Assembly (NCBI GenBank): GCA_907165065.1
Contig: OU015540.1
Span: 1,844,001 to 1,908,000 of the forward strand
Direction: 5' to 3'
Source: Caprimulgus europaeus
Lineage: Eukaryota; Chordata; Aves; Caprimulgiformes; Caprimulgidae
Length of the DNA stretch: 64,000 bases
Within the stretch, counting starts at the first letter, position 1. Each line of letters opens with the position of its first letter. Below, piece after piece: positions 1-64,000 of the stretch. The translations under genes and the position numbers were made by a program. The notes beneath the pieces were generated by a model. It ran no database searches. It had not been told where the DNA came from and worked only from the letters and a program-made list of their open reading frames with translations.

Positions 1-373
1 CTATCTCCACAGCATGGCCTGGAGCAGAATCTCTCACACCTCCTTTGTTTCCTCCTTCCCCCAGGAGATGCCATGTGCCTCATCTGGGAAGGGAAGCTGG
101 ATTCTGTTTTCTACAGTGGGATCCCAGGTTTGGGACTCAGGTGGTCTCTTCCCTGTTGTGCAGTGTGTTCTCGTGCCACAGCAGTCACTGTGCTGTGGAG
201 GTGCTGCGTGCTTGTGAAATCACCTCTGGGTGTGGAGACCCTGAGTGAGTTCCTGCCCTGCAAAGGGATCGGTGTTAGGAGGGTGTGACACAGAACACCC
301 TGCTCAGAGTTAAAAATCAATTGATGACTCAAATCTGGATCAAATCCACTGAGAAGCAGTTTCTCATTTTCAG

Positions 374-545
374 CTGAAGGTGGCCCTGAGTGGCCAGTTT
401 CTGAAAGCCCTCAGCTGCTCAGTTTTTTATGAACTTGTCAAATCTGGGCTGATTCTGAAGTTTTGTGAGTCCTCAATCAATGTCTGGTTTGCTGACTGTG
501 ACTTTTTCTTGAGCCACCTTCTCCAGACACTCAGACTCTTGCCAG
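374..545 (+). CDS. Candidate coding exon of an unrecognised gene
   Basis: A 172-base open segment is flanked by an acceptor (ctcattttcag, ending at 373) and a donor GTAATG at 546. It reads in phase 0 for 57 codons plus one base. The translation begins LKVALSGQFLKALSC and is leucine-rich, like an alpha-helical repeat protein, with no stop and ordinary codon use. I could not join it in phase to the other possible exon just upstream (182-244). It may belong to a gene that begins before the window, or it may be a chance open frame. I do not recognise the family. Confidence 0.3.
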
Positions 546-1540
546 GTAATGTTTTATTCTGGGGTTGGAGAAGGACTTTTTCTTGGCAAGGCAAAGGGCA
601 ATGTATTGTTAGATGTGTAATGGAAATACATAAAAGTAGAGGATAAACAAGTGCCATGGAAAGATTTACAGTACAGACTGAAGAATCATCATGTTCAGGA
701 GGCCAAGTCAGCAATAATTAAAGACACTGTTTTGTTGTGGTTTCTTTTTTAATAGCAGATAAATCTTTTTGGAAATAGCCACTGCAGACATTACTCAGTT
801 TCCATGTCTAGGCTGAAGTCAGCTTTGACACTACCATCAGTCCACCCCTTTTAATTTCATACAAGCTGTTGGTTTAACATGAAAGCAGAGCTGTGGAGGC
901 AGACTTTGGCTTGTGTTTGTTTGACAAGTGACCAGCACACGAGGAGTGAATTTGCTGGATCACAGGGGAGGGTCAGGGGCTGAGACACAGCAATGGTGGC
1001 CCTGTCCTCATCCCTGTTGAGGGCTGCTGTGACGAGGGCACCTTTCTCTCTGTGAGAAAGTGGCACAGTTCAAAATGTGGTTTTGTTCTGAATTGGTGTG
1101 AAATCAGAAGTGCAAGAATATATGAAACCAAATAACTGGGCTGTGGATGACACCACCCACCACAGGTGACTGTGCACGTGCATGTGGATGTATATATTTA
1201 TCTATAAAGGAGAGGGCAGGTTAGGCTGCTCTGTTGCATCACAAGGTGTCAGCCTTGCTGTAAGGAGAAGCAACTGAGGACATGCAAAGTTTCTTAGCAG
1301 GTGGCTGACTCGTACTTGAAGCTGTAGAACACAGAGGCAGAGCTGCTTTGTACTTGAGAAGAAGGAGTGCCTGTCAGTTACAGCTCTGTTCTGCTGCACT
1401 TCAGTGTGTGTAGAGATGTCCCAGTGCTGATGATACTCAGAGCCAGAGGGAGCAGGAGCATTGCTGGGTGCCCACAGCACCTCCCCCTTTCTTTCCTGGC
1501 CCTCTGGAAGGTGAGTGTGTGCTCATCCAAATTCACTGGA

Positions 1541-1703
1541 ATAAGCTGCCCAGAGAGGGTGTGGAGTCTCCATCTCTGGAGATGTTCCAAACCCACCTGG
1601 ACACTTTCCTGTGTAACCTGGTGTAGGGAACCTGCTCTGGCAGGGGGGTTGGACTGGATGATCTCCTGAGGTCCCTTCCAACCCCACCAGTCTGGGATTC
1701 TAA
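1541..1703 (+). mobile_element. CR1 LINE fragment, 3' end
   Basis: The stretch reads as the sense 3' end of an avian CR1 element: a 'ctgcccagagaggg' block, then 'ggggttggactggatgatct', then 'ggtcccttccaacccc'. It is 5'-truncated, as most CR1 copies are. Confidence 0.85.
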
Positions 1704-4580
1704 GGACATGAGAACATGGCACAGCAGCTGACACCAGGAGTGCTGTTCCTGGAGTGCTGGGTGCCACATGCTTGTAATGCTGTGAGCACCACAGTACAAC
1801 CAGAACTGCTGGCTCAAGGGGCAGTGTCGTGGGAGCCTGGTTCTTCCTGAGCAGCTTTTTAGGGCCAAGCTGGGCTTTTGGAAGCATGGTTCAGCTCTGA
1901 GCCTCCTCCTGCTGCAAACTGGGCTTCCAATAATGTAACTGACTTGAAAACTGGTCCCACTTCTTAGCCCTGGCTGCTGATCTGTCATGAGTGTCTCCAG
2001 CAGGCATAGTTTCAAGACCCTCCCCTGATGGGTAGCTAAGTGGGTAGGGTTAGGGCATTGCTGAGCAGCACTTGTGGTCTCTCGTGCAGCCAGGCAGTCA
2101 CCAGCATGAACAGAAACCTTGCTGAGAGGGGAAAATCAAACATTAAAGTAATTACCTTTTTTTTTTTAGCTTGGTTAGGCTTATAATTCAGGACAAGGTT
2201 TGAGTGTCAGGTGATAGGTGGGTTTTAGCTTCATGCAACACAAACATTCCAGAGGAGATTACAGAGGAGAGAGAGAGGTAGAAAGCAAGCAAAATCTCCC
2301 ATGTAAACCTCTGGCAAGGTGTGATGTGGCAGTTGGGTTTTACTTCCAGCTATCAACCAATAGCTGCTGCTGTTTGGCCTTTTTATGCTGTCTTAATCCT
2401 CTCTGTGAGTCTCCCTGACACTTCCTTTAGCAATGTGCAGAAAATAGCTCTGGGAGCATCGTGGGGCCAGGGCAGAGTTTGCTCTGGAGTTCCTACAACA
2501 GAGGATAAATCAGAATTGGGTTTTAGTGCTGTGGTGAATGAGTATTTGGCATATTTGATGGTAGGCAGGTCTCTGAGACCCTTGGCTTTCCTCTCTCCTT
2601 CTTTGCAGCTTAGAAGTAGCCTCAAGTGAAGGCCTGTGAGTGCAGGCAGGTGAGGATAGACAGTCTTGCATGAGCTGTAAAACACAAACCTTCAGTGTTG
2701 GGCTCTGCTGACCCCACTGGCATTTGTAGGTGTGGGTGCAGTTACATCTCAAAGCCAATAATATTTCTTTTCACATATTCCCTGCTTGGAACTGAATGTT
2801 TAAGCAAACAGAGGTGAGACAAGCTGATTAGTGAAACAAATATTGCCTTGTTTATAGAAATCTCTGTAGCTGACATTTAACAAGCAGACACGTAATCCTG
2901 TGCAGTCACAGAGCTGCCTGTGACCTGGGGACTTCTGCATTCCTTCAAAGATCTATGCTGAGATAAGATTCAGTCCTGTCAACTTGAAACTGTACTTGCA
3001 CTGATAATAAATCTGAGGGTATCATTTCTGTTCAATCACTTTCTGAACCAATGGCAGCTTCTAGTAGCTGCCACTCCTTGTGCCAGAGCTGTGCATTTTA
3101 ATTGCCTGTGTGGAGACTCAGCTCCTTCTCTGCTATGAACTATCCCTCAGCTTGGTCCCTGGGATTCCTTTGGTTTGCAGAGAGAGGTGGCTACACAGCC
3201 AAGAAAGGGACAAAATGCTCTGTGCTGCAAAGGCTGTGGTGCCAGACATCACAGTTGCCTGCTCTTGCTAACCCTCTCTTATTACCAACACTGACCACAG
3301 CAGTCTGGCCAAGAGAAAAATCTTATTTTTAAGTTACTTGCAAGATGAGGCTTTCCAAAAATACATCTTTGACCCTTAACCCAGAACTTTTCAGGCTGCC
3401 AAGCCAGAACACTGCTCCAGGCAAAGTGGTTGTAAGACTGATCCACTTTGAAGCCAGGAGAGGTTCTGATGGACACCTGGAGAGCCCTCCTGACTTTCTC
3501 TTCTGTGATCCTGCAGGTAGGAAACAGCAGTCGTGGTCCAGAGCAGCGGGAGCGAGGGCAGGGCTGCTGTGCAGAGGGAGCAGTGAGCCATGGGGCAATG
3601 CTGGCTGGGTCATTGCCACTGAAATCACAGCTCTCACACGTGGGCATTTTTTTTTAGCAGTGTTTTCTTGTTTGCATTTTTGGAGAGATAAGGAGGGGAG
3701 AGGTTTCACACAACCTTGCTTCAGTTTTTGGGGAGTTTTCCTTTGTGTGCCAAGTCCCAGTAAGCCTGAGATATGTACTGGGAGGATAAAAGCAGAGCTA
3801 ATTGCAAGTGATGACTGTATCATAACACCATTCCTGTGGGCTTGCAGCTGCTTATCCCTTTGACCACAGATTTTGCATCACTTCTGTCTATCTTCTGTCA
3901 GCTTCAGGCACAACCCTTTGCAGAGGGCTCACACAGCTCGTTCTAACAGACCTGAGCAGCAAGCTCCAATGTTTGTGCCCCTCCAAAGAGAAGAGGTTTG
4001 GTGTAAGCTGAAACTTAACCTTCCTGTCTCTCCCTTTCTTTTTGTTTCTCTGTCCAGACTCCTTTGGAGATCTTCCTAAAAGCTGCTGTTACGTCTATCA
4101 CCTTCTGACCTGAGATCTGAAGGATAATTCAAGCAAAGGGTTGGACACCACAGCTGTGTCATGTTGTGCTCCTCCAGGACTCTTCCATGTAGTTTACCTT
4201 GTCTGGGTGTTGTGGTGTGATTTTGTTCTGAAACCTCCTCTGTCAGTATCTACATGTGAGATCTTTCTGAGATGCACTGGTGTAGTGAAGGGATCTGGTG
4301 TAATGGACATGGACACAAAGAATGAATTTAGTTTCCCTTGTAGAGCTGTAGGTCTCCAGATCCTCTTTTTATAACTGGATCATGTTGTCCCAGCAGGACC
4401 CTGACAGATTTCTTCTTCATGAGCTAACTAATGATTCTGTAAAAAACAGAAAAACAACATCAAGTTTTTGAAAGATACCTTCTTCCTTCCAGTAGCTTCC
4501 TTTGCCTTTCTGTTCAGTTACAGCAGTTTGGTTTTCTTTGCCAGGTGGCATGTGTTTGCTTTCAGCATGTCTTTATATAA

Positions 4581-4680
4581 TTCCACAGAATCCCAGCATT
4601 GCCTTGACTGGAAAAGACCTTTAAGATCATTAAATCCAATTGTTAACCCAACACTGACAAGTCCTCCACAGCACCTGCAA
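4581..4680 (-). mobile_element. CR1 LINE fragment, old
   Basis: The segment is the complement of a CR1 3' end ('cacagaatcccagcattg', then 'aagaccttt', then 'atccaattgttaaccca'). It is more diverged from the consensus than the other copies in the window, so it is probably an older insertion. Confidence 0.65.
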
Positions 4681-7600
4681 TGTTTTAGCCTTTAACTGCT
4701 GCTTTTGGGTTCTCTTCAGCAAGCTTTCTTATTTTGTGCTCTGTTGTTCCTGTTCTGAAACCTCTTCATCCAGTTCTGGGTCACACACTGGGTTTAGGGT
4801 TAATGAAACAGAGGGCACTGGTGGGGCTGTCTGGACCCAATGAGTCATGGTGACCCTTGCAGAGTTACAGAGGAGCTCTGCTGTGGTCTGACTTACATCA
4901 GTAATTCCTGAGCCCCATCCTGTACACCCAGCACCAAACCCATGGTGACATGTTCTGTATTAGCCCCTCTGGGGTACTGCTGGCCCTTGGGTCCCTGTTT
5001 GATGGGGCTCTTTCACCTGTGGTGTGAGCAGGTATCTGCTCAGCCAGCTCCTGCAGAGTGTTAATGGGAGACCTGACTTTTCTGAGAAAGCACAAAGCCC
5101 CTTTTGTTCTGGGTGGGAAGCACAGGGAAGTGCAGTGGCTTTGGGCTGAGCAGGGCGTGTGGTGGAGATGGGATAGGGAAAGGTTTATTGTCTGTTGCCA
5201 CACCTGGCTTAGCACAGCAGCAACACCTCAGCAGTCAGTGGAACAACTCCTGTTGGAGGACACTTGAGCTGTGCTTGGTGCTGCACATGCACAGTCAGCT
5301 CGGGTGAGAAGAGGGTGATTAAGGCTCTGACTCACTTTCCTCTGGTACAAACCACGTCACAGACCTGTCCCACTCCCAGCAGGTCTCGTTGCCTCCCCTC
5401 CTGCCCTGCCCTCTCGGTGTCTGCCTTCGAGGCCCTGATGCAGAACTGAGCTTTGCTCCCCACTTGCTGTCACTGGGAAATTCCCACATTTCAGAAGAGA
5501 GGGAGTTGATGTGAAGGCCTTGGATTTTTTTTCAGTCTAGGGAAAAGGAATCTTGTGGAGAGGGAAGGGAGACAGGCAGGTCTCCTGGGTAATTGTGTTG
5601 AGCTAGAAGTGATTGTTATTACATCTGAGCTCTTAAATCCCCCTCCCAGGCCTATGCAAGGGCAGGCTGGCTGCACCTCTGTCAGCCTAGGCATATACAG
5701 TTGCAGGGAGATGCAAGTCCATGGGCAGGCTCAGAGACCCCTCCCAGCTCTGCACTTGGGTAAGAGAAGGTCTCTAGTTGTCTCCCAGTGAGAGCAGGTT
5801 TTACCAGGACTCCTGTCCCATGCTCTGTGTTCCCATTTGGCTGCAGCTGATGCTGCAAAATTAGAAACATTCAGAAAGGGTGGGGAGAGCAGTGCTCAGG
5901 GGGGGACGTGGGGCAGGTGAGGCTGATCTAATGAGACAGGGAGGGCTCTGCTTCTGGGGAAGCAGTAGCTGAGGGTGTGTGGGGCTCTGTCCCCTGGAAG
6001 ACTCATCTGCAAAGTTGAATTTCTAAAAGGTGTGAGACACCTTTGCTTTGGTATTTGAAACATGATGGAGGGATCCCCATCCATCTCAAAGACACTTGGT
6101 TTGGATATCCTGGAGGAGAGACTTTTTGCTTTGAACTCAGAGTCCATCAGTCTGACTGGTTACAAAATGCTGGATTTCAACTTTTTATAGATTTGGGTAG
6201 CTTAGGACAGGTGTTGGTGAGAGTCACTTTCATATTGGATATCCTGTGCACTTCCGAGTCACACAAACTCCATTTATGGGTCAGTGTTGCATTAGTTCCA
6301 AAATAGCTGATAAACATGGAAAGTGTTGTAAGAAAGCTGGGACTGTGGAGAGATCTGGGGTTTGGTTACCTGATGATGTGAGTCAGTATCAGCTTTTCTC
6401 AGTGTTGCCACAAACACATAAGTGGGCATGATGGGGCAAGCCTAAGCCTGAGACATAACTGGTTTGTGGAAAAACTTGTCTTGAAAAGCATCAATAAAGT
6501 GATCAAACAAAGATTTTTTTCAAATCTAAGGGTGCAAAATTACTCCACTGCATCCAGATAAATTGAGAATTATTGTGGGCAATTTCTTAGTGACTTGGGG
6601 GATCAGATCCAAAGATCAGTGAAGTCTGAAATGGGTGGAATATAATTTAATTTCCATCCCTTGCTGGAATCTGCAGCAGGTCTTATTTGTATTCTTGTAG
6701 ATTATGCTTGCCAAGTTTTCCTTTCTGAAGTGCTTACAGGCTGGCAGCTTGAGGAGAACACAGGGTCAGTCCAAATCAGGAGATCCCCACCATTGCTGAT
6801 GTACAGGGCTGGGGAGATCATGGAGAACACCACCAGGTATGGATTCAGCTGAAGGAGCAGGACAAACCCATTCCTCAGCTCCTGCAGCATGAGGTTACTG
6901 CTGAAGACCCCTTAAAACCAAATGTGATCTCTTTAATAAGAAAGTCATTTAGGTTTTAAAATAGAGCAGCCTGCAGGATCTGCAAAGCCTGTCAAGTTAT
7001 GTCCCAGGATCTTTACAGCAAGGAAATAAAGGAAGGTTTGTTGAGAGAAAGGCCACTTCTGGTGGCAGGGGGACAGGGATCTCTGGGACTGCAGTTCTGG
7101 AGCCGGTGGGTGATAACATCCCTGTGCAGTGTCTCATTGCTGTGGTGCTTGTGAGTGCTGACGAGCTGCTGCAGTGGGTGCTGATGCAGGAGCCCACATG
7201 GCACTTGGGTGCAGATGCTGGGCACCTTGGCATGAATCCAGTGTGCCCTGAGCACCCCGAGCACCTTAGCAAGCAAAAGTTCATCATGGAAATAAGAGAG
7301 ATGGCCATGCTATGGGATTTGCTTGCATCAGTCCTAACCTTATCCTACTGCAGGGCTCTGTGTTTGTATTTCAGCTCTCCTGATGCCTGTGCCCTGCATG
7401 GAGGGCTCTGTGTTTCACCTGATTGACCCCGCTGAGCCTGGAGCAGAGTTCCCAGTGACCTGAAAATGGCCTGGCTGGCCAGCAGAGGAGCTGCCATGTA
7501 TTTCTCTTTGGGGTTTTCCCAGAGGGCATGTCTGAGGTAAGCAGAAATTTCAAGAAAAGGGCCCAAATACTCCAAGCTCTACTGAAACAAAATTTCCTGG

Positions 7601-8355
7601 GGACAAACATTTATTTAGTAACTGGAGGAAGATGGTCCTAGAGTAGCTCTGTCCAGGGAGCACAGCTTTATTTTTGGTGCCTCCTGCCAATGGCAGATGC
7701 ATCCTGTGCACAGGGCAGGGAGGGAAGGCACCTCTTCACCTACTCACTGCTTCATCCTGCTCGCTCCACACAGCCTCACTTGGGGCTCAGTGTTTCCTAC
7801 TGTCTCCTAGGAATGGCACACATGAACAAGTAACATGCATTTATTTGTACTGCTAAACATTTGTATTCTCAAGAACTTATAGGTGTGTCAGGTGCTCCAA
7901 ATCCATCCTGTAATTTCAGATGCAGTTTTGAGAAGCCAGAGACACACCCTGGTTTGCTCAGTGAAAAGCAGCCTTCTATGACCCAAGCCCTGCACACTAA
8001 GTGCCCAACGACTAGTGGCTTGGAGGTAAGTAAGTGCCACATTTAAACATCAGAGTGGGATTGTGCAACCTCTTCTCCTTGTCTGCCAGAGGGGAGCCTG
8101 CTGACTTCAGTGAGAGCGGTGAATCTGGCTTGATTCATTCTGGATTCTCTGCCTGCAGCTCCCTGCTTTCCCAGGCACAGAGGACCCTCAATCATTTTCT
8201 GTCTGCTTGGAATCCAGTTCCAGATAGGTTCTGTGAAGCAGGTTGGCATGTCAGACAGTCACCTTTGAACTTTCCTACTCTGAGTTTGGTTTTTGCAATT
8301 AAGCATTATTCTTGTTTGATTTTTCTTGGCTGAATTAAGGCGATTCCTTGCATGT

Positions 8356-8425
8356 ATGGGTGCTCTGAAGACCTTCACAGAAATGTCACCTCTGCTCCCA
8401 GGACTGGGCTTCCTCCTTTTGGCTG
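8356..8425 (+). CDS. MSLN: MSLN proposed first coding exon (signal peptide)
   Basis: An ATG at 8356 opens 23 codons plus one base before a GTGAGT donor at 8426. The peptide has a polar start and a hydrophobic core, [11 protein letters not shown], as expected for a secreted or GPI-anchored protein. Joined to 12566-12593 (28 bases, acceptor 'aatcag', donor GTATGT) and then 13271 it stays in frame and reads ..[15 protein letters not shown]... A weak acceptor (aattaag) lies at about 8339, so a non-coding leader exon may exist upstream. Further exons of compatible phase in the 4.1-kb intron cannot be excluded. Confidence 0.5.
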
Positions 8426-11400
8426 GTGAGTATTGCTGTGAGGGTGATGGGTGTCCCAGGAGGATTTTCCTTACCAGCAGCTGTCCTTGAGATCATGCTC
8501 TAAAGGGAAAATTGTACTCAAAGACCATTGACCATTACTTTGTGTTGCTCTAAATCCTCAGCCTTTACTTATGCTTGTTTATTATTGTATCTGTGAACCA
8601 AAAGATGTTAGTTTTTGTAATAAAGAGGATGGAAAGATGAAATTGGAATTCATTCTCCTTCTGCCATTGCAGAACTGTCTGCTCACTGCTCCTTTTGTTG
8701 CAGTATCCAGCTGTCTCTGGAAAAGCACTTAAGAAATAATTTTAGCTGCATCTGATTACCTCTATATTCCCCTCCTTTACCTCTGTCTGACTTTTTGGTA
8801 GTAGGGATTCCAGAGCAAAATCTTTTTGTTTTCCTTTCAGAAAGTGTCAGTGCTTTATTCTTCCTTCCTTATCAGACTTGAGATCACATTTGCAGTGGCT
8901 GTTGATGACAATAAAACATGAACCTGTAACATTACAAACAAGCTAATGAGCCACCAGCTGGGGAACAGCTACATAAAGCTGGGACCATCATTTTCTCTGC
9001 TGTAGGCTTAGTTATCAGTACTAAGGGAAGGAAAACAAACAAACATAACTTTTTTTTCTTGTCCTTATTTCTTTAATTAAGCCATCATTGCTGTTCAAAA
9101 CTGACCAATGTATTATGCACACCCTGATGAAAATGGGATTTTTTTTCTCATTTTCTATTATCATCCTGTGCAAGGAGGGATGTCTGTGTCCAGCAGAAGT
9201 ACACAGGTTCCTTGTAAAAATTCATGGCTCCTAATGCAATTGCTTTTCAGTTTGGCAGCTCAGTAATTTTGGTGGTGGGTTCTCATGTTGGTCACTGGCT
9301 CAACTGTGGGAAATCATTCCATTTCTTTGAGCCATGCTTGTCCCCATCCATCTGCCCATGTTCTGTCAGTGCCCTAAATCACTGGAGTATCAGAAATGTG
9401 CTGAGCTTGTAGAGAATTTGCATCCAACAGAAGTGCCCTTATGGAGAAGGAGGGACTGTGGAGAGCAGGTGAGCTGGGGACAGCACAGCACACGGGGGTG
9501 AAGGTGGGTGAAGGAAACAGTCTCTCTGTTAGGGAAGGTTTGACCCCAGCTTGGTGTGAGTGTACCCTAACAAAACATGGGGGTGAGAGCAATGTTTTGC
9601 TCCCAGAGTGATGCCCACATGTCTTAGGTGGTGCATGACACAAGCTGAGTCCGTAGCCTTTGCTGTGATGTTGTGAGATGAAGGATTTATTGCCATACAA
9701 TGAGGATTTTTGTGATGGTAGGTTGGGGTCCTCTCTGATCTAGCAGAGCAGGAAGCCACCCTTCCTCATCTTCCTTCTCCCTGCGTGGGTGTTTCTGGAC
9801 ACTGAGTCAGTGGGGGGATTTGCATGCTTAAAGCTAAAAATATGCATAAGAGCTTTCCAAGAGTGGGGCCAAAGGGCTTGGCTCTTTGTTTCCAGGATCC
9901 AGTGGGGTGAGCAGGAAGTGATTTTCACAGTGAGAACAGCTCTTCTGTGTCTGCAAGCAGGGAAGCATGGCCTCAGGGCCAGCCTCTGGCACTTTAGTGT
10001 TAGATTCTGAATTTTATGGCTATGATTTTGGTGACTTTTTTGGGACTTTCTGTAGGAGTAAAGCTAGTGTGTGTTAGGGCTAGAGGAGAGCACTGCATCT
10101 GCTCAGCTATGGGTATGTTTCCTTTGCCTGTTAGTTAGTGACAGTTGTCCATTAATTAAATGATTAAAAGCATGTAGCAACTCGTAATCAAAAAAGCTGT
10201 TATGCTAATTAGGGACTCCTCTCATCCATCCCTAAAAGCTGTTTTATAATCCCTTTCCTAATGCACATCATTTGGCTCACATCCACACTCAGGAAAGCTG
10301 CTACTTTCCTCCTCCTCCTCCTCCTCCTCCTCCTCTTCCCCATCCCAGTTCCATGCTAAGGGTCCCCTATTCTGTTGATTTCTGTGCACAAATATCACTG
10401 TGTGTTTGACTGATGCTGCCTTGGGCCATCTTGGCCCCAGTCCCTTGGCCATATGATGTGGAGGAGCCACAGGAGATTGCTTCTGTGTTTTGGTTTTGGG
10501 ACTCAGCAACTCCAGGTTTTCCCCGTGAGTCACTTCTGACCAAATATTTGTAGATGACACCGATCTGGACCGTGCTTCTCCCAGGTGGGTGTGAGGGCTG
10601 GGAGCCACTGGTGCTTTTGACCCATGGAGCAGTTGTGCTGACCCTGAGCTCTGCCACACCTCTGTGTGCTTGCTAGCTGGCCCTGGGCTAGCTGGTCTGT
10701 GGGTCCAGGAGATGAGGCCTGGCTGGGGGTGATCTCTGACACGCTGACAAAAGCAACTGTGTGCTAGCACATGGTGACAGCCAGCCTGCCAGTGCAACCT
10801 CAGGAGCCTCTAACCACTGCCTCCTCCCTCTCCCTACCTTTCATCTAACATTTGTTGCATTCACTTGTTCTGTCCTGTCAGAAATGAGTGGGAAGACTCT
10901 CCCTTCCCCTTTTTTTCTATACTTAGGGGATGCTGAGCTTGGCAATCTTCTAATTTGAAGTAAATAATACTAATGCCAGTGGGATTTGACTCTGTTTTTA
11001 CTGGTTTCCTAAGCTTGCATTTCGCCACCTCTCCAGCTTCTGAGGATTAACAGGGGAGATGTAAATTACCATCAGGAACAATGTACAAGTTGGGAAACAA
11101 GAAATAGGCAAGTGGAGGGCTTGTGCAGACCTGCCAAGAGGCAGCAGTGACAGGTTGACATCTTCCAGTAAATCCCTGTCAAGCTCTTGGGCAGGACTGG
11201 GGTGAGGGCTGTCATACAGTGGTGTTACCTGTGTCCTGGGCAGTTCTGCAGCACAGGGTGATTTTAATCCAGTTGAGGATGTAGCAGGAAAAATGTATGA
11301 AATACAACAGAAGTTTGGCTACAATTGACATGTGAGAAACAAGTAGAAGCTGCAAGACTCAGAGCAACATGGAAGTATAAGCATGGTGAGCCTGGCTTCC

Positions 11401-14400
11401 CAGGCTGCTTGCTGACCATGGACTGGCCATGGTGCACAAGGGATATGAGGCAAGGAAGTCCTGGAGAGAAGGACCATCCCCAGGGTGTTGTTTCTGCCCC
11501 TTTCCCTGCCTTTTCCTCTTTGGAGGCAGCAGTGGATGCAATCCCTCATGTCATCTAAGACACTGCATTTCTGTCCTCTGCCAGACTGACCCAGGGTGGG
11601 TGGAGGAGCACTTTGTGTCTGCTCACCCAGTCAGCTGTCACAAAGTCAAAGAGAAAACAGCAGAAGGGTCTGACAGAAATGATTCTGTGAAATACTGTGT
11701 CAAGAGTAAGGAATAAGATGTAATGAGATGGGTGATGCTCAGGGTCTGTTACACCAGAAAGTGGCTGGACTGTGGGAATGAGCTTTGTCCTGGATTTGCA
11801 GCTAAAATCACGGCACATTGTCTTTCAGGTTGGCATGTAGCTGCTGGAGCTTCTGCTGGGACACACCTGGTAAGGCAAACTCATGTGTTTAAAACGTGTG
11901 GCATCCATGTCTTTGCTTGTAAAGCGTGTGTTGGTCAGTGTGGACCCCTTCCTGATCGCAGTGCTTTGTTGGGAATCAATTGGTACAAGCCAGATCCAGT
12001 GCACTGAGCATGGAGGTGGATGGTGAATGCCCTTCCAGTCTCCCAAGCAGTGAGTGGAGTGGGGATGGCTTTCCTAGGTCTTTGCAAGCCCATCAGACAG
12101 CTCAGTGAAGGTGACACCCATCAACCACACTCAAATCATCAGGAGAACAGCCCATCCCATTGACCCTCCTGCCTGAGCAATGGGAGAACTCACATACCCC
12201 TGAACTTCCCAGCTGTCTGAAGCACAGAGCCAGTGCTGATACGAATTTTGCAGATGGAAATTACCTAGCACAGCAAGATGGGAGCTCTGGGTCTGGGCAC
12301 TTGTGTGTTTTCAGGCCAGATCCAGGTGCAAATGGTTGCAGCTAACATGTTTGTATGCAGTGATCACAAATAATGTGCTGCCATTGTAGTTGCATGATAA
12401 AATCATCTCTTTTCTCTCTCCCAACGCAGTGCTCCAGCTCCCCTGTCAATGGTGAGTTTCTTACCCAGTCATCTCCATCAGGGAGATTCAGACATGCTCC
12501 TGTATACATATTCCTTTCACAGTTCCTTTATCTTTGTCTCTCTCTCTCTTTTTTTGGGGAATCAGAATCTGCTGTGTGTGCTTCAGTGAAAAGGTATGTG
12601 AACCATCAGCAAATTATCTTGGCAGCATTTTCCTTGGGAGTGATACTGGTTTGTTTGGAATGTCACTCAGGTAGCAGGAAGCCTCTGAAACCAGGTGTAG
12701 CATCTTTCTCCCCACAAAGTCCCACGGTTGCCTGTGGGCAGGGAGGGCTCTAATCACGCTCATTGAAACAGTGAAAGGAAAATGCCTTCCTGGGGCTCTG
12801 TGTCTGTGCAGGACAAAGAAGGGCAGGGCAAGTCCCTGGTTGTGTCAGCCTGCCTGAGGCAGGAGGGATTTACTGCTCCAAGAACCTTGGCATTGATGCT
12901 GAGCTTAGCTTGGCTAGTGGTGGGGGCCCAAGATTTCAACAGGTCTGCTTCAAGGCTTTGTTGAACTTGATTTCTACCAAAGGGTCAACAATTTAGAAGG
13001 ACCCTCTCCCTGCTCCCAAATGGTGCCAGCAAATAACTCCCATCCTCTGTGTTGTTTGTTTGTTTTTCTGTATTTGTTATGTGGGCTGTGCCTGGTGTGG
13101 CTCCTGCTCCTTAATGGGTGGGCTGGATCCTTCACATGGGAGTAGCTAATAGCTGTTCCTGCTGCAGATGGACAAAACTCCAGTGCACAAAAGCAAGTGG
13201 CAGGGGCATCCAGACACCTTTCAGGGATTGCCTGGGCTTGGACAGCTGTGATCTGTGCCTGTGTTTGCAGATGTGTTGCTGATGGAGCACCAGCTCCCAG
13301 CCAGTTCTGTCCCCAGCTGCTGCAGCTCTGGGGCAGCTGCCATGGAGGTGATGTCTTTGATTTTTTTCCCACCAGTGTCAACCAGGAGATGCTCCTTGAG
13401 ATAGCCCGTGGCCAGGCCTCCCCCTGCAGCCTCACTTTTGGTCAATATGCCTGTGCACAGGTAATGGCAGTCCCCTTCTTTCCATGGGCTGGGCTGGGGT
13501 GTTTGCTGTTCCTTGACAATAGTGCCATTTCCATCTGAAAAGCAGTCCCACTGCCAGCTGTGAATGGAGGGGCCAAAGCCTTGTGCAGGCTTGGGGGCTG
13601 GGTTGTGGAGGTTGCCCTCACAAGACAAGGTTGCCTGTCAAACACACAGGGACCATCCAGAGGACTGAGCTGTGGCAATGTCACCTGCCCAGGCAACGTG
13701 TGCCCTGTGTCCTGATGCTCAGGAGTGGCTGCACCACCATGGAGGCTTTTCTGGGGCTGGGTGTGGAACTGGGGGCTGTTGCCTTTTCCAAACCTCTCAA
13801 GTGAGAAGGTGGGACAAAGGAGATTTCCAAAACAAATTGACTCTTAGAAACAGGCATCATAGCATTGAAACAAACCTCTGCATGAGAGTAACTCCAGTCC
13901 ATCGGGGTAAACCACGATAAAAAGTGGTAAAAGCACAATAAAAAGTGGTTGCAGTGTGGAAAATGTCATCTGGAATATTTCAGGTTGACTTCCTTTCCTG
14001 CTTTTGTCATTATCTCTAGGTTGAAGTGCTGACAGTAATTGCAATTGAATTGACAACGATTTGTATTTTCCCACAAATGTTTCTAACACAAAGATGTCAT
14101 TTTTTCAAATATTTGTTAGTGGGGGTTTTTTTTGGGTTTTTGTTTGTTTGTTTGGGGTTTTTCCACTGAAAAATATTTCTGGAATGAGAAAGTTCCCTAT
14201 GGAAGTTTCTGGTTTGATCTTTTTTCTTTTCTGGTGGGAAAGCATTGTGAATAAAGATTTTTAAAGCCACCCTTTGTTTTGGGGCAGGAGCACTGATTGG
14301 GTAACAGAAGGATCCAGCATTTGAAGCTGGGTTAGTTTAGACTTGCTTCAAGTCAGTTTAACTTGGACTTTCTTCTGACTCTTCTGTCAACAGGTTTTGT

Positions 14401-17400
14401 CACCTTACGTGACACCTCTTGTGTAGGTGAGCAGGTGAAGCAGACCTGGAGGAGATTGCACACAGCAGCACCTCTAGATGTGACACACCTTTTATTATCT
14501 CTGTATGGATTTCCCTTTTCTTTTGCAGAGTGCTTGGCTCCAGAATCTGCAGGATGACTTCCTCATATCCTTATATTCCTGCCTTTCCCCTGAACCTGCT
14601 GGTGCTATGGATCCACAGTACTCCCTTCTGTTCTTCTCCAAATACGATGCCAAGAAGCTTGTAGCTGCTCTGACTGTGTTCAGCCAACGGGTGGGTGTCA
14701 CACATCCAAGTATGTGTTCACCTGGAACATTAATGCCAGTGGAAGGCTTTAATTAACTTTATTTTTTTTTACCTTATTTTGAAAAGGGCACCATTTCAAT
14801 CAGCAGATCTCCACCAACACAGTAGAGTTCTGAGCTGTTAAAAATAGCTGGGAAGATGGGAATAACCATCATGAGTTCATGCAGGTTAGCAGAGGAGTTG
14901 CTATCCAAAGGGAATTATTGCTAGGAGTAATTCTGTTCATGATGTTCAGATTCATGTGGATTTATGTTAATGTTTGTTTAGAAGTCCATATTCCTTTGAA
15001 TTCATGTGTTTCTTCTTGTCTCTTGCCTTTAGTTTTCTCATGTGCCTCTTTCCTTCGAGTGGAACATGATCTTTATTAATGGCTTGTGGGAGAAGATGTT
15101 GCAAATACCTGATATTGGCAGCCCACCTGTTTTGTCTCAGTGGGTTCATGAGGGGCTTCAGCCGTTCCTGATGGAGCCCAAAGTCTTTGGTTGCCTCCAT
15201 GCCAAAAACGTGGTGTGTGAGGCCTTTCAGACTATGTAAGTGCTGAACACAGACATTGTTCCAGTCCCCTGTTGCTGAGATAGGAAAGGGGCCCTTACTC
15301 CAGCCTCCCAAAACCCTGTGAGTGCTGTGAACTGGTGGAGGTGCTAGCAGGGCTTCTGAGAAGCTTTCTCCAAAGCTCTGTAAGCCCCCTGCTGCCCCTG
15401 TGACTGGTTCTCTGCACGGGTCAGTGTGTAATGACCCCGTTAGCACCGCGTTTCCAAAGCAGCGCCGCAGGATTGGCAGTGCAGCACCGAGGGGATGGTG
15501 GGAGCTGTCCTGAGGGGAGGTCACACTGGTACCTTTGAAAAGGGATGTGATTGATAGTTGAGTCTCCAAGTAACAGCCAAACCCTGCCAGGACTGACTTC
15601 ATCTGTGTTTGAGGTGCCTGCCTTTCTTATCCATCTGTAGTGTCGCTGCCCTCAATGGCATATATCCTGACCTCCCAGTGGAAGAGCAGAGGAATCTCTA
15701 CACCGGGATCAAATACTACCTCATCCAGGATGGTAAGCAACTTGATTTTCTTGAAGAAACAACAGAATGCTTTAAGCTATTGATAGATGCTACAACATTA
15801 GCTGTGATCTGTTACAAGGATAAGATTTCACAGATTTTTTTTATTTGGGAATTTATATTGTCCCTTCAATGGAAATAGGTTGGGAATATGACAGTGATAA
15901 GTGGTACCAGGAATCATTTCCCTGCCTGAAGGCTCTGTTAATCCAGGAGTTTATAAATCACAGTCAGTCAGTCCTATGCTGATTTACATCCTGTGCAAAT
16001 GACATTTACCACTTTTGCTGCAAAAGAAGAGTGCAGGGTTTGGTTCTGAGAGCTAAAGAATTCAGCTCAGAAGTTAGCTGAGAAAGGTAAGACACGCCCC
16101 TGTCTCTAGGCAGTAGCTTGCATGCAAAAATTTAACGTCCTGCAAAAAGTTTTGGACAGATTTGAAGGGAAGAAGCTGAAATATTTGGAGGGCTGTGGAA
16201 GAATGAGGCGTCTGTCCTGTCCCGTGTGCATTCACAATCTGAACACACACACGGATTTGAGCATAATCTGTGATCAGAGGCACTTGGGGAGCTCTCTGCT
16301 GACCAGGTTCTCTGATAGACTTCAGTTTATTCTGCATTTAGAAATCTCCAGCCTGCACTGATTTCCTGATACAGTGCAAGTCTGCAGTTTTATGGTGTCT
16401 GCCTGTTTTGCAGGATCAAACCAGAAATGCTACAGTGCAGCTGTTCCAGGTCTGAATTCCACTGCCTGGTTTGAAAATTATCTTGGATCCTTTCTGGAGC
16501 ATGCTACTGTTGGAGACCTGCAGCTTTTTGGTGATGAACCAACAGTAAGTGCAGGCCCATCATGGTGATGAAAAACTTGCAGTGTGCAAAATCCTCTGCA
16601 CATGGGATGTCATGTTCCTGCCCTTACCAAATTCATGGAGATGCTGCTAGCAGAAACATTTCTCTTGTTTATTTATGGTGAACAGTCACTTTAGTTCTTA
16701 TTTTTTTCCCCCAGCATGATTTCTTGTGATAAGAGGCACTTGCACAAAAGTTGGTTTCACGTAGATAATGCTGCAGAAAGCAAACTGGAGTCAATAAGAG
16801 AAGCAAACCCAAACTTTATCTCAAGCCTGGGCTGATATCTGGCCCTGGTTTAGTGAATGACTGTGCCAGGCCTGCAGGTGTGAGCAGTGCTGTAAGGCAG
16901 GGCCATGTCCTTTAGCAGCTCTCCCACCTTTGTGCCTTGCAGCAGTCAGAGAGAGGCTTACACGCCCTCGGAGTGCAAAGATAAATAAAACAAGATCCCA
17001 GTGTATTACCTGAAAACAGAAAATAATTTTCCTCAAACTTTAAAGCCAGGTGAAAAAAATCCTTATTGCTTGAAGTGAGGTTTATTCAAACTGTCCCAAG
17101 TGACTGTCAGGATTAAAGTATCCATCTTTTTAATTTTTTTTTTCCTGTGTCAATGCTCTCAGCTTCAAAAATTTGCCAGGGATCCAGCCAATATACAGAT
17201 GATCAGCAACCTCACCCTGCTCCGAGAGACAGCTGTGTACTACACCTCACTGCTGACCTCTGCACCTGGTTTTCCCTTATCGAGGTACAGGACCTGACCT
17301 GACTTCCTACCCAACTTCTGGCTTAGTGTGGGACTGTATCTTAGCCAAAGTTTGCTGAGTGGTGATTTTGATGGCTTCTTCTATGAAACCTTTAAAGCAT

Positions 17401-20400
17401 TTTCTTGTTCCTCAAATAATTGCATTGCACTTGATCTTGGGAAGGACCAGACCACAAGTTCCACTGTCATGCAGTGCCAGCCACCCACTAATGATCAGCT
17501 GTGGATCTGGCATGTTTCTGCAGCTTTGCATGACACAGCAGAGCTCTCTGTAAACAGGAGCATTGGCATTGTCAGAGCTCAAATGAATCGGGGGAACGTG
17601 CACTGGAAAAGGGCATCCTTTGGAGAAAGAGGAGAGACCTGACAGAGCCACTGTCTGTCCTCCTGACCACCTCTCCTCCTTGTCTCCCCCCTGCAGGCTC
17701 CCAGACAGATTTGTTTGCTACCTGAGCCCCTCGGCAGTGAGCAACCTGAGCAGAGATGAGGCTTTGAGCTTGGCCCAGAGGATCAGTAAGAACTGCCCAT
17801 TGAACTTGACACACAGAGGAAAAACTAAAGGGAGAGCTCCCTCCTCCCTGACAACAGAGGAACTGCAGGTAATCTCTCCAGACCATGACCCAGTTCATCA
17901 TCCACCTGCACAAAACTTGTGAGGGTGGAGGAGTCAACTCTCGTGCCTCCTCTTGTGTACACTCCTGTAGGTCACCTTGCTTTTTAAACAGTGGCATTTG
18001 GCTGGTGTTTCATAATCTGGAAATCCCCAGTGGCTAGAGGCAGTCCTTCCACAGGCTTCATCACACAAGTTTGAGGCATTTCCAGTGATTATCCAAAGGC
18101 TGTAGGATCCAACAGGCTCATGTCATTGCTCCTCTGACTTCATTTTCTGTCTGTGTGGGACCTTTTCAGGTTGCATCCTCTTTGGTGAGGAAGTTTGATC
18201 ATTTCCCTCCTGCAATCCTGCATGCATTGGGCCAGGCTGCAGTTGGGCTGTCCATCTCTGACATCGAAACCAGCATCACTGGTAAAGACCTTGAGGCATC
18301 TCTGCCTACCCTGGGTGCGGTTCATGGCTGGAATGCTGACCAGGCCAGTGCTATTATCAACAAACTGCTCCTCTCTGGCTATCAGGTACAAAGGATAAGG
18401 CCCACCAATGCACCCCACACCTGCTATAGCTAGCAGCCAGCAAATGATGTTTGGTCCTTCATGAACTCATGCCTGTGTGCATTACCTTCCAGATCCCAGA
18501 TGGACAGAGCCTGGCAAAGCTGGGGAGCTTGGTGGCTGGCCTCAACAGCAGCACACTTCGAAATCTGTCTCCAAAAGTGATCTTGGAAGCCATTAAGTTG
18601 CCTGAGTTTGTTCAGCAAATGGTGACCCTGCCCTCTACTCTGAAAATGATATTTGTGGAAAAGGTGAAGTTGTTTTTTTTCTCTTTAGTCGTCATAAGTT
18701 AGCAAAGCTCCAGTGACTCACAGCTAAGAACGCTGGTTACCTGGGGCCAGGCATGGACACACACCCCCACACCCAGACAGCATTCCCTTGGGGGGATTTG
18801 TCATTGCTACACAGAGTGTGCAGCAGGACAGGCACCTCAGGTCCCTGTGCCTCTGGAGATGTCCTTGGCTTCCAGCCAGCATGTCCTGCCGAGCCTCTTG
18901 GGACAAGGGCAGAAGAGAGAGAGTTGTTTTATGGGATGGTCTTAGAAACTACTCCCTGCTGACTTGAAAAGATGCTCTCAGAGAAAGGATATTGTCATGG
19001 TTTGGAGTGAGAACATGTGAGAGGTGAAGGCAGCTTAGAGAGTCCCTTTTAGGGTAGACTGATCCTTCAGCAAGGCACTATTTCATCCTGCCACGTGATT
19101 GTGTAGGATTTGAACAACTCCTTGCCTTTTTTCTTGCCATGAATTTAGCCTTCATGTTGCATGTGTAGCATTCAAGTTTGTTGTTCTTCATCTTCCCTCT
19201 GGTAGGAAAGACTCTGACCTGTGTTTGGCACCAGAGCCCGTGCCTATGACCCTGCCAGGGCTCTGACGTCAGCGAAACAACATCTCACTCAGCACAGGAT
19301 TGTTCTGCAATCTGCCTGTGGCAAGCTGAGACATGAGGCTGGCTGAGAGGAAAGATGTGTCCCTCCTTTCTGGCCTGCTGAACATTTTCAGGGCATAAAG
19401 CCAGGAGGTGAAAAACTGATAAAAGACCAAATAGTTGCCATTCATCAGGACCCCAGGTATTAGCTCCAAGCAGCTCTCCCAGTCTGATGAGTATGTCAAA
19501 CAGGAAATATTTTATAGTGTTAGGTCTCCAAGAAATGCCCAGATGACCAGCAGGGGAATTTGCTTCTTTCCAGTTCATCATTTCTTCACCAGCAATTGTT
19601 TATTTCACTCACATTGTTTGAATGATACATTTTATTTTATTTTTTTTAAGATTTCCTCCAGTGTAGGCCACCCTGCTGACCTGGTTAAATACATTCCTGA
19701 TGCTCTGGCCAGTTACATTCCAAAATCATTGCTTGTTTTTGGGGAAGAGAAGCCCAATATTCAGGATCTCAACAGTAAAACATGGACCCCAGAACAGGTA
19801 ACATGCTAGTGGCTTGTGTCCTTCTTACCCCTCGGTGCCAGCTGGGAGTCTGCTCTGCAAATCACCTGAAAACACAGGTGAGTGTTGCAGAAGAGCATGG
19901 TAAACCATTGACACTCTGGCTTTGCTTCACAGGCTGCTGTGTTTTTCAGTGATGTGATAAAGGCAGAGCCTGACTTCAGCAGGTAGCATTTTATTTCTCT
20001 CCTTCCATTTGCCATGTTTCTCTTTGCTGTGATTGCAATTTCTGTGTTTCCTTGGGTACATATGGCACAGCCACCACATTTAATCTATAGCAACAGATGG
20101 GAAATACCACACAAACCTAAACATAGGAGTGTAGCATCAAGATTTACCAGAGTGCCAGCTGCAAAATATACCCAGAAACCACACTTGCTTTCTAAAATGA
20201 TGCTGCTGGCTCAGACTGTACCTGGAACCTTGCTTCTGACTGACTCTGTGGAGTTTCTATTTGGAGAGTGGCAGTCTCCCACAGTGCCATGCCAGGGATT
20301 ACATTTAGTGGAGCTGATATATGGTTTTTGTTAACTCTTGTATCTGAGATGAAAAATTATGAAAACCATGATATATATCTGTAGAAGCAATGGAGTTGAT

Positions 20401-23400
20401 ATCAGTGTCCTGCTGATTTCACAACAGATGCTTTTCCATATAGAAAACAAAGTTTTAAGGTTTTCTCCCTGAGCTCTCCTAGGCTGTGCAAACCACGTTC
20501 AGTGATGAGGATCTGCACAACTCCACTTCAGTTTGAACATGTGGCCTGTACTGAAAGCACAGGGAGGAGACTGATCTTGTAATTCAGGATACAGCAATAC
20601 TGCTTGGGGTGGGGAGTTTGTCCCTGTGTTTCAGCTGCCACTACTGAGTCTCTAGATGATGTTTGTTTCACCAGTGATGGCTTCTTGATCTTCCACATAG
20701 GTCAAGACTAGCAATTTTGAGGGGATGGAGTTTGGAGAGCGTTAGGTTTTGAGAATGGGGAAGGGTTATGCTTGCTGTATTTGTCATTATATGTATGGGA
20801 GATCAGCACTGAATGTTCTCCTGAAGTCCTGGCCCTTCTGATTTGCCTTCTCTAAATGTTCAGGCTTTCCCAGTCAGTCCTTCAAGGCTTCACATGTGCA
20901 GCTGCCAGTGAAACAGAAGCAGAAAGGTTTCAAGAGCTGGCCAAAGTCATGAAGAAGAAGAATGTCAAGCTGGGAGAAGACCAGGTCAGTTCCCATGTTT
21001 CGAAATGCAGTGTTTGATGTTGTCATGAAGATAGCAATGAGGATTGTTCAGCAAGAACAAAAACACTTTCAGCTTAAGGGACTAGAACAAATGTAACTGG
21101 TCCAGGCTCTCCATCTCCCAGTTCTCAATTTCCCAGAGGAGAGGAGAAGTCAAAACCCAGTTGGCTAGGTTTCTCAGGATCCAAACCCTCTGATTTTTTT
21201 TTTTCTTTACTTTAGAGCAGAGTCAAATCTTCATATTTGTTTGTGGCTTTTTTTTTTTCTTATGTTTTCATGCTGGTTTCTTTATTTGATGTAAACTCTG
21301 GTGTCCTTTCAGCTGAGTTGCTTAGTGAAACTGGTGACGCTGCATGGGATTCCCAAGGATTTAGATAGCTATCCTAAAGACCTGCTGCTATTTTTGAGGT
21401 AACTGTGCTATGGTTTTCATGTTGTTACCTTAGAATTTAGTGGGAAAAAGAGGTATTACTTTATAACCTTGCTGGTAATGTCTAGTTCATGTTTGATGTA
21501 GATTTCAAACTTGTTCAGGCCTCCTTACAGGGGAAAAAAAAGAAATTGCAGAAGGCTTTGAAAAGGGTTTTAAGGTGCTTCCAAATTCAACCATCCATCA
21601 TATATTAATATAAACACTGTGAAGCTCTTTTAAAATACAGCTGCTTGGATATGGAGTATGGAGTTTTAGTACTCTCTGCCCTCTGTGAATGTGCTTTTCC
21701 CTTAGAACATCAAAGAAAACAAACAGTAGAGTGGATTTCCTTGTTCCAGTAGCTACCCACTGTGGTTCTGTATCCAAACCTTGAACAACTTTAAGCTGAG
21801 TCTCACAAGAGATTCCTTAAGGTGAAAATGAATCTTCTAAACCTGTGGACTAGGATCTTTGGGACAAACAGCTGCACAGAGTTTAGTCTGTGGATGTGGC
21901 AGATGTTATATTGGGCACAATATATGTTGAAGAGCTTTGAACCTGACCAACTGGTTGATATAATTTAGTAGAATTAATGGAGTCTTTGTCCTTCTAGTCC
22001 TTCAGACTATGCAGAGACAGGAAGCTGTGTGCAGTACTTCACTCATATTGGGGAAGCAAATCTTGATGTTCTGCAAAGAGAGTCATCTCAGAGGAAACAG
22101 CTGCTCCTGGAAGCTTTAGCATGCTTGGTACGTGCTCAGGGGACAGCTCTGCACAAGGCTGGGGAGAACTTGGGGTTGTCAGCTGTCAGCAGGAGGAGAA
22201 ATGCTCTTCAGTGCCATCCAGTTCTGTTTAACACCTCTGTCTTGTGTTATTTCAGAAAATTCCTGGCACACAAATAAACGAGGAAAATGCAGAGATTCTG
22301 GGACACCTTGTCTGTGACCTGGGTGGAGAATATATTAGAAGTTCAGGTGGAAATTTGCTGAAGCAATTAAGCCAGTGTGGCTCTTTCCTGCCCGATCAAG
22401 AAGAGGCTATTAGGAGTGTCATCAGCAGCGGTAACACTACATTTGGGTATGAATTTTTCTTCTGGGCATTAGCAAAACGGTTCCCTTAAACAAAACCAGT
22501 GTCCTGTTAAAACCTGAGTGAACTCCAGTCAACCACCTTGATCAAAACCTTGAATAATTCATTGCTTTTGAATTTCACATTGAGCCTTTTACATTGTTTT
22601 ATTGGAACTTCTTTCAGCTTTAAGATTTGGCTGGAATTCCACTGAAAAAGACATTGTCACTTCTGTGTCTCACCTGCTGTAGTTCTAAAAGCCTTTCCTC
22701 TGGTCTGTTTTCATTAACCAACTTCTCTGAGACTGTCCTGGTGAAAGCAGGTGGGCTCTAGCTGTTTGCCAGCCACTAACTGTCAGAAAACGTTGTTTCT
22801 ACCTGTCAGACTGACAAATGCTTGGTAAATCCCTGGCTATTATCTAACAGAGATATTTTCCAGGGAGGCAAAATATTTTCCTGTCCTGTGTCAAATGCCC
22901 TGAATCTTGGTACTGAATTGGGCAATAGTAAGCAGTGATCATGCTAAAGAAAATAATGTGTTTGTTAAATGCCATTTTCCCATCCAGCTGCCTTTATTGA
23001 TGTCCCTAACAATTGCTCCTGCTCTGGTGAAATTAAGTTTTGTGTAACAAATACTGACCAAGAAGTTTTAGTATTGAAATCTTGTATTTTCTTAACTTCC
23101 TATGTTATGAGGACATGATCCTGGCAGCTTTTAAAGTGGGGTTTTTTTGTTATTCTTCCTTGAAAGCTGATTTCTGCTAATTTTTGTATGCAGGCCTCCT
23201 GTAGCATGGTCAGCTTTTACCTTGAGTGAGCTCAGTGGATTGATTCCTGTGTTTGATCACAGCATCTTGCAGAAGATCCCCAAGGTGGGTTATTCACAGA
23301 GGTGTGGGGAGTTTGGGAAACACTCCCAGGTCCTGCAGTATGGAAGAATTCTGATGGAGGTTGTTCAGACAATATGTTTTCAGTAGTGTCTTCCTCTGAA

Positions 23401-26400
23401 AACGTGAGGCCAAAGGGGATGGATGGTCTATGAGAAGTGAGGGTTGATCAAGCTGACAGCCTGGAATGTAGATCAACATCATCCTTTTCCTGTAACTGTC
23501 AGAAGAGTACTGGAGGTGGAAAGCTGTAGTAACTATATACAGTGCTTTGTGAGGAGGTGGAATCATTTATGGGGTGTGGGGTGGGATATGATAGAGTTTA
23601 AACATTTAGAAATTTGCCTTTGGCTCACCAAGGAAAGATCTCTATGCTTATAGCAGCAGGTCTGCTGCCCATAGTACTCAAACAATGAAGTCTCTCTGTG
23701 TGAGTAGCAACTTATTATGCTGGTGGTATGCCCAAGATTGCAGTATCCCCCTGATGAAACATTTTCTTTGCAGAATGCTTTAACTCTTTGGCTGAAAAAC
23801 TTTGCACATGATTCACCTCTGTCAAGGGAACAGCTGGGCACCATTGTTGAAGAGCTCCTGCCTACTAGGCATAAGCGTGCTGATGGTATGGGAACTTCCT
23901 CTGATCCATCATGGCAGCATTCCCCCTGGGGTCAGGGCTGACCCTAGTGCTTGTGGGTCTCCCTAAATGTGTCTGAGTTGAACCATGAAACACTTGGTGG
24001 CAGGTTGCTCAGGGGGAGGGTGGCACCATGATTGCATGCCTGTCCATCTCCAGCCAGGGAGCATTCAAAGCTTGAAGCAAAAGGATTTAACACTGAGCAC
24101 ATTCAATAATTGCTTCAGCAGGTTGCCCACCTGGCAAGCAGATAACAGAGATGGTTCTTGATGATGACACAATGCCTATTCACTACCCACCTAAGGAGTT
24201 ACATGCTTGCCTGAAGAATGTCTCTCTGGAGAATCACCTTTCTCAGATACTGACCTACCCCTTCAGTGTTGAGCAATTAGCTGTGCTGAAGACACATCTG
24301 GATGAGGTAATGCCAGCCTGAAAACTGTCACCTTGTCTGCTGATGACATTGCCAAGGCTCTTGCCCAGTTGAGTTTAAGTATCAACAAGGACTGAGACTC
24401 CACCACCTCTCTGGGCTCCTCTTCCAATGTCTGACCACCTTTACTGTGAAAAGATGTGTTTCTTAATATCTCATCAGAATTTTCACTCCATGTTGGCCTT
24501 TATCCTTTCCCCATACACCTCTGAGGAAAGGTGCTCACGGAATCTCACTGGCTTTGGTTTCTTATTCCATGTTAATTTTGCAAAGAGCAGAAATTCATAA
24601 GCACAGGCATGATAACAAGTGTTCACAGCAGTAACAACAGTCTTTCCACAGACATATCCTGATGGCTATCCTGAAAGGCTGCTCCCCAAACTGGACTCTC
24701 TCCTTTCTTTTGTCACCCCTGCTGATATTTCCAAATGGAAGATCACTTCAGCTGACACTCTGGCTGGCTTACTGGAAAGTCAGCCCCCTAATGAGCAGGT
24801 AGGGATTTGAGTTTGCTTTCCTGCCCATATTTGCTTCCTGGTTTGGGAGCTGGTGGTTTAGGACTAGCTTGGTAGGTTCAGAGATGATTTGCCCATCCTT
24901 GAGGTCCAGATAAATAGATTTTAAATGATTAAATTTTATGTTTGTAAGTCATTGCATTTACTTTTCTTTTGGGGATGAAAACATTCTGATTCAAGTTAAC
25001 TTTTGAAAAAAATAACATGTGTTTCTAGGCTTCTGGGATCATAAACAGATATGTTGGCTTGGGAAATGCCTTGGGTGCCACTGCACTGAAAGCCATTGGT
25101 ACAAAATACGTGTGCCTGCTCAACGAGACAGAGTTGAACAAGATAGACTCCAACAGCTTGAAGTGAGTCAAACATTGTGATGCTCTTGGCTTCTTGCAAA
25201 AGCACTTTCTGATCAATAACTCTATCCTAGCAAAACCAGCACAGTATTATTTCCTTTTTCCTCTCCTCTCTGTGAAAGGAAGTCTAGGAAGCAACTTAGT
25301 ACCTGCTCTGTGTCCAGCTTTAAAAACCTGCTGTTCTCCCTCCTGCCAGGAAGGGCTCAGATGTGCAATCAAACTCTTTTGCACCTCAGCTGACAACAGA
25401 TATGGCCTGCATGCATGCTTTTGTCTAGAGGCAAAAGAGAGTTAATGAAATTTAATTTAAATTCCTTTGAAAGACTGCTAAATGAAAATAAATAGCTATG
25501 TCTTTGCAAATGCATAAAGTTATGCACCATCAGAGCTATCATAATTTAGGAGACATATCATTTTGGGCAGGAAATTGAGCCATTATTTTATTTGCTTTGC
25601 TTCCCTCCATACCTCTTCTATCTCCTGGGGAGAGGAGGTAACCTGTCCCATGTAGGGTATCCCAGAGAGATATTCAGAGTAGTTCAAAATATGTTCAGGA
25701 TGAAGATAATAAAAACTTTTCTCTCCTTAATTCTTCATTTTTCTGCAGAATGGTATATCTGGATCCTTCAGCCTGTTCACAGCCTACCAAAAACATCTTA
25801 TATGCTAAAGCAAAACATGCTTTCTCAGGCCAGCATTATGCAATACCTGCTTACTATGAGCTCATTGAACCTTACCTAGGTATGTAACAGAGCAATATGT
25901 TATGGGGAAGGAGAAAGGTCTCAGCCAGAAACTGAACAGGTATCAAATCCCATCTAAGATGTGGGAATTTTCAAAGCTGAGTTGTTAAAAGTTTCAGAGA
26001 GTTTGGGTCTTCTCCAACTTGTAGATGGCACAAAATACTCTTGAAACATTCTGTACCTGACTTAAAGTTGCCCAAATCAATTATCAGAACATCATGGGGA
26101 AAGTCAAATTCATGACTTCTGGGATGGCTAAGATCTACTAGATCCATGAGAAATCAAGCTGCTAATGTTTGATTCTTGTCTCACAGCTGTTCTCTGTGTC
26201 ACAAAACATAGATTTTTCCCTATTAAGAGTTTATTCACAGCCTGAGCAAACTCTTCTTACCCCCCTGTCTAGAGACTGGCATTGTCACAGGTTGGTTTAG
26301 TGACCAATATCATAACACCTCCTAGCAAAATGAAGTAGCATCCCCATACTTTGCAGCTGGAACTCATTCTGTTAGTAGCCTCAGCCTCATAAATTTTGGA

Positions 26401-28489
26401 GACATCATTATAGCTCCAGCTTATACAGATACTCAGCACTGCTCCCTTGAGAGCTGTCCTCTGTACACTGATATATTTTCTCTTTTTGGTCCCAGGGGGT
26501 GCTCCTGCTGAAGATCTGAGAGCTCTGAGCAGGGACAACGTGAACATGAAAGTTAGTACTTTGGCAAAGTTGAGAAGAGACTCTTTGATGGTGAGCTGAA
26601 TCTTGGAATTGCTTGACTCCTTGCATGCCTGTCGTGCTGTGTAGTTGATTTTGGTCACATTGTCCATTGGTGTAAATCAGGAGTCACTCCATCAAATTCA
26701 GGATGATGCTAGACGAGTAGAAAATGAAGAATGACCTGAAACTTCTTCAGAAATGTGATTTGGAGTCATAAGTGGGTGCTAAGCCAGTCTTACTGGGGAA
26801 TTTCTTGAGAGCAGGCTCTCACAGAATCCCAGAGTGTCAGGGATTGGAAGGGACCTCGAAAGCTCATCCAGTCCAACCCCCCTGCCAGAGCAGGAACACC
26901 CAGATGAGATCACACAGGAAGGCATCCAGGTGGGTCTTGAACGTCTCCAAAGAAGGAGACTCCACACCCTCCCTGGGCAGCCTGTCCCAGGGCTCTGGCA
27001 CCCTCACAGTAAAGAAGTTCCTCCCCAAATCCAAGCGGAACCTCCTGTGTTCCAGCTCACACCCACTGCCCCTTGTCCTATCACTGGACACCACTGTGAA
27101 GAGCCTTTCATAGCAGTAGTGGCAGGAGCAGGGGCCAGGTGTCCACTACACTGCAGTCCACAGCTCCATGACAGATCTAACACCAGTGTTAGCAGTAATA
27201 TCACCAATCAGGAAGAAAGCCCCCTGATTTCACTGGGGCAGGGACTGGGGCTCCCACTGGGGTGCAGGAGCCTTGTTATCAGAGGACAACAGTCTTTGAG
27301 CATCCATGGTGTCCATTCCTCTAGCCTAAGGCAGGAGTGTCCCAGCTGAAACCACTCACCAGAAATGTGTCTCCCTTGTTCTCCACACTTGTGCTACCAG
27401 AAGTTGTGTTGTCTCTTTGGTCAGAGGTGTTGTTTCCATTCCTGCATTGACACCCATAACTCTTGCTCTTTGATTTCACCTAGAGCCTGACGCCTTCTGA
27501 GGTTCGGGGCTTGCTGGGACTGAACCTTCGTGATCTACCAGAGTGGCAGAACACATCTCCCATCCGGGAGTGGATCCGGATGCAGAAGCAACCAGAGCTG
27601 GATGAACTCAACATTGGGCTCACGGGGGGAACACAGGAAGGTTACATCAACATCGTCACACCCAAATTCCAGAGTAGGTATTGCGCTAGCACCTCTGATT
27701 GTTGTGCTTTAAGTGTTTATTTTTGGGTTACAATGAGGAGAAAAACTGCCTCATGGAAGCAAAGTTCCTCATGGAAGCAAAGTTCCTTATGGAAGGAAAC
27801 TGCCTCATGGAAGTTTCAGTTGTCTGTAAGAGAGAAGTGGATGCACCAAGCTCAAGTCAGCGGTGGCTTTGGGCAGCGCTGCCAAACCGCTCTGGTCCAG
27901 CTCCCAGCAGTGCTTGTGCCAAGGCCCTGGAATGTTCTGCTGGTTGCTCATGTTGGGAGAGCAGAGACTGTTGATCTGGGCTACTGCAGACCCCCTCCAG
28001 TGGCACTGCCCCTCCAGCCAGCCCCTTAAAGCACACTGGGCAGTTGCTCACCTCCTCCCTTCACCTCCCAGCATCGAGGGGCAGCAAGTTCAGTTCTGCT
28101 GAGGAGCCTTAAGCCTTGTAGAGGAAACTTGGGGTCCAAGGTGAGAAACAAACCAGTAACCCCCCCAAGAACATCCTTGCTGGCTGAATGTCTCAAGTGA
28201 GTGAACACTTCCAGAGCTTCCTCCTCTGCTGTGTGTTGGATGTGGGCTGTGAGTTGGGGGTGCTGGTAGGTGCCTGTTCACCACAGTTAGGAAGCCCTCG
28301 TCAGAAAGACAAAGATCTTCCCTGGAAGTGGCGTGAAGAGGGAATGGTTCAGTTGTCAATTGCTTTGCACTAATGCCCCTTCTTTTTCCTCTAGCACCAT
28401 CCTCAGCCTCTCTGGGTACTGTGGCCATGGCACTCCACCTCCTGCCTGCTCTGCTTATCAGTTTGGTGATGATGTCCATCTTGTCTTGA
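8356..28489 (+). CDS. MSLN: Mesothelin (long form), GPI-anchored cell-surface glycoprotein
   Basis: Exons: 8356-8425 and 12566-12593 (both tentative), 13271-13460, 14529-14690, 15033-15235, 15641-15732, 16414-16544, 17163-17284, 17697-17868, 18170-18385, 18493-18663, 19651-19797, 19933-19982, 20864-20984, 21313-21398, 21998-22127, 22256-22446, 23194-23284, 23774-23885, 24122-24306, 24652-24798, 25029-25162, 25749-25879, 26496-26590, 27484-27673, 28395-28489. All phases join, giving about 1153 residues. From exon 19933 onward it follows mammalian mesothelin: DLLLFL, a furin-type [30 protein letters not shown], and a final exon with a small-residue stretch and hydrophobic tail typical of GPI attachment. 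Mammalian mesothelin is about 630 residues, so roughly 535 residues here are extra at the N-terminus. They resemble the stereocilin/otoancorin relatives ([30 protein letters not shown]). The start is the least certain part: the ATG at 8356 encodes a signal-like [14 protein letters not shown] and joins in phase. Mesothelin binds MUC16 in mammals; that is not shown here. Confidence 0.88.
10307..10335 (+). repeat. (CCT)n microsatellite
   Basis: Nine or so perfect CCT triplets form a polypurine/polypyrimidine tract inside the proposed first intron of MSLN. I see nothing else in that intron (8426-12565) beyond unique sequence. Confidence 0.9.
23867..23878 (+). other. MSLN: Furin-type cleavage site codons (RHKR) in MSLN
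   Basis: The codons agg cat aag cgt encode R-H-K-R, which fits the R-X-K/R-R proprotein convertase consensus. The site lies five residues before the cysteine of GCPPGK. In mammalian mesothelin precursors a furin site at the equivalent place releases the N-terminal MPF fragment from membrane-bound mesothelin. Cleavage here is inferred from position and consensus. Confidence 0.75.
26818..27110 (-). mobile_element. CR1 LINE fragment in MSLN intron
   Basis: The segment begins 'cacagaatcccagagtgtcag', continues 'ggaagggacctcgaaagct' and runs to the 'ccttgtcctatcactgg' block. This is the reverse complement of a CR1 3' region, lying in the intron before the penultimate MSLN exon. Confidence 0.9.
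27743..27810 (+). repeat. Short tandem repeat, 20-bp unit
   Basis: A unit close to 'ctcatggaagcaaagttc' recurs about three and a half times with a few substitutions, in the last intron of MSLN (27674-28394). The rest of that 721-base intron is unique sequence. Confidence 0.8.
28395..28489 (+). CDS. MSLN: MSLN terminal exon: GPI-anchor signal and stop
   Basis: After the acceptor 'ttcctctag' the exon encodes [12 protein letters not shown], a run of small residues suitable as an omega site, followed by the hydrophobic [18 protein letters not shown] and a TGA stop at 28487-28489. There is no charged cytoplasmic tail, which fits GPI anchoring rather than a transmembrane helix. Confidence 0.85.
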
Positions 28490-31262
28490 AAATCTTCCCT
28501 CAAGAGAAAGCAAGATGAGGGGGACCAGCCTATGACCTGCCTGTCGGGGACAGCCACGCCTGGGACTGAGGGGGTGCTCAGTGCTAGCAGGCAACTGTTA
28601 AGCAGCCCAGGGTTCAATTTTAGGTACTTTTGTCTTTCAAATCACTTGGAAAAAAACCAAACCAACCCATGTTCCGTCTGAAGGGAGAATTTCAGTCTCT
28701 TCAGAGCAGGATCTTTGCCTGGGACCAAGCCCAGGTGAGCCCCAGCATTATCACTGCAACGCAAACGATGCCGCTGCTTCACTGCGCAGCTCGGGTGGGT
28801 TTGGGGGTGAGCAGGTTGGCTCCTGTGCATGTAACAGTTACACTGCTCAGAGAGCCTGATCTCTCCACACTGCCAAGACCTCGGAGTTGGGAGTGAAGTT
28901 TTCCAGCTGATTGTAAATAATTCATGGGAATGAGTAAAAAATGCCGGAAGCAAATGGATGAGTCGCTCTTGTCTTCCCTCAGACTCCCTGCGCCTCCTGT
29001 CCGCAGAGTTGCTCCTGATTAAGTGGTCAGGAACCCCAGAGGTGCCCGTTACTTTCCTTAGGTGGTGACTACTCAACACCAGGGAGCTGAGCCTGTTCTC
29101 AGCTTCCTCCTGGGGACAGTGTAAGAACTTTGTGTAAGATACTCAACACTTTTTTTTCCACTCATTGGGAATTTTTATCCAAAAAAGCTGCAGCTTCACT
29201 TGTATCCAGGCCCTGAAATCCCCCTTTTCCTGCAGACTTCTGGGCCCCCACTGGCTGCATCCCGTGGTGCTGGGGCACTGCCTGGGGTGGGAGAGCCCAC
29301 TGGACAGTCTGGGTTTAAACAGCACTGATCCCCTGATAGAAATCTTGGTTTGTTTCTTTATGCCTTGACTCACTCTCAACAAATGACACACAAGAATCTC
29401 CTCAGCCCATGGAGAATGAAACTGGTAAGTGGAAGATCTGCAAGTTGGAGGGAGAAATATTCTCTTGTAGTAGAGCTATTGGAGGGGGAGACACTAGATA
29501 ATGAAGAAAGCAAAACAAGTGGAAACTGTTTAGATTTAAACTCACTAGAAAAAAAAAACAAACAACCTACAATACAAAGCACTCAACACATCAATTTGGT
29601 TAGGAAAAAAAAAGTTGATTCATGTTTTATTATATAATATATAATTATATTATTGTAACAGAAATCAAGGTAAAACTATCTTCAGTTAATCATCCCTTCA
29701 ACTCAGCTTTGTGTTGTTTGAACAAATCTTGATCAAAAATCTCCTAAGCTCAAGAAATGAGTTAAATGCAGTCAAGTGGGTCTCTGAGCTTTCAGACTGT
29801 GTGGCTGGGCCATATTCTGCTGCTTTCCCACCAGCCAGTAACTCCAATCCCTGAGCTGTCCCACGGTTTCAACAGATCCCAGTGGGTGAGAAGTAAAATA
29901 TCACTCGGTGCAAGTAGAGCTGGCAGAACTGGGCCCACTGTCAGCATCAGGGTTATAAACTGGGAGAGGGGAGATGGAGATGAGATGTGAGGAAGAAATT
30001 ATTTGCTGTGAGGGTGATGAGACCCTGGCCCAGGTTGCCCAGAGAAGCTGTGGCTGCTCCTCCCTGGAAGTGTCCAAGGCCAGATTGGATGAGGCTTTGA
30101 GCAACCTGGTCTAGTGGAAGGTGTCCCTGCTGCTGGCAGGGGGGTTGGGACTGGAGGAGCTTTATGGTCCCTTCCCACCCAAACCAGTCTGGGATTCCAT
30201 GATTCCATGGTCAGACCAGTCAATATTGCTGGGAGTTGTATTGCACAGAGCAACGAGCTGGTGAGTACCTGTTGGACTGGGAAAATCTGTCCTTTTTCCA
30301 CTGCCCAGCCTCACAAAGAACAAGCAGCCTCTGTGCTGGTACCAGATGGACAAACTCTGCCTTGCCCAGGTTTGTGCTCTGCAGCAGGAGTTGGCCAGCG
30401 CCGTTCTTTTGCAGGGTGGTGGAAATTCCCGGAGCGGGGCAGCGAGCGGGGGGCGGCGGGGTCAGAGCAGCCCTCGCAGCAGCGAGCTCCCCACGGCTGC
30501 CATCAGAACGGGCAGGAGGCAGCAGGAGACTCTGGATCCTGCTCCTGGGTGGAGAAAACACGAGGAGAACTTGGATTATCCAAAGGACACACAGGAGCTG
30601 TCAGGGCAGTAGAGCTGCTTTCGGATGCAGGAACCCCCGAAGGTCACACGTGTCCAGACATTTTTCTGCCTGTTGTGACATTGCCCACAGCTGCTCCTCA
30701 AGCAGTGACCTGCACCCCTGCTCTAAATGTCACCTGGCTGAGGACAGCCAGCAGGACCCAGGCTTTCCTTATTGTCACCAGCGTCAAGCAGGAGCAAACC
30801 TGCTGGAGTTTGGGTGCAGCTGTGTCTGGTTAAAGGACTGCAGAGCTTTTCTGGTGATGCCTGGTCAGAAACCACCTGCAGTTAAAGTTCAGAGCCCATC
30901 TCCCTGCCTTGTGGAGGACAGCACCGAGCTCTGGGATTAGGGGAATTACTCCAGCTTTCTGTGGAGCCCTCGAGGGCTGCTGTGCCTGATCAGACATCTT
31001 CAGGTGCACCCTGCCAGGCTGGGGAGCACACGGGCTCTGAGGGCAGCGCGCTCCAGATCCAGGGGCTGTAACGCCCTGGAGATCCACGTTGCTGCCTGTC
31101 TCACCAGTAACTACTTGAGGTTTCTTGCAGACAGCAGCACCCCAGTATTGAATCTGGCCAGAACAAGGTGCATCAGCTGCTGCTTGGTGGTGGACACTGC
31201 TGCCTCGCTGCCTCACCATCGGTTCCTAAACCCTGTCCTGACCCTGACCGTTCCCACCTTAC
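28490..31262. other. Intergenic region between convergent MSLN and MSLNL
   Basis: The stretch should hold the 3' UTRs of MSLN (+) and MSLNL (-), and possibly a last MSLNL exon that I could not find. It contains a CR1 copy at 29958-30208 and an AT-rich patch at about 29622-29660. Two overlapping + strand open frames of about 235 codons (30114-30940) partly cover the CR1 and have no recognisable content, so I do not call them genes. Confidence 0.6.
29958..30208 (+). mobile_element. CR1 LINE fragment
   Basis: The copy is sense-oriented, from 'gagatggagatgagatgtga' through 'gcccaggttgcccagagaag' to 'accagtctgggattcc'. Confidence 0.92.
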
Positions 31263-32646
31263 CAGCTTCAGGGTGCAGGTTGATGTATCCAGGGGGTGTT
31301 CCTCTCGGTGGCTCTGGCACGCTGTCAGGTGTTTTTTTAGTGGTCTCACTGCTGGTGGTGGTGGAAGATGGGCCAAGAAATGCTGGAGGGGCATCAGTCT
31401 GACAAGCCAATGTTGTAGTCTTGGGTGTTGATGAGACGAAGCTCTTTTGGGTGGAGATGGTGGAGTTGGGAATTGGGGTGGACTTGTGGGGAGGGAGGCT
31501 CGTTTCTGTGGCTGTGGTGGCAGCGGGTACAGAGGTGGAGTTGGGGACAAGGGTGTTGGGAGCATTGTGGGTGCTCAGGGTGATGGTGTTTTGGGTGGCA
31601 GGAGCAGGGTGGGTGGTACTCTCGGGTGCTGGGGGCTTCAGGGACACCAGTGGGGTGTTGGTGGTAAGAGCTGGGTTAGTAACAGCAATGGTGGTGGTGG
31701 TGGTGGGCTTGTGGGGAGGGAGGTTCATTTCTGTGGCTGTGGTGGCAGTGGGTACTGAGGTGGAGCTGGGGACAAGGGTGTTGGGAGCGTTTTGGGTGCT
31801 CAGGGTGATGGTGTTATGGGTGGCAGGAGCAGGGTGGGTGGTACTCTCGGGTGCTGGGGGCTTCAGGGACACCAGTGGGGTGTTGGTGGTAAGAGCTGGG
31901 TTAGTAACAACACTGGTGGTGGTGGTGGTGGTGGTGGTGGCTCTGTGTATGAGAGCAGGGGGTGGGATGGAGCTGGGAGAGGTGGCATTGGGTTTGATGG
32001 TGCTGAGGAGGGTGCCAGCAGGGGGGGTGGTCTTATTGGAGGTGACAGACTGGTGGATGGAGCATGGGATGATGGAGCCAGTGGTTGGAGCAGGTTGGGT
32101 GGTAGAGGTGGTGGTGGGACTCCCAGCAGCACTGGGGACAGTGGTGTAAGTGCTGTCAGGGGGGGTCGGGCTGATAACACTTGGGGTGGGGACCTTGTGA
32201 GGGCTGGTACTTGATTGAGGGTGGCTGCTAATGGCAACAGGGACAGTGGGGACAGTGGGGAGGGTGGTGGCTGTGGGGACCTTGTGGGGGCTGGTACTTG
32301 ACTGAGGGTGGCTGCTAATGGCAACAGGGGTGGGGACAGTGGGAAGGGTGGTGGCTGTGGGGACAGTGGGGAGGGTGGTGGCTGTGGGGACAGTGGGGAG
32401 GGTGGTGGCTGTGGGGACAGTGGCCGTGGGGGTGATGCTGGCTGAGGTGGTGGGGTGAGGAGGGGTGGCCGTCCCCGTGGGGCTGGGCTCCTCCGTCCCC
32501 CCTTGCAGACCGATTCCCAGCAGACAGTCCAGTTCCCTCTGGGACTGCCTCTTCACCCAGCACATCACCAAGGTCTCATTTTCAGCTTCTTTCAGGGCAG
32601 GAAGATTTTCCCCCAGCAAATTTTTCACGTCCATCACGTTGAGTTT
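31263..32646 (-). CDS. MSLNL: MSLNL exon carrying the mucin-like insertion
   Basis: This 1384-base exon starts in phase 0 and ends in phase 1, exactly as the homologous 190-base MSLN exon (27484-27673), so 1194 bases were gained in frame. The inserted region is made mainly of Thr, Pro, Ser and Ala. It contains a 9-residue unit TVPTATTLP repeated about four times (27-bp unit, about 32338-32430), a longer unit containing [15 protein letters not shown] used twice, and a 75-residue unit in two tandem copies. Dense Thr/Ser next to Pro predicts heavy O-glycosylation. The open frame on the opposite strand (31421-32149) is a shadow of this composition. Confidence 0.85.
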
Positions 32647-35600
32647 CTGCCATACAGGTACAACAACACCATCACCATCAGCTCTGCTCCTCCTCCCAGC
32701 CAGCAGCACCACAAAGGGCTTCTCTAACGGGACTGCAGAGCAAGAAAGATCTCCCAACAGAAAATTATCAAAGGTAAACTAAAAAACAATCGAGTCTTGG
32801 TGATGGGATGGGGCTGCAGCCTCAAACCCCACCGCTCAGCCCTCGACTAGTCCTTCAGCAGGGGCAGGAGTCACACTGTGCCAGGGATGTACCTGCAGCT
32901 CATGGGGATTCAGGCTGAGGAAGGTCTCTATGTCCATGTCAACTCCAGCTTTAGCCAAGTCCTTCAGGTCCTTTGCTGGAGCTCCACCTTAAAAAAAAAA
33001 AGGATATGGGGCACCTAGACAAGTGCAAACACTTCCAACGCTTTTGGAGGGTTTGCCAGAGCTGTCTCTGTGGTGGCCAAACCCCCTTGGCCAAGGAAGA
33101 GGTATCCAACCTCTGTCACTGTGGGAAAGAGGGTGAAGGCTGAAGCACCTACCCAGGTACGGCCAAATCCGGCAGTAGTATGTCCTGGAGGTGCCAGCCA
33201 GGCCACTGAAGGCCTCCTGGGCTTTTCTGTAGAGTTGGTCCTTCTTGGTTTGAGAGCAAGAAGAAATGTTTAATTGTCCAGCAGTCCTGGGGAGAGGGAG
33301 GGTCACAGGTTAGACCCCAAACCACCTTTTGTTGGTAGGGGAAGATGAGTGGTTTGTTCCCACTCGTGGTGCTGGTGGCTCAGACAGGAGCTGGGAGCTG
33401 GACACGACCATCCCACCACCCTGCCTGCCAGTGGGGAGAGCCAAAACAGAGATGGGAGTCTGCCATCCCACCATCCACTTCCCCTGTGGTCCCAGGGACC
33501 TCCTAGGACCAAAAGCATCCCTAAGAAGAGGCTTACCTGATTGCTTCTGGGGGAATTTCATTGATCTGCTCCTCCTGCAGATTGCACAGCTCTTCCCCAC
33601 CGATTTCCCGCAGCAAGAGCCCGGTCAAGGTGCCCCCCAGGGCCAGGTACCTGCTGATCAGCTGCTGGACCTGGGAAACACAGTTGAGGTGGTTGCACGT
33701 GGGCAGGTAAGGAGGATGCTCCTGGTAGAAACGCGTGCGCTGCAAAACCCTCGTGCCACCCTCGGGCAACGCCTTCCCCTGAGCTGGGCTTGGGCACTGG
33801 GTGTCCCAGTTTGGGGTTCACCAGCATCTGTGGGCTTACCTGGGCAGGCTCCCACTTGCCATCCGAGGGGTCGAGCAGAGCTGACAGCGTGTCACTGGAG
33901 GTCACCGGCCACCGGCTGATCTCCTCCGCCGTGTACTGGCGGGACAGCAGCCCCAACAGCTTCAGCTGCTCCTCAGGGATCCCCGACGGGTAGATCTGTA
34001 GGGCCAGGCCCGTGGGGCAGAGAAGAGGGTCAGGGAAGGGAGAAGGTGGCAGAAAGGGGCACAAAGGACCTGCTTGGGCACCTCCATCCCCGCAGGCGGC
34101 GATGCCCATCCCCGCAGCGTGCCCGTGCTGACGGGGGGCTGCGCGGGGTCCCCTGCCCGGTGTCACCCATCACCTGCTCCAGCTTTTTTTTCATGACCAG
34201 GAGGTACTGGACGGGGAGTGGCTGTTCCAGCAGAGGTTTCAGGTTTGCTTTTAAAACCTCGTTGCTCAGGCAGAGCTCGAACTGCTCGCTGGTGTCGTAG
34301 GTGAGGGGTAAGATGTCGTCGGAGATGGTGCTGGCAGTGATGGGCTCGGACAGGCAGCCTGTGGGCAAGGGGACACGTCAGGCAGACTGTGTTTCCTCCC
34401 TTCCCACATCCCTTAAAGTGATTCCTGAAGAACCTGCTGATGTTTCTGCAGAGCACATGCACTTTGTCCTGCTAAAGGCCCCGGCAAGGTGAACCCTTTT
34501 CCACATCACCCACATGAACATCCTCTGCTCTTGCAGCATCATCCCCGGGCTCTACCCCTGCACAGCTCCAGGAGCTTTTATCCAGTGCTGGGGCCACCAA
34601 CAGCACAAGGACATGGAGCTACTGAAGCCAGTCCAGAGGAGGCCACGAGGATGATGCCAGGGCTGGAGCAGCTCTGCTGTGAGGACAGGCTGAGAGAGTT
34701 GGGGCTGTTGAGCCTGGAGAAGAGAAGGCTCCAGGGAGACCTTCCAGTGGCCTCCCAGTACCTGAAGGGGCTCCAGGAAGGCTGGGGAGGGACTTTGGCC
34801 AAGGGCAGGGAGTGACAAACAAGGGGTGATGGCTTGAAACTGGAAGGGGGAGACTGAGATGAGATGTGAGGAAGAAATTCTTTGGTGTGAGGGTGGTGAG
34901 ACCCTGGCCCAGGTTGCCCAGAGAAGCTGTGGCTGCTCCTTCCTGGAAGTGTTCTGGGCCAGATTGGATGAGTCTTTGAGCAACCTGGTCTAGTGGAAGG
35001 TGTCCCTGCTGATGGCAGGGGGGTTGGGACTGGATGAGCTTTGGGGTCCCTTCCCACCCAAACCAGTCTGGGATTCTCCCCACTTCCAGCTCCTTCCCAT
35101 CTGCTGCTGCTGTCCTGCTCCCAGGTAAGAGCAAACACCCTGTCAGTCTGTAAGATGTTTCTCCATCTCCCCAGTTACTTCACAGGAATCCTACAGCTTT
35201 GTGCCCCGTCCTGTCCCCCTCCCTGGGGACACCCAGACACCAACCAGCCCAGGGATGTTTCCCCCCCCCCCCTCAAGATCTCTGACCTGCCCCAGGCTGG
35301 CCACAGTGAACGGGACCACTCACGGTCTGCGCTTCTCTTCAGCCTGGGGTGAGCTGAGGTCCTGGCAGCTGTGAAGGCCCTGAGGAGGGTCAGGGATTGC
35401 TCCCGCTGGGATCGTCCCTGGCCCCTGTAGGCGGCCGCGATGCTCCTGCCGAAAGCCTCCCGCGCTGCCTGCCCGGGGAGAGGGTGCTGGGTGCCACAGC
35501 CCCAGGGCTGGCCTGGCTGATGGGCAGCTCACCCCGAGGTCTTGAGGAGGGGACTTACCTCGGCCACCATGCTCACTGTGGTCTGGTTCAAAGCCAGCAC

Positions 35601-38600
35601 GAGTGGCCCCAAATTTTGCAGAGTCTGTAGCCCCCAGCCCGAAGGGTCCCTGCAGGCAGCAGCAGAAGGATCAGCTCAGCATCCTCATGGGTGCTCATCC
35701 CGCCTGCTCGTTGCCCACCCCATAGGAGCAGGTGGAGGCTCCTTACCCATACGTGGTGTCCCCTCTGAGGAGCACGGCGTTGAGGGCGTCCTGCTGGGTC
35801 TCTGTCAGCGCTGGGCAGAGCTTCAGGTTCTCCAGGATGCTGGGATCTGAGGCTGTGATGGTCTCTGGCTCCATGTCACACACCAGAGCCCCGAGGCTGC
35901 TGAGCTGCTCGGGGCGCAGGCGGCTGCTCCTCACCCCCTGTGAGAGATGACCCAGCCCTTGTACAAGCACCCAGCGAGGGGTGGGGGACCCTGGCCACCC
36001 CCAGCTCTGTCCCCACTCACCAGGCAGGTCAGTGCCCCGTGCAGCAGCGCCGTCCTGCGGGCTGAGCCCCTGGGCAGCAGGTCCAGGTTCCCGCGGGATG
36101 CCCGGGCGTAAAAGGCTCCGCAGGTCCCACCAGGAACCTCGGCTGGGCTGTGGGGAGCAAGAGTCAGCACGGTGGGGAGGAGTGGGGAGAGGGGTCCTCG
36201 TGTCTGGGCAGGAGACCTTTAATGTTGCTTTTTGTGGGGAGCATGGGGAGAGTTGCTTTAAAACAGAATTGGGGAAGGGTTTAGAGGGGAAGGGTGTGAG
36301 GAGAGGCTGAAGTCACTGGGTTTGTTCAGCCTGGAGAAGAGGAGACTGAGAGGAGATCTCATCATGGTCTAGAGCTTCCTCCCAAGGGGAAGAGGAGGGG
36401 CAGGTGCTGAGCTCTTCTCTCTGGCCACCAACACCAGGAGCAGAGGACATGGCAGGAAGATGTGGCAGGGGAGGGTGAGGTTGGCCTCCCTGGGGAGGAC
36501 GTTGGGCACAGGATGGGGACACCCACCCCACACACCCCATGCCATGGCCAGTGTGGCCCCAGCCTTGGAGTGGGGTGGGGTGAGGAGCAAGGGGTCTGCA
36601 GGGCTGGAAATGCCCCGTGTGGGTCTGAAGGTGCCCACAGACGCAGGTGATTTTTGTAATACTTCTCCCACACAGACTCCCATGTGCCAGGGCCGTGCCA
36701 GCCTGGGCTGGATGATGTGATTCAGCACCAACCCCCCCTGTGTGCTGCCCTCGATACTCACTCAAAGAAGAGCAGCAGGTCTGGTGGGTACCTGTCGAAA
36801 TCAGCCGTCAGGTTCTTGGCAGCGAGCAGCCTGGCCAGGCAGGAGAGCTGGGCAGAGAGAGCTTGATCTTGGTGATGCTGAGCTGGTGAGACCCCCCCTT
36901 CACCCTGGCATCCCCTGGCTCCCCGTGCCCCATGGGGCTCTGGGGGGTTTGCAGCCCCCAGCCCTGCCCCTGCCCACCTGGGCACTGCTCAGCTCCGTGG
37001 GTTTGTCTGGCAGACCCTGGGCAAAGTCACGGATGGTGGCAGCGGGCAGGTCACGGTCTGGGATGCACTGGAAACCTTGGAGAGCCGAGGCTGAGAGGCT
37101 GCGATGGGACGGGATGGTTGAGTTTCAGCATCTACTTCAGCTCCTCAACACCCCATGGAGAACAAACCCGCTCATTCCCTTGGGAAAATCCCTTCCCCGT
37201 GAGCACGGCTGCGTGGGGTAAGTGGGAATAACACGGGGTGGCATGAAAATGTCCCCTAAAGCCAGTGTTGGGGTGGTGCCAACGGGGATGCCCTGCAGAC
37301 ATCAGGGTGCCCATGCCCATGGCTGGGGTGATGCCCACCCTGTACCCCAGGCTTTGGGTGAGGCAGAAACCAGCAGAGCTTGGGGGGGAAGTTCCCGTTC
37401 ATCTGCCTCAGCCCCGCAGAGGAAATTCCTGGTGTGTTTGTGCTCCAACAAAAGGCGCCGCAGCTGCAGCCCCAGCCCCGGTGCCAGCACCAGAACCGGC
37501 TGCGCAAGGCTCTAAATCCTCTCCAGCCCAAGTCACCTGTCACAGCGGCTGTCACACGGACCTGGGGAGAAATGCAACACCCACCCATGCCTGCCCCACA
37601 CCCCCTGAGGCCCCCCCCCTTTAGCAGAGACCCCGGCTGGGGCTGGCACTTACTCAGCGTGTTGCTCCGTGGCAGCCAGGACGGCTCCGATGATCAGGGC
37701 AGCCTGGGGAGGATGATGAAGGGACCTTCAGCCCAGTGAGGAATGGGAAGAAGGGTTTTTAAACACAGGGACCGAGTGGGGAACGGGATCTGACCCGGCT
37801 GGTGTGCCCAGACCGGCTGCTGCCGGTGAGCTGGGAACCGCAGCAGCCCCGAGGCTGCCCTGGGTCACACGTGGGGACAAAAGCCACCACAGCCACTCTC
37901 AGGAGTGGGGACACTTGAACAGCGGGTCCATCCCTCTTTCCCTAGAGCTGGGAGTGCTGGGTGCCCATCGGGTTTAGGGTCCCAGCCCTGTTTGGGAGCA
38001 GGGCAGGGAGGCTGCAGGGCGAGGGATGGGATGGGGCAGGGACAGGGCTGCACAGGGGACCGGCGGGGAGGTGGTGTCTTTGCCTCCCTGCAGCTGAGGA
38101 CCAGGGGAGCCGCAGCAGCTCTGCCTCTCCCGGCATCAGCTGCGATGTTTCGGCAAAGCTCCGGCGTATCCAGAGCCACGAGCAGCGGGGGGGGACTCAC
38201 CACTGGTGCCTTCAGGAGGTCTGGGGAGAAACCTGCAACGAAGTGGGCACAGGTTATAAAACATCCATGTTATAAAAGATCCATGCTAGAAAAATCCAGG
38301 GTATAGAATCACACAATCACAGAATCCCAGACTGGTTTGGGCTGGAAGGGACCTTAAAGCTCATCCAGTCCCAACCCCCTGCCAGCAGCAGGGACACCTT
38401 CCACCAGACCAGGTTGCTCAAAGCCTCATCCAACCTGGCCGAGAACACTTCCAGGGAGGAGCAGCCACAGCTTCTCTGGGTGACCTGTCCCAGGTTTAAA
38501 GTCTGGGAAAGGTCTTTTCTTTGTCAGTTTAATAATATTTAGTGAATGTTGGCTGACAGTACAGAGAGCAGCCCCCGAACTGCCCCGCAGCCTGTGCCAG

Positions 38601-38920
38601 CCCCGGGTGCCTCAGGGTGGGTTTAGAAGATAAAAAGTGATAAATCTGTCCCTGGGAATCTGTCCCTGTGGATTCCTCACACGGTGCCAACTGCATCTGG
38701 GAAAAACTTCCACCACCCGTGGATGCTGCTGGGAGCAGGAGGCAGAGCGCAGGGAACGCCAAAGCCATGGGAGTTGGGAACAAAAAGCACCAGGGGCTGG
38801 AGCATCCCCAGTGCCGGGGGGTGGAGGGGGGTCCCGGGGCAGGGGCAGCTTTGTGGGGACAGGATGTGACTCACGGAGGCAGAGAGTGACAGCTGCCAGG
38901 GCTGGGGCTGCCAGCACCAT
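31263..38920 (-). CDS. MSLNL: Mesothelin-like protein with mucin-like C-terminal region
   Basis: Exons in transcript order: 38920-38875, 38232-38201, 37703-37654, 37098-36978, 36847-36762, 36147-36021, 35937-35747, 35649-35559, 35468-35324, 34358-34174, 33995-33840, 33670-33537, 33286-33153, 32987-32893, 32646-31263. All have GT-AG borders and joining phases; about 992 residues. The first exon encodes a signal-like [15 protein letters not shown]. The middle matches MSLN exon for exon ([63 protein letters not shown]). Within the last exon the usual short GG-x-GYI segment is split by a Thr/Pro-rich insertion of about 398 residues, after which [13 protein letters not shown] resumes. The second exon (32 bases) rests mainly on a perfect GTGAGT donor and phase. 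A terminal exon after the GTAAGG donor at 31262 was not found. Without splicing the frame ends 16 residues later at 31213 with no hydrophobic tail. The function of MSLNL is not established; a secreted or surface glycoprotein is inferred. Confidence 0.85.
31482..31931 (-). repeat. 225-bp coding tandem duplication within MSLNL
   Basis: Two adjacent copies of about 225 bp (starting near 31482 and 31707) differ by a handful of substitutions. Each encodes about 75 residues that include [20 protein letters not shown]. The period is a multiple of three, so copy-number change keeps the frame. Confidence 0.85.
34570..35078 (+). mobile_element. CR1 LINE fragment in MSLNL intron
   Basis: This longer copy runs from 'ctccaggagcttttatccag', through 'gagcctggagaagagaaggct', to 'accagtctgggattctcc'. 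It lies between the furin-site exon and the following MSLNL exon, on the strand opposite to the gene. Confidence 0.9.
35334..35345 (-). other. MSLNL: Furin-type cleavage site codons (RLKR) in MSLNL
   Basis: On the minus strand the codons agg ctg aag aga encode R-L-K-R, five residues before the cysteine of the next exon (CLSEP). This is the same place as RHKR in MSLN, so processing into two fragments is predicted for both paralogues. Confidence 0.7.
36250..36490 (+). mobile_element. CR1 LINE fragment in MSLNL intron
   Basis: The stretch matches the CR1 variant seen complementarily at 44925-45480: 'ttggggaagggtttagagggg', 'gcctggagaagaggagactg', 'caggaagatgtggcagggga'. It is truncated on both sides. 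Confidence 0.85.
38308..38500 (-). mobile_element. CR1 LINE fragment in MSLNL intron 1
   Basis: The complement of a CR1 3' end: 'cacagaatcccagactggtt', 'gaagggaccttaaagctcat', 'caggttgctcaaagcctcat'. It sits between the first two proposed MSLNL coding exons. Confidence 0.92.
38875..38920 (-). CDS. MSLNL: MSLNL first coding exon (signal peptide)
   Basis: An ATG at 38920-38918 opens 15 codons of hydrophobic sequence ([15 protein letters not shown]) plus one base, followed by a consensus GTGAGT donor. The phase fits the next exon at 38232. The short hydrophobic leader is consistent with a secreted protein. Confidence 0.65.
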
Positions 38921-39623
38921 CCTGCTGTGCTGGGGCTTCGTCCTTGGTGCAGGTCAGGAGAGCACTGGGATCCGGGATGGTGCTGGGACGGTGCTGGGAC
39001 GGTGCTGGGATGGTGCTGGGATGATGCTGGAGCTGATTCTCTTGTCCAGTGCTGGGGTGGCACAAACCCCTGTGACCAAGGGAGAGATTTTAAATCCTAT
39101 AGAACAGAAAACAGAATTTCATCCTCCAGCCAACATTAAAAGAAACCACAATAAATTGTCCTCTGTGACCTGTCCCTGCACAGGGTCCTCCTCCATCCCC
39201 CAGCTCCACACAGGACCCCACCAGCACAGACTGAGAGAAATCCAGTGCAGCCCAGTTGAAGACCACCAGCCACCATTACCTTTCCCTGCACCCAACTCCA
39301 AACCCCACTGAGAGACAATAAATCCCCCCTCTAGCAAAGCCCTGGACAGGCTGCTCACAGCAACCAGCTCCTCACCCTTCGACTGAGATGTGAGGGATTT
39401 TTTTTCCCTCTAATTCTGATGATATTCCCTAAATCCCAGCGGTGGCTTCGCCCAGTCGCTGTCCATCCATCCAGGAGGGATCTGGCTCGTGCCGGGGAGA
39501 GCTCAGAGCACTTATCTGCTGCGGGGTGGGGATGGTGCTCTGCAAACGGGGTGTGACAGGGCAGTTTCCCAACGGTGTTTTGTAAAGCTGCTGCTTTCTT
39601 CTCTCTCGGTTTTGGTTTCCTAT

Positions 39624-39668
39624 TTCTTCCTTTTTTTTTTTTTTCCTCCTTTTTTTTTTTTTTCCCCC
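39624..39668 (+). repeat. Long T-rich tract
   Basis: Two runs of 11 to 14 T separated by short C-containing breaks. Read on the minus strand it is an A-rich tract. Confidence 0.9.
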
Positions 39669-39977
39669 TTTGTAAAAGGTCACTTTGAACTTTAGGGTGA
39701 AGGAGTTAAATCCTCTCTGGTTTGGTGATTTCTCTGCTCTTGATGGAGACAAAGGTTTTCCCAGTTAGTGAAGAACTGTTTGAGTTATTCAGGGATAAAT
39801 TTTATAGGGTAACTGGGGTGCAGGACAGAGGAGCGATGGCTCAGCACCCCTCTGGGAGGTGCTGCCCCCACATCTGTCCTTTTTGTCTTCACCATGGACA
39901 ATCCCCTTCCCTCTTCTGCAGCTTCCTCCCTGTGATTTCTGATCATGCTCTGAGATGCCATCCAGTGCCATTAACTG

Positions 39978-40222
39978 CTTGAAACTGGCAGAGGGGAGAT
40001 GGAGATGAGATGTGAGGAAGAAATTCTTTGCTGTGAGGGTGGTGAGACCTTGGCCCAGGTTGGCCAGAGAAGCTGTGGCTGCTCCTCCCTGGAAGTGCTG
40101 AGGCCAGGTTGGATGAGGCTTTGAGCAACCTGGTCTAGTGGAAGGTGTCCCTGCTGCTGGCAGGGGGGTTGGGACTGGGTGAGCTTTAAGGTCCTTTTCC
40201 AACTCAAACCCATCTGGGATTC
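39978..40222 (+). mobile_element. CR1 LINE fragment
   Basis: Sense copy from 'gcttgaaactggcagagggg' to 'aaacccatctgggattctgt', close in sequence to the copy at 29958-30208. Confidence 0.92.
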
Positions 40223-42204
40223 TGTGAAGAAGGAGGAATAAAAAAAAAAAAGGCAGTTTTTCCCAGGCTGTGGGATGAGGACCCCGAGGAGCCCGACGCT
40301 GTGCGGCAGCGAACGCGTTATCTGAGCACTGATCCCGGGACATCCCGGCTGATGTCCCCGTCCCCCACCGAGCAACCGGTCCTGCAGCAGCAGCAGGGCT
40401 TGGCCAACGCCCACGGGTGTTTCTGCTTTCTATTTTGGAAGGATTTGCTGTAAAAATAGCTCCTGTTGCAGTGGTGAAATTACAGAAACTCGTTTGCTAT
40501 GAGGCTGCTGGTGGGCCACAGCCCCCGCCGTGGGCTGGCTGGGCAGAGGTGGCTGGAACGGGGAGGGACACATCAGGGCCCCTTTGTGGGTCACCACGTC
40601 CACCATGTCCCCATGGAGCTTGAAATTGGCCCTGAAACAACCTCAGGAGGAGCAGGTGCAGGAGCATCCACCCCAAACCTGAACGTGCTGGGAAGCATCT
40701 GCCCAAGCTCCTTCCCTGGGGACCTTGGGGGTGGGTCGTGGGCACTGATGGTAGGTGGGTGATGGGCACCAACTGCATCTCCCCACACTGGGTGAACTGG
40801 AAACACTCTTCACCACCTGCTTCTCCACCCTTACCAGGTTTATAACCTTAAAATCTCACAACCTGAAGACCGCAAATAATTCCTTTGGGTCTTCACTCAC
40901 TTCTCCAGCTGCTCCAACCCAAGGAGCGACTGTTGATGTACAAGTGTGATATAGAATTGATGTGTGGTGGCAGCTTCCCCCATGCACCCCCAAAACACCA
41001 GCAGCCCCGGAGCTGCTCCCCCATTTCCCTGCCAGGGAACACTGTGCTGTTTTGAAATGATGAGTTTTGCTTCCGTCCCTGCTCTTTGGTTCAGGACAAT
41101 CCCAGATGTTTGTGCTGACTGGGATGGGCAGGGACGGGCCAGGGCAGTGGCATCTGCCCCAGCTTCCTCGAGCATCCTCGGTCATCTGTGTCAGGGTTAC
41201 TAAATCTGAGAGGGCTTCTGGGTGGATAATCCTGGTGGTTTCGGCCAGGGGGATTTCATCAGGGTGAGGACGAGCGCTGGTGCTCACATGACAGGTCGGC
41301 TGGGTTGGAGCTCTGGGACTGGTCCCGCTGTGCCGGTCTGGGCTCATTCCTGGAAGCCCCCAGCACCACCAGCCACGCTGCAGAACCATCCCACCCCACG
41401 CAGCGTGGAGAGACCAGAGGGAGAAGTGCAGGACACGTACACCAGGGATGGTTTTTACTATGGTCACGTGCAACAAGACCTGGGGGTTAGCGCGGCGGTA
41501 CAGAACGGCACGAGACACACGCAGAGCCCACCCCAACCCCCGGTCCCAGCGGCCTCACGGGCCATGCAGCGAACATCCCAGTGACAGCAGAGAGGAGGGA
41601 GCAGGAGCAGAGCCTGGAGAAGACCTCTGCAGGGTAAGGAGAACATCTGTATCTCTCTATATCTATATTGCTCTGGTTCCTGAAACGTTGGGTAGAAGTG
41701 CAACCAAGGCACAAAGGCTGCTGGGGGTGCAGATGGTGGGGTGGGCACTGGGTGCCACTGACCATCAGCATCCCTTTGTGCAAGGTCACCACTGTGTCCC
41801 CATGTACCACCCCCAGTGACCACCAGCCCCATGGCTGAGGGCAACCTTGTCTCAGACACGTCCCTGTCACACAGTGGGGACCGTTCCCACGCTGGGGCCC
41901 ATGGGAAGGGACGGCTGTGTCCCACCTCTGGTGCTGCAAATCTCTCCTGTCACTTTCCAGGGCCTCCTGCGCACGTCACCCACCGTCACTCTTTGGCAAA
42001 CAGGTTCATGGTGTGAATTTACAGCCCTGGGACACGCCTGTGGCTGCCTGTCCCCTCCCCAGCCATTCCTGGGAGGGACAGATAGGGATGGGGCCTGGAG
42101 GGGAGGAGATGGATGGCAGCACTTTGTGCCAAGCCATGAAAGTGAGGTGACAGCCACCCTGTCCCCAGCCACACACCGCTCTCCTCATCTTCTAATCGTC
42201 CTCT

Positions 42205-42830
42205 ATGGGCTGCACAGGATCCCAGAGTCCCATCACGAACCCAACACTGCCCAGTCCCCACTGACCCATGTCCCTCAGCACTGTGTCTACACGACTCTTC
42301 AATCCCTCCAGGGATGGGGACCCCACCACTGCCCTGGGCAACCCGTTCCAATGCCTCAGAACCCTTTCAGCAAAGAAATTCTTCCTCACATCCCATCTCA
42401 ACTGCCCTGGGCACAACTGGAGCCCATTTCCTCTTGTCCTGTCCCTTGGTCCTTGGTAGAACAGACCCACCCCCACCTCTCTCCACCCTCCTTGCAGGGA
42501 CTTGGACAGAGCCAGAAGGTCTCCCCTCAGCCTCCTTTTCTCCAGGCTCAACACCCCCAGTTCCCTCAGCCTGAACTCAGCACACTTGTGCTCCAGACCC
42601 TTCCCCAGCTCCGTTCCCTTCTCTGGACACGCTCCAGCACCTCCAGGTCCTTCTTGGAGTCAGGGGCCCAACACTGAACCCAGCACTCGAGCTGCGGCCT
42701 CACCAGCTGCCCTCACCAGTCCAGTGGGAAGTGAACTTCCCTGGTCCTACTGGTCACACCAGTGCTGATCCAGGCCAGGATGCTCTTGGCCTTCTTGGCC
42801 ACCTGGGCACTCTGCTGACTCATGCTGAGA
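42205..42830 (-). mobile_element. CR1 LINE fragment, longest copy
   Basis: This copy, the longest in the window, is the complement of a CR1 3' region. It includes 'cctcagcactgtgtctacac', 'gcaaagaaattcttcctcac', 'cttttctccaggctcaacac' and 'cttggccttcttggccacct', the last being further 5' in the element than other copies reach. Its short open frames carry stops and it is not an active element. Confidence 0.9.
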
Positions 42831-42899
42831 GAACAAGCTGGGTGGGAAGGAGAGAGCAAAGCAGCACGCTGCTGGCTGGTGAAGCAAGGGCATTTCACT

Positions 42900-43025
42900 G
42901 AACCCCAGCCTGGTCTGGGTGGGAAGGGACCTTAAAGCTCATCCAGTGCCAAACCCACTGCCATCAGCAGGGACACCTTCCACTCGACCAGGTTGCTCAA
43001 AGCCTCATCCAACCTGGCCTTGAAG
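42900..43025 (-). mobile_element. CR1 LINE fragment
   Basis: The complement of a CR1 3' end with 'gggaagggaccttaaagctc' and 'aggttgctcaaagcctcatc', truncated after about 125 bp. Confidence 0.9.
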
Positions 43026-43477
43026 AAAAACTTCTCTCTGCATCTTGCAGAGCTGAGTGCCAGTGAGGGATTAGCTCCTTCCCCCTCTTCCCATCAGTCC
43101 TCAGCCTTTCTTTCTGCTTCAACCATTTCCTTGGCTGCTCTCCCTGCTCCAGAACCCAAACTGCCCACCCAAAGGACCTGCCAGCAAGGAGCCACATGAT
43201 GGGACCAAAACTTAATCCCTTTCATCTGGGTAAAGCAGAAAAGGGCTTGAGTCTTCTGACCTGTGTCAGCAGGGGTTACATCCACACCCAGGAGAGAGGT
43301 GGGTGCTGAGAAAAGGCAAAGCCAGGAGAAGGAATAATAAGATCTATGACAAAAGCTTTGGGCTGCTGGCTACCTGACCACAGAGGGACTACAACCACAC
43401 GTGTTTCCGAGCCCACCCCTGTTTCAGAACCACTCAAACACTGGATTCTTCTTGAAGAAATTTGAAAAAAAGTTTAA

Positions 43478-43562
43478 AATCCCAGACTGGTGGGGTTGGA
43501 AGGGACCTCTGGAGATCATCCAGTCCAACCCCCCTGCCAAAGCAGGTTCACCCACTTTCAAT
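43478..43562 (-). mobile_element. CR1 LINE fragment, short
   Basis: The complement of the last 85 bp or so of a CR1 element ('aaaatcccagactggtgggg', 'gagatcatccagtccaaccc'). Confidence 0.88.
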
Positions 43563-44256
43563 AAACCTTTAAAAACCCTGGCATGGGCTGAGGCAGGAGG
43601 GACAGCACGAGGGCAGGGACAGGCAGCAGCATGTCCCCCACAGCAGGCAGGGACCTCTGTGCCCGTCACACAGCCCAGCTACAGGGGCAAAACACCCAGG
43701 GCCACCCCAGGACCTGGGGGGCTGTCAGTGCCCCCAAGCTGCACTGCAGCCTCCTGATCTCCCCCCTCCCACGCAATGTGTGTGCCACAGAGCACAGCGG
43801 GCTGGGGTGAAGGGAACTGGGGACATGGACACCGAAGCTGCAGCTGGCATGTCCCCCTCTCCCTGTGCCAGGCTGTGTTTTAGCATCCCAGCCCTGAGGG
43901 TTTGCGGGTACCTTTGTCGTGGCAAAGGCAGTGACTGTGCTGCCCCGGCTGCGCTTGAGCCCTGGGACAGGGACATAAAGCTCTGGGGTCACTCAAAGCT
44001 GGTAGGTGACACACTGACTCTGCTGCTGAGGCTCAGAATTAGGAGAGGGGCATCCAGTGGATGCCAGGTGGATGATGTGTACAGTAAGAAACAAACCCAT
44101 CCTAATCTGCTGCTAAAATCTGCCTGATCCCAGCCCCAGGAGTGAGGGAAGCCACGTACAGCAAGCGCGGGTGTGGAGTCAGCGCTGGGCTCCGCAGGGG
44201 ACCCACTGGGACACGAATGGAGCACTGGGCTGGAAACGCAGGGACGTGGACTGTGC

Positions 44257-46443
44257 TCACTGCAAAGCCCACTCAGCCAGCCACTGCTCACACCGGCCCC
44301 GCTGCTCCTCCGCCTCCGGGCCCTTGGCTTCACTCCGTGACTCCTCTCCCTCTCCACCAAGCACAGCTTCTTGGCTCTCCTCCTCTTCCTCCTTCTGCAT
44401 TGTCTTGTCCTTCAGCTCCTGGATGGTCTCGTCCAGCCGGTGAGTGACGTGGTGGGGCACCCAGTTGCTGTCCATGGCGGTGACGAAGGGGTCGGGCGCG
44501 CAGACCTCGATGAGCTCCTTGCCGGTGGGGATGCGCAGGTAGTAGGCGTGGAGCATCATCCTATAGGGGCTGCTGTCCTTCTTGTGGCTGTAGGTGAAGT
44601 CCCCCACGATGGGGTGGCCGATGGCGCTGCAGTGAACCCGCAGCTGATGAGTCCGCCCTAGGGAGAGAGCAGGAATGGAGGAATTGGTGACACAGGTCAT
44701 CCCTGAAACCCTCCTCGAGGGAATGGTGGTGTGAGGTGACAATGCACCCAATGGCACTTGTACCCCCAGTCAGAGAACTGAGTCCTCTACAAGCTGAGCG
44801 TGGTCCTCAGCTCCACTCAGCCCTTCCTAGGGTTTGCTTTGCACCGTGTGCCCACGCTGATGCCAAGGCCCAGGGCTGTGAGCGCAGGTCCTGCTGCCAG
44901 CTCTGCCCAACTGAGCACAGCATCTTAGAACCATCGAATCATGAATGTTGTGAGTTGGGAGGGACCCACAAGGATCATCCAGTCCAACTCCTGTCCCTGC
45001 ACAGGACAATCCCAACATTCACACCATGGCCCTGAGGGCCTTGGCCAAATGCTGCTGGAATCTTGTCAGGCTTGGGGCCATCAGCACCTCCCTGGGGAGC
45101 CTGTGCCAGTGCTCCACCACCCTCTGCCTCAAGAACCTTTTCCTCATGGCCAACCTCACCCTCCCCTGCCACATCTTCCTGCCATGGCCTCTGCTCCTGG
45201 CGTTGGTGGCCAGAGAGAAGAGCTCAGCGCCTGCCCCTCCTCTTCCCCTTGGGAGGAACTTCCAGACCATGATGAGATCTCCTCTCAGTCTCCTCTTCTC
45301 CAGGCTGAACAACCCAAGTGACTTCAGCCTCTCCTCACACCCTTCCCCTCTAAACCCTTCCCCAATGTTGTGTCCCTCCTCTGGACACTCTCCAGCAGCT
45401 TTAGATCCTTTTTGTCCTGTGGTGCCCAAACTGCCCCCAGTGCTGGAGGTGAGGCCACCCCAGTGCAGAGCAGAGCGGGACGATCCCCTCCCTCGCCCAG
45501 CTCATGGTGCAGTCTTGTCCTGTTGGGGACAGGCACTGGGCTGTGCCCGACCCCATGGGCCACATCTGAGCTCCTGGGGCTGCAGCCCCCGCTGTGCCCA
45601 CGCTGCCCCATCCCCAAGCTCCCACCTGTCAGCGGCTGCAGCAGCACTTTGGTTACGGGGTCTCCGCTGTAGGAGCCGTGCTCCAGCACGATCAGCTCCG
45701 ACTGGCAGGGCTTGGGATTTTCACAGCCTGCAACGAGACCCGGAGCGGGGTCAGCTCCCCGCAGCAGGACCTGGGTGGTGCGGGCAGGGCAGGGCAGGGT
45801 GCGGGAGCCACTCACCCTCCGTCCCATCGATGCACATCATGTGGGTCATGCCCTCGGTGGTGTTCTTCCCTATGGCGTAGCGGATCGTCATCCGGCTCTG
45901 GCTGACGTGGCCCCTCACCTGCCGGGCAGAAAGATGGTTGGCAAACCAAGGTCTGGCACTTGCTCCTCACAGCCACCGGGACAACAAGAAGCAGAGGCCA
46001 AGCTGCAATTGAACAAGGTCAGATGGTACACCCAGAAGCAGGACCTGGTGGGGTGGGCTTACCAGGGCGAGGTAGGCTTTGGTCACCAGCCGGTCCTTGA
46101 AACACTTGTAGGCGCTTCCCGCCGCTGCTTTGTTGAGCGCGACGCACAGAGCCCCGCTGGTGGAGAAGTCGAGCTGGTGGCAGAACCTGGGGAGGAGATG
46201 GGGGGTGGAGGAGCATCCCAGGCACGTGAGGGTCCTCGGCAGGCAGGAGCCCACTGCTCACCTGAAGCCGTAGTAGGTGTCGGGGTCGGCCAGCTCGGGG
46301 AAGCGGTGCTTGAGCTGGCTCTGCAGGGTCAGCGTCTCGTACCACATCTTGCTGTCGATGCGGATGTCCCAGTGCTTGTTGACCACGATGAAGTCGGAGC
46401 TCTGGTACAGGATGGACAGGTTGTCGATGGTGCCCGGCTCCAT
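44257..46443 (-). CDS. RPUSD1: RNA pseudouridine synthase domain-containing protein 1
   Basis: Five coding exons in transcript order: 46443-46262 (its exon starts at 46453 after a 'ctgcag' acceptor, so a non-coding exon lies upstream), 46186-46063, 45918-45816, 45727-45626, 44657-44257. Phases join to give 303 residues, close to the roughly 310 of the mammalian protein. The RluA-family active site is present as [14 protein letters not shown], where the Asp is the catalytic residue that attacks the uridine. The second family motif [11 protein letters not shown] spans the last intron. The C-terminus is a low-complexity Glu-rich tail ending [10 protein letters not shown], similar to the mammalian ending. 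The family isomerises uridine to pseudouridine in RNA; the substrates of RPUSD1 are not well defined. The gene is divergently arranged with CHTF18 over a shared CpG-rich promoter. Confidence 0.97.
44925..45480 (-). mobile_element. CR1 LINE fragment in RPUSD1 intron
   Basis: The complement of a CR1 3' region from 'catcgaatcatgaatgttgt' to the 'ctggacactctccagcagct' block. Close relatives lie in CHTF18 introns at 55098-55455 and 58094-58580. Confidence 0.9.
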
Positions 46444-46624
46444 GGCCAGCGCCCTGCAGGGAGCAGGAATTGGGGTGAGCTGGGGTGGGAGCGGACAGTC
46501 TCCAGGCTGTGCACCCCTGGGGGTGGGGACAGCACCCCAGGGAGTGAAGGGACCCCGTGAGAGTGGGCAGAGAGCAGGACCCAGAGGGCCTGAGGATGGC
46601 ACTGGTGCTGCAGCTGTACCAGGG

Positions 46625-46955
46625 TCACAATGCACGGGTCCCAGAGCGACACCAGTGTCACACAGCATGGGTCCCAGTGTGATACTGGTGTCACACAGCA
46701 CGGGGCCGAGTAACACTGGTGTCACACAGCATGGGTCCCAGTGTGATACTGGTGTCACACAGCATGGGTCCCAGAGTGACACTAGTGTCACACAGCACGG
46801 GTCTAAGAATGACACCAGTGTCACACAGCGTAGGTCCCAGAGCACTACTGGTGTCACACTGCATGGGTCCCAGAGTCACACCAGTGTCACACAGTGTGGC
46901 TTCCAGAGTGACACCAGTGTCACACAGCACAGGTCCCCCAGCGCTACCAGTGTGA
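46625..46955 (+). repeat. 33-bp minisatellite upstream of RPUSD1
   Basis: About ten tandem copies of a 33-bp unit close to 'tgtcacacagcatgggtccc' plus 'agagtgacaccag' occupy the interval between the RPUSD1 start exon and the bidirectional promoter. Because 33 is a multiple of three, frames stay open on both strands, which explains long artefactual open frames here. On the RPUSD1 strand the array lies in the 5' intron or leader. Confidence 0.9.
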
Positions 46956-46959
46956 CGCC

Positions 46960-47476
46960 GTGCCGGTCCCACAGCAGCGGTGTGGCAGCAGCCCTACAGC
47001 CACAGCCGTGCCAGTGCCACAGGTCCTGCAGCCCTCCCGCTGTCACACCGCACAGCTCTGCCCCGGTCCCGCTGTCACGCGTGGAGGCCCCGCAGCCGCA
47101 CGGTGCGGGGCCGATCCAGCCCGACGGCGGCGCCCGGCCTCCCCCTGCTCCCACCAGCCCCTGTCCCGCCGCCGCGCCCGCTGGGGACACGCACGGCGGA
47201 GGGGACAGCACCGACCCGACCCCCGTCCCCTCTCCCCGGGCCGACCTGCAGCGCCGTCCCCGGGCCGGGCCGGGCCGGGCGGATCGCGGAGCAGCTACAT
47301 CGCATCCACCGGCGGCGCCGTATCGCGCGTCGCATCCAATCAGCGTCGCCACCACCGCGTCCAGCAGAGCGTCGCGTCCAATCAGCGCCTCCACCGCTTC
47401 CGGCCGCTGCGTCGTGTCCAATCAGCGGCGGCTCCGCTGTAAAGCGGCGGCCGGAAGCGCGGGGCCGGCGGGACCC
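46960..47476. promoter_or_regulatory. Bidirectional CpG-rich promoter of RPUSD1 and CHTF18
   Basis: The region between the two divergent genes is GC-rich with dense CpG and no TATA box that I can see. It contains three CCAAT boxes in the shared context 'tccaatcagcg' at 47336-47340, 47378-47382 and 47418-47422, spaced 42 and 40 bp apart. ETS-like motifs occur at 47397-47403 (CTTCCGG) and 47451-47457 (CCGGAAG). Such arrays bind NF-Y and ETS factors in housekeeping and cell-cycle promoters, which suits the replication gene CHTF18. Binding itself is inferred. Confidence 0.75.
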
Positions 47477-50400
47477 ATGGCGGGTCCCGAGGAGATCCCC
47501 GAGGAGATCCCCGAGGAGATCCCCGAGGAGGACTTCTACCAGCGGTTCGAGGCCGAGCTGGAGGTGCTGGCCGAGCTGGGAGGTGGGTGCTGCTCAGGGG
47601 CCATGTCCGGTGGAAGGTGGGAGCGAGCGGGCGCGGAGCCGCGTGTGCCCGCCCCACCGTGGGTCCCCTCCGGTGACCGGTACCGTGGTGCAACATCTCT
47701 TGCAGATGATCCATCCTCACCCGCTCGCCCTAAAATCTCCCAATTTCGGGGCAGGAGGCAGCCACCGGAGGAGCCCGACCCCCCCGCGGATCCCGTCGAG
47801 GGGAGCGACCCCGAGGGGACCAACCCCAGGAAGAGGGACCGGGGCTGCGACCCGTCCGGGTCCTCCCCACCGCCCACAACCCACAGTAGGTTTGGCTCAA
47901 GCTCCGTTGGGTCCCTGGGTGCTGCTGACCCCTCTTCCCCTGACGTCCCAGGACCATCCAGTACCACCCTTCTCCTCTTATTCCCCCTTCCCTGGTGTCT
48001 CTCACAGCTCCAAAGCCCAAACGACAACGTCTGGATGCTGTTAAGAAGTTGAATTTTGGTTTGGATGATGAGTTGGTGCCTGATGTTCTCCAAGATGCTG
48101 GTCCAGAGGAGCCTTCTGCTTGCCAGATTGACAGGTTGGCCACCTTGAACTTCATTTTTAGCAGGGGCGAGGGAAAGAGCCCTTGAACCCCACCAAAAGG
48201 TGGGGTTCAAGGGCTCTTTCCCTCGCCCCTGCTAAAGGAACCTGGTGTTCTCCAGCTCGGACCACCTAGAGATGAGTGGCATGGTCCCTCTACAGACCAC
48301 ACCACCCTCCAAGAAGAAGCGGGTCCTCAAGCGGCCACCCATCTTGGAGGACTACATCAATGTGACATCCACTGAGGGCACCAGGGTCTTCATGGTCATG
48401 AGAGATGATCCTTCCAGAACAGGAGTGGAGGTAAGGAGGGATCTGAAGGCTGGGTTTGCATCTTTGTGATCTCCATCTAATTGAAGAGGAGATCTTTGAT
48501 GAAGGGTGATGAGCATTGAGATGAACGTCAGTGTCTTCTGCTCCTCACAGATCCCTGACTCCCTGGGCTGGAATGCACGTAGACCACTTCACTTGCTAGG
48601 GGTGCCTTTCTCCTACCTGAAGGAACAAGTGAATGAAGAGGTATCACATCTTCTACCAACCTTCCAGTCTTCCCCTTCCACCCCTGGATAGTCATGGTGT
48701 TGGCTCCCACATCCCCACTCCCCCCAGGTGTGGGTTGATGGGACATCTCTGACCCCACTCTCCCCCTTTTTCCATTCAAGCGTCGAGCGCGTGTCCTGGA
48801 GGCATCACAGCAGCTGACAGAGATAATAAACAGGTGAGATGTGGGGACAAAGCCCTGCTCCTGTCCCTGCTGCGCTGTGGGACGCAGCTCCTGAGATGCT
48901 CTGGTGAGGTCCAAGTTTTGAGGACTTGCAAGTGGAGGAGCCTCTTCACCCTCAGCATCCCCAGCTTGGGAAGTCCGGGTGTGATTCCCATCCCTGTCCC
49001 GACCCCCTGGGTGAGTTTGGGGTGGGTTAATTCTTCCTTGCAGTTGTCTGGAGAGTGAAACCAGCACCGAGAACCTGGAGCCCAGCGAGGAAGCAGATCC
49101 AGCAGATGAGGAGGAGTCCATGCTGCATTGCCTCTGGGTGGACAAGTTCACTCCCCGGCGCTACGTGGAGCTGCTCAGTGATGATGTGAGTAGGATAAGT
49201 GGGGGCTTGAGGTTTGGGTGGGTTTAGCACTTTTTAAACTCTCCTTGGTGCTGTGGGATCATGGTTTGATGGTGCTGCCTTATCTCATGGGGCTTTTGGA
49301 AGCGCTGGCTGGGGGGCTCTGTCCATGCCAGCCCTGCCTGGGGGCTGTCCTGCTGTGGAGAGCTTGGGGTGGGGATTTTTCAGCTGTAGGCTGTGGACCT
49401 TCTGACAAAAGAGACTGTGAGAGATGACCAAAGTAAGACAATTGGGTGGACTTTAGCCAGGAGTTGTTGGCTGTTTGGATTTTTTTTGAATATTAGAAGT
49501 TTTGTAGGGAATTGGAAGTTATGGAGGAGGCTGAGAAGCGCTGGGTTGAGCTGAGGCAGATGAGGACAGCAAGGATGGGGCTGCTGTGACTTGTCCTCAG
49601 TTGCCTCCATCTATCTGGGCAGACACACTCTGTGCTGTCTCCCCAGGCTCAGCTCCTTCTTCTGCAAGCCACCCCAGTTTTTAAGCCCATCCTCTGTCCT
49701 TGGCTGGGTTCTTCTGAGGTTTGATGGGATTTACTCACTTTCTTGCCCAACACGCAGTACACAAACCGCTGCCTTCTGAAGTGGCTCAAGCTCTGGGACA
49801 CGGTGGTGTTTGGGAAGGAGAAGGCTGTGAAGAAGGCCAAGCCCAGCACTGAGGCTCATCCTCCATTCAACCAGCCCAAGGAGCAGCAGAATAAGTGGAA
49901 AACAAAGGTCCAGCTCACGGAGGAGATTCTGGAGGCTGAGCTGGACCAGCACAAGAGACCCAAATACAAGGTGAGCTGGGCAGATGGCTGCTGTGGTGGG
50001 TCTTCAATCCCCCCTCATCCCACCACCATGGTGAGGAGCAGGGCCTTCCAGTAGAGATCCAGGAGAAAGTTTATTCTTAGGTTTTCCTTGGAGAATGTGG
50101 GGTTTTCTCATTTCTTCTCCTGTTTCAGCTTGAGTAAGGTGATAGCAAGGGGAGGGGAACAAGGGGAGGGGAACAGGCTTCCTCAGCCAGGTGAAATGGA
50201 CCAGTTGAGGAAAGGTGTAGCTTCTTCAGCAGAGGTTGGTCTTGACTATTTCTGTTGGGGACAGATGTGACAAGCCATTGAGCAAGAGTTTCTGCATCTG
50301 GAAAAGAGCAATGGTGCTCAGATGGAGATAACAGCCAGGCCAGGTAACCAGCTTCAACCTGTCCAGTGAGGGTATAAAACTGGGGAATGTATTTCCCTAA

Positions 50401-53400
50401 AAATAGGGAAAATTGGATACTGAGAGCGTTGGTTTTTGGGAGGCAGTTCTGGAAGAGCTCTTCTGCAGCTTCTCCTGTCTACTGCCCCAAAACATAGAAC
50501 ATGCCTGAGAGATGCAGCCAGGATGGCTCCATCACTCTGAGTTTCTGTTCTGTTCCCCTTCCTCCAGTGACTTTCCCTTTTCCCAGTATGTCTGCAAGGC
50601 TTTTCCCAGCTCCCAGGGGTTGAATCAGACTGGTTTGCAGGTGGCAGAGCCTCATCCCTTTGGGTGGCAGCTGTGGTCAGTGCTGGAGGACGCCCTGCCT
50701 CGCTGCCTGCCAGGCTGACGGTACCTCTCTGCCGCAGGTAGCCCTGCTCTGTGGCCCACCTGGCTTGGGGAAGACCACGCTGGCCCACGTCATCGCGAAG
50801 CACGCGGGGTACAACGCTGTCGAGATGAACGCCAGGTGAGTGGGGGCCAGCTGCCCGGTCCTGCTTTGCCCCAGGAGCTGGTGATGCCGTGCGGGGGGTG
50901 ATGCCGTGCGGGGGTGATGCCGTGCGGGGGGTGATGCCGTGCCGGGGGTGATGCCGTGCCGGGGGTGATGCCGTGCGGGGGGTGATGCCGTGCGGGGGGT
51001 GATGCCGTGCCGGGGGTGATGCCGTGCCGGGGGTGATGCCATGGGGGGGGTGATGCGATGCCGGGGGGTGATGCCGTGCCGGGGGTGATGCCGTGCCGGG
51101 GGTGATGCCATGGGGGGGGTGATGCGATGCCGGGGGGTGATGCCGTGCCGGGGGTGATGCCGTGCCGGGGGTGATGCCATGCCAGAGGTGCTGCCGTGCC
51201 GGGGGTGATGCCGTGCTGGGGGTGATGCCGTGCGGGGGGTGATGCCGTGCGGGGGGGTGATGCCGTGCGGGGGGGTGATGCCATGCTGAAGGTGATGCAA
51301 TGCCGGGGGTGATGCCATGCCAGAGGTCTTGCTGTGCCAGGGGGTGATGCCGTGCCGGGGGTGATGCCGTGCCAGAGGTGATGCTGTGCCACAGCAGCCT
51401 GGCACTGATTTGTTTGGCAGTGATGATCGCAGCCCTGAGGTTTTCAAAACCCGCATCGAAGCTGCCACCCAGATGAGGTCCGTGCTGGGTGCCCACGAGA
51501 AGCCCAACTGCCTGATCATCGATGAGATAGACGGCGCGCCCGCGGTAAGCCCAGCCTGGATCTGGCCACCTTTCCCATTAACTGCTTAATTAGTGCTCTC
51601 TTAGCAGCTCAACCATTTTAGCACTACCTTCTTGCCTCTGAACAGCAAGAACTCATCCCTTCTGTCCTTGATGTTTTTTCCCCAAGGCATCTATCAACGT
51701 GCTGCTCAACATCATCCACCGTAAGGATGCGGAGGGCGAAGCAGCGGCTGGCACGGGCCGGAGGAGGCGGCGCGAGGGTGGGCTGCTGCTCAGACCCATC
51801 ATCTGCATCTGCAACGACCAGTTAGTGTCATCTGTGTGTCTGGGGAGGGATGGGGAGTGGAGACCCCTGCCCCAAGTGAGGAGGTGGCTGCTGTTGCCTC
51901 CAGGCAATTCTTCCTGCACCAAGTTATCTGCTGCAGAGCTGTGGTTTAGAAGTACCTTGTGAAAAGTAAAACTACAACACGTCCAGCTTTCCTGAACCCC
52001 CCCAGGTTCTGCATCTGCTGGGGTGATGTGGAGCTGGGTGTGAGCGTGCAGTTGGGTTTGTGTGTGACCAGGCATGCAGTGATGTACAGACAGCTGCTAA
52101 ATCATGGGATCCCAGACTGGTTTGGGTGGGAAGGGACCTTAAAGCTCATCCAGTCCCAACCCCCTGCCAGCAGCAGGGACACCTTCCACTAGACCAGGTT
52201 GCTCAAAGCCTCATCCAACCTGGCCGAGAACACTTCCAGGGAGGAGCAGCCACAGCTTCTCTGGGCAACCTGGGCCAGGGTCTCACCACCCTCACAGCAA
52301 AGAATTTCTTCCTCACATCTCATCTCAGTCAACTCTTGTCCAGTTTATAGCAATTTCCCCTTGTTGTAATAGAAATAAATAATACAAATAACCCATCTCT
52401 CTTTGGGTGGAGCATTACATCTGATGAGGAGGGGCTGAGGGAGCTGGGGGTGTTGAGCCTGGAGAAAAGGAGGCTGAGGGGAGACCTTCTGGCTCTGTCC
52501 AAGTCCCTGACAGGAGGGTGCAGAGAGGTGGGGGTGGGTCTGTTCAACCAAGGAGCAAGGGACAGGACAAGAGGAAATGGCCTCAAGTTGTGGCCAGGGC
52601 AGTTGAGATGGGATGTGAGGAAGAATTTCTTTGCTGAAAGGGTTCTGAGGCATTGGAAGGGGTTGCCCAGGGCAGTGGTGGAGTCCCCATCCCTGGAGGG
52701 ATTGAAGAGTCGTGTAGACACAGTGCTGAGGGACATGGGTCAGTGGGGACTGGGCAGTGTTGGGTTCATGATGGGACTGGATGATCTTCAAGAGCTTTTC
52801 CAACCAAAACCATTCCATGACCAGTGGCTGGATGTCTCCCACTGCTCAGGTCGCTCAGACACCCCTGTGCTTCCTCTCTCCAGGTACGTCCCCGCCCTCC
52901 GCCCACTGCGGCAGCAATCCTTCCTGCTCAGCTTCCCTCGGACGGCCCCGTCCCGCCTGGCCCAGCGGCTCTGCGAGGTGTGGTGAGGCTGAGGGCTCCT
53001 CTCACCCCACCCCAGCCCCCCACCCCTCCCTGCTGACCCCCACCCCTCCCTGCTGACCCCCCTCTCCTGCAGATCGCCCTGCGGCAGGGCATGCGGGCGG
53101 ACACGGGCGCGCTGCTGGCGCTCTGCGAGAAGACGGAGAACGACATCCGCTCCTGCATCAACACCCTGCAGGTACTGCTGGCACCAGGAGGTCCCTGGGG
53201 GATGTGGATTTGCTGCAGCTCTTGACTTGATATGAGCTCAGATGGGGATGGAGGAAAAAAAACTGTGTGCCAGGCAGATCCCTAAAATTCCCACCCTGTC
53301 CCATGTTATTTTGAACCTCGGTTCTCCTACAGCGTGCTGGTGTTGGGTTGATGGTTGGACTTGATGATGTGAAAGATCTTTTCCAACCTTAATGATTCTT

Positions 53401-56400
53401 TGAAAAGTGAGGTGCCTCTGTCTCCAGCTCTCCCCAGCCCCAGGTAGCTGTTGTGGGCATCTCCTCCCTCCCCATGGTCACCATCCCCACCAGTCCCTCT
53501 CTTGTGTTGCAGTTCCTGCACGGCCGAGGCCAGAAGGAGCTGAACATGCAGATGGTGCAGACCATGAAGATCGGTTTGAAGGACCAAAACAAGGGGCTTT
53601 TCTCCATCTGGCAAGACATCTTCCAGCTCCCAAAGGTCCAAAGGTAAAAAGTGGGGATTTATTAGGTCTGCTGTCTGCTTGGGGCACGCTGCTTTGTGGT
53701 ATCCCAAGACCTGCAGTGGAGAAACCTGAGGTGTCCTGGAGAGCTGGTCTGGTTTGTGTGTCCAGATGCTCTTTGGCTGCAATCTTTAGTGTCCAATAAT
53801 TTGGCATCAGTGTTGCCTTCAGTCCAGTTTGCAGGGGTCCAAATATTCCTTGCTGGTCCATTTAGCATTGGGGTACCTTGAGCTCTTCCCTTTGGGATCC
53901 CCCCAGGCACAGAGTAGGAATGGACCCCGCTTTGCCAGCCCAGCTCCTGATGGGCGATGAGGACCTGTCACACCTCAGAGGGACAACTGGCCTCAACGCA
54001 TCCTCCCACCGCTTCCACCACATCCTGCACCTCGCCGTGTCCTCGGGGGAGCAGGAGAAGCTGGCCCAGGTAGATCATCCAGAGTGGTGGGGAGGAGCTG
54101 GGTCCCTTCCTCTGCTGTGCTGGCCAGAGCAAGGGCACCTCCTGATCTGGGTGTCGTGGCTGGTGGGTGCCTTGGGAAGTGGTTCCTGTGGTAGCTGTGG
54201 ATGTTGTGTTGGGGTGTTGGGCTCAGCAGGATGCTCTGATGGGATTAACAGGCTGCCCAGAGAGGCTGTGGAGTCTCCATCTCTGGAGATGTTCCAACCC
54301 ACCTGGATGCAGTTCTGTGCAACCTGCTTGAGATGGACCTGCTTTGGCAGGGGGGTTGGACTGGATGATCTCCAGAGGTCCCTTCCAACCCAGAATCTGA
54401 TTCTGTGATTGTCTGTCTGTCCTCGCGCTGTCTCTAATCCCGCATCCGCTTCCAGGGTCTGCATGAGAATTTCCTGAAGATGAAGCTGCGGGACTCCAGT
54501 CTCAGCTCCGTGTGCTTGGCCCTGGAGTGGTTGGGCTTCTCTGATCTCCTGAGCCAGGCTGTCCTGCACAGGCAGAGCTTCCAGCTGATGCGGTACCTGC
54601 CCTTCCTGCCCGTGGCTTTCCATCTGCTCTTCGTGGCCACCAGCATCCCCCGGCTCGCTTATCCCAGCAGCCAGCCCGAGGCAAGTACCAGGGGTGGTGG
54701 CAACGTGGCTCCAGCTCTGTCACCCATGGGGACATCTGTGGTTGCAGCCGTGGCTGAGCTGTCCCTACCCTCTCCACCCAGGCCCTGGCCAAGCTGAACC
54801 ACATGCAGAACCTCGTCATGTCCATGGTGTCGGGGGTAACGCCCGGTGCCCGCAGCCGCATGGGGCAGCAGGCTCTCGTCTTGGAGGTGCTCTGTCTGCT
54901 GCTGGACATCATCGCCCCGAAGCTCCGACCGGTGAGTGCCACCAGGCCCCTCTCACTGCAGTGACAAGTCCTGCCTGGGTGATGTGTTCCCTCTGCAAAC
55001 CCTCTGTGAGAACTGGGACGTGTCCCCTGCCCTGCATCCCTGGGATTCCCAACTGTTGGATGTGCAAAGTTGGTCTGAACCTCACGAGTATCTGTAGACC
55101 TCATCATGGTCTGGAACTTCCTCCCAAGGGGAAGAGGAGGGGCAGGCGCTGAGCTCTTCTCTCTGGCCACCAACGCCAGGAGCAGAGGACATGGCAGGAA
55201 GATGTGGCAGGGGAGGGTGAGGTTGGCCATGAGGAAAAGGTTCTTGAGGCAGAGGGTGGTGGAGCACTGGCACAGGCTCCCCAGGGAGGTGCTCATGGCC
55301 CCAAGCCTGACAAGATTCCAGCAGCATTTGGCCAAGGCCCTCAGGGCCATGGTGTGAATGTTGGGATTGTCCTGTGCAGGGACAGGAGTTGGACTCCATC
55401 ATCCTGGTGGGTCCCTCCTAACTCACAACACTCCAGGATTTGATGATTCTATGAGTATTAACTGTCCTTTCTCCTACAGAGACAAACCTTGTGCTTGGGG
55501 TTATTTTTATGGTTGAAGTCATTCTGGATTAGTGATGTTCTCCCCTTGCTGGGCTCTGCTTTCCTCCCCAGGTGAACACCCAGCTCTACAGCGCGAAGGA
55601 GAAGCAGCAGCTGGCCGATCTCATCAGCACCATGCTGGCCTACAACCTCACCTACCACCAGGAGCGCCTGCCCGAGGGCCAGTACGTCTACAAGCTCGAC
55701 CCGTAAGTCCCCAGGGCGGGGAGAAAGCGTTGGGGGTCCAAAAGAGCAGAGAGCTCAGTTTGAGCCTGAAGGAATGGTGGTGTTGAGTTGGTTTCCTGCA
55801 GCTGGAGGTTCCTCTGGTGATGGCAGCTGGGTTGGTGCCCCTGGTGCTGGGGTGGCTGCAGGGAGATGGCTTTCTCTGAGAGGACTCTGTGGGGATTATC
55901 TGCTTTTTTGCCGTGGTTTGTAACGGAGGAGCCTGGGAGCCTGGAGCGGTGCTGGTGCTGCTTTAATGGGATTAAAGGAAAGGAAGCAGCTGCCTTTTGC
56001 CTGGTGCCAGAGATGGACCAGAGTTGCTGGGGGCTGGTGGCAGCAGCGGGGCAGCAGGTCCACCCAGTCATGTTGCCTTCAGGAGGTGACCACAGAGTGC
56101 TCGTAGCTGTGGTTGGAGCACATTGTCCAAGGCAGACTTGAGCCTTGATGGGAGAAAGCAGGAGGAAGAGGAAGGAGAAAACTGGGCAGTGTTGCCCCTC
56201 TTTGCAAAGCCAGATGTTCTCCAAAGACTTCTGTGAACTTCCTGTAGCACATTAAACACCAAGGACACGTCCAAACCTTGGAGCTGGTTTCAGTCAGGGA
56301 CAGGACAGTCAGGACTGGAGATACTGAGGTTTTTTGGGGGGTTTCAGACATTCACCATGAGTAATGCAGCATCTCCCCTCCCTGCATTGCTGCTCTCCCA

Positions 56401-59400
56401 GCCAGGGCAGAGCGTGGGGGGACACGGGCAGACCAGGGGGACACGTAGCTCATGCCAGAGCTGGAGCTGCAGCCATTACCTCCCACCATGGTGAAGCTCA
56501 GCTGCACCTGGAGATGTTTTTACTCTCAAAAAGCTTGTGATGGGGCTGCTTGGTGTGTCCTGAGTGACATCCCTGTATGCTGGCCTGGTCCTCACCCATG
56601 CTGGGTGGGAGCTTGGGGGTGCTGTGTCAGGGTGGGAGAGTGAGGGAGCTCTTGGGCTTGATTGCTGAATTTGTGGATGAACAGCTGCTCATTGCTCAGC
56701 TTGATCTCCTCACTGTGCTTGAAGTCTCTGTGGAGCTGTAAACGCTGGTGGGGCTTCGGTGAAGTGATACAGACCCCACCACAGCTAGGAGCAAGGCTAA
56801 TGTCTTCCTGGTGCAAAGTTAATTACAGAAATTAGCCTCTGTCAAATCAAGCAGCTGGATCTAATTACAGGGAAGTTTTTTCCTTTTTTTTTTAATTTTT
56901 AATTTTTTTTCCCCCATAGAGAGGCCTGTGGGAGCTACAGGGGCTCCAGGGATCCATCCTCCCCTTCCCACACCACACTGCGCCACCAAAATGTGGCCAT
57001 GGGGAGGAGACCCCAGGACCTTGGGAGCTGTGTGGCACAAGCAGGCGTGTTGTTCTGCTTTTCTTATTTATTTTTTTCTTTCTTTGTGAATTCTGAGCCT
57101 GTTTCCTGGCCATGCACAGCAATGACCCAGGGGTGTCACATCCTGGTGGCAGCTGCAAGTCAAGTCCCAGCATCTCTCTGGCGAACGAAGCTGTTGGGGA
57201 CAGGAAAACCTGTGTTTGCTCTTGAAAACTTTTTAAATTGTAGATTTGACAGAAATGACTGTAAAACCATCTGCCATAGGACTTTGCTCCCTTGATTTTT
57301 AAGGGAATAGTACTGAATGTGTGAATAACACGTGGGATATTGTAGCTGGCAGGAGAACCAGCCCAGCTCCTCCTCGGGGCCAGGGCTTTCGCTGTGCTGC
57401 ACCAGCCTAACTCCAGATCTGCTGTAACCAACCTCGTTAAGAATAAAACTGCTCTAATGAGCCCAAATGACTGTCCATGGCTGGATCTCAATTAAGCAGC
57501 TCCCTGCAGGCAGCCAGGGTTCGTGCCGTGGTGCCGCTCGTGCCCAAGCTGTGACGGGGCTGTGGCTTTTTCCAGGGCAATCTGTTCAGCACGGCCCCGC
57601 CTGCAATTCCCTCTCTTTGCATTAAAAACCAAGATTAAACAGAGCATAATCCCTCCTGAGTTCCCACTGAGCTGAGATCCCCTGCAGCAGCCTGGCTCTG
57701 CACCGTGCCTTGGGCAGCTTCTAGTGCTGCTGTCGCATGCACAGACCCAGAGAGGGGAAACTGAGGCACTGGGGCCAGGGTGATACTGAGAGGCTGGGGG
57801 GGATGGAGCGGGGAGGCTGGTGGGTTTCCCTCTGCCTGGGTCAGGCTGCAGTTTGGATAATGCTTTTATTTAGTTATTATTTTCAATATTGATGTATTTT
57901 TCTCTGCTTCCTCCCCCCACGGTTCAGGAACGTGGAGGACGTTTGCCGGTTCCCGGAGCTGCCAGCGCGCCGGCCGCTGAGCTACCAGGCCAAGCAGCTC
58001 ATCGCCAGGGAGATCGAGCTGGAGAAGATGAGGAGGACAGAGGCTTTGCTGCAGTCACGGACCCTGGGCGAGGTGAGGAGGGGTCACAGTGTCATAGAAT
58101 CATCGAATCAGGGACTGTTGTGAGCTGGGAGGGACCCACCAGGATGATGGGGTCCAACTCCTGTCCCTGCACAGGACAATCCCAACATTCACACCATGTC
58201 CCTGAGGGCCTTGGCCAAATGCTGCTGGGATCTTGTCAGCCTTGGGGCCATCAGCACCTCCCTGGGGAGCCTGTGCCAGTGCTCCACCACCCTCTGCCTC
58301 AAGAACCTTTTCCTCATGGCCAACCTCACCCTCCCCTGCCACATCTTCCTGCCATGGCCTCTGCTCCTGGCGTTGGTGGCCAGAGAGAAGAGCTCAGCGC
58401 CTGCCCCTCCTCTTCCCCTTGGGAGGAAGTTCCAGACCACCATGAGATCTCCTCTCAGTCTCCTCTTCTCCAGGCTGAACAAACCAAGTGACTTCAGCCT
58501 CTCCTCACACCCTTCCCCTCTAAACCCTTCCCCAATGTTGTGTCCCTTCTCTGGACACTCTCCAGGAGGTTTAGATCCTGTGGTTTCGGGGGGGTGGTGG
58601 GTCCATCAATGGGGATAAAGTCCTTAGAGCTGCTGGGGGGACCTGGGCTTTCCAAAGCCGCCAGTGGCTTTCACTCTGCAAATGGAAATCCAGGATTAAC
58701 CCCCCCGAGTCCCATCCGTCTGCCTGCACATCTGCCTCGGGCAGCACATCCACACCCTCCGGGGTGACTTGCCCAAAGGACTCATCTTTTTGCAGGAATT
58801 GTGTACAGAAACGCTGGCTGTGAGTTAGAACTTTAACCCCTCAACTCCCAACGAGGAATGAACCAAGATGGGAATTGATTTTGCATGGCTGTGATGTGTC
58901 TGTGTCCGGGGAGGAGCTGACCTGCTCTCTCCAGCACCTTTGCTGCTTCACTGTGATCCTCCCAAAGCTCCTGAGAGAAGCAGAGTTACTCTGCCCACTG
59001 CTGAAACCTCTGTGGAGCAGTGGGCAGGAGGCAGGAGAAGATGGAAATGGGTGGAAAAAGCTGAGAAACAGCTCGGGTGTAGCTGGTGCCTGCCCTGTGC
59101 TGGTGCCACGGGGATAATTAATCCCTGTGAGCCCCTTCTTGCAGCAGAAGGGCTTTCTCCAGGGATCCATGGGGCAAAGAGATGCTGCAAAAACATCTCT
59201 GAAGGCTCCTTGTTTACATGCCTGCTGCCCAGGCTGATCCCACCTGCTGCTGAGAGACAGAAAATGATGCAAAAATCCTCACCAAATCCTTGGGATAGAG
59301 TAATTAATTAGAGGGGGTGTGTGGGGTGGGTGACAAGGCACCATCCCACCCTCAGGCTGTGCATCACTGTGCAGGGTGGGGGTGATGCCCAAACCCTGAG

Positions 59401-61126
59401 CTTGGTTGTCCCCAAGAGAGGACCTTGGCTCAGGGTTCTCCTCCCCACAGGAGCCTGGGAATGGTCTCAGCAAGGTCGGGGAGCGAGCGGACACGGGGCA
59501 GGCTGTGACCCCCAACCACCAGCAGCGCCTGGAGCACATTGTGCGGAGAGCAGCGGTGCAGGACAAGGTGAGGGGCTGCAGTTTGCACCTCGTTGCCCAC
59601 CAGCCTGGCCCTTGGCTGCTGGGGGCTGCCTCTCTCCCTTGGGTTTTATTTGTTTTTAGTACAGTTTCTTGTAATAGAAGAATTTTGGCCCCGTAAATGC
59701 ATCGCTGGGTTGGAGCATGGGGGGGAGTTAGGGCTGGGTGACAATTCCAGACGTGCCCTGTGAAGCTTTCACGGGTGGAGAAGGAAGGAGATGTGGATAT
59801 TTGGGCTAAAATAACTGAATTTTGGCTTTGTGGATGTTACAGGGTCATGGGGAGAGCTGTTTGTGGGGTGGGGAGGTGTGGGCAGGGGAAACCATCCATC
59901 TTCTGCTGGTGTGATGGGGGAGCTGGGCTGGTCCCACCTCGGGCATCCTGACAGCAGCCAGGAGGAGTGAGAGGTGGTCCCTGCCACCCCCCCTCTCCAT
60001 GGACTCAGCTGTGAGGCCTTGGCTGTCTGTGGTGAGCTTTATGTTTGTCTTTCCCACCCCATTTTCAATGCACTTTGCATCTGACCCCGGCTCTTGCTGC
60101 AGGATTTGCATTGGGGGCCTCATCCTGCGCCCGGTGCTTGAGCAGGGAAGGGGCTGGCACAGCCCTGAGCGTGGGGGGATGGTCCCCACGCAGGAAACCC
60201 AGCGAGGGACAGCTCTGAACTGCCTTAAACACCTGACTTTTAGCTTAAAATGGGGCAGAGCTGAGCGGGGTCACTGGGGTGAAACGGGGTTCGCTTGGGG
60301 CTGGGGCTGGACGGGAGCTCAGCTCCTGCTTTCTGCTTCTCACAGCCTGAGACCGACTTCTTCGGGCGGCCGCTTCGGCGACAGCGGGGGACACCAGCCC
60401 TGGGTAGGTGGCACAGGGACATGGGGTGGTCCCAGCCCTGGGTAGGTGGCAGAGGGATGGGAGATGGCTGGGGGTGGCTGCAGCCCTGGGTAGGTGGCAC
60501 AGGGACGTGGGATGGTCCCAGCCCTGGGTAGGTGGCAGAGGGATGGGAGGTGGCTGGGGGTGGCTGCAGCCCCAGGTGGGTGGCACAGGGACATGGGGTG
60601 GTCCCAGCCCTGGGTAGTGGCAGAGAGATGGGAGGTGGCCGGGGGTAGCTGCAGCCCCAGGTGGGTGGCAGAGGGATGTGGGGGGTGTCCCCAGCCTTGG
60701 GTGGGTGTCAAAGGGACAAGGTGGCTGCGAGCACTGCCGGGGGGGTCACTGCATTCACAGAACCTGGACCCCAAACTAGTTGCCCAAGGAGGGGACTGTG
60801 TCCCTGAGCTCTGCACCCAGGGGACATCAGGGGGGTGGGGAGGGGACAGTGAGGACCCCACCCTGATGCCACAGGCAGGTCGGGGGGTGCTGTCAGCGCC
60901 CAGCAAACCCCCCGAGCTGGGGGCAGATGAAGTGTGTGCAGGGTGATAACAATTCCTGGGCGTTTTCTCTCTCTTTTTCCACCCCCCAGCCCCTCAGGCC
61001 TCCGAGGAAGAGTCGGTGGAGAACCAGATGGGAAAAGCCGTGGGGAAAAGCGACGTCTGGTTCCGCTTTAACGAGGGGGTTTCCAACGCTGTCAGGAGGA
61101 ACATCTACATCAGGGACCTGCTGTAG
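47477..61126 (+). CDS. CHTF18: Chromosome transmission fidelity protein 18 (Ctf18-RFC large subunit)
   Basis: Twenty-two coding exons: 47477-47582, 47706-47885, 48008-48134, 48256-48430, 48551-48640, 48781-48833, 49044-49185, 49758-49970, 50738-50835, 51421-51544, 51687-51820, 52884-52977, 53073-53171, 53513-53643, 53907-54069, 54456-54680, 54782-54931, 55572-55702, 57928-58072, 59451-59567, 60346-60403, 60990-61126. Phases join throughout to 963 residues, against about 975 in human. CHTF18 replaces RFC1 in an alternative clamp loader that loads PCNA, works with DNA polymerase epsilon and supports sister-chromatid cohesion and fork signalling. Visible motifs are Walker [10 protein letters not shown] (50753-50779), Walker B LIIDEID (51512-51532), the sensor-1 Asn in IICICND, and the conserved C-terminal [15 protein letters not shown], the part that binds DSCC1/CHTF8. 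The N-terminus begins with a species-variable EEIP repeat. Intron 16 uses a GC donor. Confidence 0.98.
47489..47532 (+). repeat. 12-bp coding repeat in CHTF18 exon 1
   Basis: A 12-bp unit 'gaggagatcccc' occurs three times in a row and then degenerates, encoding EEIP three times followed by EED. It lies directly after the initiator MAGP and lengthens an acidic N-terminus. The period is in frame. Confidence 0.88.
48157..48236. repeat. Perfect inverted repeat, 38-bp arms, 4-base loop
   Basis: Positions 48157-48194 are the exact reverse complement of 48199-48236, with AAAA between them. The left arm begins tttagcaggggcgagggaaa. The structure fills 80 of the 121 bases of CHTF18 intron 3 (48135-48255), between its donor (gacag|gttggc) and acceptor (ttctccag). 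Confidence 0.97.
50879..51392 (+). repeat. 16-19-bp minisatellite in CHTF18 intron 9
   Basis: Roughly thirty copies of a unit close to 'ggtgatgccgtgccggg' fill most of the intron between the Walker A exon (ending 50835) and the exon starting at 51421. Copies vary in G-run length (three to eight G) and in a few positions. Long minus-strand open frames rich in HGITP repeats here are artefacts of the array. Confidence 0.92.
52102..52330 (-). mobile_element. CR1 LINE fragment
   Basis: The complement of a CR1 3' end ('gggatcccagactggtttgg', 'gaagggaccttaaagctcat'), nearly identical in its opening to the copy at 38308-38500. Confidence 0.93.
52420..52816 (+). mobile_element. CR1 LINE fragment
   Basis: A sense copy containing 'gagcctggagaaaaggaggc', 'gaagaatttctttgctgaaa' and the 3' end 'gggactggatgatcttcaag'. 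It is the inverse counterpart of the subfamily at 42205-42830. Confidence 0.92.
53333..53402 (+). mobile_element. CR1 LINE 3' end
   Basis: Only the last 70 bp or so of a CR1 element remain: 'ggttggacttgatgatgtga', 'cttttccaaccttaatgatt'. Confidence 0.8.
54240..54412 (+). mobile_element. CR1 LINE fragment
   Basis: A sense copy from 'aggctgcccagagaggctgt' to 'ggtcccttccaacccagaat' in CHTF18 intron 15, of the same subfamily as 1541-1703. Confidence 0.93.
55098..55455 (+). mobile_element. CR1 LINE fragment
   Basis: A sense copy from 'gacctcatcatggtctggaa' to 'tttgatgattctatgag' in CHTF18 intron 17. Confidence 0.92.
55703..57927. other. CHTF18 intron 18, unique sequence
   Basis: The longest CHTF18 intron, 2.2 kb. 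I see no repeat family or exon in it beyond a T-rich stretch near 56880-56912. Confidence 0.6.
58094..58580 (-). mobile_element. CR1 LINE fragment
   Basis: The complement of a CR1 3' region from 'catagaatcatcgaatcagg' to the 'cttctctggacactctccag' block, in CHTF18 intron 19. The remainder of that intron (58581-59450) is unique sequence. Confidence 0.92.
60393..60715 (+). repeat. Minisatellite that includes the exon 21 splice donor
   Basis: Alternating units of about 38 and 48 bp repeat three to four times, starting inside the end of CHTF18 exon 21. The exon-intron junction CCCTGG|GTAGGT at 60403/60404 is copied exactly at 60442, 60490 and 60528 (positions of the GT), and then degenerates (gtagtg, gtgggt). 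Confidence 0.88.
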
Positions 61127-61262
61127 CAGGGAGAGCTGAAACCCAGCAATTACAGCGATGGAACTGAAGGGTTAAGCTGATTTTTCACTTTCTGACCCAT
61201 CTGTGGGTGATCCCCATTTGTTATTTTGTATTTTTTTTAATACCCACTTATTTTGTTTAAAA

Positions 61263-61273
61263 AATAAAATAAA
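61263..61273 (+). terminator. CHTF18 poly(A) signals
   Basis: Two overlapping AATAAA hexamers (61263-61268 and 61268-61273) lie 137 bases after the CHTF18 stop codon. They are the only canonical ones in the 3' flank before GNG13. Confidence 0.85.
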
Positions 61274-61313
61274 ATATATGTATAAAAAAACCTAATCATG
61301 AAGTATTATTCTG

Positions 61314-61319
61314 TTTATT
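61314..61319 (-). terminator. GNG13 poly(A) signal
   Basis: TTTATT on the + strand is AATAAA on the GNG13 strand, about 420 bases beyond the GNG13 stop codon, giving a plausible 3' UTR length. Confidence 0.7.
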
Positions 61320-61741
61320 TCATTTATAAACCCTTAGTTGTCATATTTCGCCTGTTTTGCTGCAAAATTATATCCTACCATATACAAAAGAATATTTAAA
61401 ATCGCTGAAAATATTCTATAAAAGTTTTTTTCCTTCCCAAATGGAAAATATCTGCCGGCTTGATGGCAAGGGGGGCAGAGGAGTGGAGGGGGAACAGCTG
61501 GAAACTGCAGCCAAACCCTGGAGAAACCTTCCCAGCTCCTGTCCCCCCAACCCTGCCCACCCCCCTGTGCTCTCCCCATCCCACCCTCTGTAAAAAAAGA
61601 AACATTTCTACTGCTAAAAAGAAGCAGACAAGGTGAGGGCAGGGTTTTGGGCAGGTGCTCGTGTTAGGACACTGGCTAATAAAAAAGTACATTCAGTGTG
61701 AGGGGAGCGGGGGGAGCCGGCGTGGCGGGGGGCTGCCCCCC

Positions 61742-63587
61742 TCAGAGGATGCTGCATTTGCCTTTTTCCACCCAGGGGTTGTTTTTCATCAGCTCTGGGT
61801 TGAGGAAAGGATCTTCTGGGATTCCATCCTCGATCCACTTCACAAACCTGCGGAGAGGGGAGCCGAGAGGTGGGCATGGACCTGTCCAGAGTGGGCATGG
61901 AGCTGTCCAGGGTGGGCATGGACCTGTCGTGGGCATGGACCTGTCCAGGGTGGGCACGGACCTGTTGTGTGGGCATGGACCTGTCCAGGGTGGGCACGGA
62001 CCTGTCCAGGGTGGGCACGGACCTGTTGTGTGGGCATGGACCTGTCCAGGGTGGGCATGGACCTGTTGTGTGGGCATGGACCTGTCCAGGGTGGGCACGG
62101 ACCTGTCCAGGGTGGGCACGGACCTGTTGTGTGGGCATGGACCTGTCCAGGGTGGGCATGGAGCTGTCCAGGGTGGGCATGGACCTGTCCAGGGTGGGCA
62201 CGGACCTGTTGTGTGGGCATGGACCTGTTGTGTGGGCATGGACCTGTCCAGGGTGGGCACGGACCTGTCCAGGGTGGGCACAGACCTGTTGTGTGGGCAT
62301 GGACCTGTCCAGGGTGGGCATGGAGCTGTCCAGGGTGGGCATGGACCTGTCCAGGGTGGGCATGGAGCTGTTGTGTGGGCACGGACCTGTTGTGTGGGCA
62401 TGGACCTGTCCAGGGTGGGCATGGACCTGTCCAGGGTGGGCATGGAGCTGTTGTGTGGGCACGGACCTGTTGTGTGGGCATGGACCTGTCCAGGGTGGGC
62501 ACGGACCTGTCCAGGGTGGGCACAGACCTGTTGTGTGGGCATGGACCTGTCCAGGGTGGGCACAGACCTGTTGTGTGGGCATGGACCTGTCCAGGGTGGG
62601 CATGGACCTGTCCAGGGTGGGCACAGACCTGTTGTGGGCATGGACCTGTCCAGGGTGGGCATGGACCTGTTGTGTGGGCATGGACCTGTCCAGGGTGGGC
62701 ACGGACCTGTTGTGTGGGCATGGACCTGTCCAGGGTGGGCATGGACCTGTCCAGGGTGGGCACAGACCTGTTGTGTGGGCATGGACCTGTCCAGGGTGGG
62801 CACGGACCTGTTGTGTGGGCATGGACCTGTCCAGGGTGGGCATGGACCTGTCCAGGGTGGGCACAGACCTGTTGTGTGGGCATGGACCTGTCCAGGGTGG
62901 GCATGGACCTGTTGTGTGGGCATGGACCTGTCCAGGGTGGGCACGGACCTGTTGTGTGGGCATAGACCTGTCCAGGGTGGGCACGGACCTGTCCAAGGTG
63001 GGCACGGACCTGTTGTGTGGGCATGGATCTGTCCAGGGTGGGCACGGACCTGTCCAAGGTGGACATGGACCTGTTGTGTGGGCATGGACCTGTCCAGGGT
63101 GGGTTTGTGTTGCACCAAAGCATTGTGCAGATGTGTCACCCTCTGCCAAGGACGCTGGATGTGGGGCAGGGGCTTTGCAGCTACAAAAACTGGGGGAACT
63201 GGAGGTTGAATCTGAAGTGCCCGGGGTAAATCCTGCTCTGGTGGGGAGCGATGCTGGGGTGCACCCTGCTCTGGTGACAGTGGCCATGAGGACACTTTTA
63301 TTGTGAGGACAATGAGACACTGGCCCAGGTTGCCCAGAGAAGCTGTGGCTGCTCCTCCCTGGAAGTGTTCTCGGCCAGGTTGGATGAGGCTTTGAGCAAC
63401 CTGGTCTAGTGGAAGGTGTCCCTGCTGATGGGCTGGGGACACTGGGAGGGACAGGGAGGGATGGGAGGGGAGGGTGAGCACCCACTCACTCAGGTATTGT
63501 CTTGGAGGACATCTCCCGCTTGTAGGCCAGCTGGTACTTCAGGCTTTCCACCTCCTTCTTCCACTGCGGGAGGTCCCACTCATCCAT
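61742..63587 (-). CDS. GNG13: G-protein subunit gamma-13
   Basis: Two coding exons: 63587-63490 and 61847-61742. The first exon extends to 63612 in the 5' UTR after a 'ttttcag' acceptor, so a further leader exon lies upstream. The product is 67 residues, the same length as the human protein. It begins MDEWDLPQWKKEVESLKYQL and contains IPEDPFLNPELMKNNPW, the gamma-subunit segment that packs on G-beta. It ends in the CaaX box CSIL, where the final Leu predicts geranylgeranylation and membrane attachment. GNG13 pairs with G-beta subunits and is known from taste, olfactory and retinal ON-bipolar signalling in mammals. The single intron splits the GAG codon of TIPE and is mostly a minisatellite. 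Confidence 0.98.
61870..63103 (-). repeat. 1.2-kb minisatellite in the GNG13 intron
   Basis: The array mixes a 21-bp unit (cctgtccagggtgggcatgg plus a) and a 19-bp unit (cctgttgtgtgggcatgga), with few substitutions (cat/cac, gga/gag). It fills three quarters of the 1.64-kb intron. Open frames of over 400 codons on both strands, rich in GHGPVQGG or HPGQVHAH, are products of the stop-free unit and not genes. Confidence 0.95.
63302..63428 (+). mobile_element. CR1 LINE fragment in GNG13 intron
   Basis: A sense piece with 'gcccaggttgcccagagaag' and 'gagcaacctggtctagtgga', truncated before the usual 3' end. Confidence 0.88.
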
Positions 63588-63612
63588 GGCAGCAGTTGGG
63601 GGCTCTGTGGGG

Positions 63613-64000
63613 CTGAAAAATGAAGATGTTGGTGCCAAACCCCATGGCCACATCCTGCCCTGCCCCCCCCACACCTCTGCACCCCCCCAAAGTGGGGTCC
63701 CCAAGCGCAGGGACAGCGTGTCACCATGGGGGACCGAGTGCCACCACAGCCCAGGGGAGGTTTCCAGCCCCATGGTGGGGCAGCCCGTGGCTCCGGGAGC
63801 TTTTGGGGTGGTTTTTTGTAAGGCACAGGCTGTGCTTACCTGTGGGGTGCCTGGCAGGGGGTGGGTGGCCACCCAGCCCTGCCCTCTTGTAGCCGTGCCC
63901 GTGGGCACATGCAAAACCCAAGGACCCGGCCAGATTTGACTGTGATTTGGGTACTGGTGGTGAGTGGGGTGGAGAGCAGCAACCAGAGGCTGTTTGAGGA
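63613..64000. other. Upstream flank of GNG13
   Basis: On the minus strand this is the intron upstream of the GNG13 start exon. I see no exon, repeat family or promoter that I can support. Confidence 0.5.

Follow-up and report, generated by a model that had tools for sequence, protein, structure and literature searches.

The question raised by this locus is why one exon of a mesothelin-like gene should be 1384 bp long when the corresponding exon of the neighboring mesothelin gene measures 190 bp, and what the additional sequence encodes. The window that we analyzed is a stretch of 64,000 nucleotides of the Caprimulgus europaeus genome (contig OU015540.1, positions 1,844,001 to 1,908,000; C16:1844001-1908000 in the genome-wide searches below), and the positions given here count from its first letter. 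The reading that we prefer, with a probability of roughly 0.6, is that MSLNL specifies a GPI-anchored protein whose linker has grown into a mucin-like segment of ~400 residues by in-frame tandem duplication.

On the minus strand, MSLNL was modeled as 13 exons running from 37098 to 30462, with GT-AG borders throughout and 976 encoded residues, not counting a signal-peptide exon. That exon was not found: no candidate passed the strict threshold, and none of the three candidates from another scan was accepted. The most upstream exon recovered, exon a (36978..37098, 121 bp), stands at Pfam profile position 61 and is followed by exons b (36762..36847, 86 bp), c (36021..36147, 127 bp), d (35747..35937, 191 bp) and e (35559..35649, 91 bp). 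Exon f (35324..35468, 145 bp) ends in a predicted furin-type site, RLKR-SAD, after which exon g (34174..34358, 185 bp) begins the mature mesothelin-like part; exons h (33840..33995, 156 bp), i (33537..33670, 134 bp), j (33153..33286, 134 bp) and k (32893..32987, 95 bp) then lead to exon l (31263..32646), the exon in question. The last exon (30462..30544) is in frame with exon l, has an acceptor score of 7.0 and encodes GAGSRVSCCLLPVLMAAVGSSLLRGLL followed by a stop, a predicted GPI-type signal that would stand behind the insert and whose tail was scored as hydrophobic by script. This hydrophobic stretch ends the exon, a layout other than the transmembrane and cytoplasmic one of the tethered mucins. 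Compared to the curated cut-off of 25.8 bits, the match of the modeled protein to the Pfam Mesothelin family (PF06060) reached 324.2 bits (E 1.9e-96), and no domain except Mesothelin, hence no SEA domain, was found in it at E 0.01. Rfam gave no match between 20000 and 45000. As far as it was modeled, the gene looks intact. At 44260-44769, also on the minus strand, there is a pseudouridine-synthase-like frame, probably RPUSD1, a neighbor of MSLNL in mammals.

The short paralogue MSLN next door serves as an internal control. It lies on the plus strand, tail to tail with MSLNL, from a first exon match at 20865 to 28489, and its last exon (28395..28489) carries a GPI-type signal. The two proteins share 34% identity over 454 columns of an alignment that enters the insert slightly. 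Five exons have equal lengths in both genes (d, 191 bp; e, 91 bp; g, 185 bp; i, 134 bp; k, 95 bp), and the lengths of the others differ by 33 bp (f), 9 bp (h), 3 bp (j), 12 bp (last exon) and 1194 bp (l). At the place equivalent to RLKR-SAD, MSLN has a predicted furin-type site RHKR-AD, both being recognized by the furin consensus. When the whole genome was searched with the Mesothelin profile, at least nine matches were obtained, all of them within MSLN and MSLNL; along the 624 positions of the profile, MSLN matches to 622 and MSLNL to 584, where 40 positions remain. The gene had been named MSLNL from its letters alone, and this identity is borne out by the Pfam score, by the exon lengths and phases shared with MSLN, by the furin-type site and by the C-terminal GPI-type signal. 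These are the features of the Mesothelin family, from which MSLNL differs by a 402-residue Thr/Pro/Ser-rich segment ahead of the anchor. LINE-like text, presumably of the CR1 type, is present in an MSLN intron at 26867-27145, and text of a similar kind lies at 42195-42659.

In MSLN, exon l (27484..27673, plus strand) is 190 bp long, is entered in phase 0 and left in phase 1, and has no insert. For hen MSLN, the part of PMC3163210 that concerns amplicon 3 gives an expected product of 202 bp, and by our reading the primers start 12 bases before the exon acceptor and end at the last base of the exon, which agrees with the 190-bp form. In MSLNL, the same phases enclose 1384 bp in one open frame, with an acceptor ...ATGGCAG ahead of 32646 and a donor GTAAGG beyond 31263, so that the coordinates, borders and phases proposed in the sequence-only reading were confirmed. 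The exon encodes ~50 residues that match mesothelin (the PF06060 match covers residues 44-95 of its stop-to-stop frame), the insert (31291..32496) and then GYINLHPEA (31264..31290), the counterpart of human GYLVLDL... in the shedding segment 582-598 as a passage of PMC10035497 delimits it. The end of the predicted superhelix, the mucin-like segment and GYINLHPEA are all contained in this single exon. Across the junctions the protein reads ...IGLQGGTEE, the insert, then GYINL..., and the conserved text noted earlier on both sides is in place, with LQGG before and GYINLHPEA after. The insert had been put at ~398 residues; a recount gives 402 between LQGG and GYINL, or 399 net of the TQE found in MSLN, while its richness in Thr, Pro and Ser stands.

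The 402 residues comprise 107 Thr (27%), 76 Pro (19%) and 51 Ser (13%), which brings Ser plus Thr to 39%, together with 25 charged residues, 2 Cys, 3 aromatic residues and 4 N-glycosylation sequons. This composition is held throughout, as all 303 windows of 100 residues contain 34-44 Ser plus Thr and 14-23 Pro, and the description of the insert as mucin-like is upheld by it. A stricter mucin-like (PTS) cut-off asks for 40 Ser plus Thr per 100 residues, and only 142 of the 303 windows reach it. In keeping with the mucin-like PTS criterion, tandem repeats of 27, 84/87 and 225 bp lie in frame in a single exon. In a charge-hydropathy test, the insert and the helical part were both scored as not disordered.

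An alternative to a coding insert is that it represents an unrecognized intron, or that this copy is untranscribed, in which case the protein would be ordinary. The open frame alone is weak evidence for coding. Counting stop-free stretches down to 25 aa, the window contains 1602, of which the 521-aa one in exon l is only the fourth longest; the three that exceed it all overlap a tandem array, at 61869-63103 or 46618-46937. The former array is a 1.2-kb minisatellite with units of 40, 61 and 101 bp; six frames of 431-623 aa that lack a stop, spread over both strands, overlap it, and open frames in repeats therefore mean little. The latter, with units of 33 bp, lies in a 591-aa stop-free stretch of the plus strand (46277-48049), possibly coding, that also holds a perfect 12-bp CCCGAGGAGATC array at 47486-47530.

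Long open stretches are present in the insert on the reverse strand (248 aa) and in frame 1 (210 aa) as well, as an intron would allow, but the insert has exactly 402 codons and no stop, and among 2000 dinucleotide shuffles frame 0 stayed open in 3 and any of the three frames in 6. Exact repeats within it are always spaced by a multiple of three (all 13 distinct spacings of 18-mers and all 38 of 12-mers), compared to 5 of the 14 tandem arrays in the rest of the window whose period is a multiple of three; the control counts one period per array, and spacings within one array are not independent. Splice sites were scored with a weight matrix, the donors being GT sites only. Some internal acceptors, at up to 4.1, outscore several acceptors of the gene as well as the weak one of exon l itself (0.9), which would suit an intron; however, acceptors at 31270-31400, near the end of the insert, score at most 1.0, and the best donor score among 47 internal GT sites is 0.3, against 1.3-7.6 for the 12 modeled donors of the gene. 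An intron within the insert was rejected on the grounds that no internal donor matches even the weakest donor of the gene. The rest of MSLNL is intact as modeled, and we regard an intron or a silent copy as improbable. The shuffles, the spacings in threes and the weak internal donors support the earlier view that the insert is coding, and it would then be translated as part of MSLNL.

The repeats point to how the insert could have grown. A 27-bp repeat (TVPTATTLP) is present in 3.5 copies at 32330..32423 according to Tandem Repeats Finder, an 84/87-bp repeat in 2.1 copies at 32186..32364, and a 225-bp (75-residue) duplication, with 95% matches, at 31477..31931, all on the minus strand. All spacings are multiples of three, and growth by in-frame tandem duplication, as first suggested from the letters, is supported on this point. 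In the 84/87-bp units, 31 codons were compared, and the five substitutions are all silent (P about 0.002), with one inserted codon in addition. The 225-bp copies, compared over a core of 67 codons, differ at eight of them; two of these changes are silent and six replace the residue, which equals the expectation without selection. When both pairs are pooled, 7 of 13 changes are silent (P 0.04-0.07). The two pairs inside exon l thus contrast, one changing mostly by replacement and the other only silently.

A genome-wide search of the assembly (1.18 Gb in 121 contigs) found the whole insert at this locus only. Thirty-two further matches cover bases 25-263 of the insert alone, at 69-78% identity; the one that was inspected (L002) contains 64 tandem copies of TGTCCCCAC, and this unit occurs five times in exon l. 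This common minisatellite motif, which reads Thr-Val-Pro in the frame of the insert, may have been the seed of its growth. For bases 264-1206, no match elsewhere in the genome was obtained at E 1e-5 in a search that skips simple repeats, and their composition is like that of the rest of the insert. A dispersed-repeat origin for most of the insert was rejected because these bases are unmatched at this threshold. Drift of the sequence at constant composition is usual for mucin-like segments, and it would fit a tolerated filler too.

The insert might accordingly be the outcome of neutral growth, in which a minisatellite common in the genome expanded in a flexible-linker exon that tolerates in-frame Thr, Pro and Ser, giving a segment that is translated and without function. 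The resemblance of bases 25-263 to dispersed sequences, the 64-copy array with its unit recurring in the exon, and the replacement changes that dominate between the 225-bp copies are what such growth would leave; the 84/87-bp units, however, differ only silently, and the larger part of the insert keeps its composition while lacking any genomic match in that search. Weighing the two sides, we consider neutral growth unlikely, though far from negligible.

To return to the preferred reading, a stalk grown by tandem duplication, its position in the protein could be judged against human mesothelin. MSLNL aligns to solved human mesothelin at E 8.3e-43; an ARM/HEAT superhelix, the fold of the family, would be expected for it. 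Five human mesothelin sequences were matched in the PDB search, and two of the constructs end within three residues of LQGG (the alignment ends at residue 282 of 285 in 8fsl_E and at residue 158 of 159 in 8cz8_M, in each case at LQGG), while 7ued_M and 8cxc_M run 25 and 33 residues further and 7u9j_A stops earlier. In full-length human mesothelin, according to passages of PMC10035497, the model is ordered up to G585, which lies four residues past LQGG, and residues 582-598, the 17 that follow LQGG, contain most of the major shedding sites. The insert replaces human 582-584, the start of this shedding segment. It had been described as lying inside the superhelical fold, and this part of the sequence-only reading had to be given up: the insert comes directly after the last helix, and an insertion within the superhelix was rejected given that the LQGG junction is at the end of ordered human mesothelin. 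An AlphaFold2 model of exon l, built from two sequences only and of low confidence (mean pLDDT 40.7), has helices at residues 4-11, 20-33 and 36-43 and then no structure to residue 461. Because it stands directly after the last helix and before the GPI-type tail, the insert is predicted to be a membrane-proximal stalk between the folded body and the putative anchor. Mucin-like modules are common in this juxtamembrane position.

A suggestive link to MUC16, the mucin partner of mesothelin, had also been drawn, and it fared no better: Pfam finds only Mesothelin in MSLNL, and the genome has a MUC16-like SEA array of its own. SEA-domain matches number 39 in the genome, 33 of them in a tandem array on the plus strand of another contig (C27:1964286-1993845) that repeats at intervals of ~1.3 kb along much of its extent; in the array, 20 matches correspond to N-terminal and 13 to C-terminal portions of the domain. 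Since a tandem array of SEA domains is the hallmark of MUC16, the usual MUC16-like partner seems to be present in this genome. A role of the insert as a mucin ligand is not supported.

The superhelix could still bind glycans on its own mucin segment or on that of a neighboring molecule, acting in homotypic adhesion or as a brake on MUC16 binding. The title of one paper calls mesothelin-MUC16 binding N-glycan dependent, the abstract of another proposes the family as superhelical lectins (PMC2628672), and four N-glycosylation sequons lie in the insert. However, a passage of PMC10035497 maps the MUC16-binding region of human mesothelin to the N-terminal 64 residues, and the PDB alignment of MSLNL to human mesothelin runs from query residue 28 onward, omitting the start of this region, whereas avian MSLN aligns from its third residue. 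On the other side of the interaction, the docking study PMC12143179 modeled the contact of mesothelin with MUC16 at a SEA domain and not at the Thr/Ser-rich part. With a MUC16-like partner in the genome as well, binding of MSLNL to its own mucin segment appears very improbable.

In the stalk reading, the short stretch that joins the last helix to the membrane anchor would have become a mucin-like segment of ~400 residues within one exon, driven by repeated in-frame tandem duplication. The high content of Ser plus Thr and of Pro, with few charged and aromatic residues, suggests that the segment is most likely densely O-glycosylated, stiff and extended. At 0.2-0.28 nm per residue, a rule of thumb, it would span roughly 80-110 nm and could hold the mesothelin superhelix high over the membrane and its sugar coat. 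Because the human shedding segment lies mostly behind the insertion point, cleavage of MSLNL at the corresponding place would release the stalk together with the ectodomain, yielding a superhelix in soluble form with a mucin tail attached.

Such an arrangement has counterparts. GPI-anchored receptors whose stalks are O-glycosylated and rich in Ser, Thr and Pro, CD55/DAF for instance, likewise combine a folded binding part, a mucin-like stalk and a GPI anchor, but with another head, and the predicted MSLNL stalk is several times longer. Tethered mucins such as MUC16 share with MSLNL a repetitive Thr/Pro/Ser-rich segment in a single long exon; MSLNL differs from them in being far shorter, in having no SEA domain and in carrying a GPI-type tail in place of the transmembrane and cytoplasmic part. 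The family and the kind of module are both known, and what is new is a predicted mucin-like stalk, of large size, in MSLNL. If the segment is translated and kept in birds, it illustrates how, within a single exon, a short linker from ectodomain to GPI anchor can be extended into a long mucin-like stalk, and a stalk of variable length would offer an easy way to adjust how far mesothelin reaches and how it is shed. The interest of the locus lies in a clean pair of neighboring paralogues, in the size of the stalk and in existing proteomic data that are able to test it.

A further step would be that in birds MSLNL acts as a self-contained lectin-plus-mucin adhesion molecule, whose shed form crosslinks or organizes mucus gels in the oesophagus, in the oviduct and eggshell membranes and in seminal foam, its reach or stickiness being set by repeat length; we offer this as a long shot. 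Among the papers listed, no title or abstract opening describes a mucin-like segment in MSLNL, a medaka paper that mentions MSLNL once (PMC8573258) contributes nothing further, and of the papers retrieved with mesothelin and 'mucin-like domain' none is on MSLNL by its title. The passages on avian MSLNL do not state which part of the protein was observed and leave its architecture undescribed. In favor of the stalk reading, MSLNL of birds has been reported both as RNA and as protein. In the passages concerned, ostrich eggshell contains a 'Mesothelin isoform X1' labeled MSLNL, with chicken eggshell membranes cited (PMC5039028), and zebra finch eggshell a protein 'similar to mesothelin' (PMC4666066), each of which could be MSLN or MSLNL. 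MSLNL RNA appears in infected duck, in spleen (PMC11123779), and in quail lines (PMC4587967), again in partial extracts of these papers. MSLNL protein is reported, in the corresponding extracts, in vesicles from tracheal cells of the chicken (PMC8780788) and, in Table 1 of PMC12853081, in quail seminal foam, and MSLNL RNA in chicken oesophagus is described as oesophagus-associated in a passage of PMC12665336.
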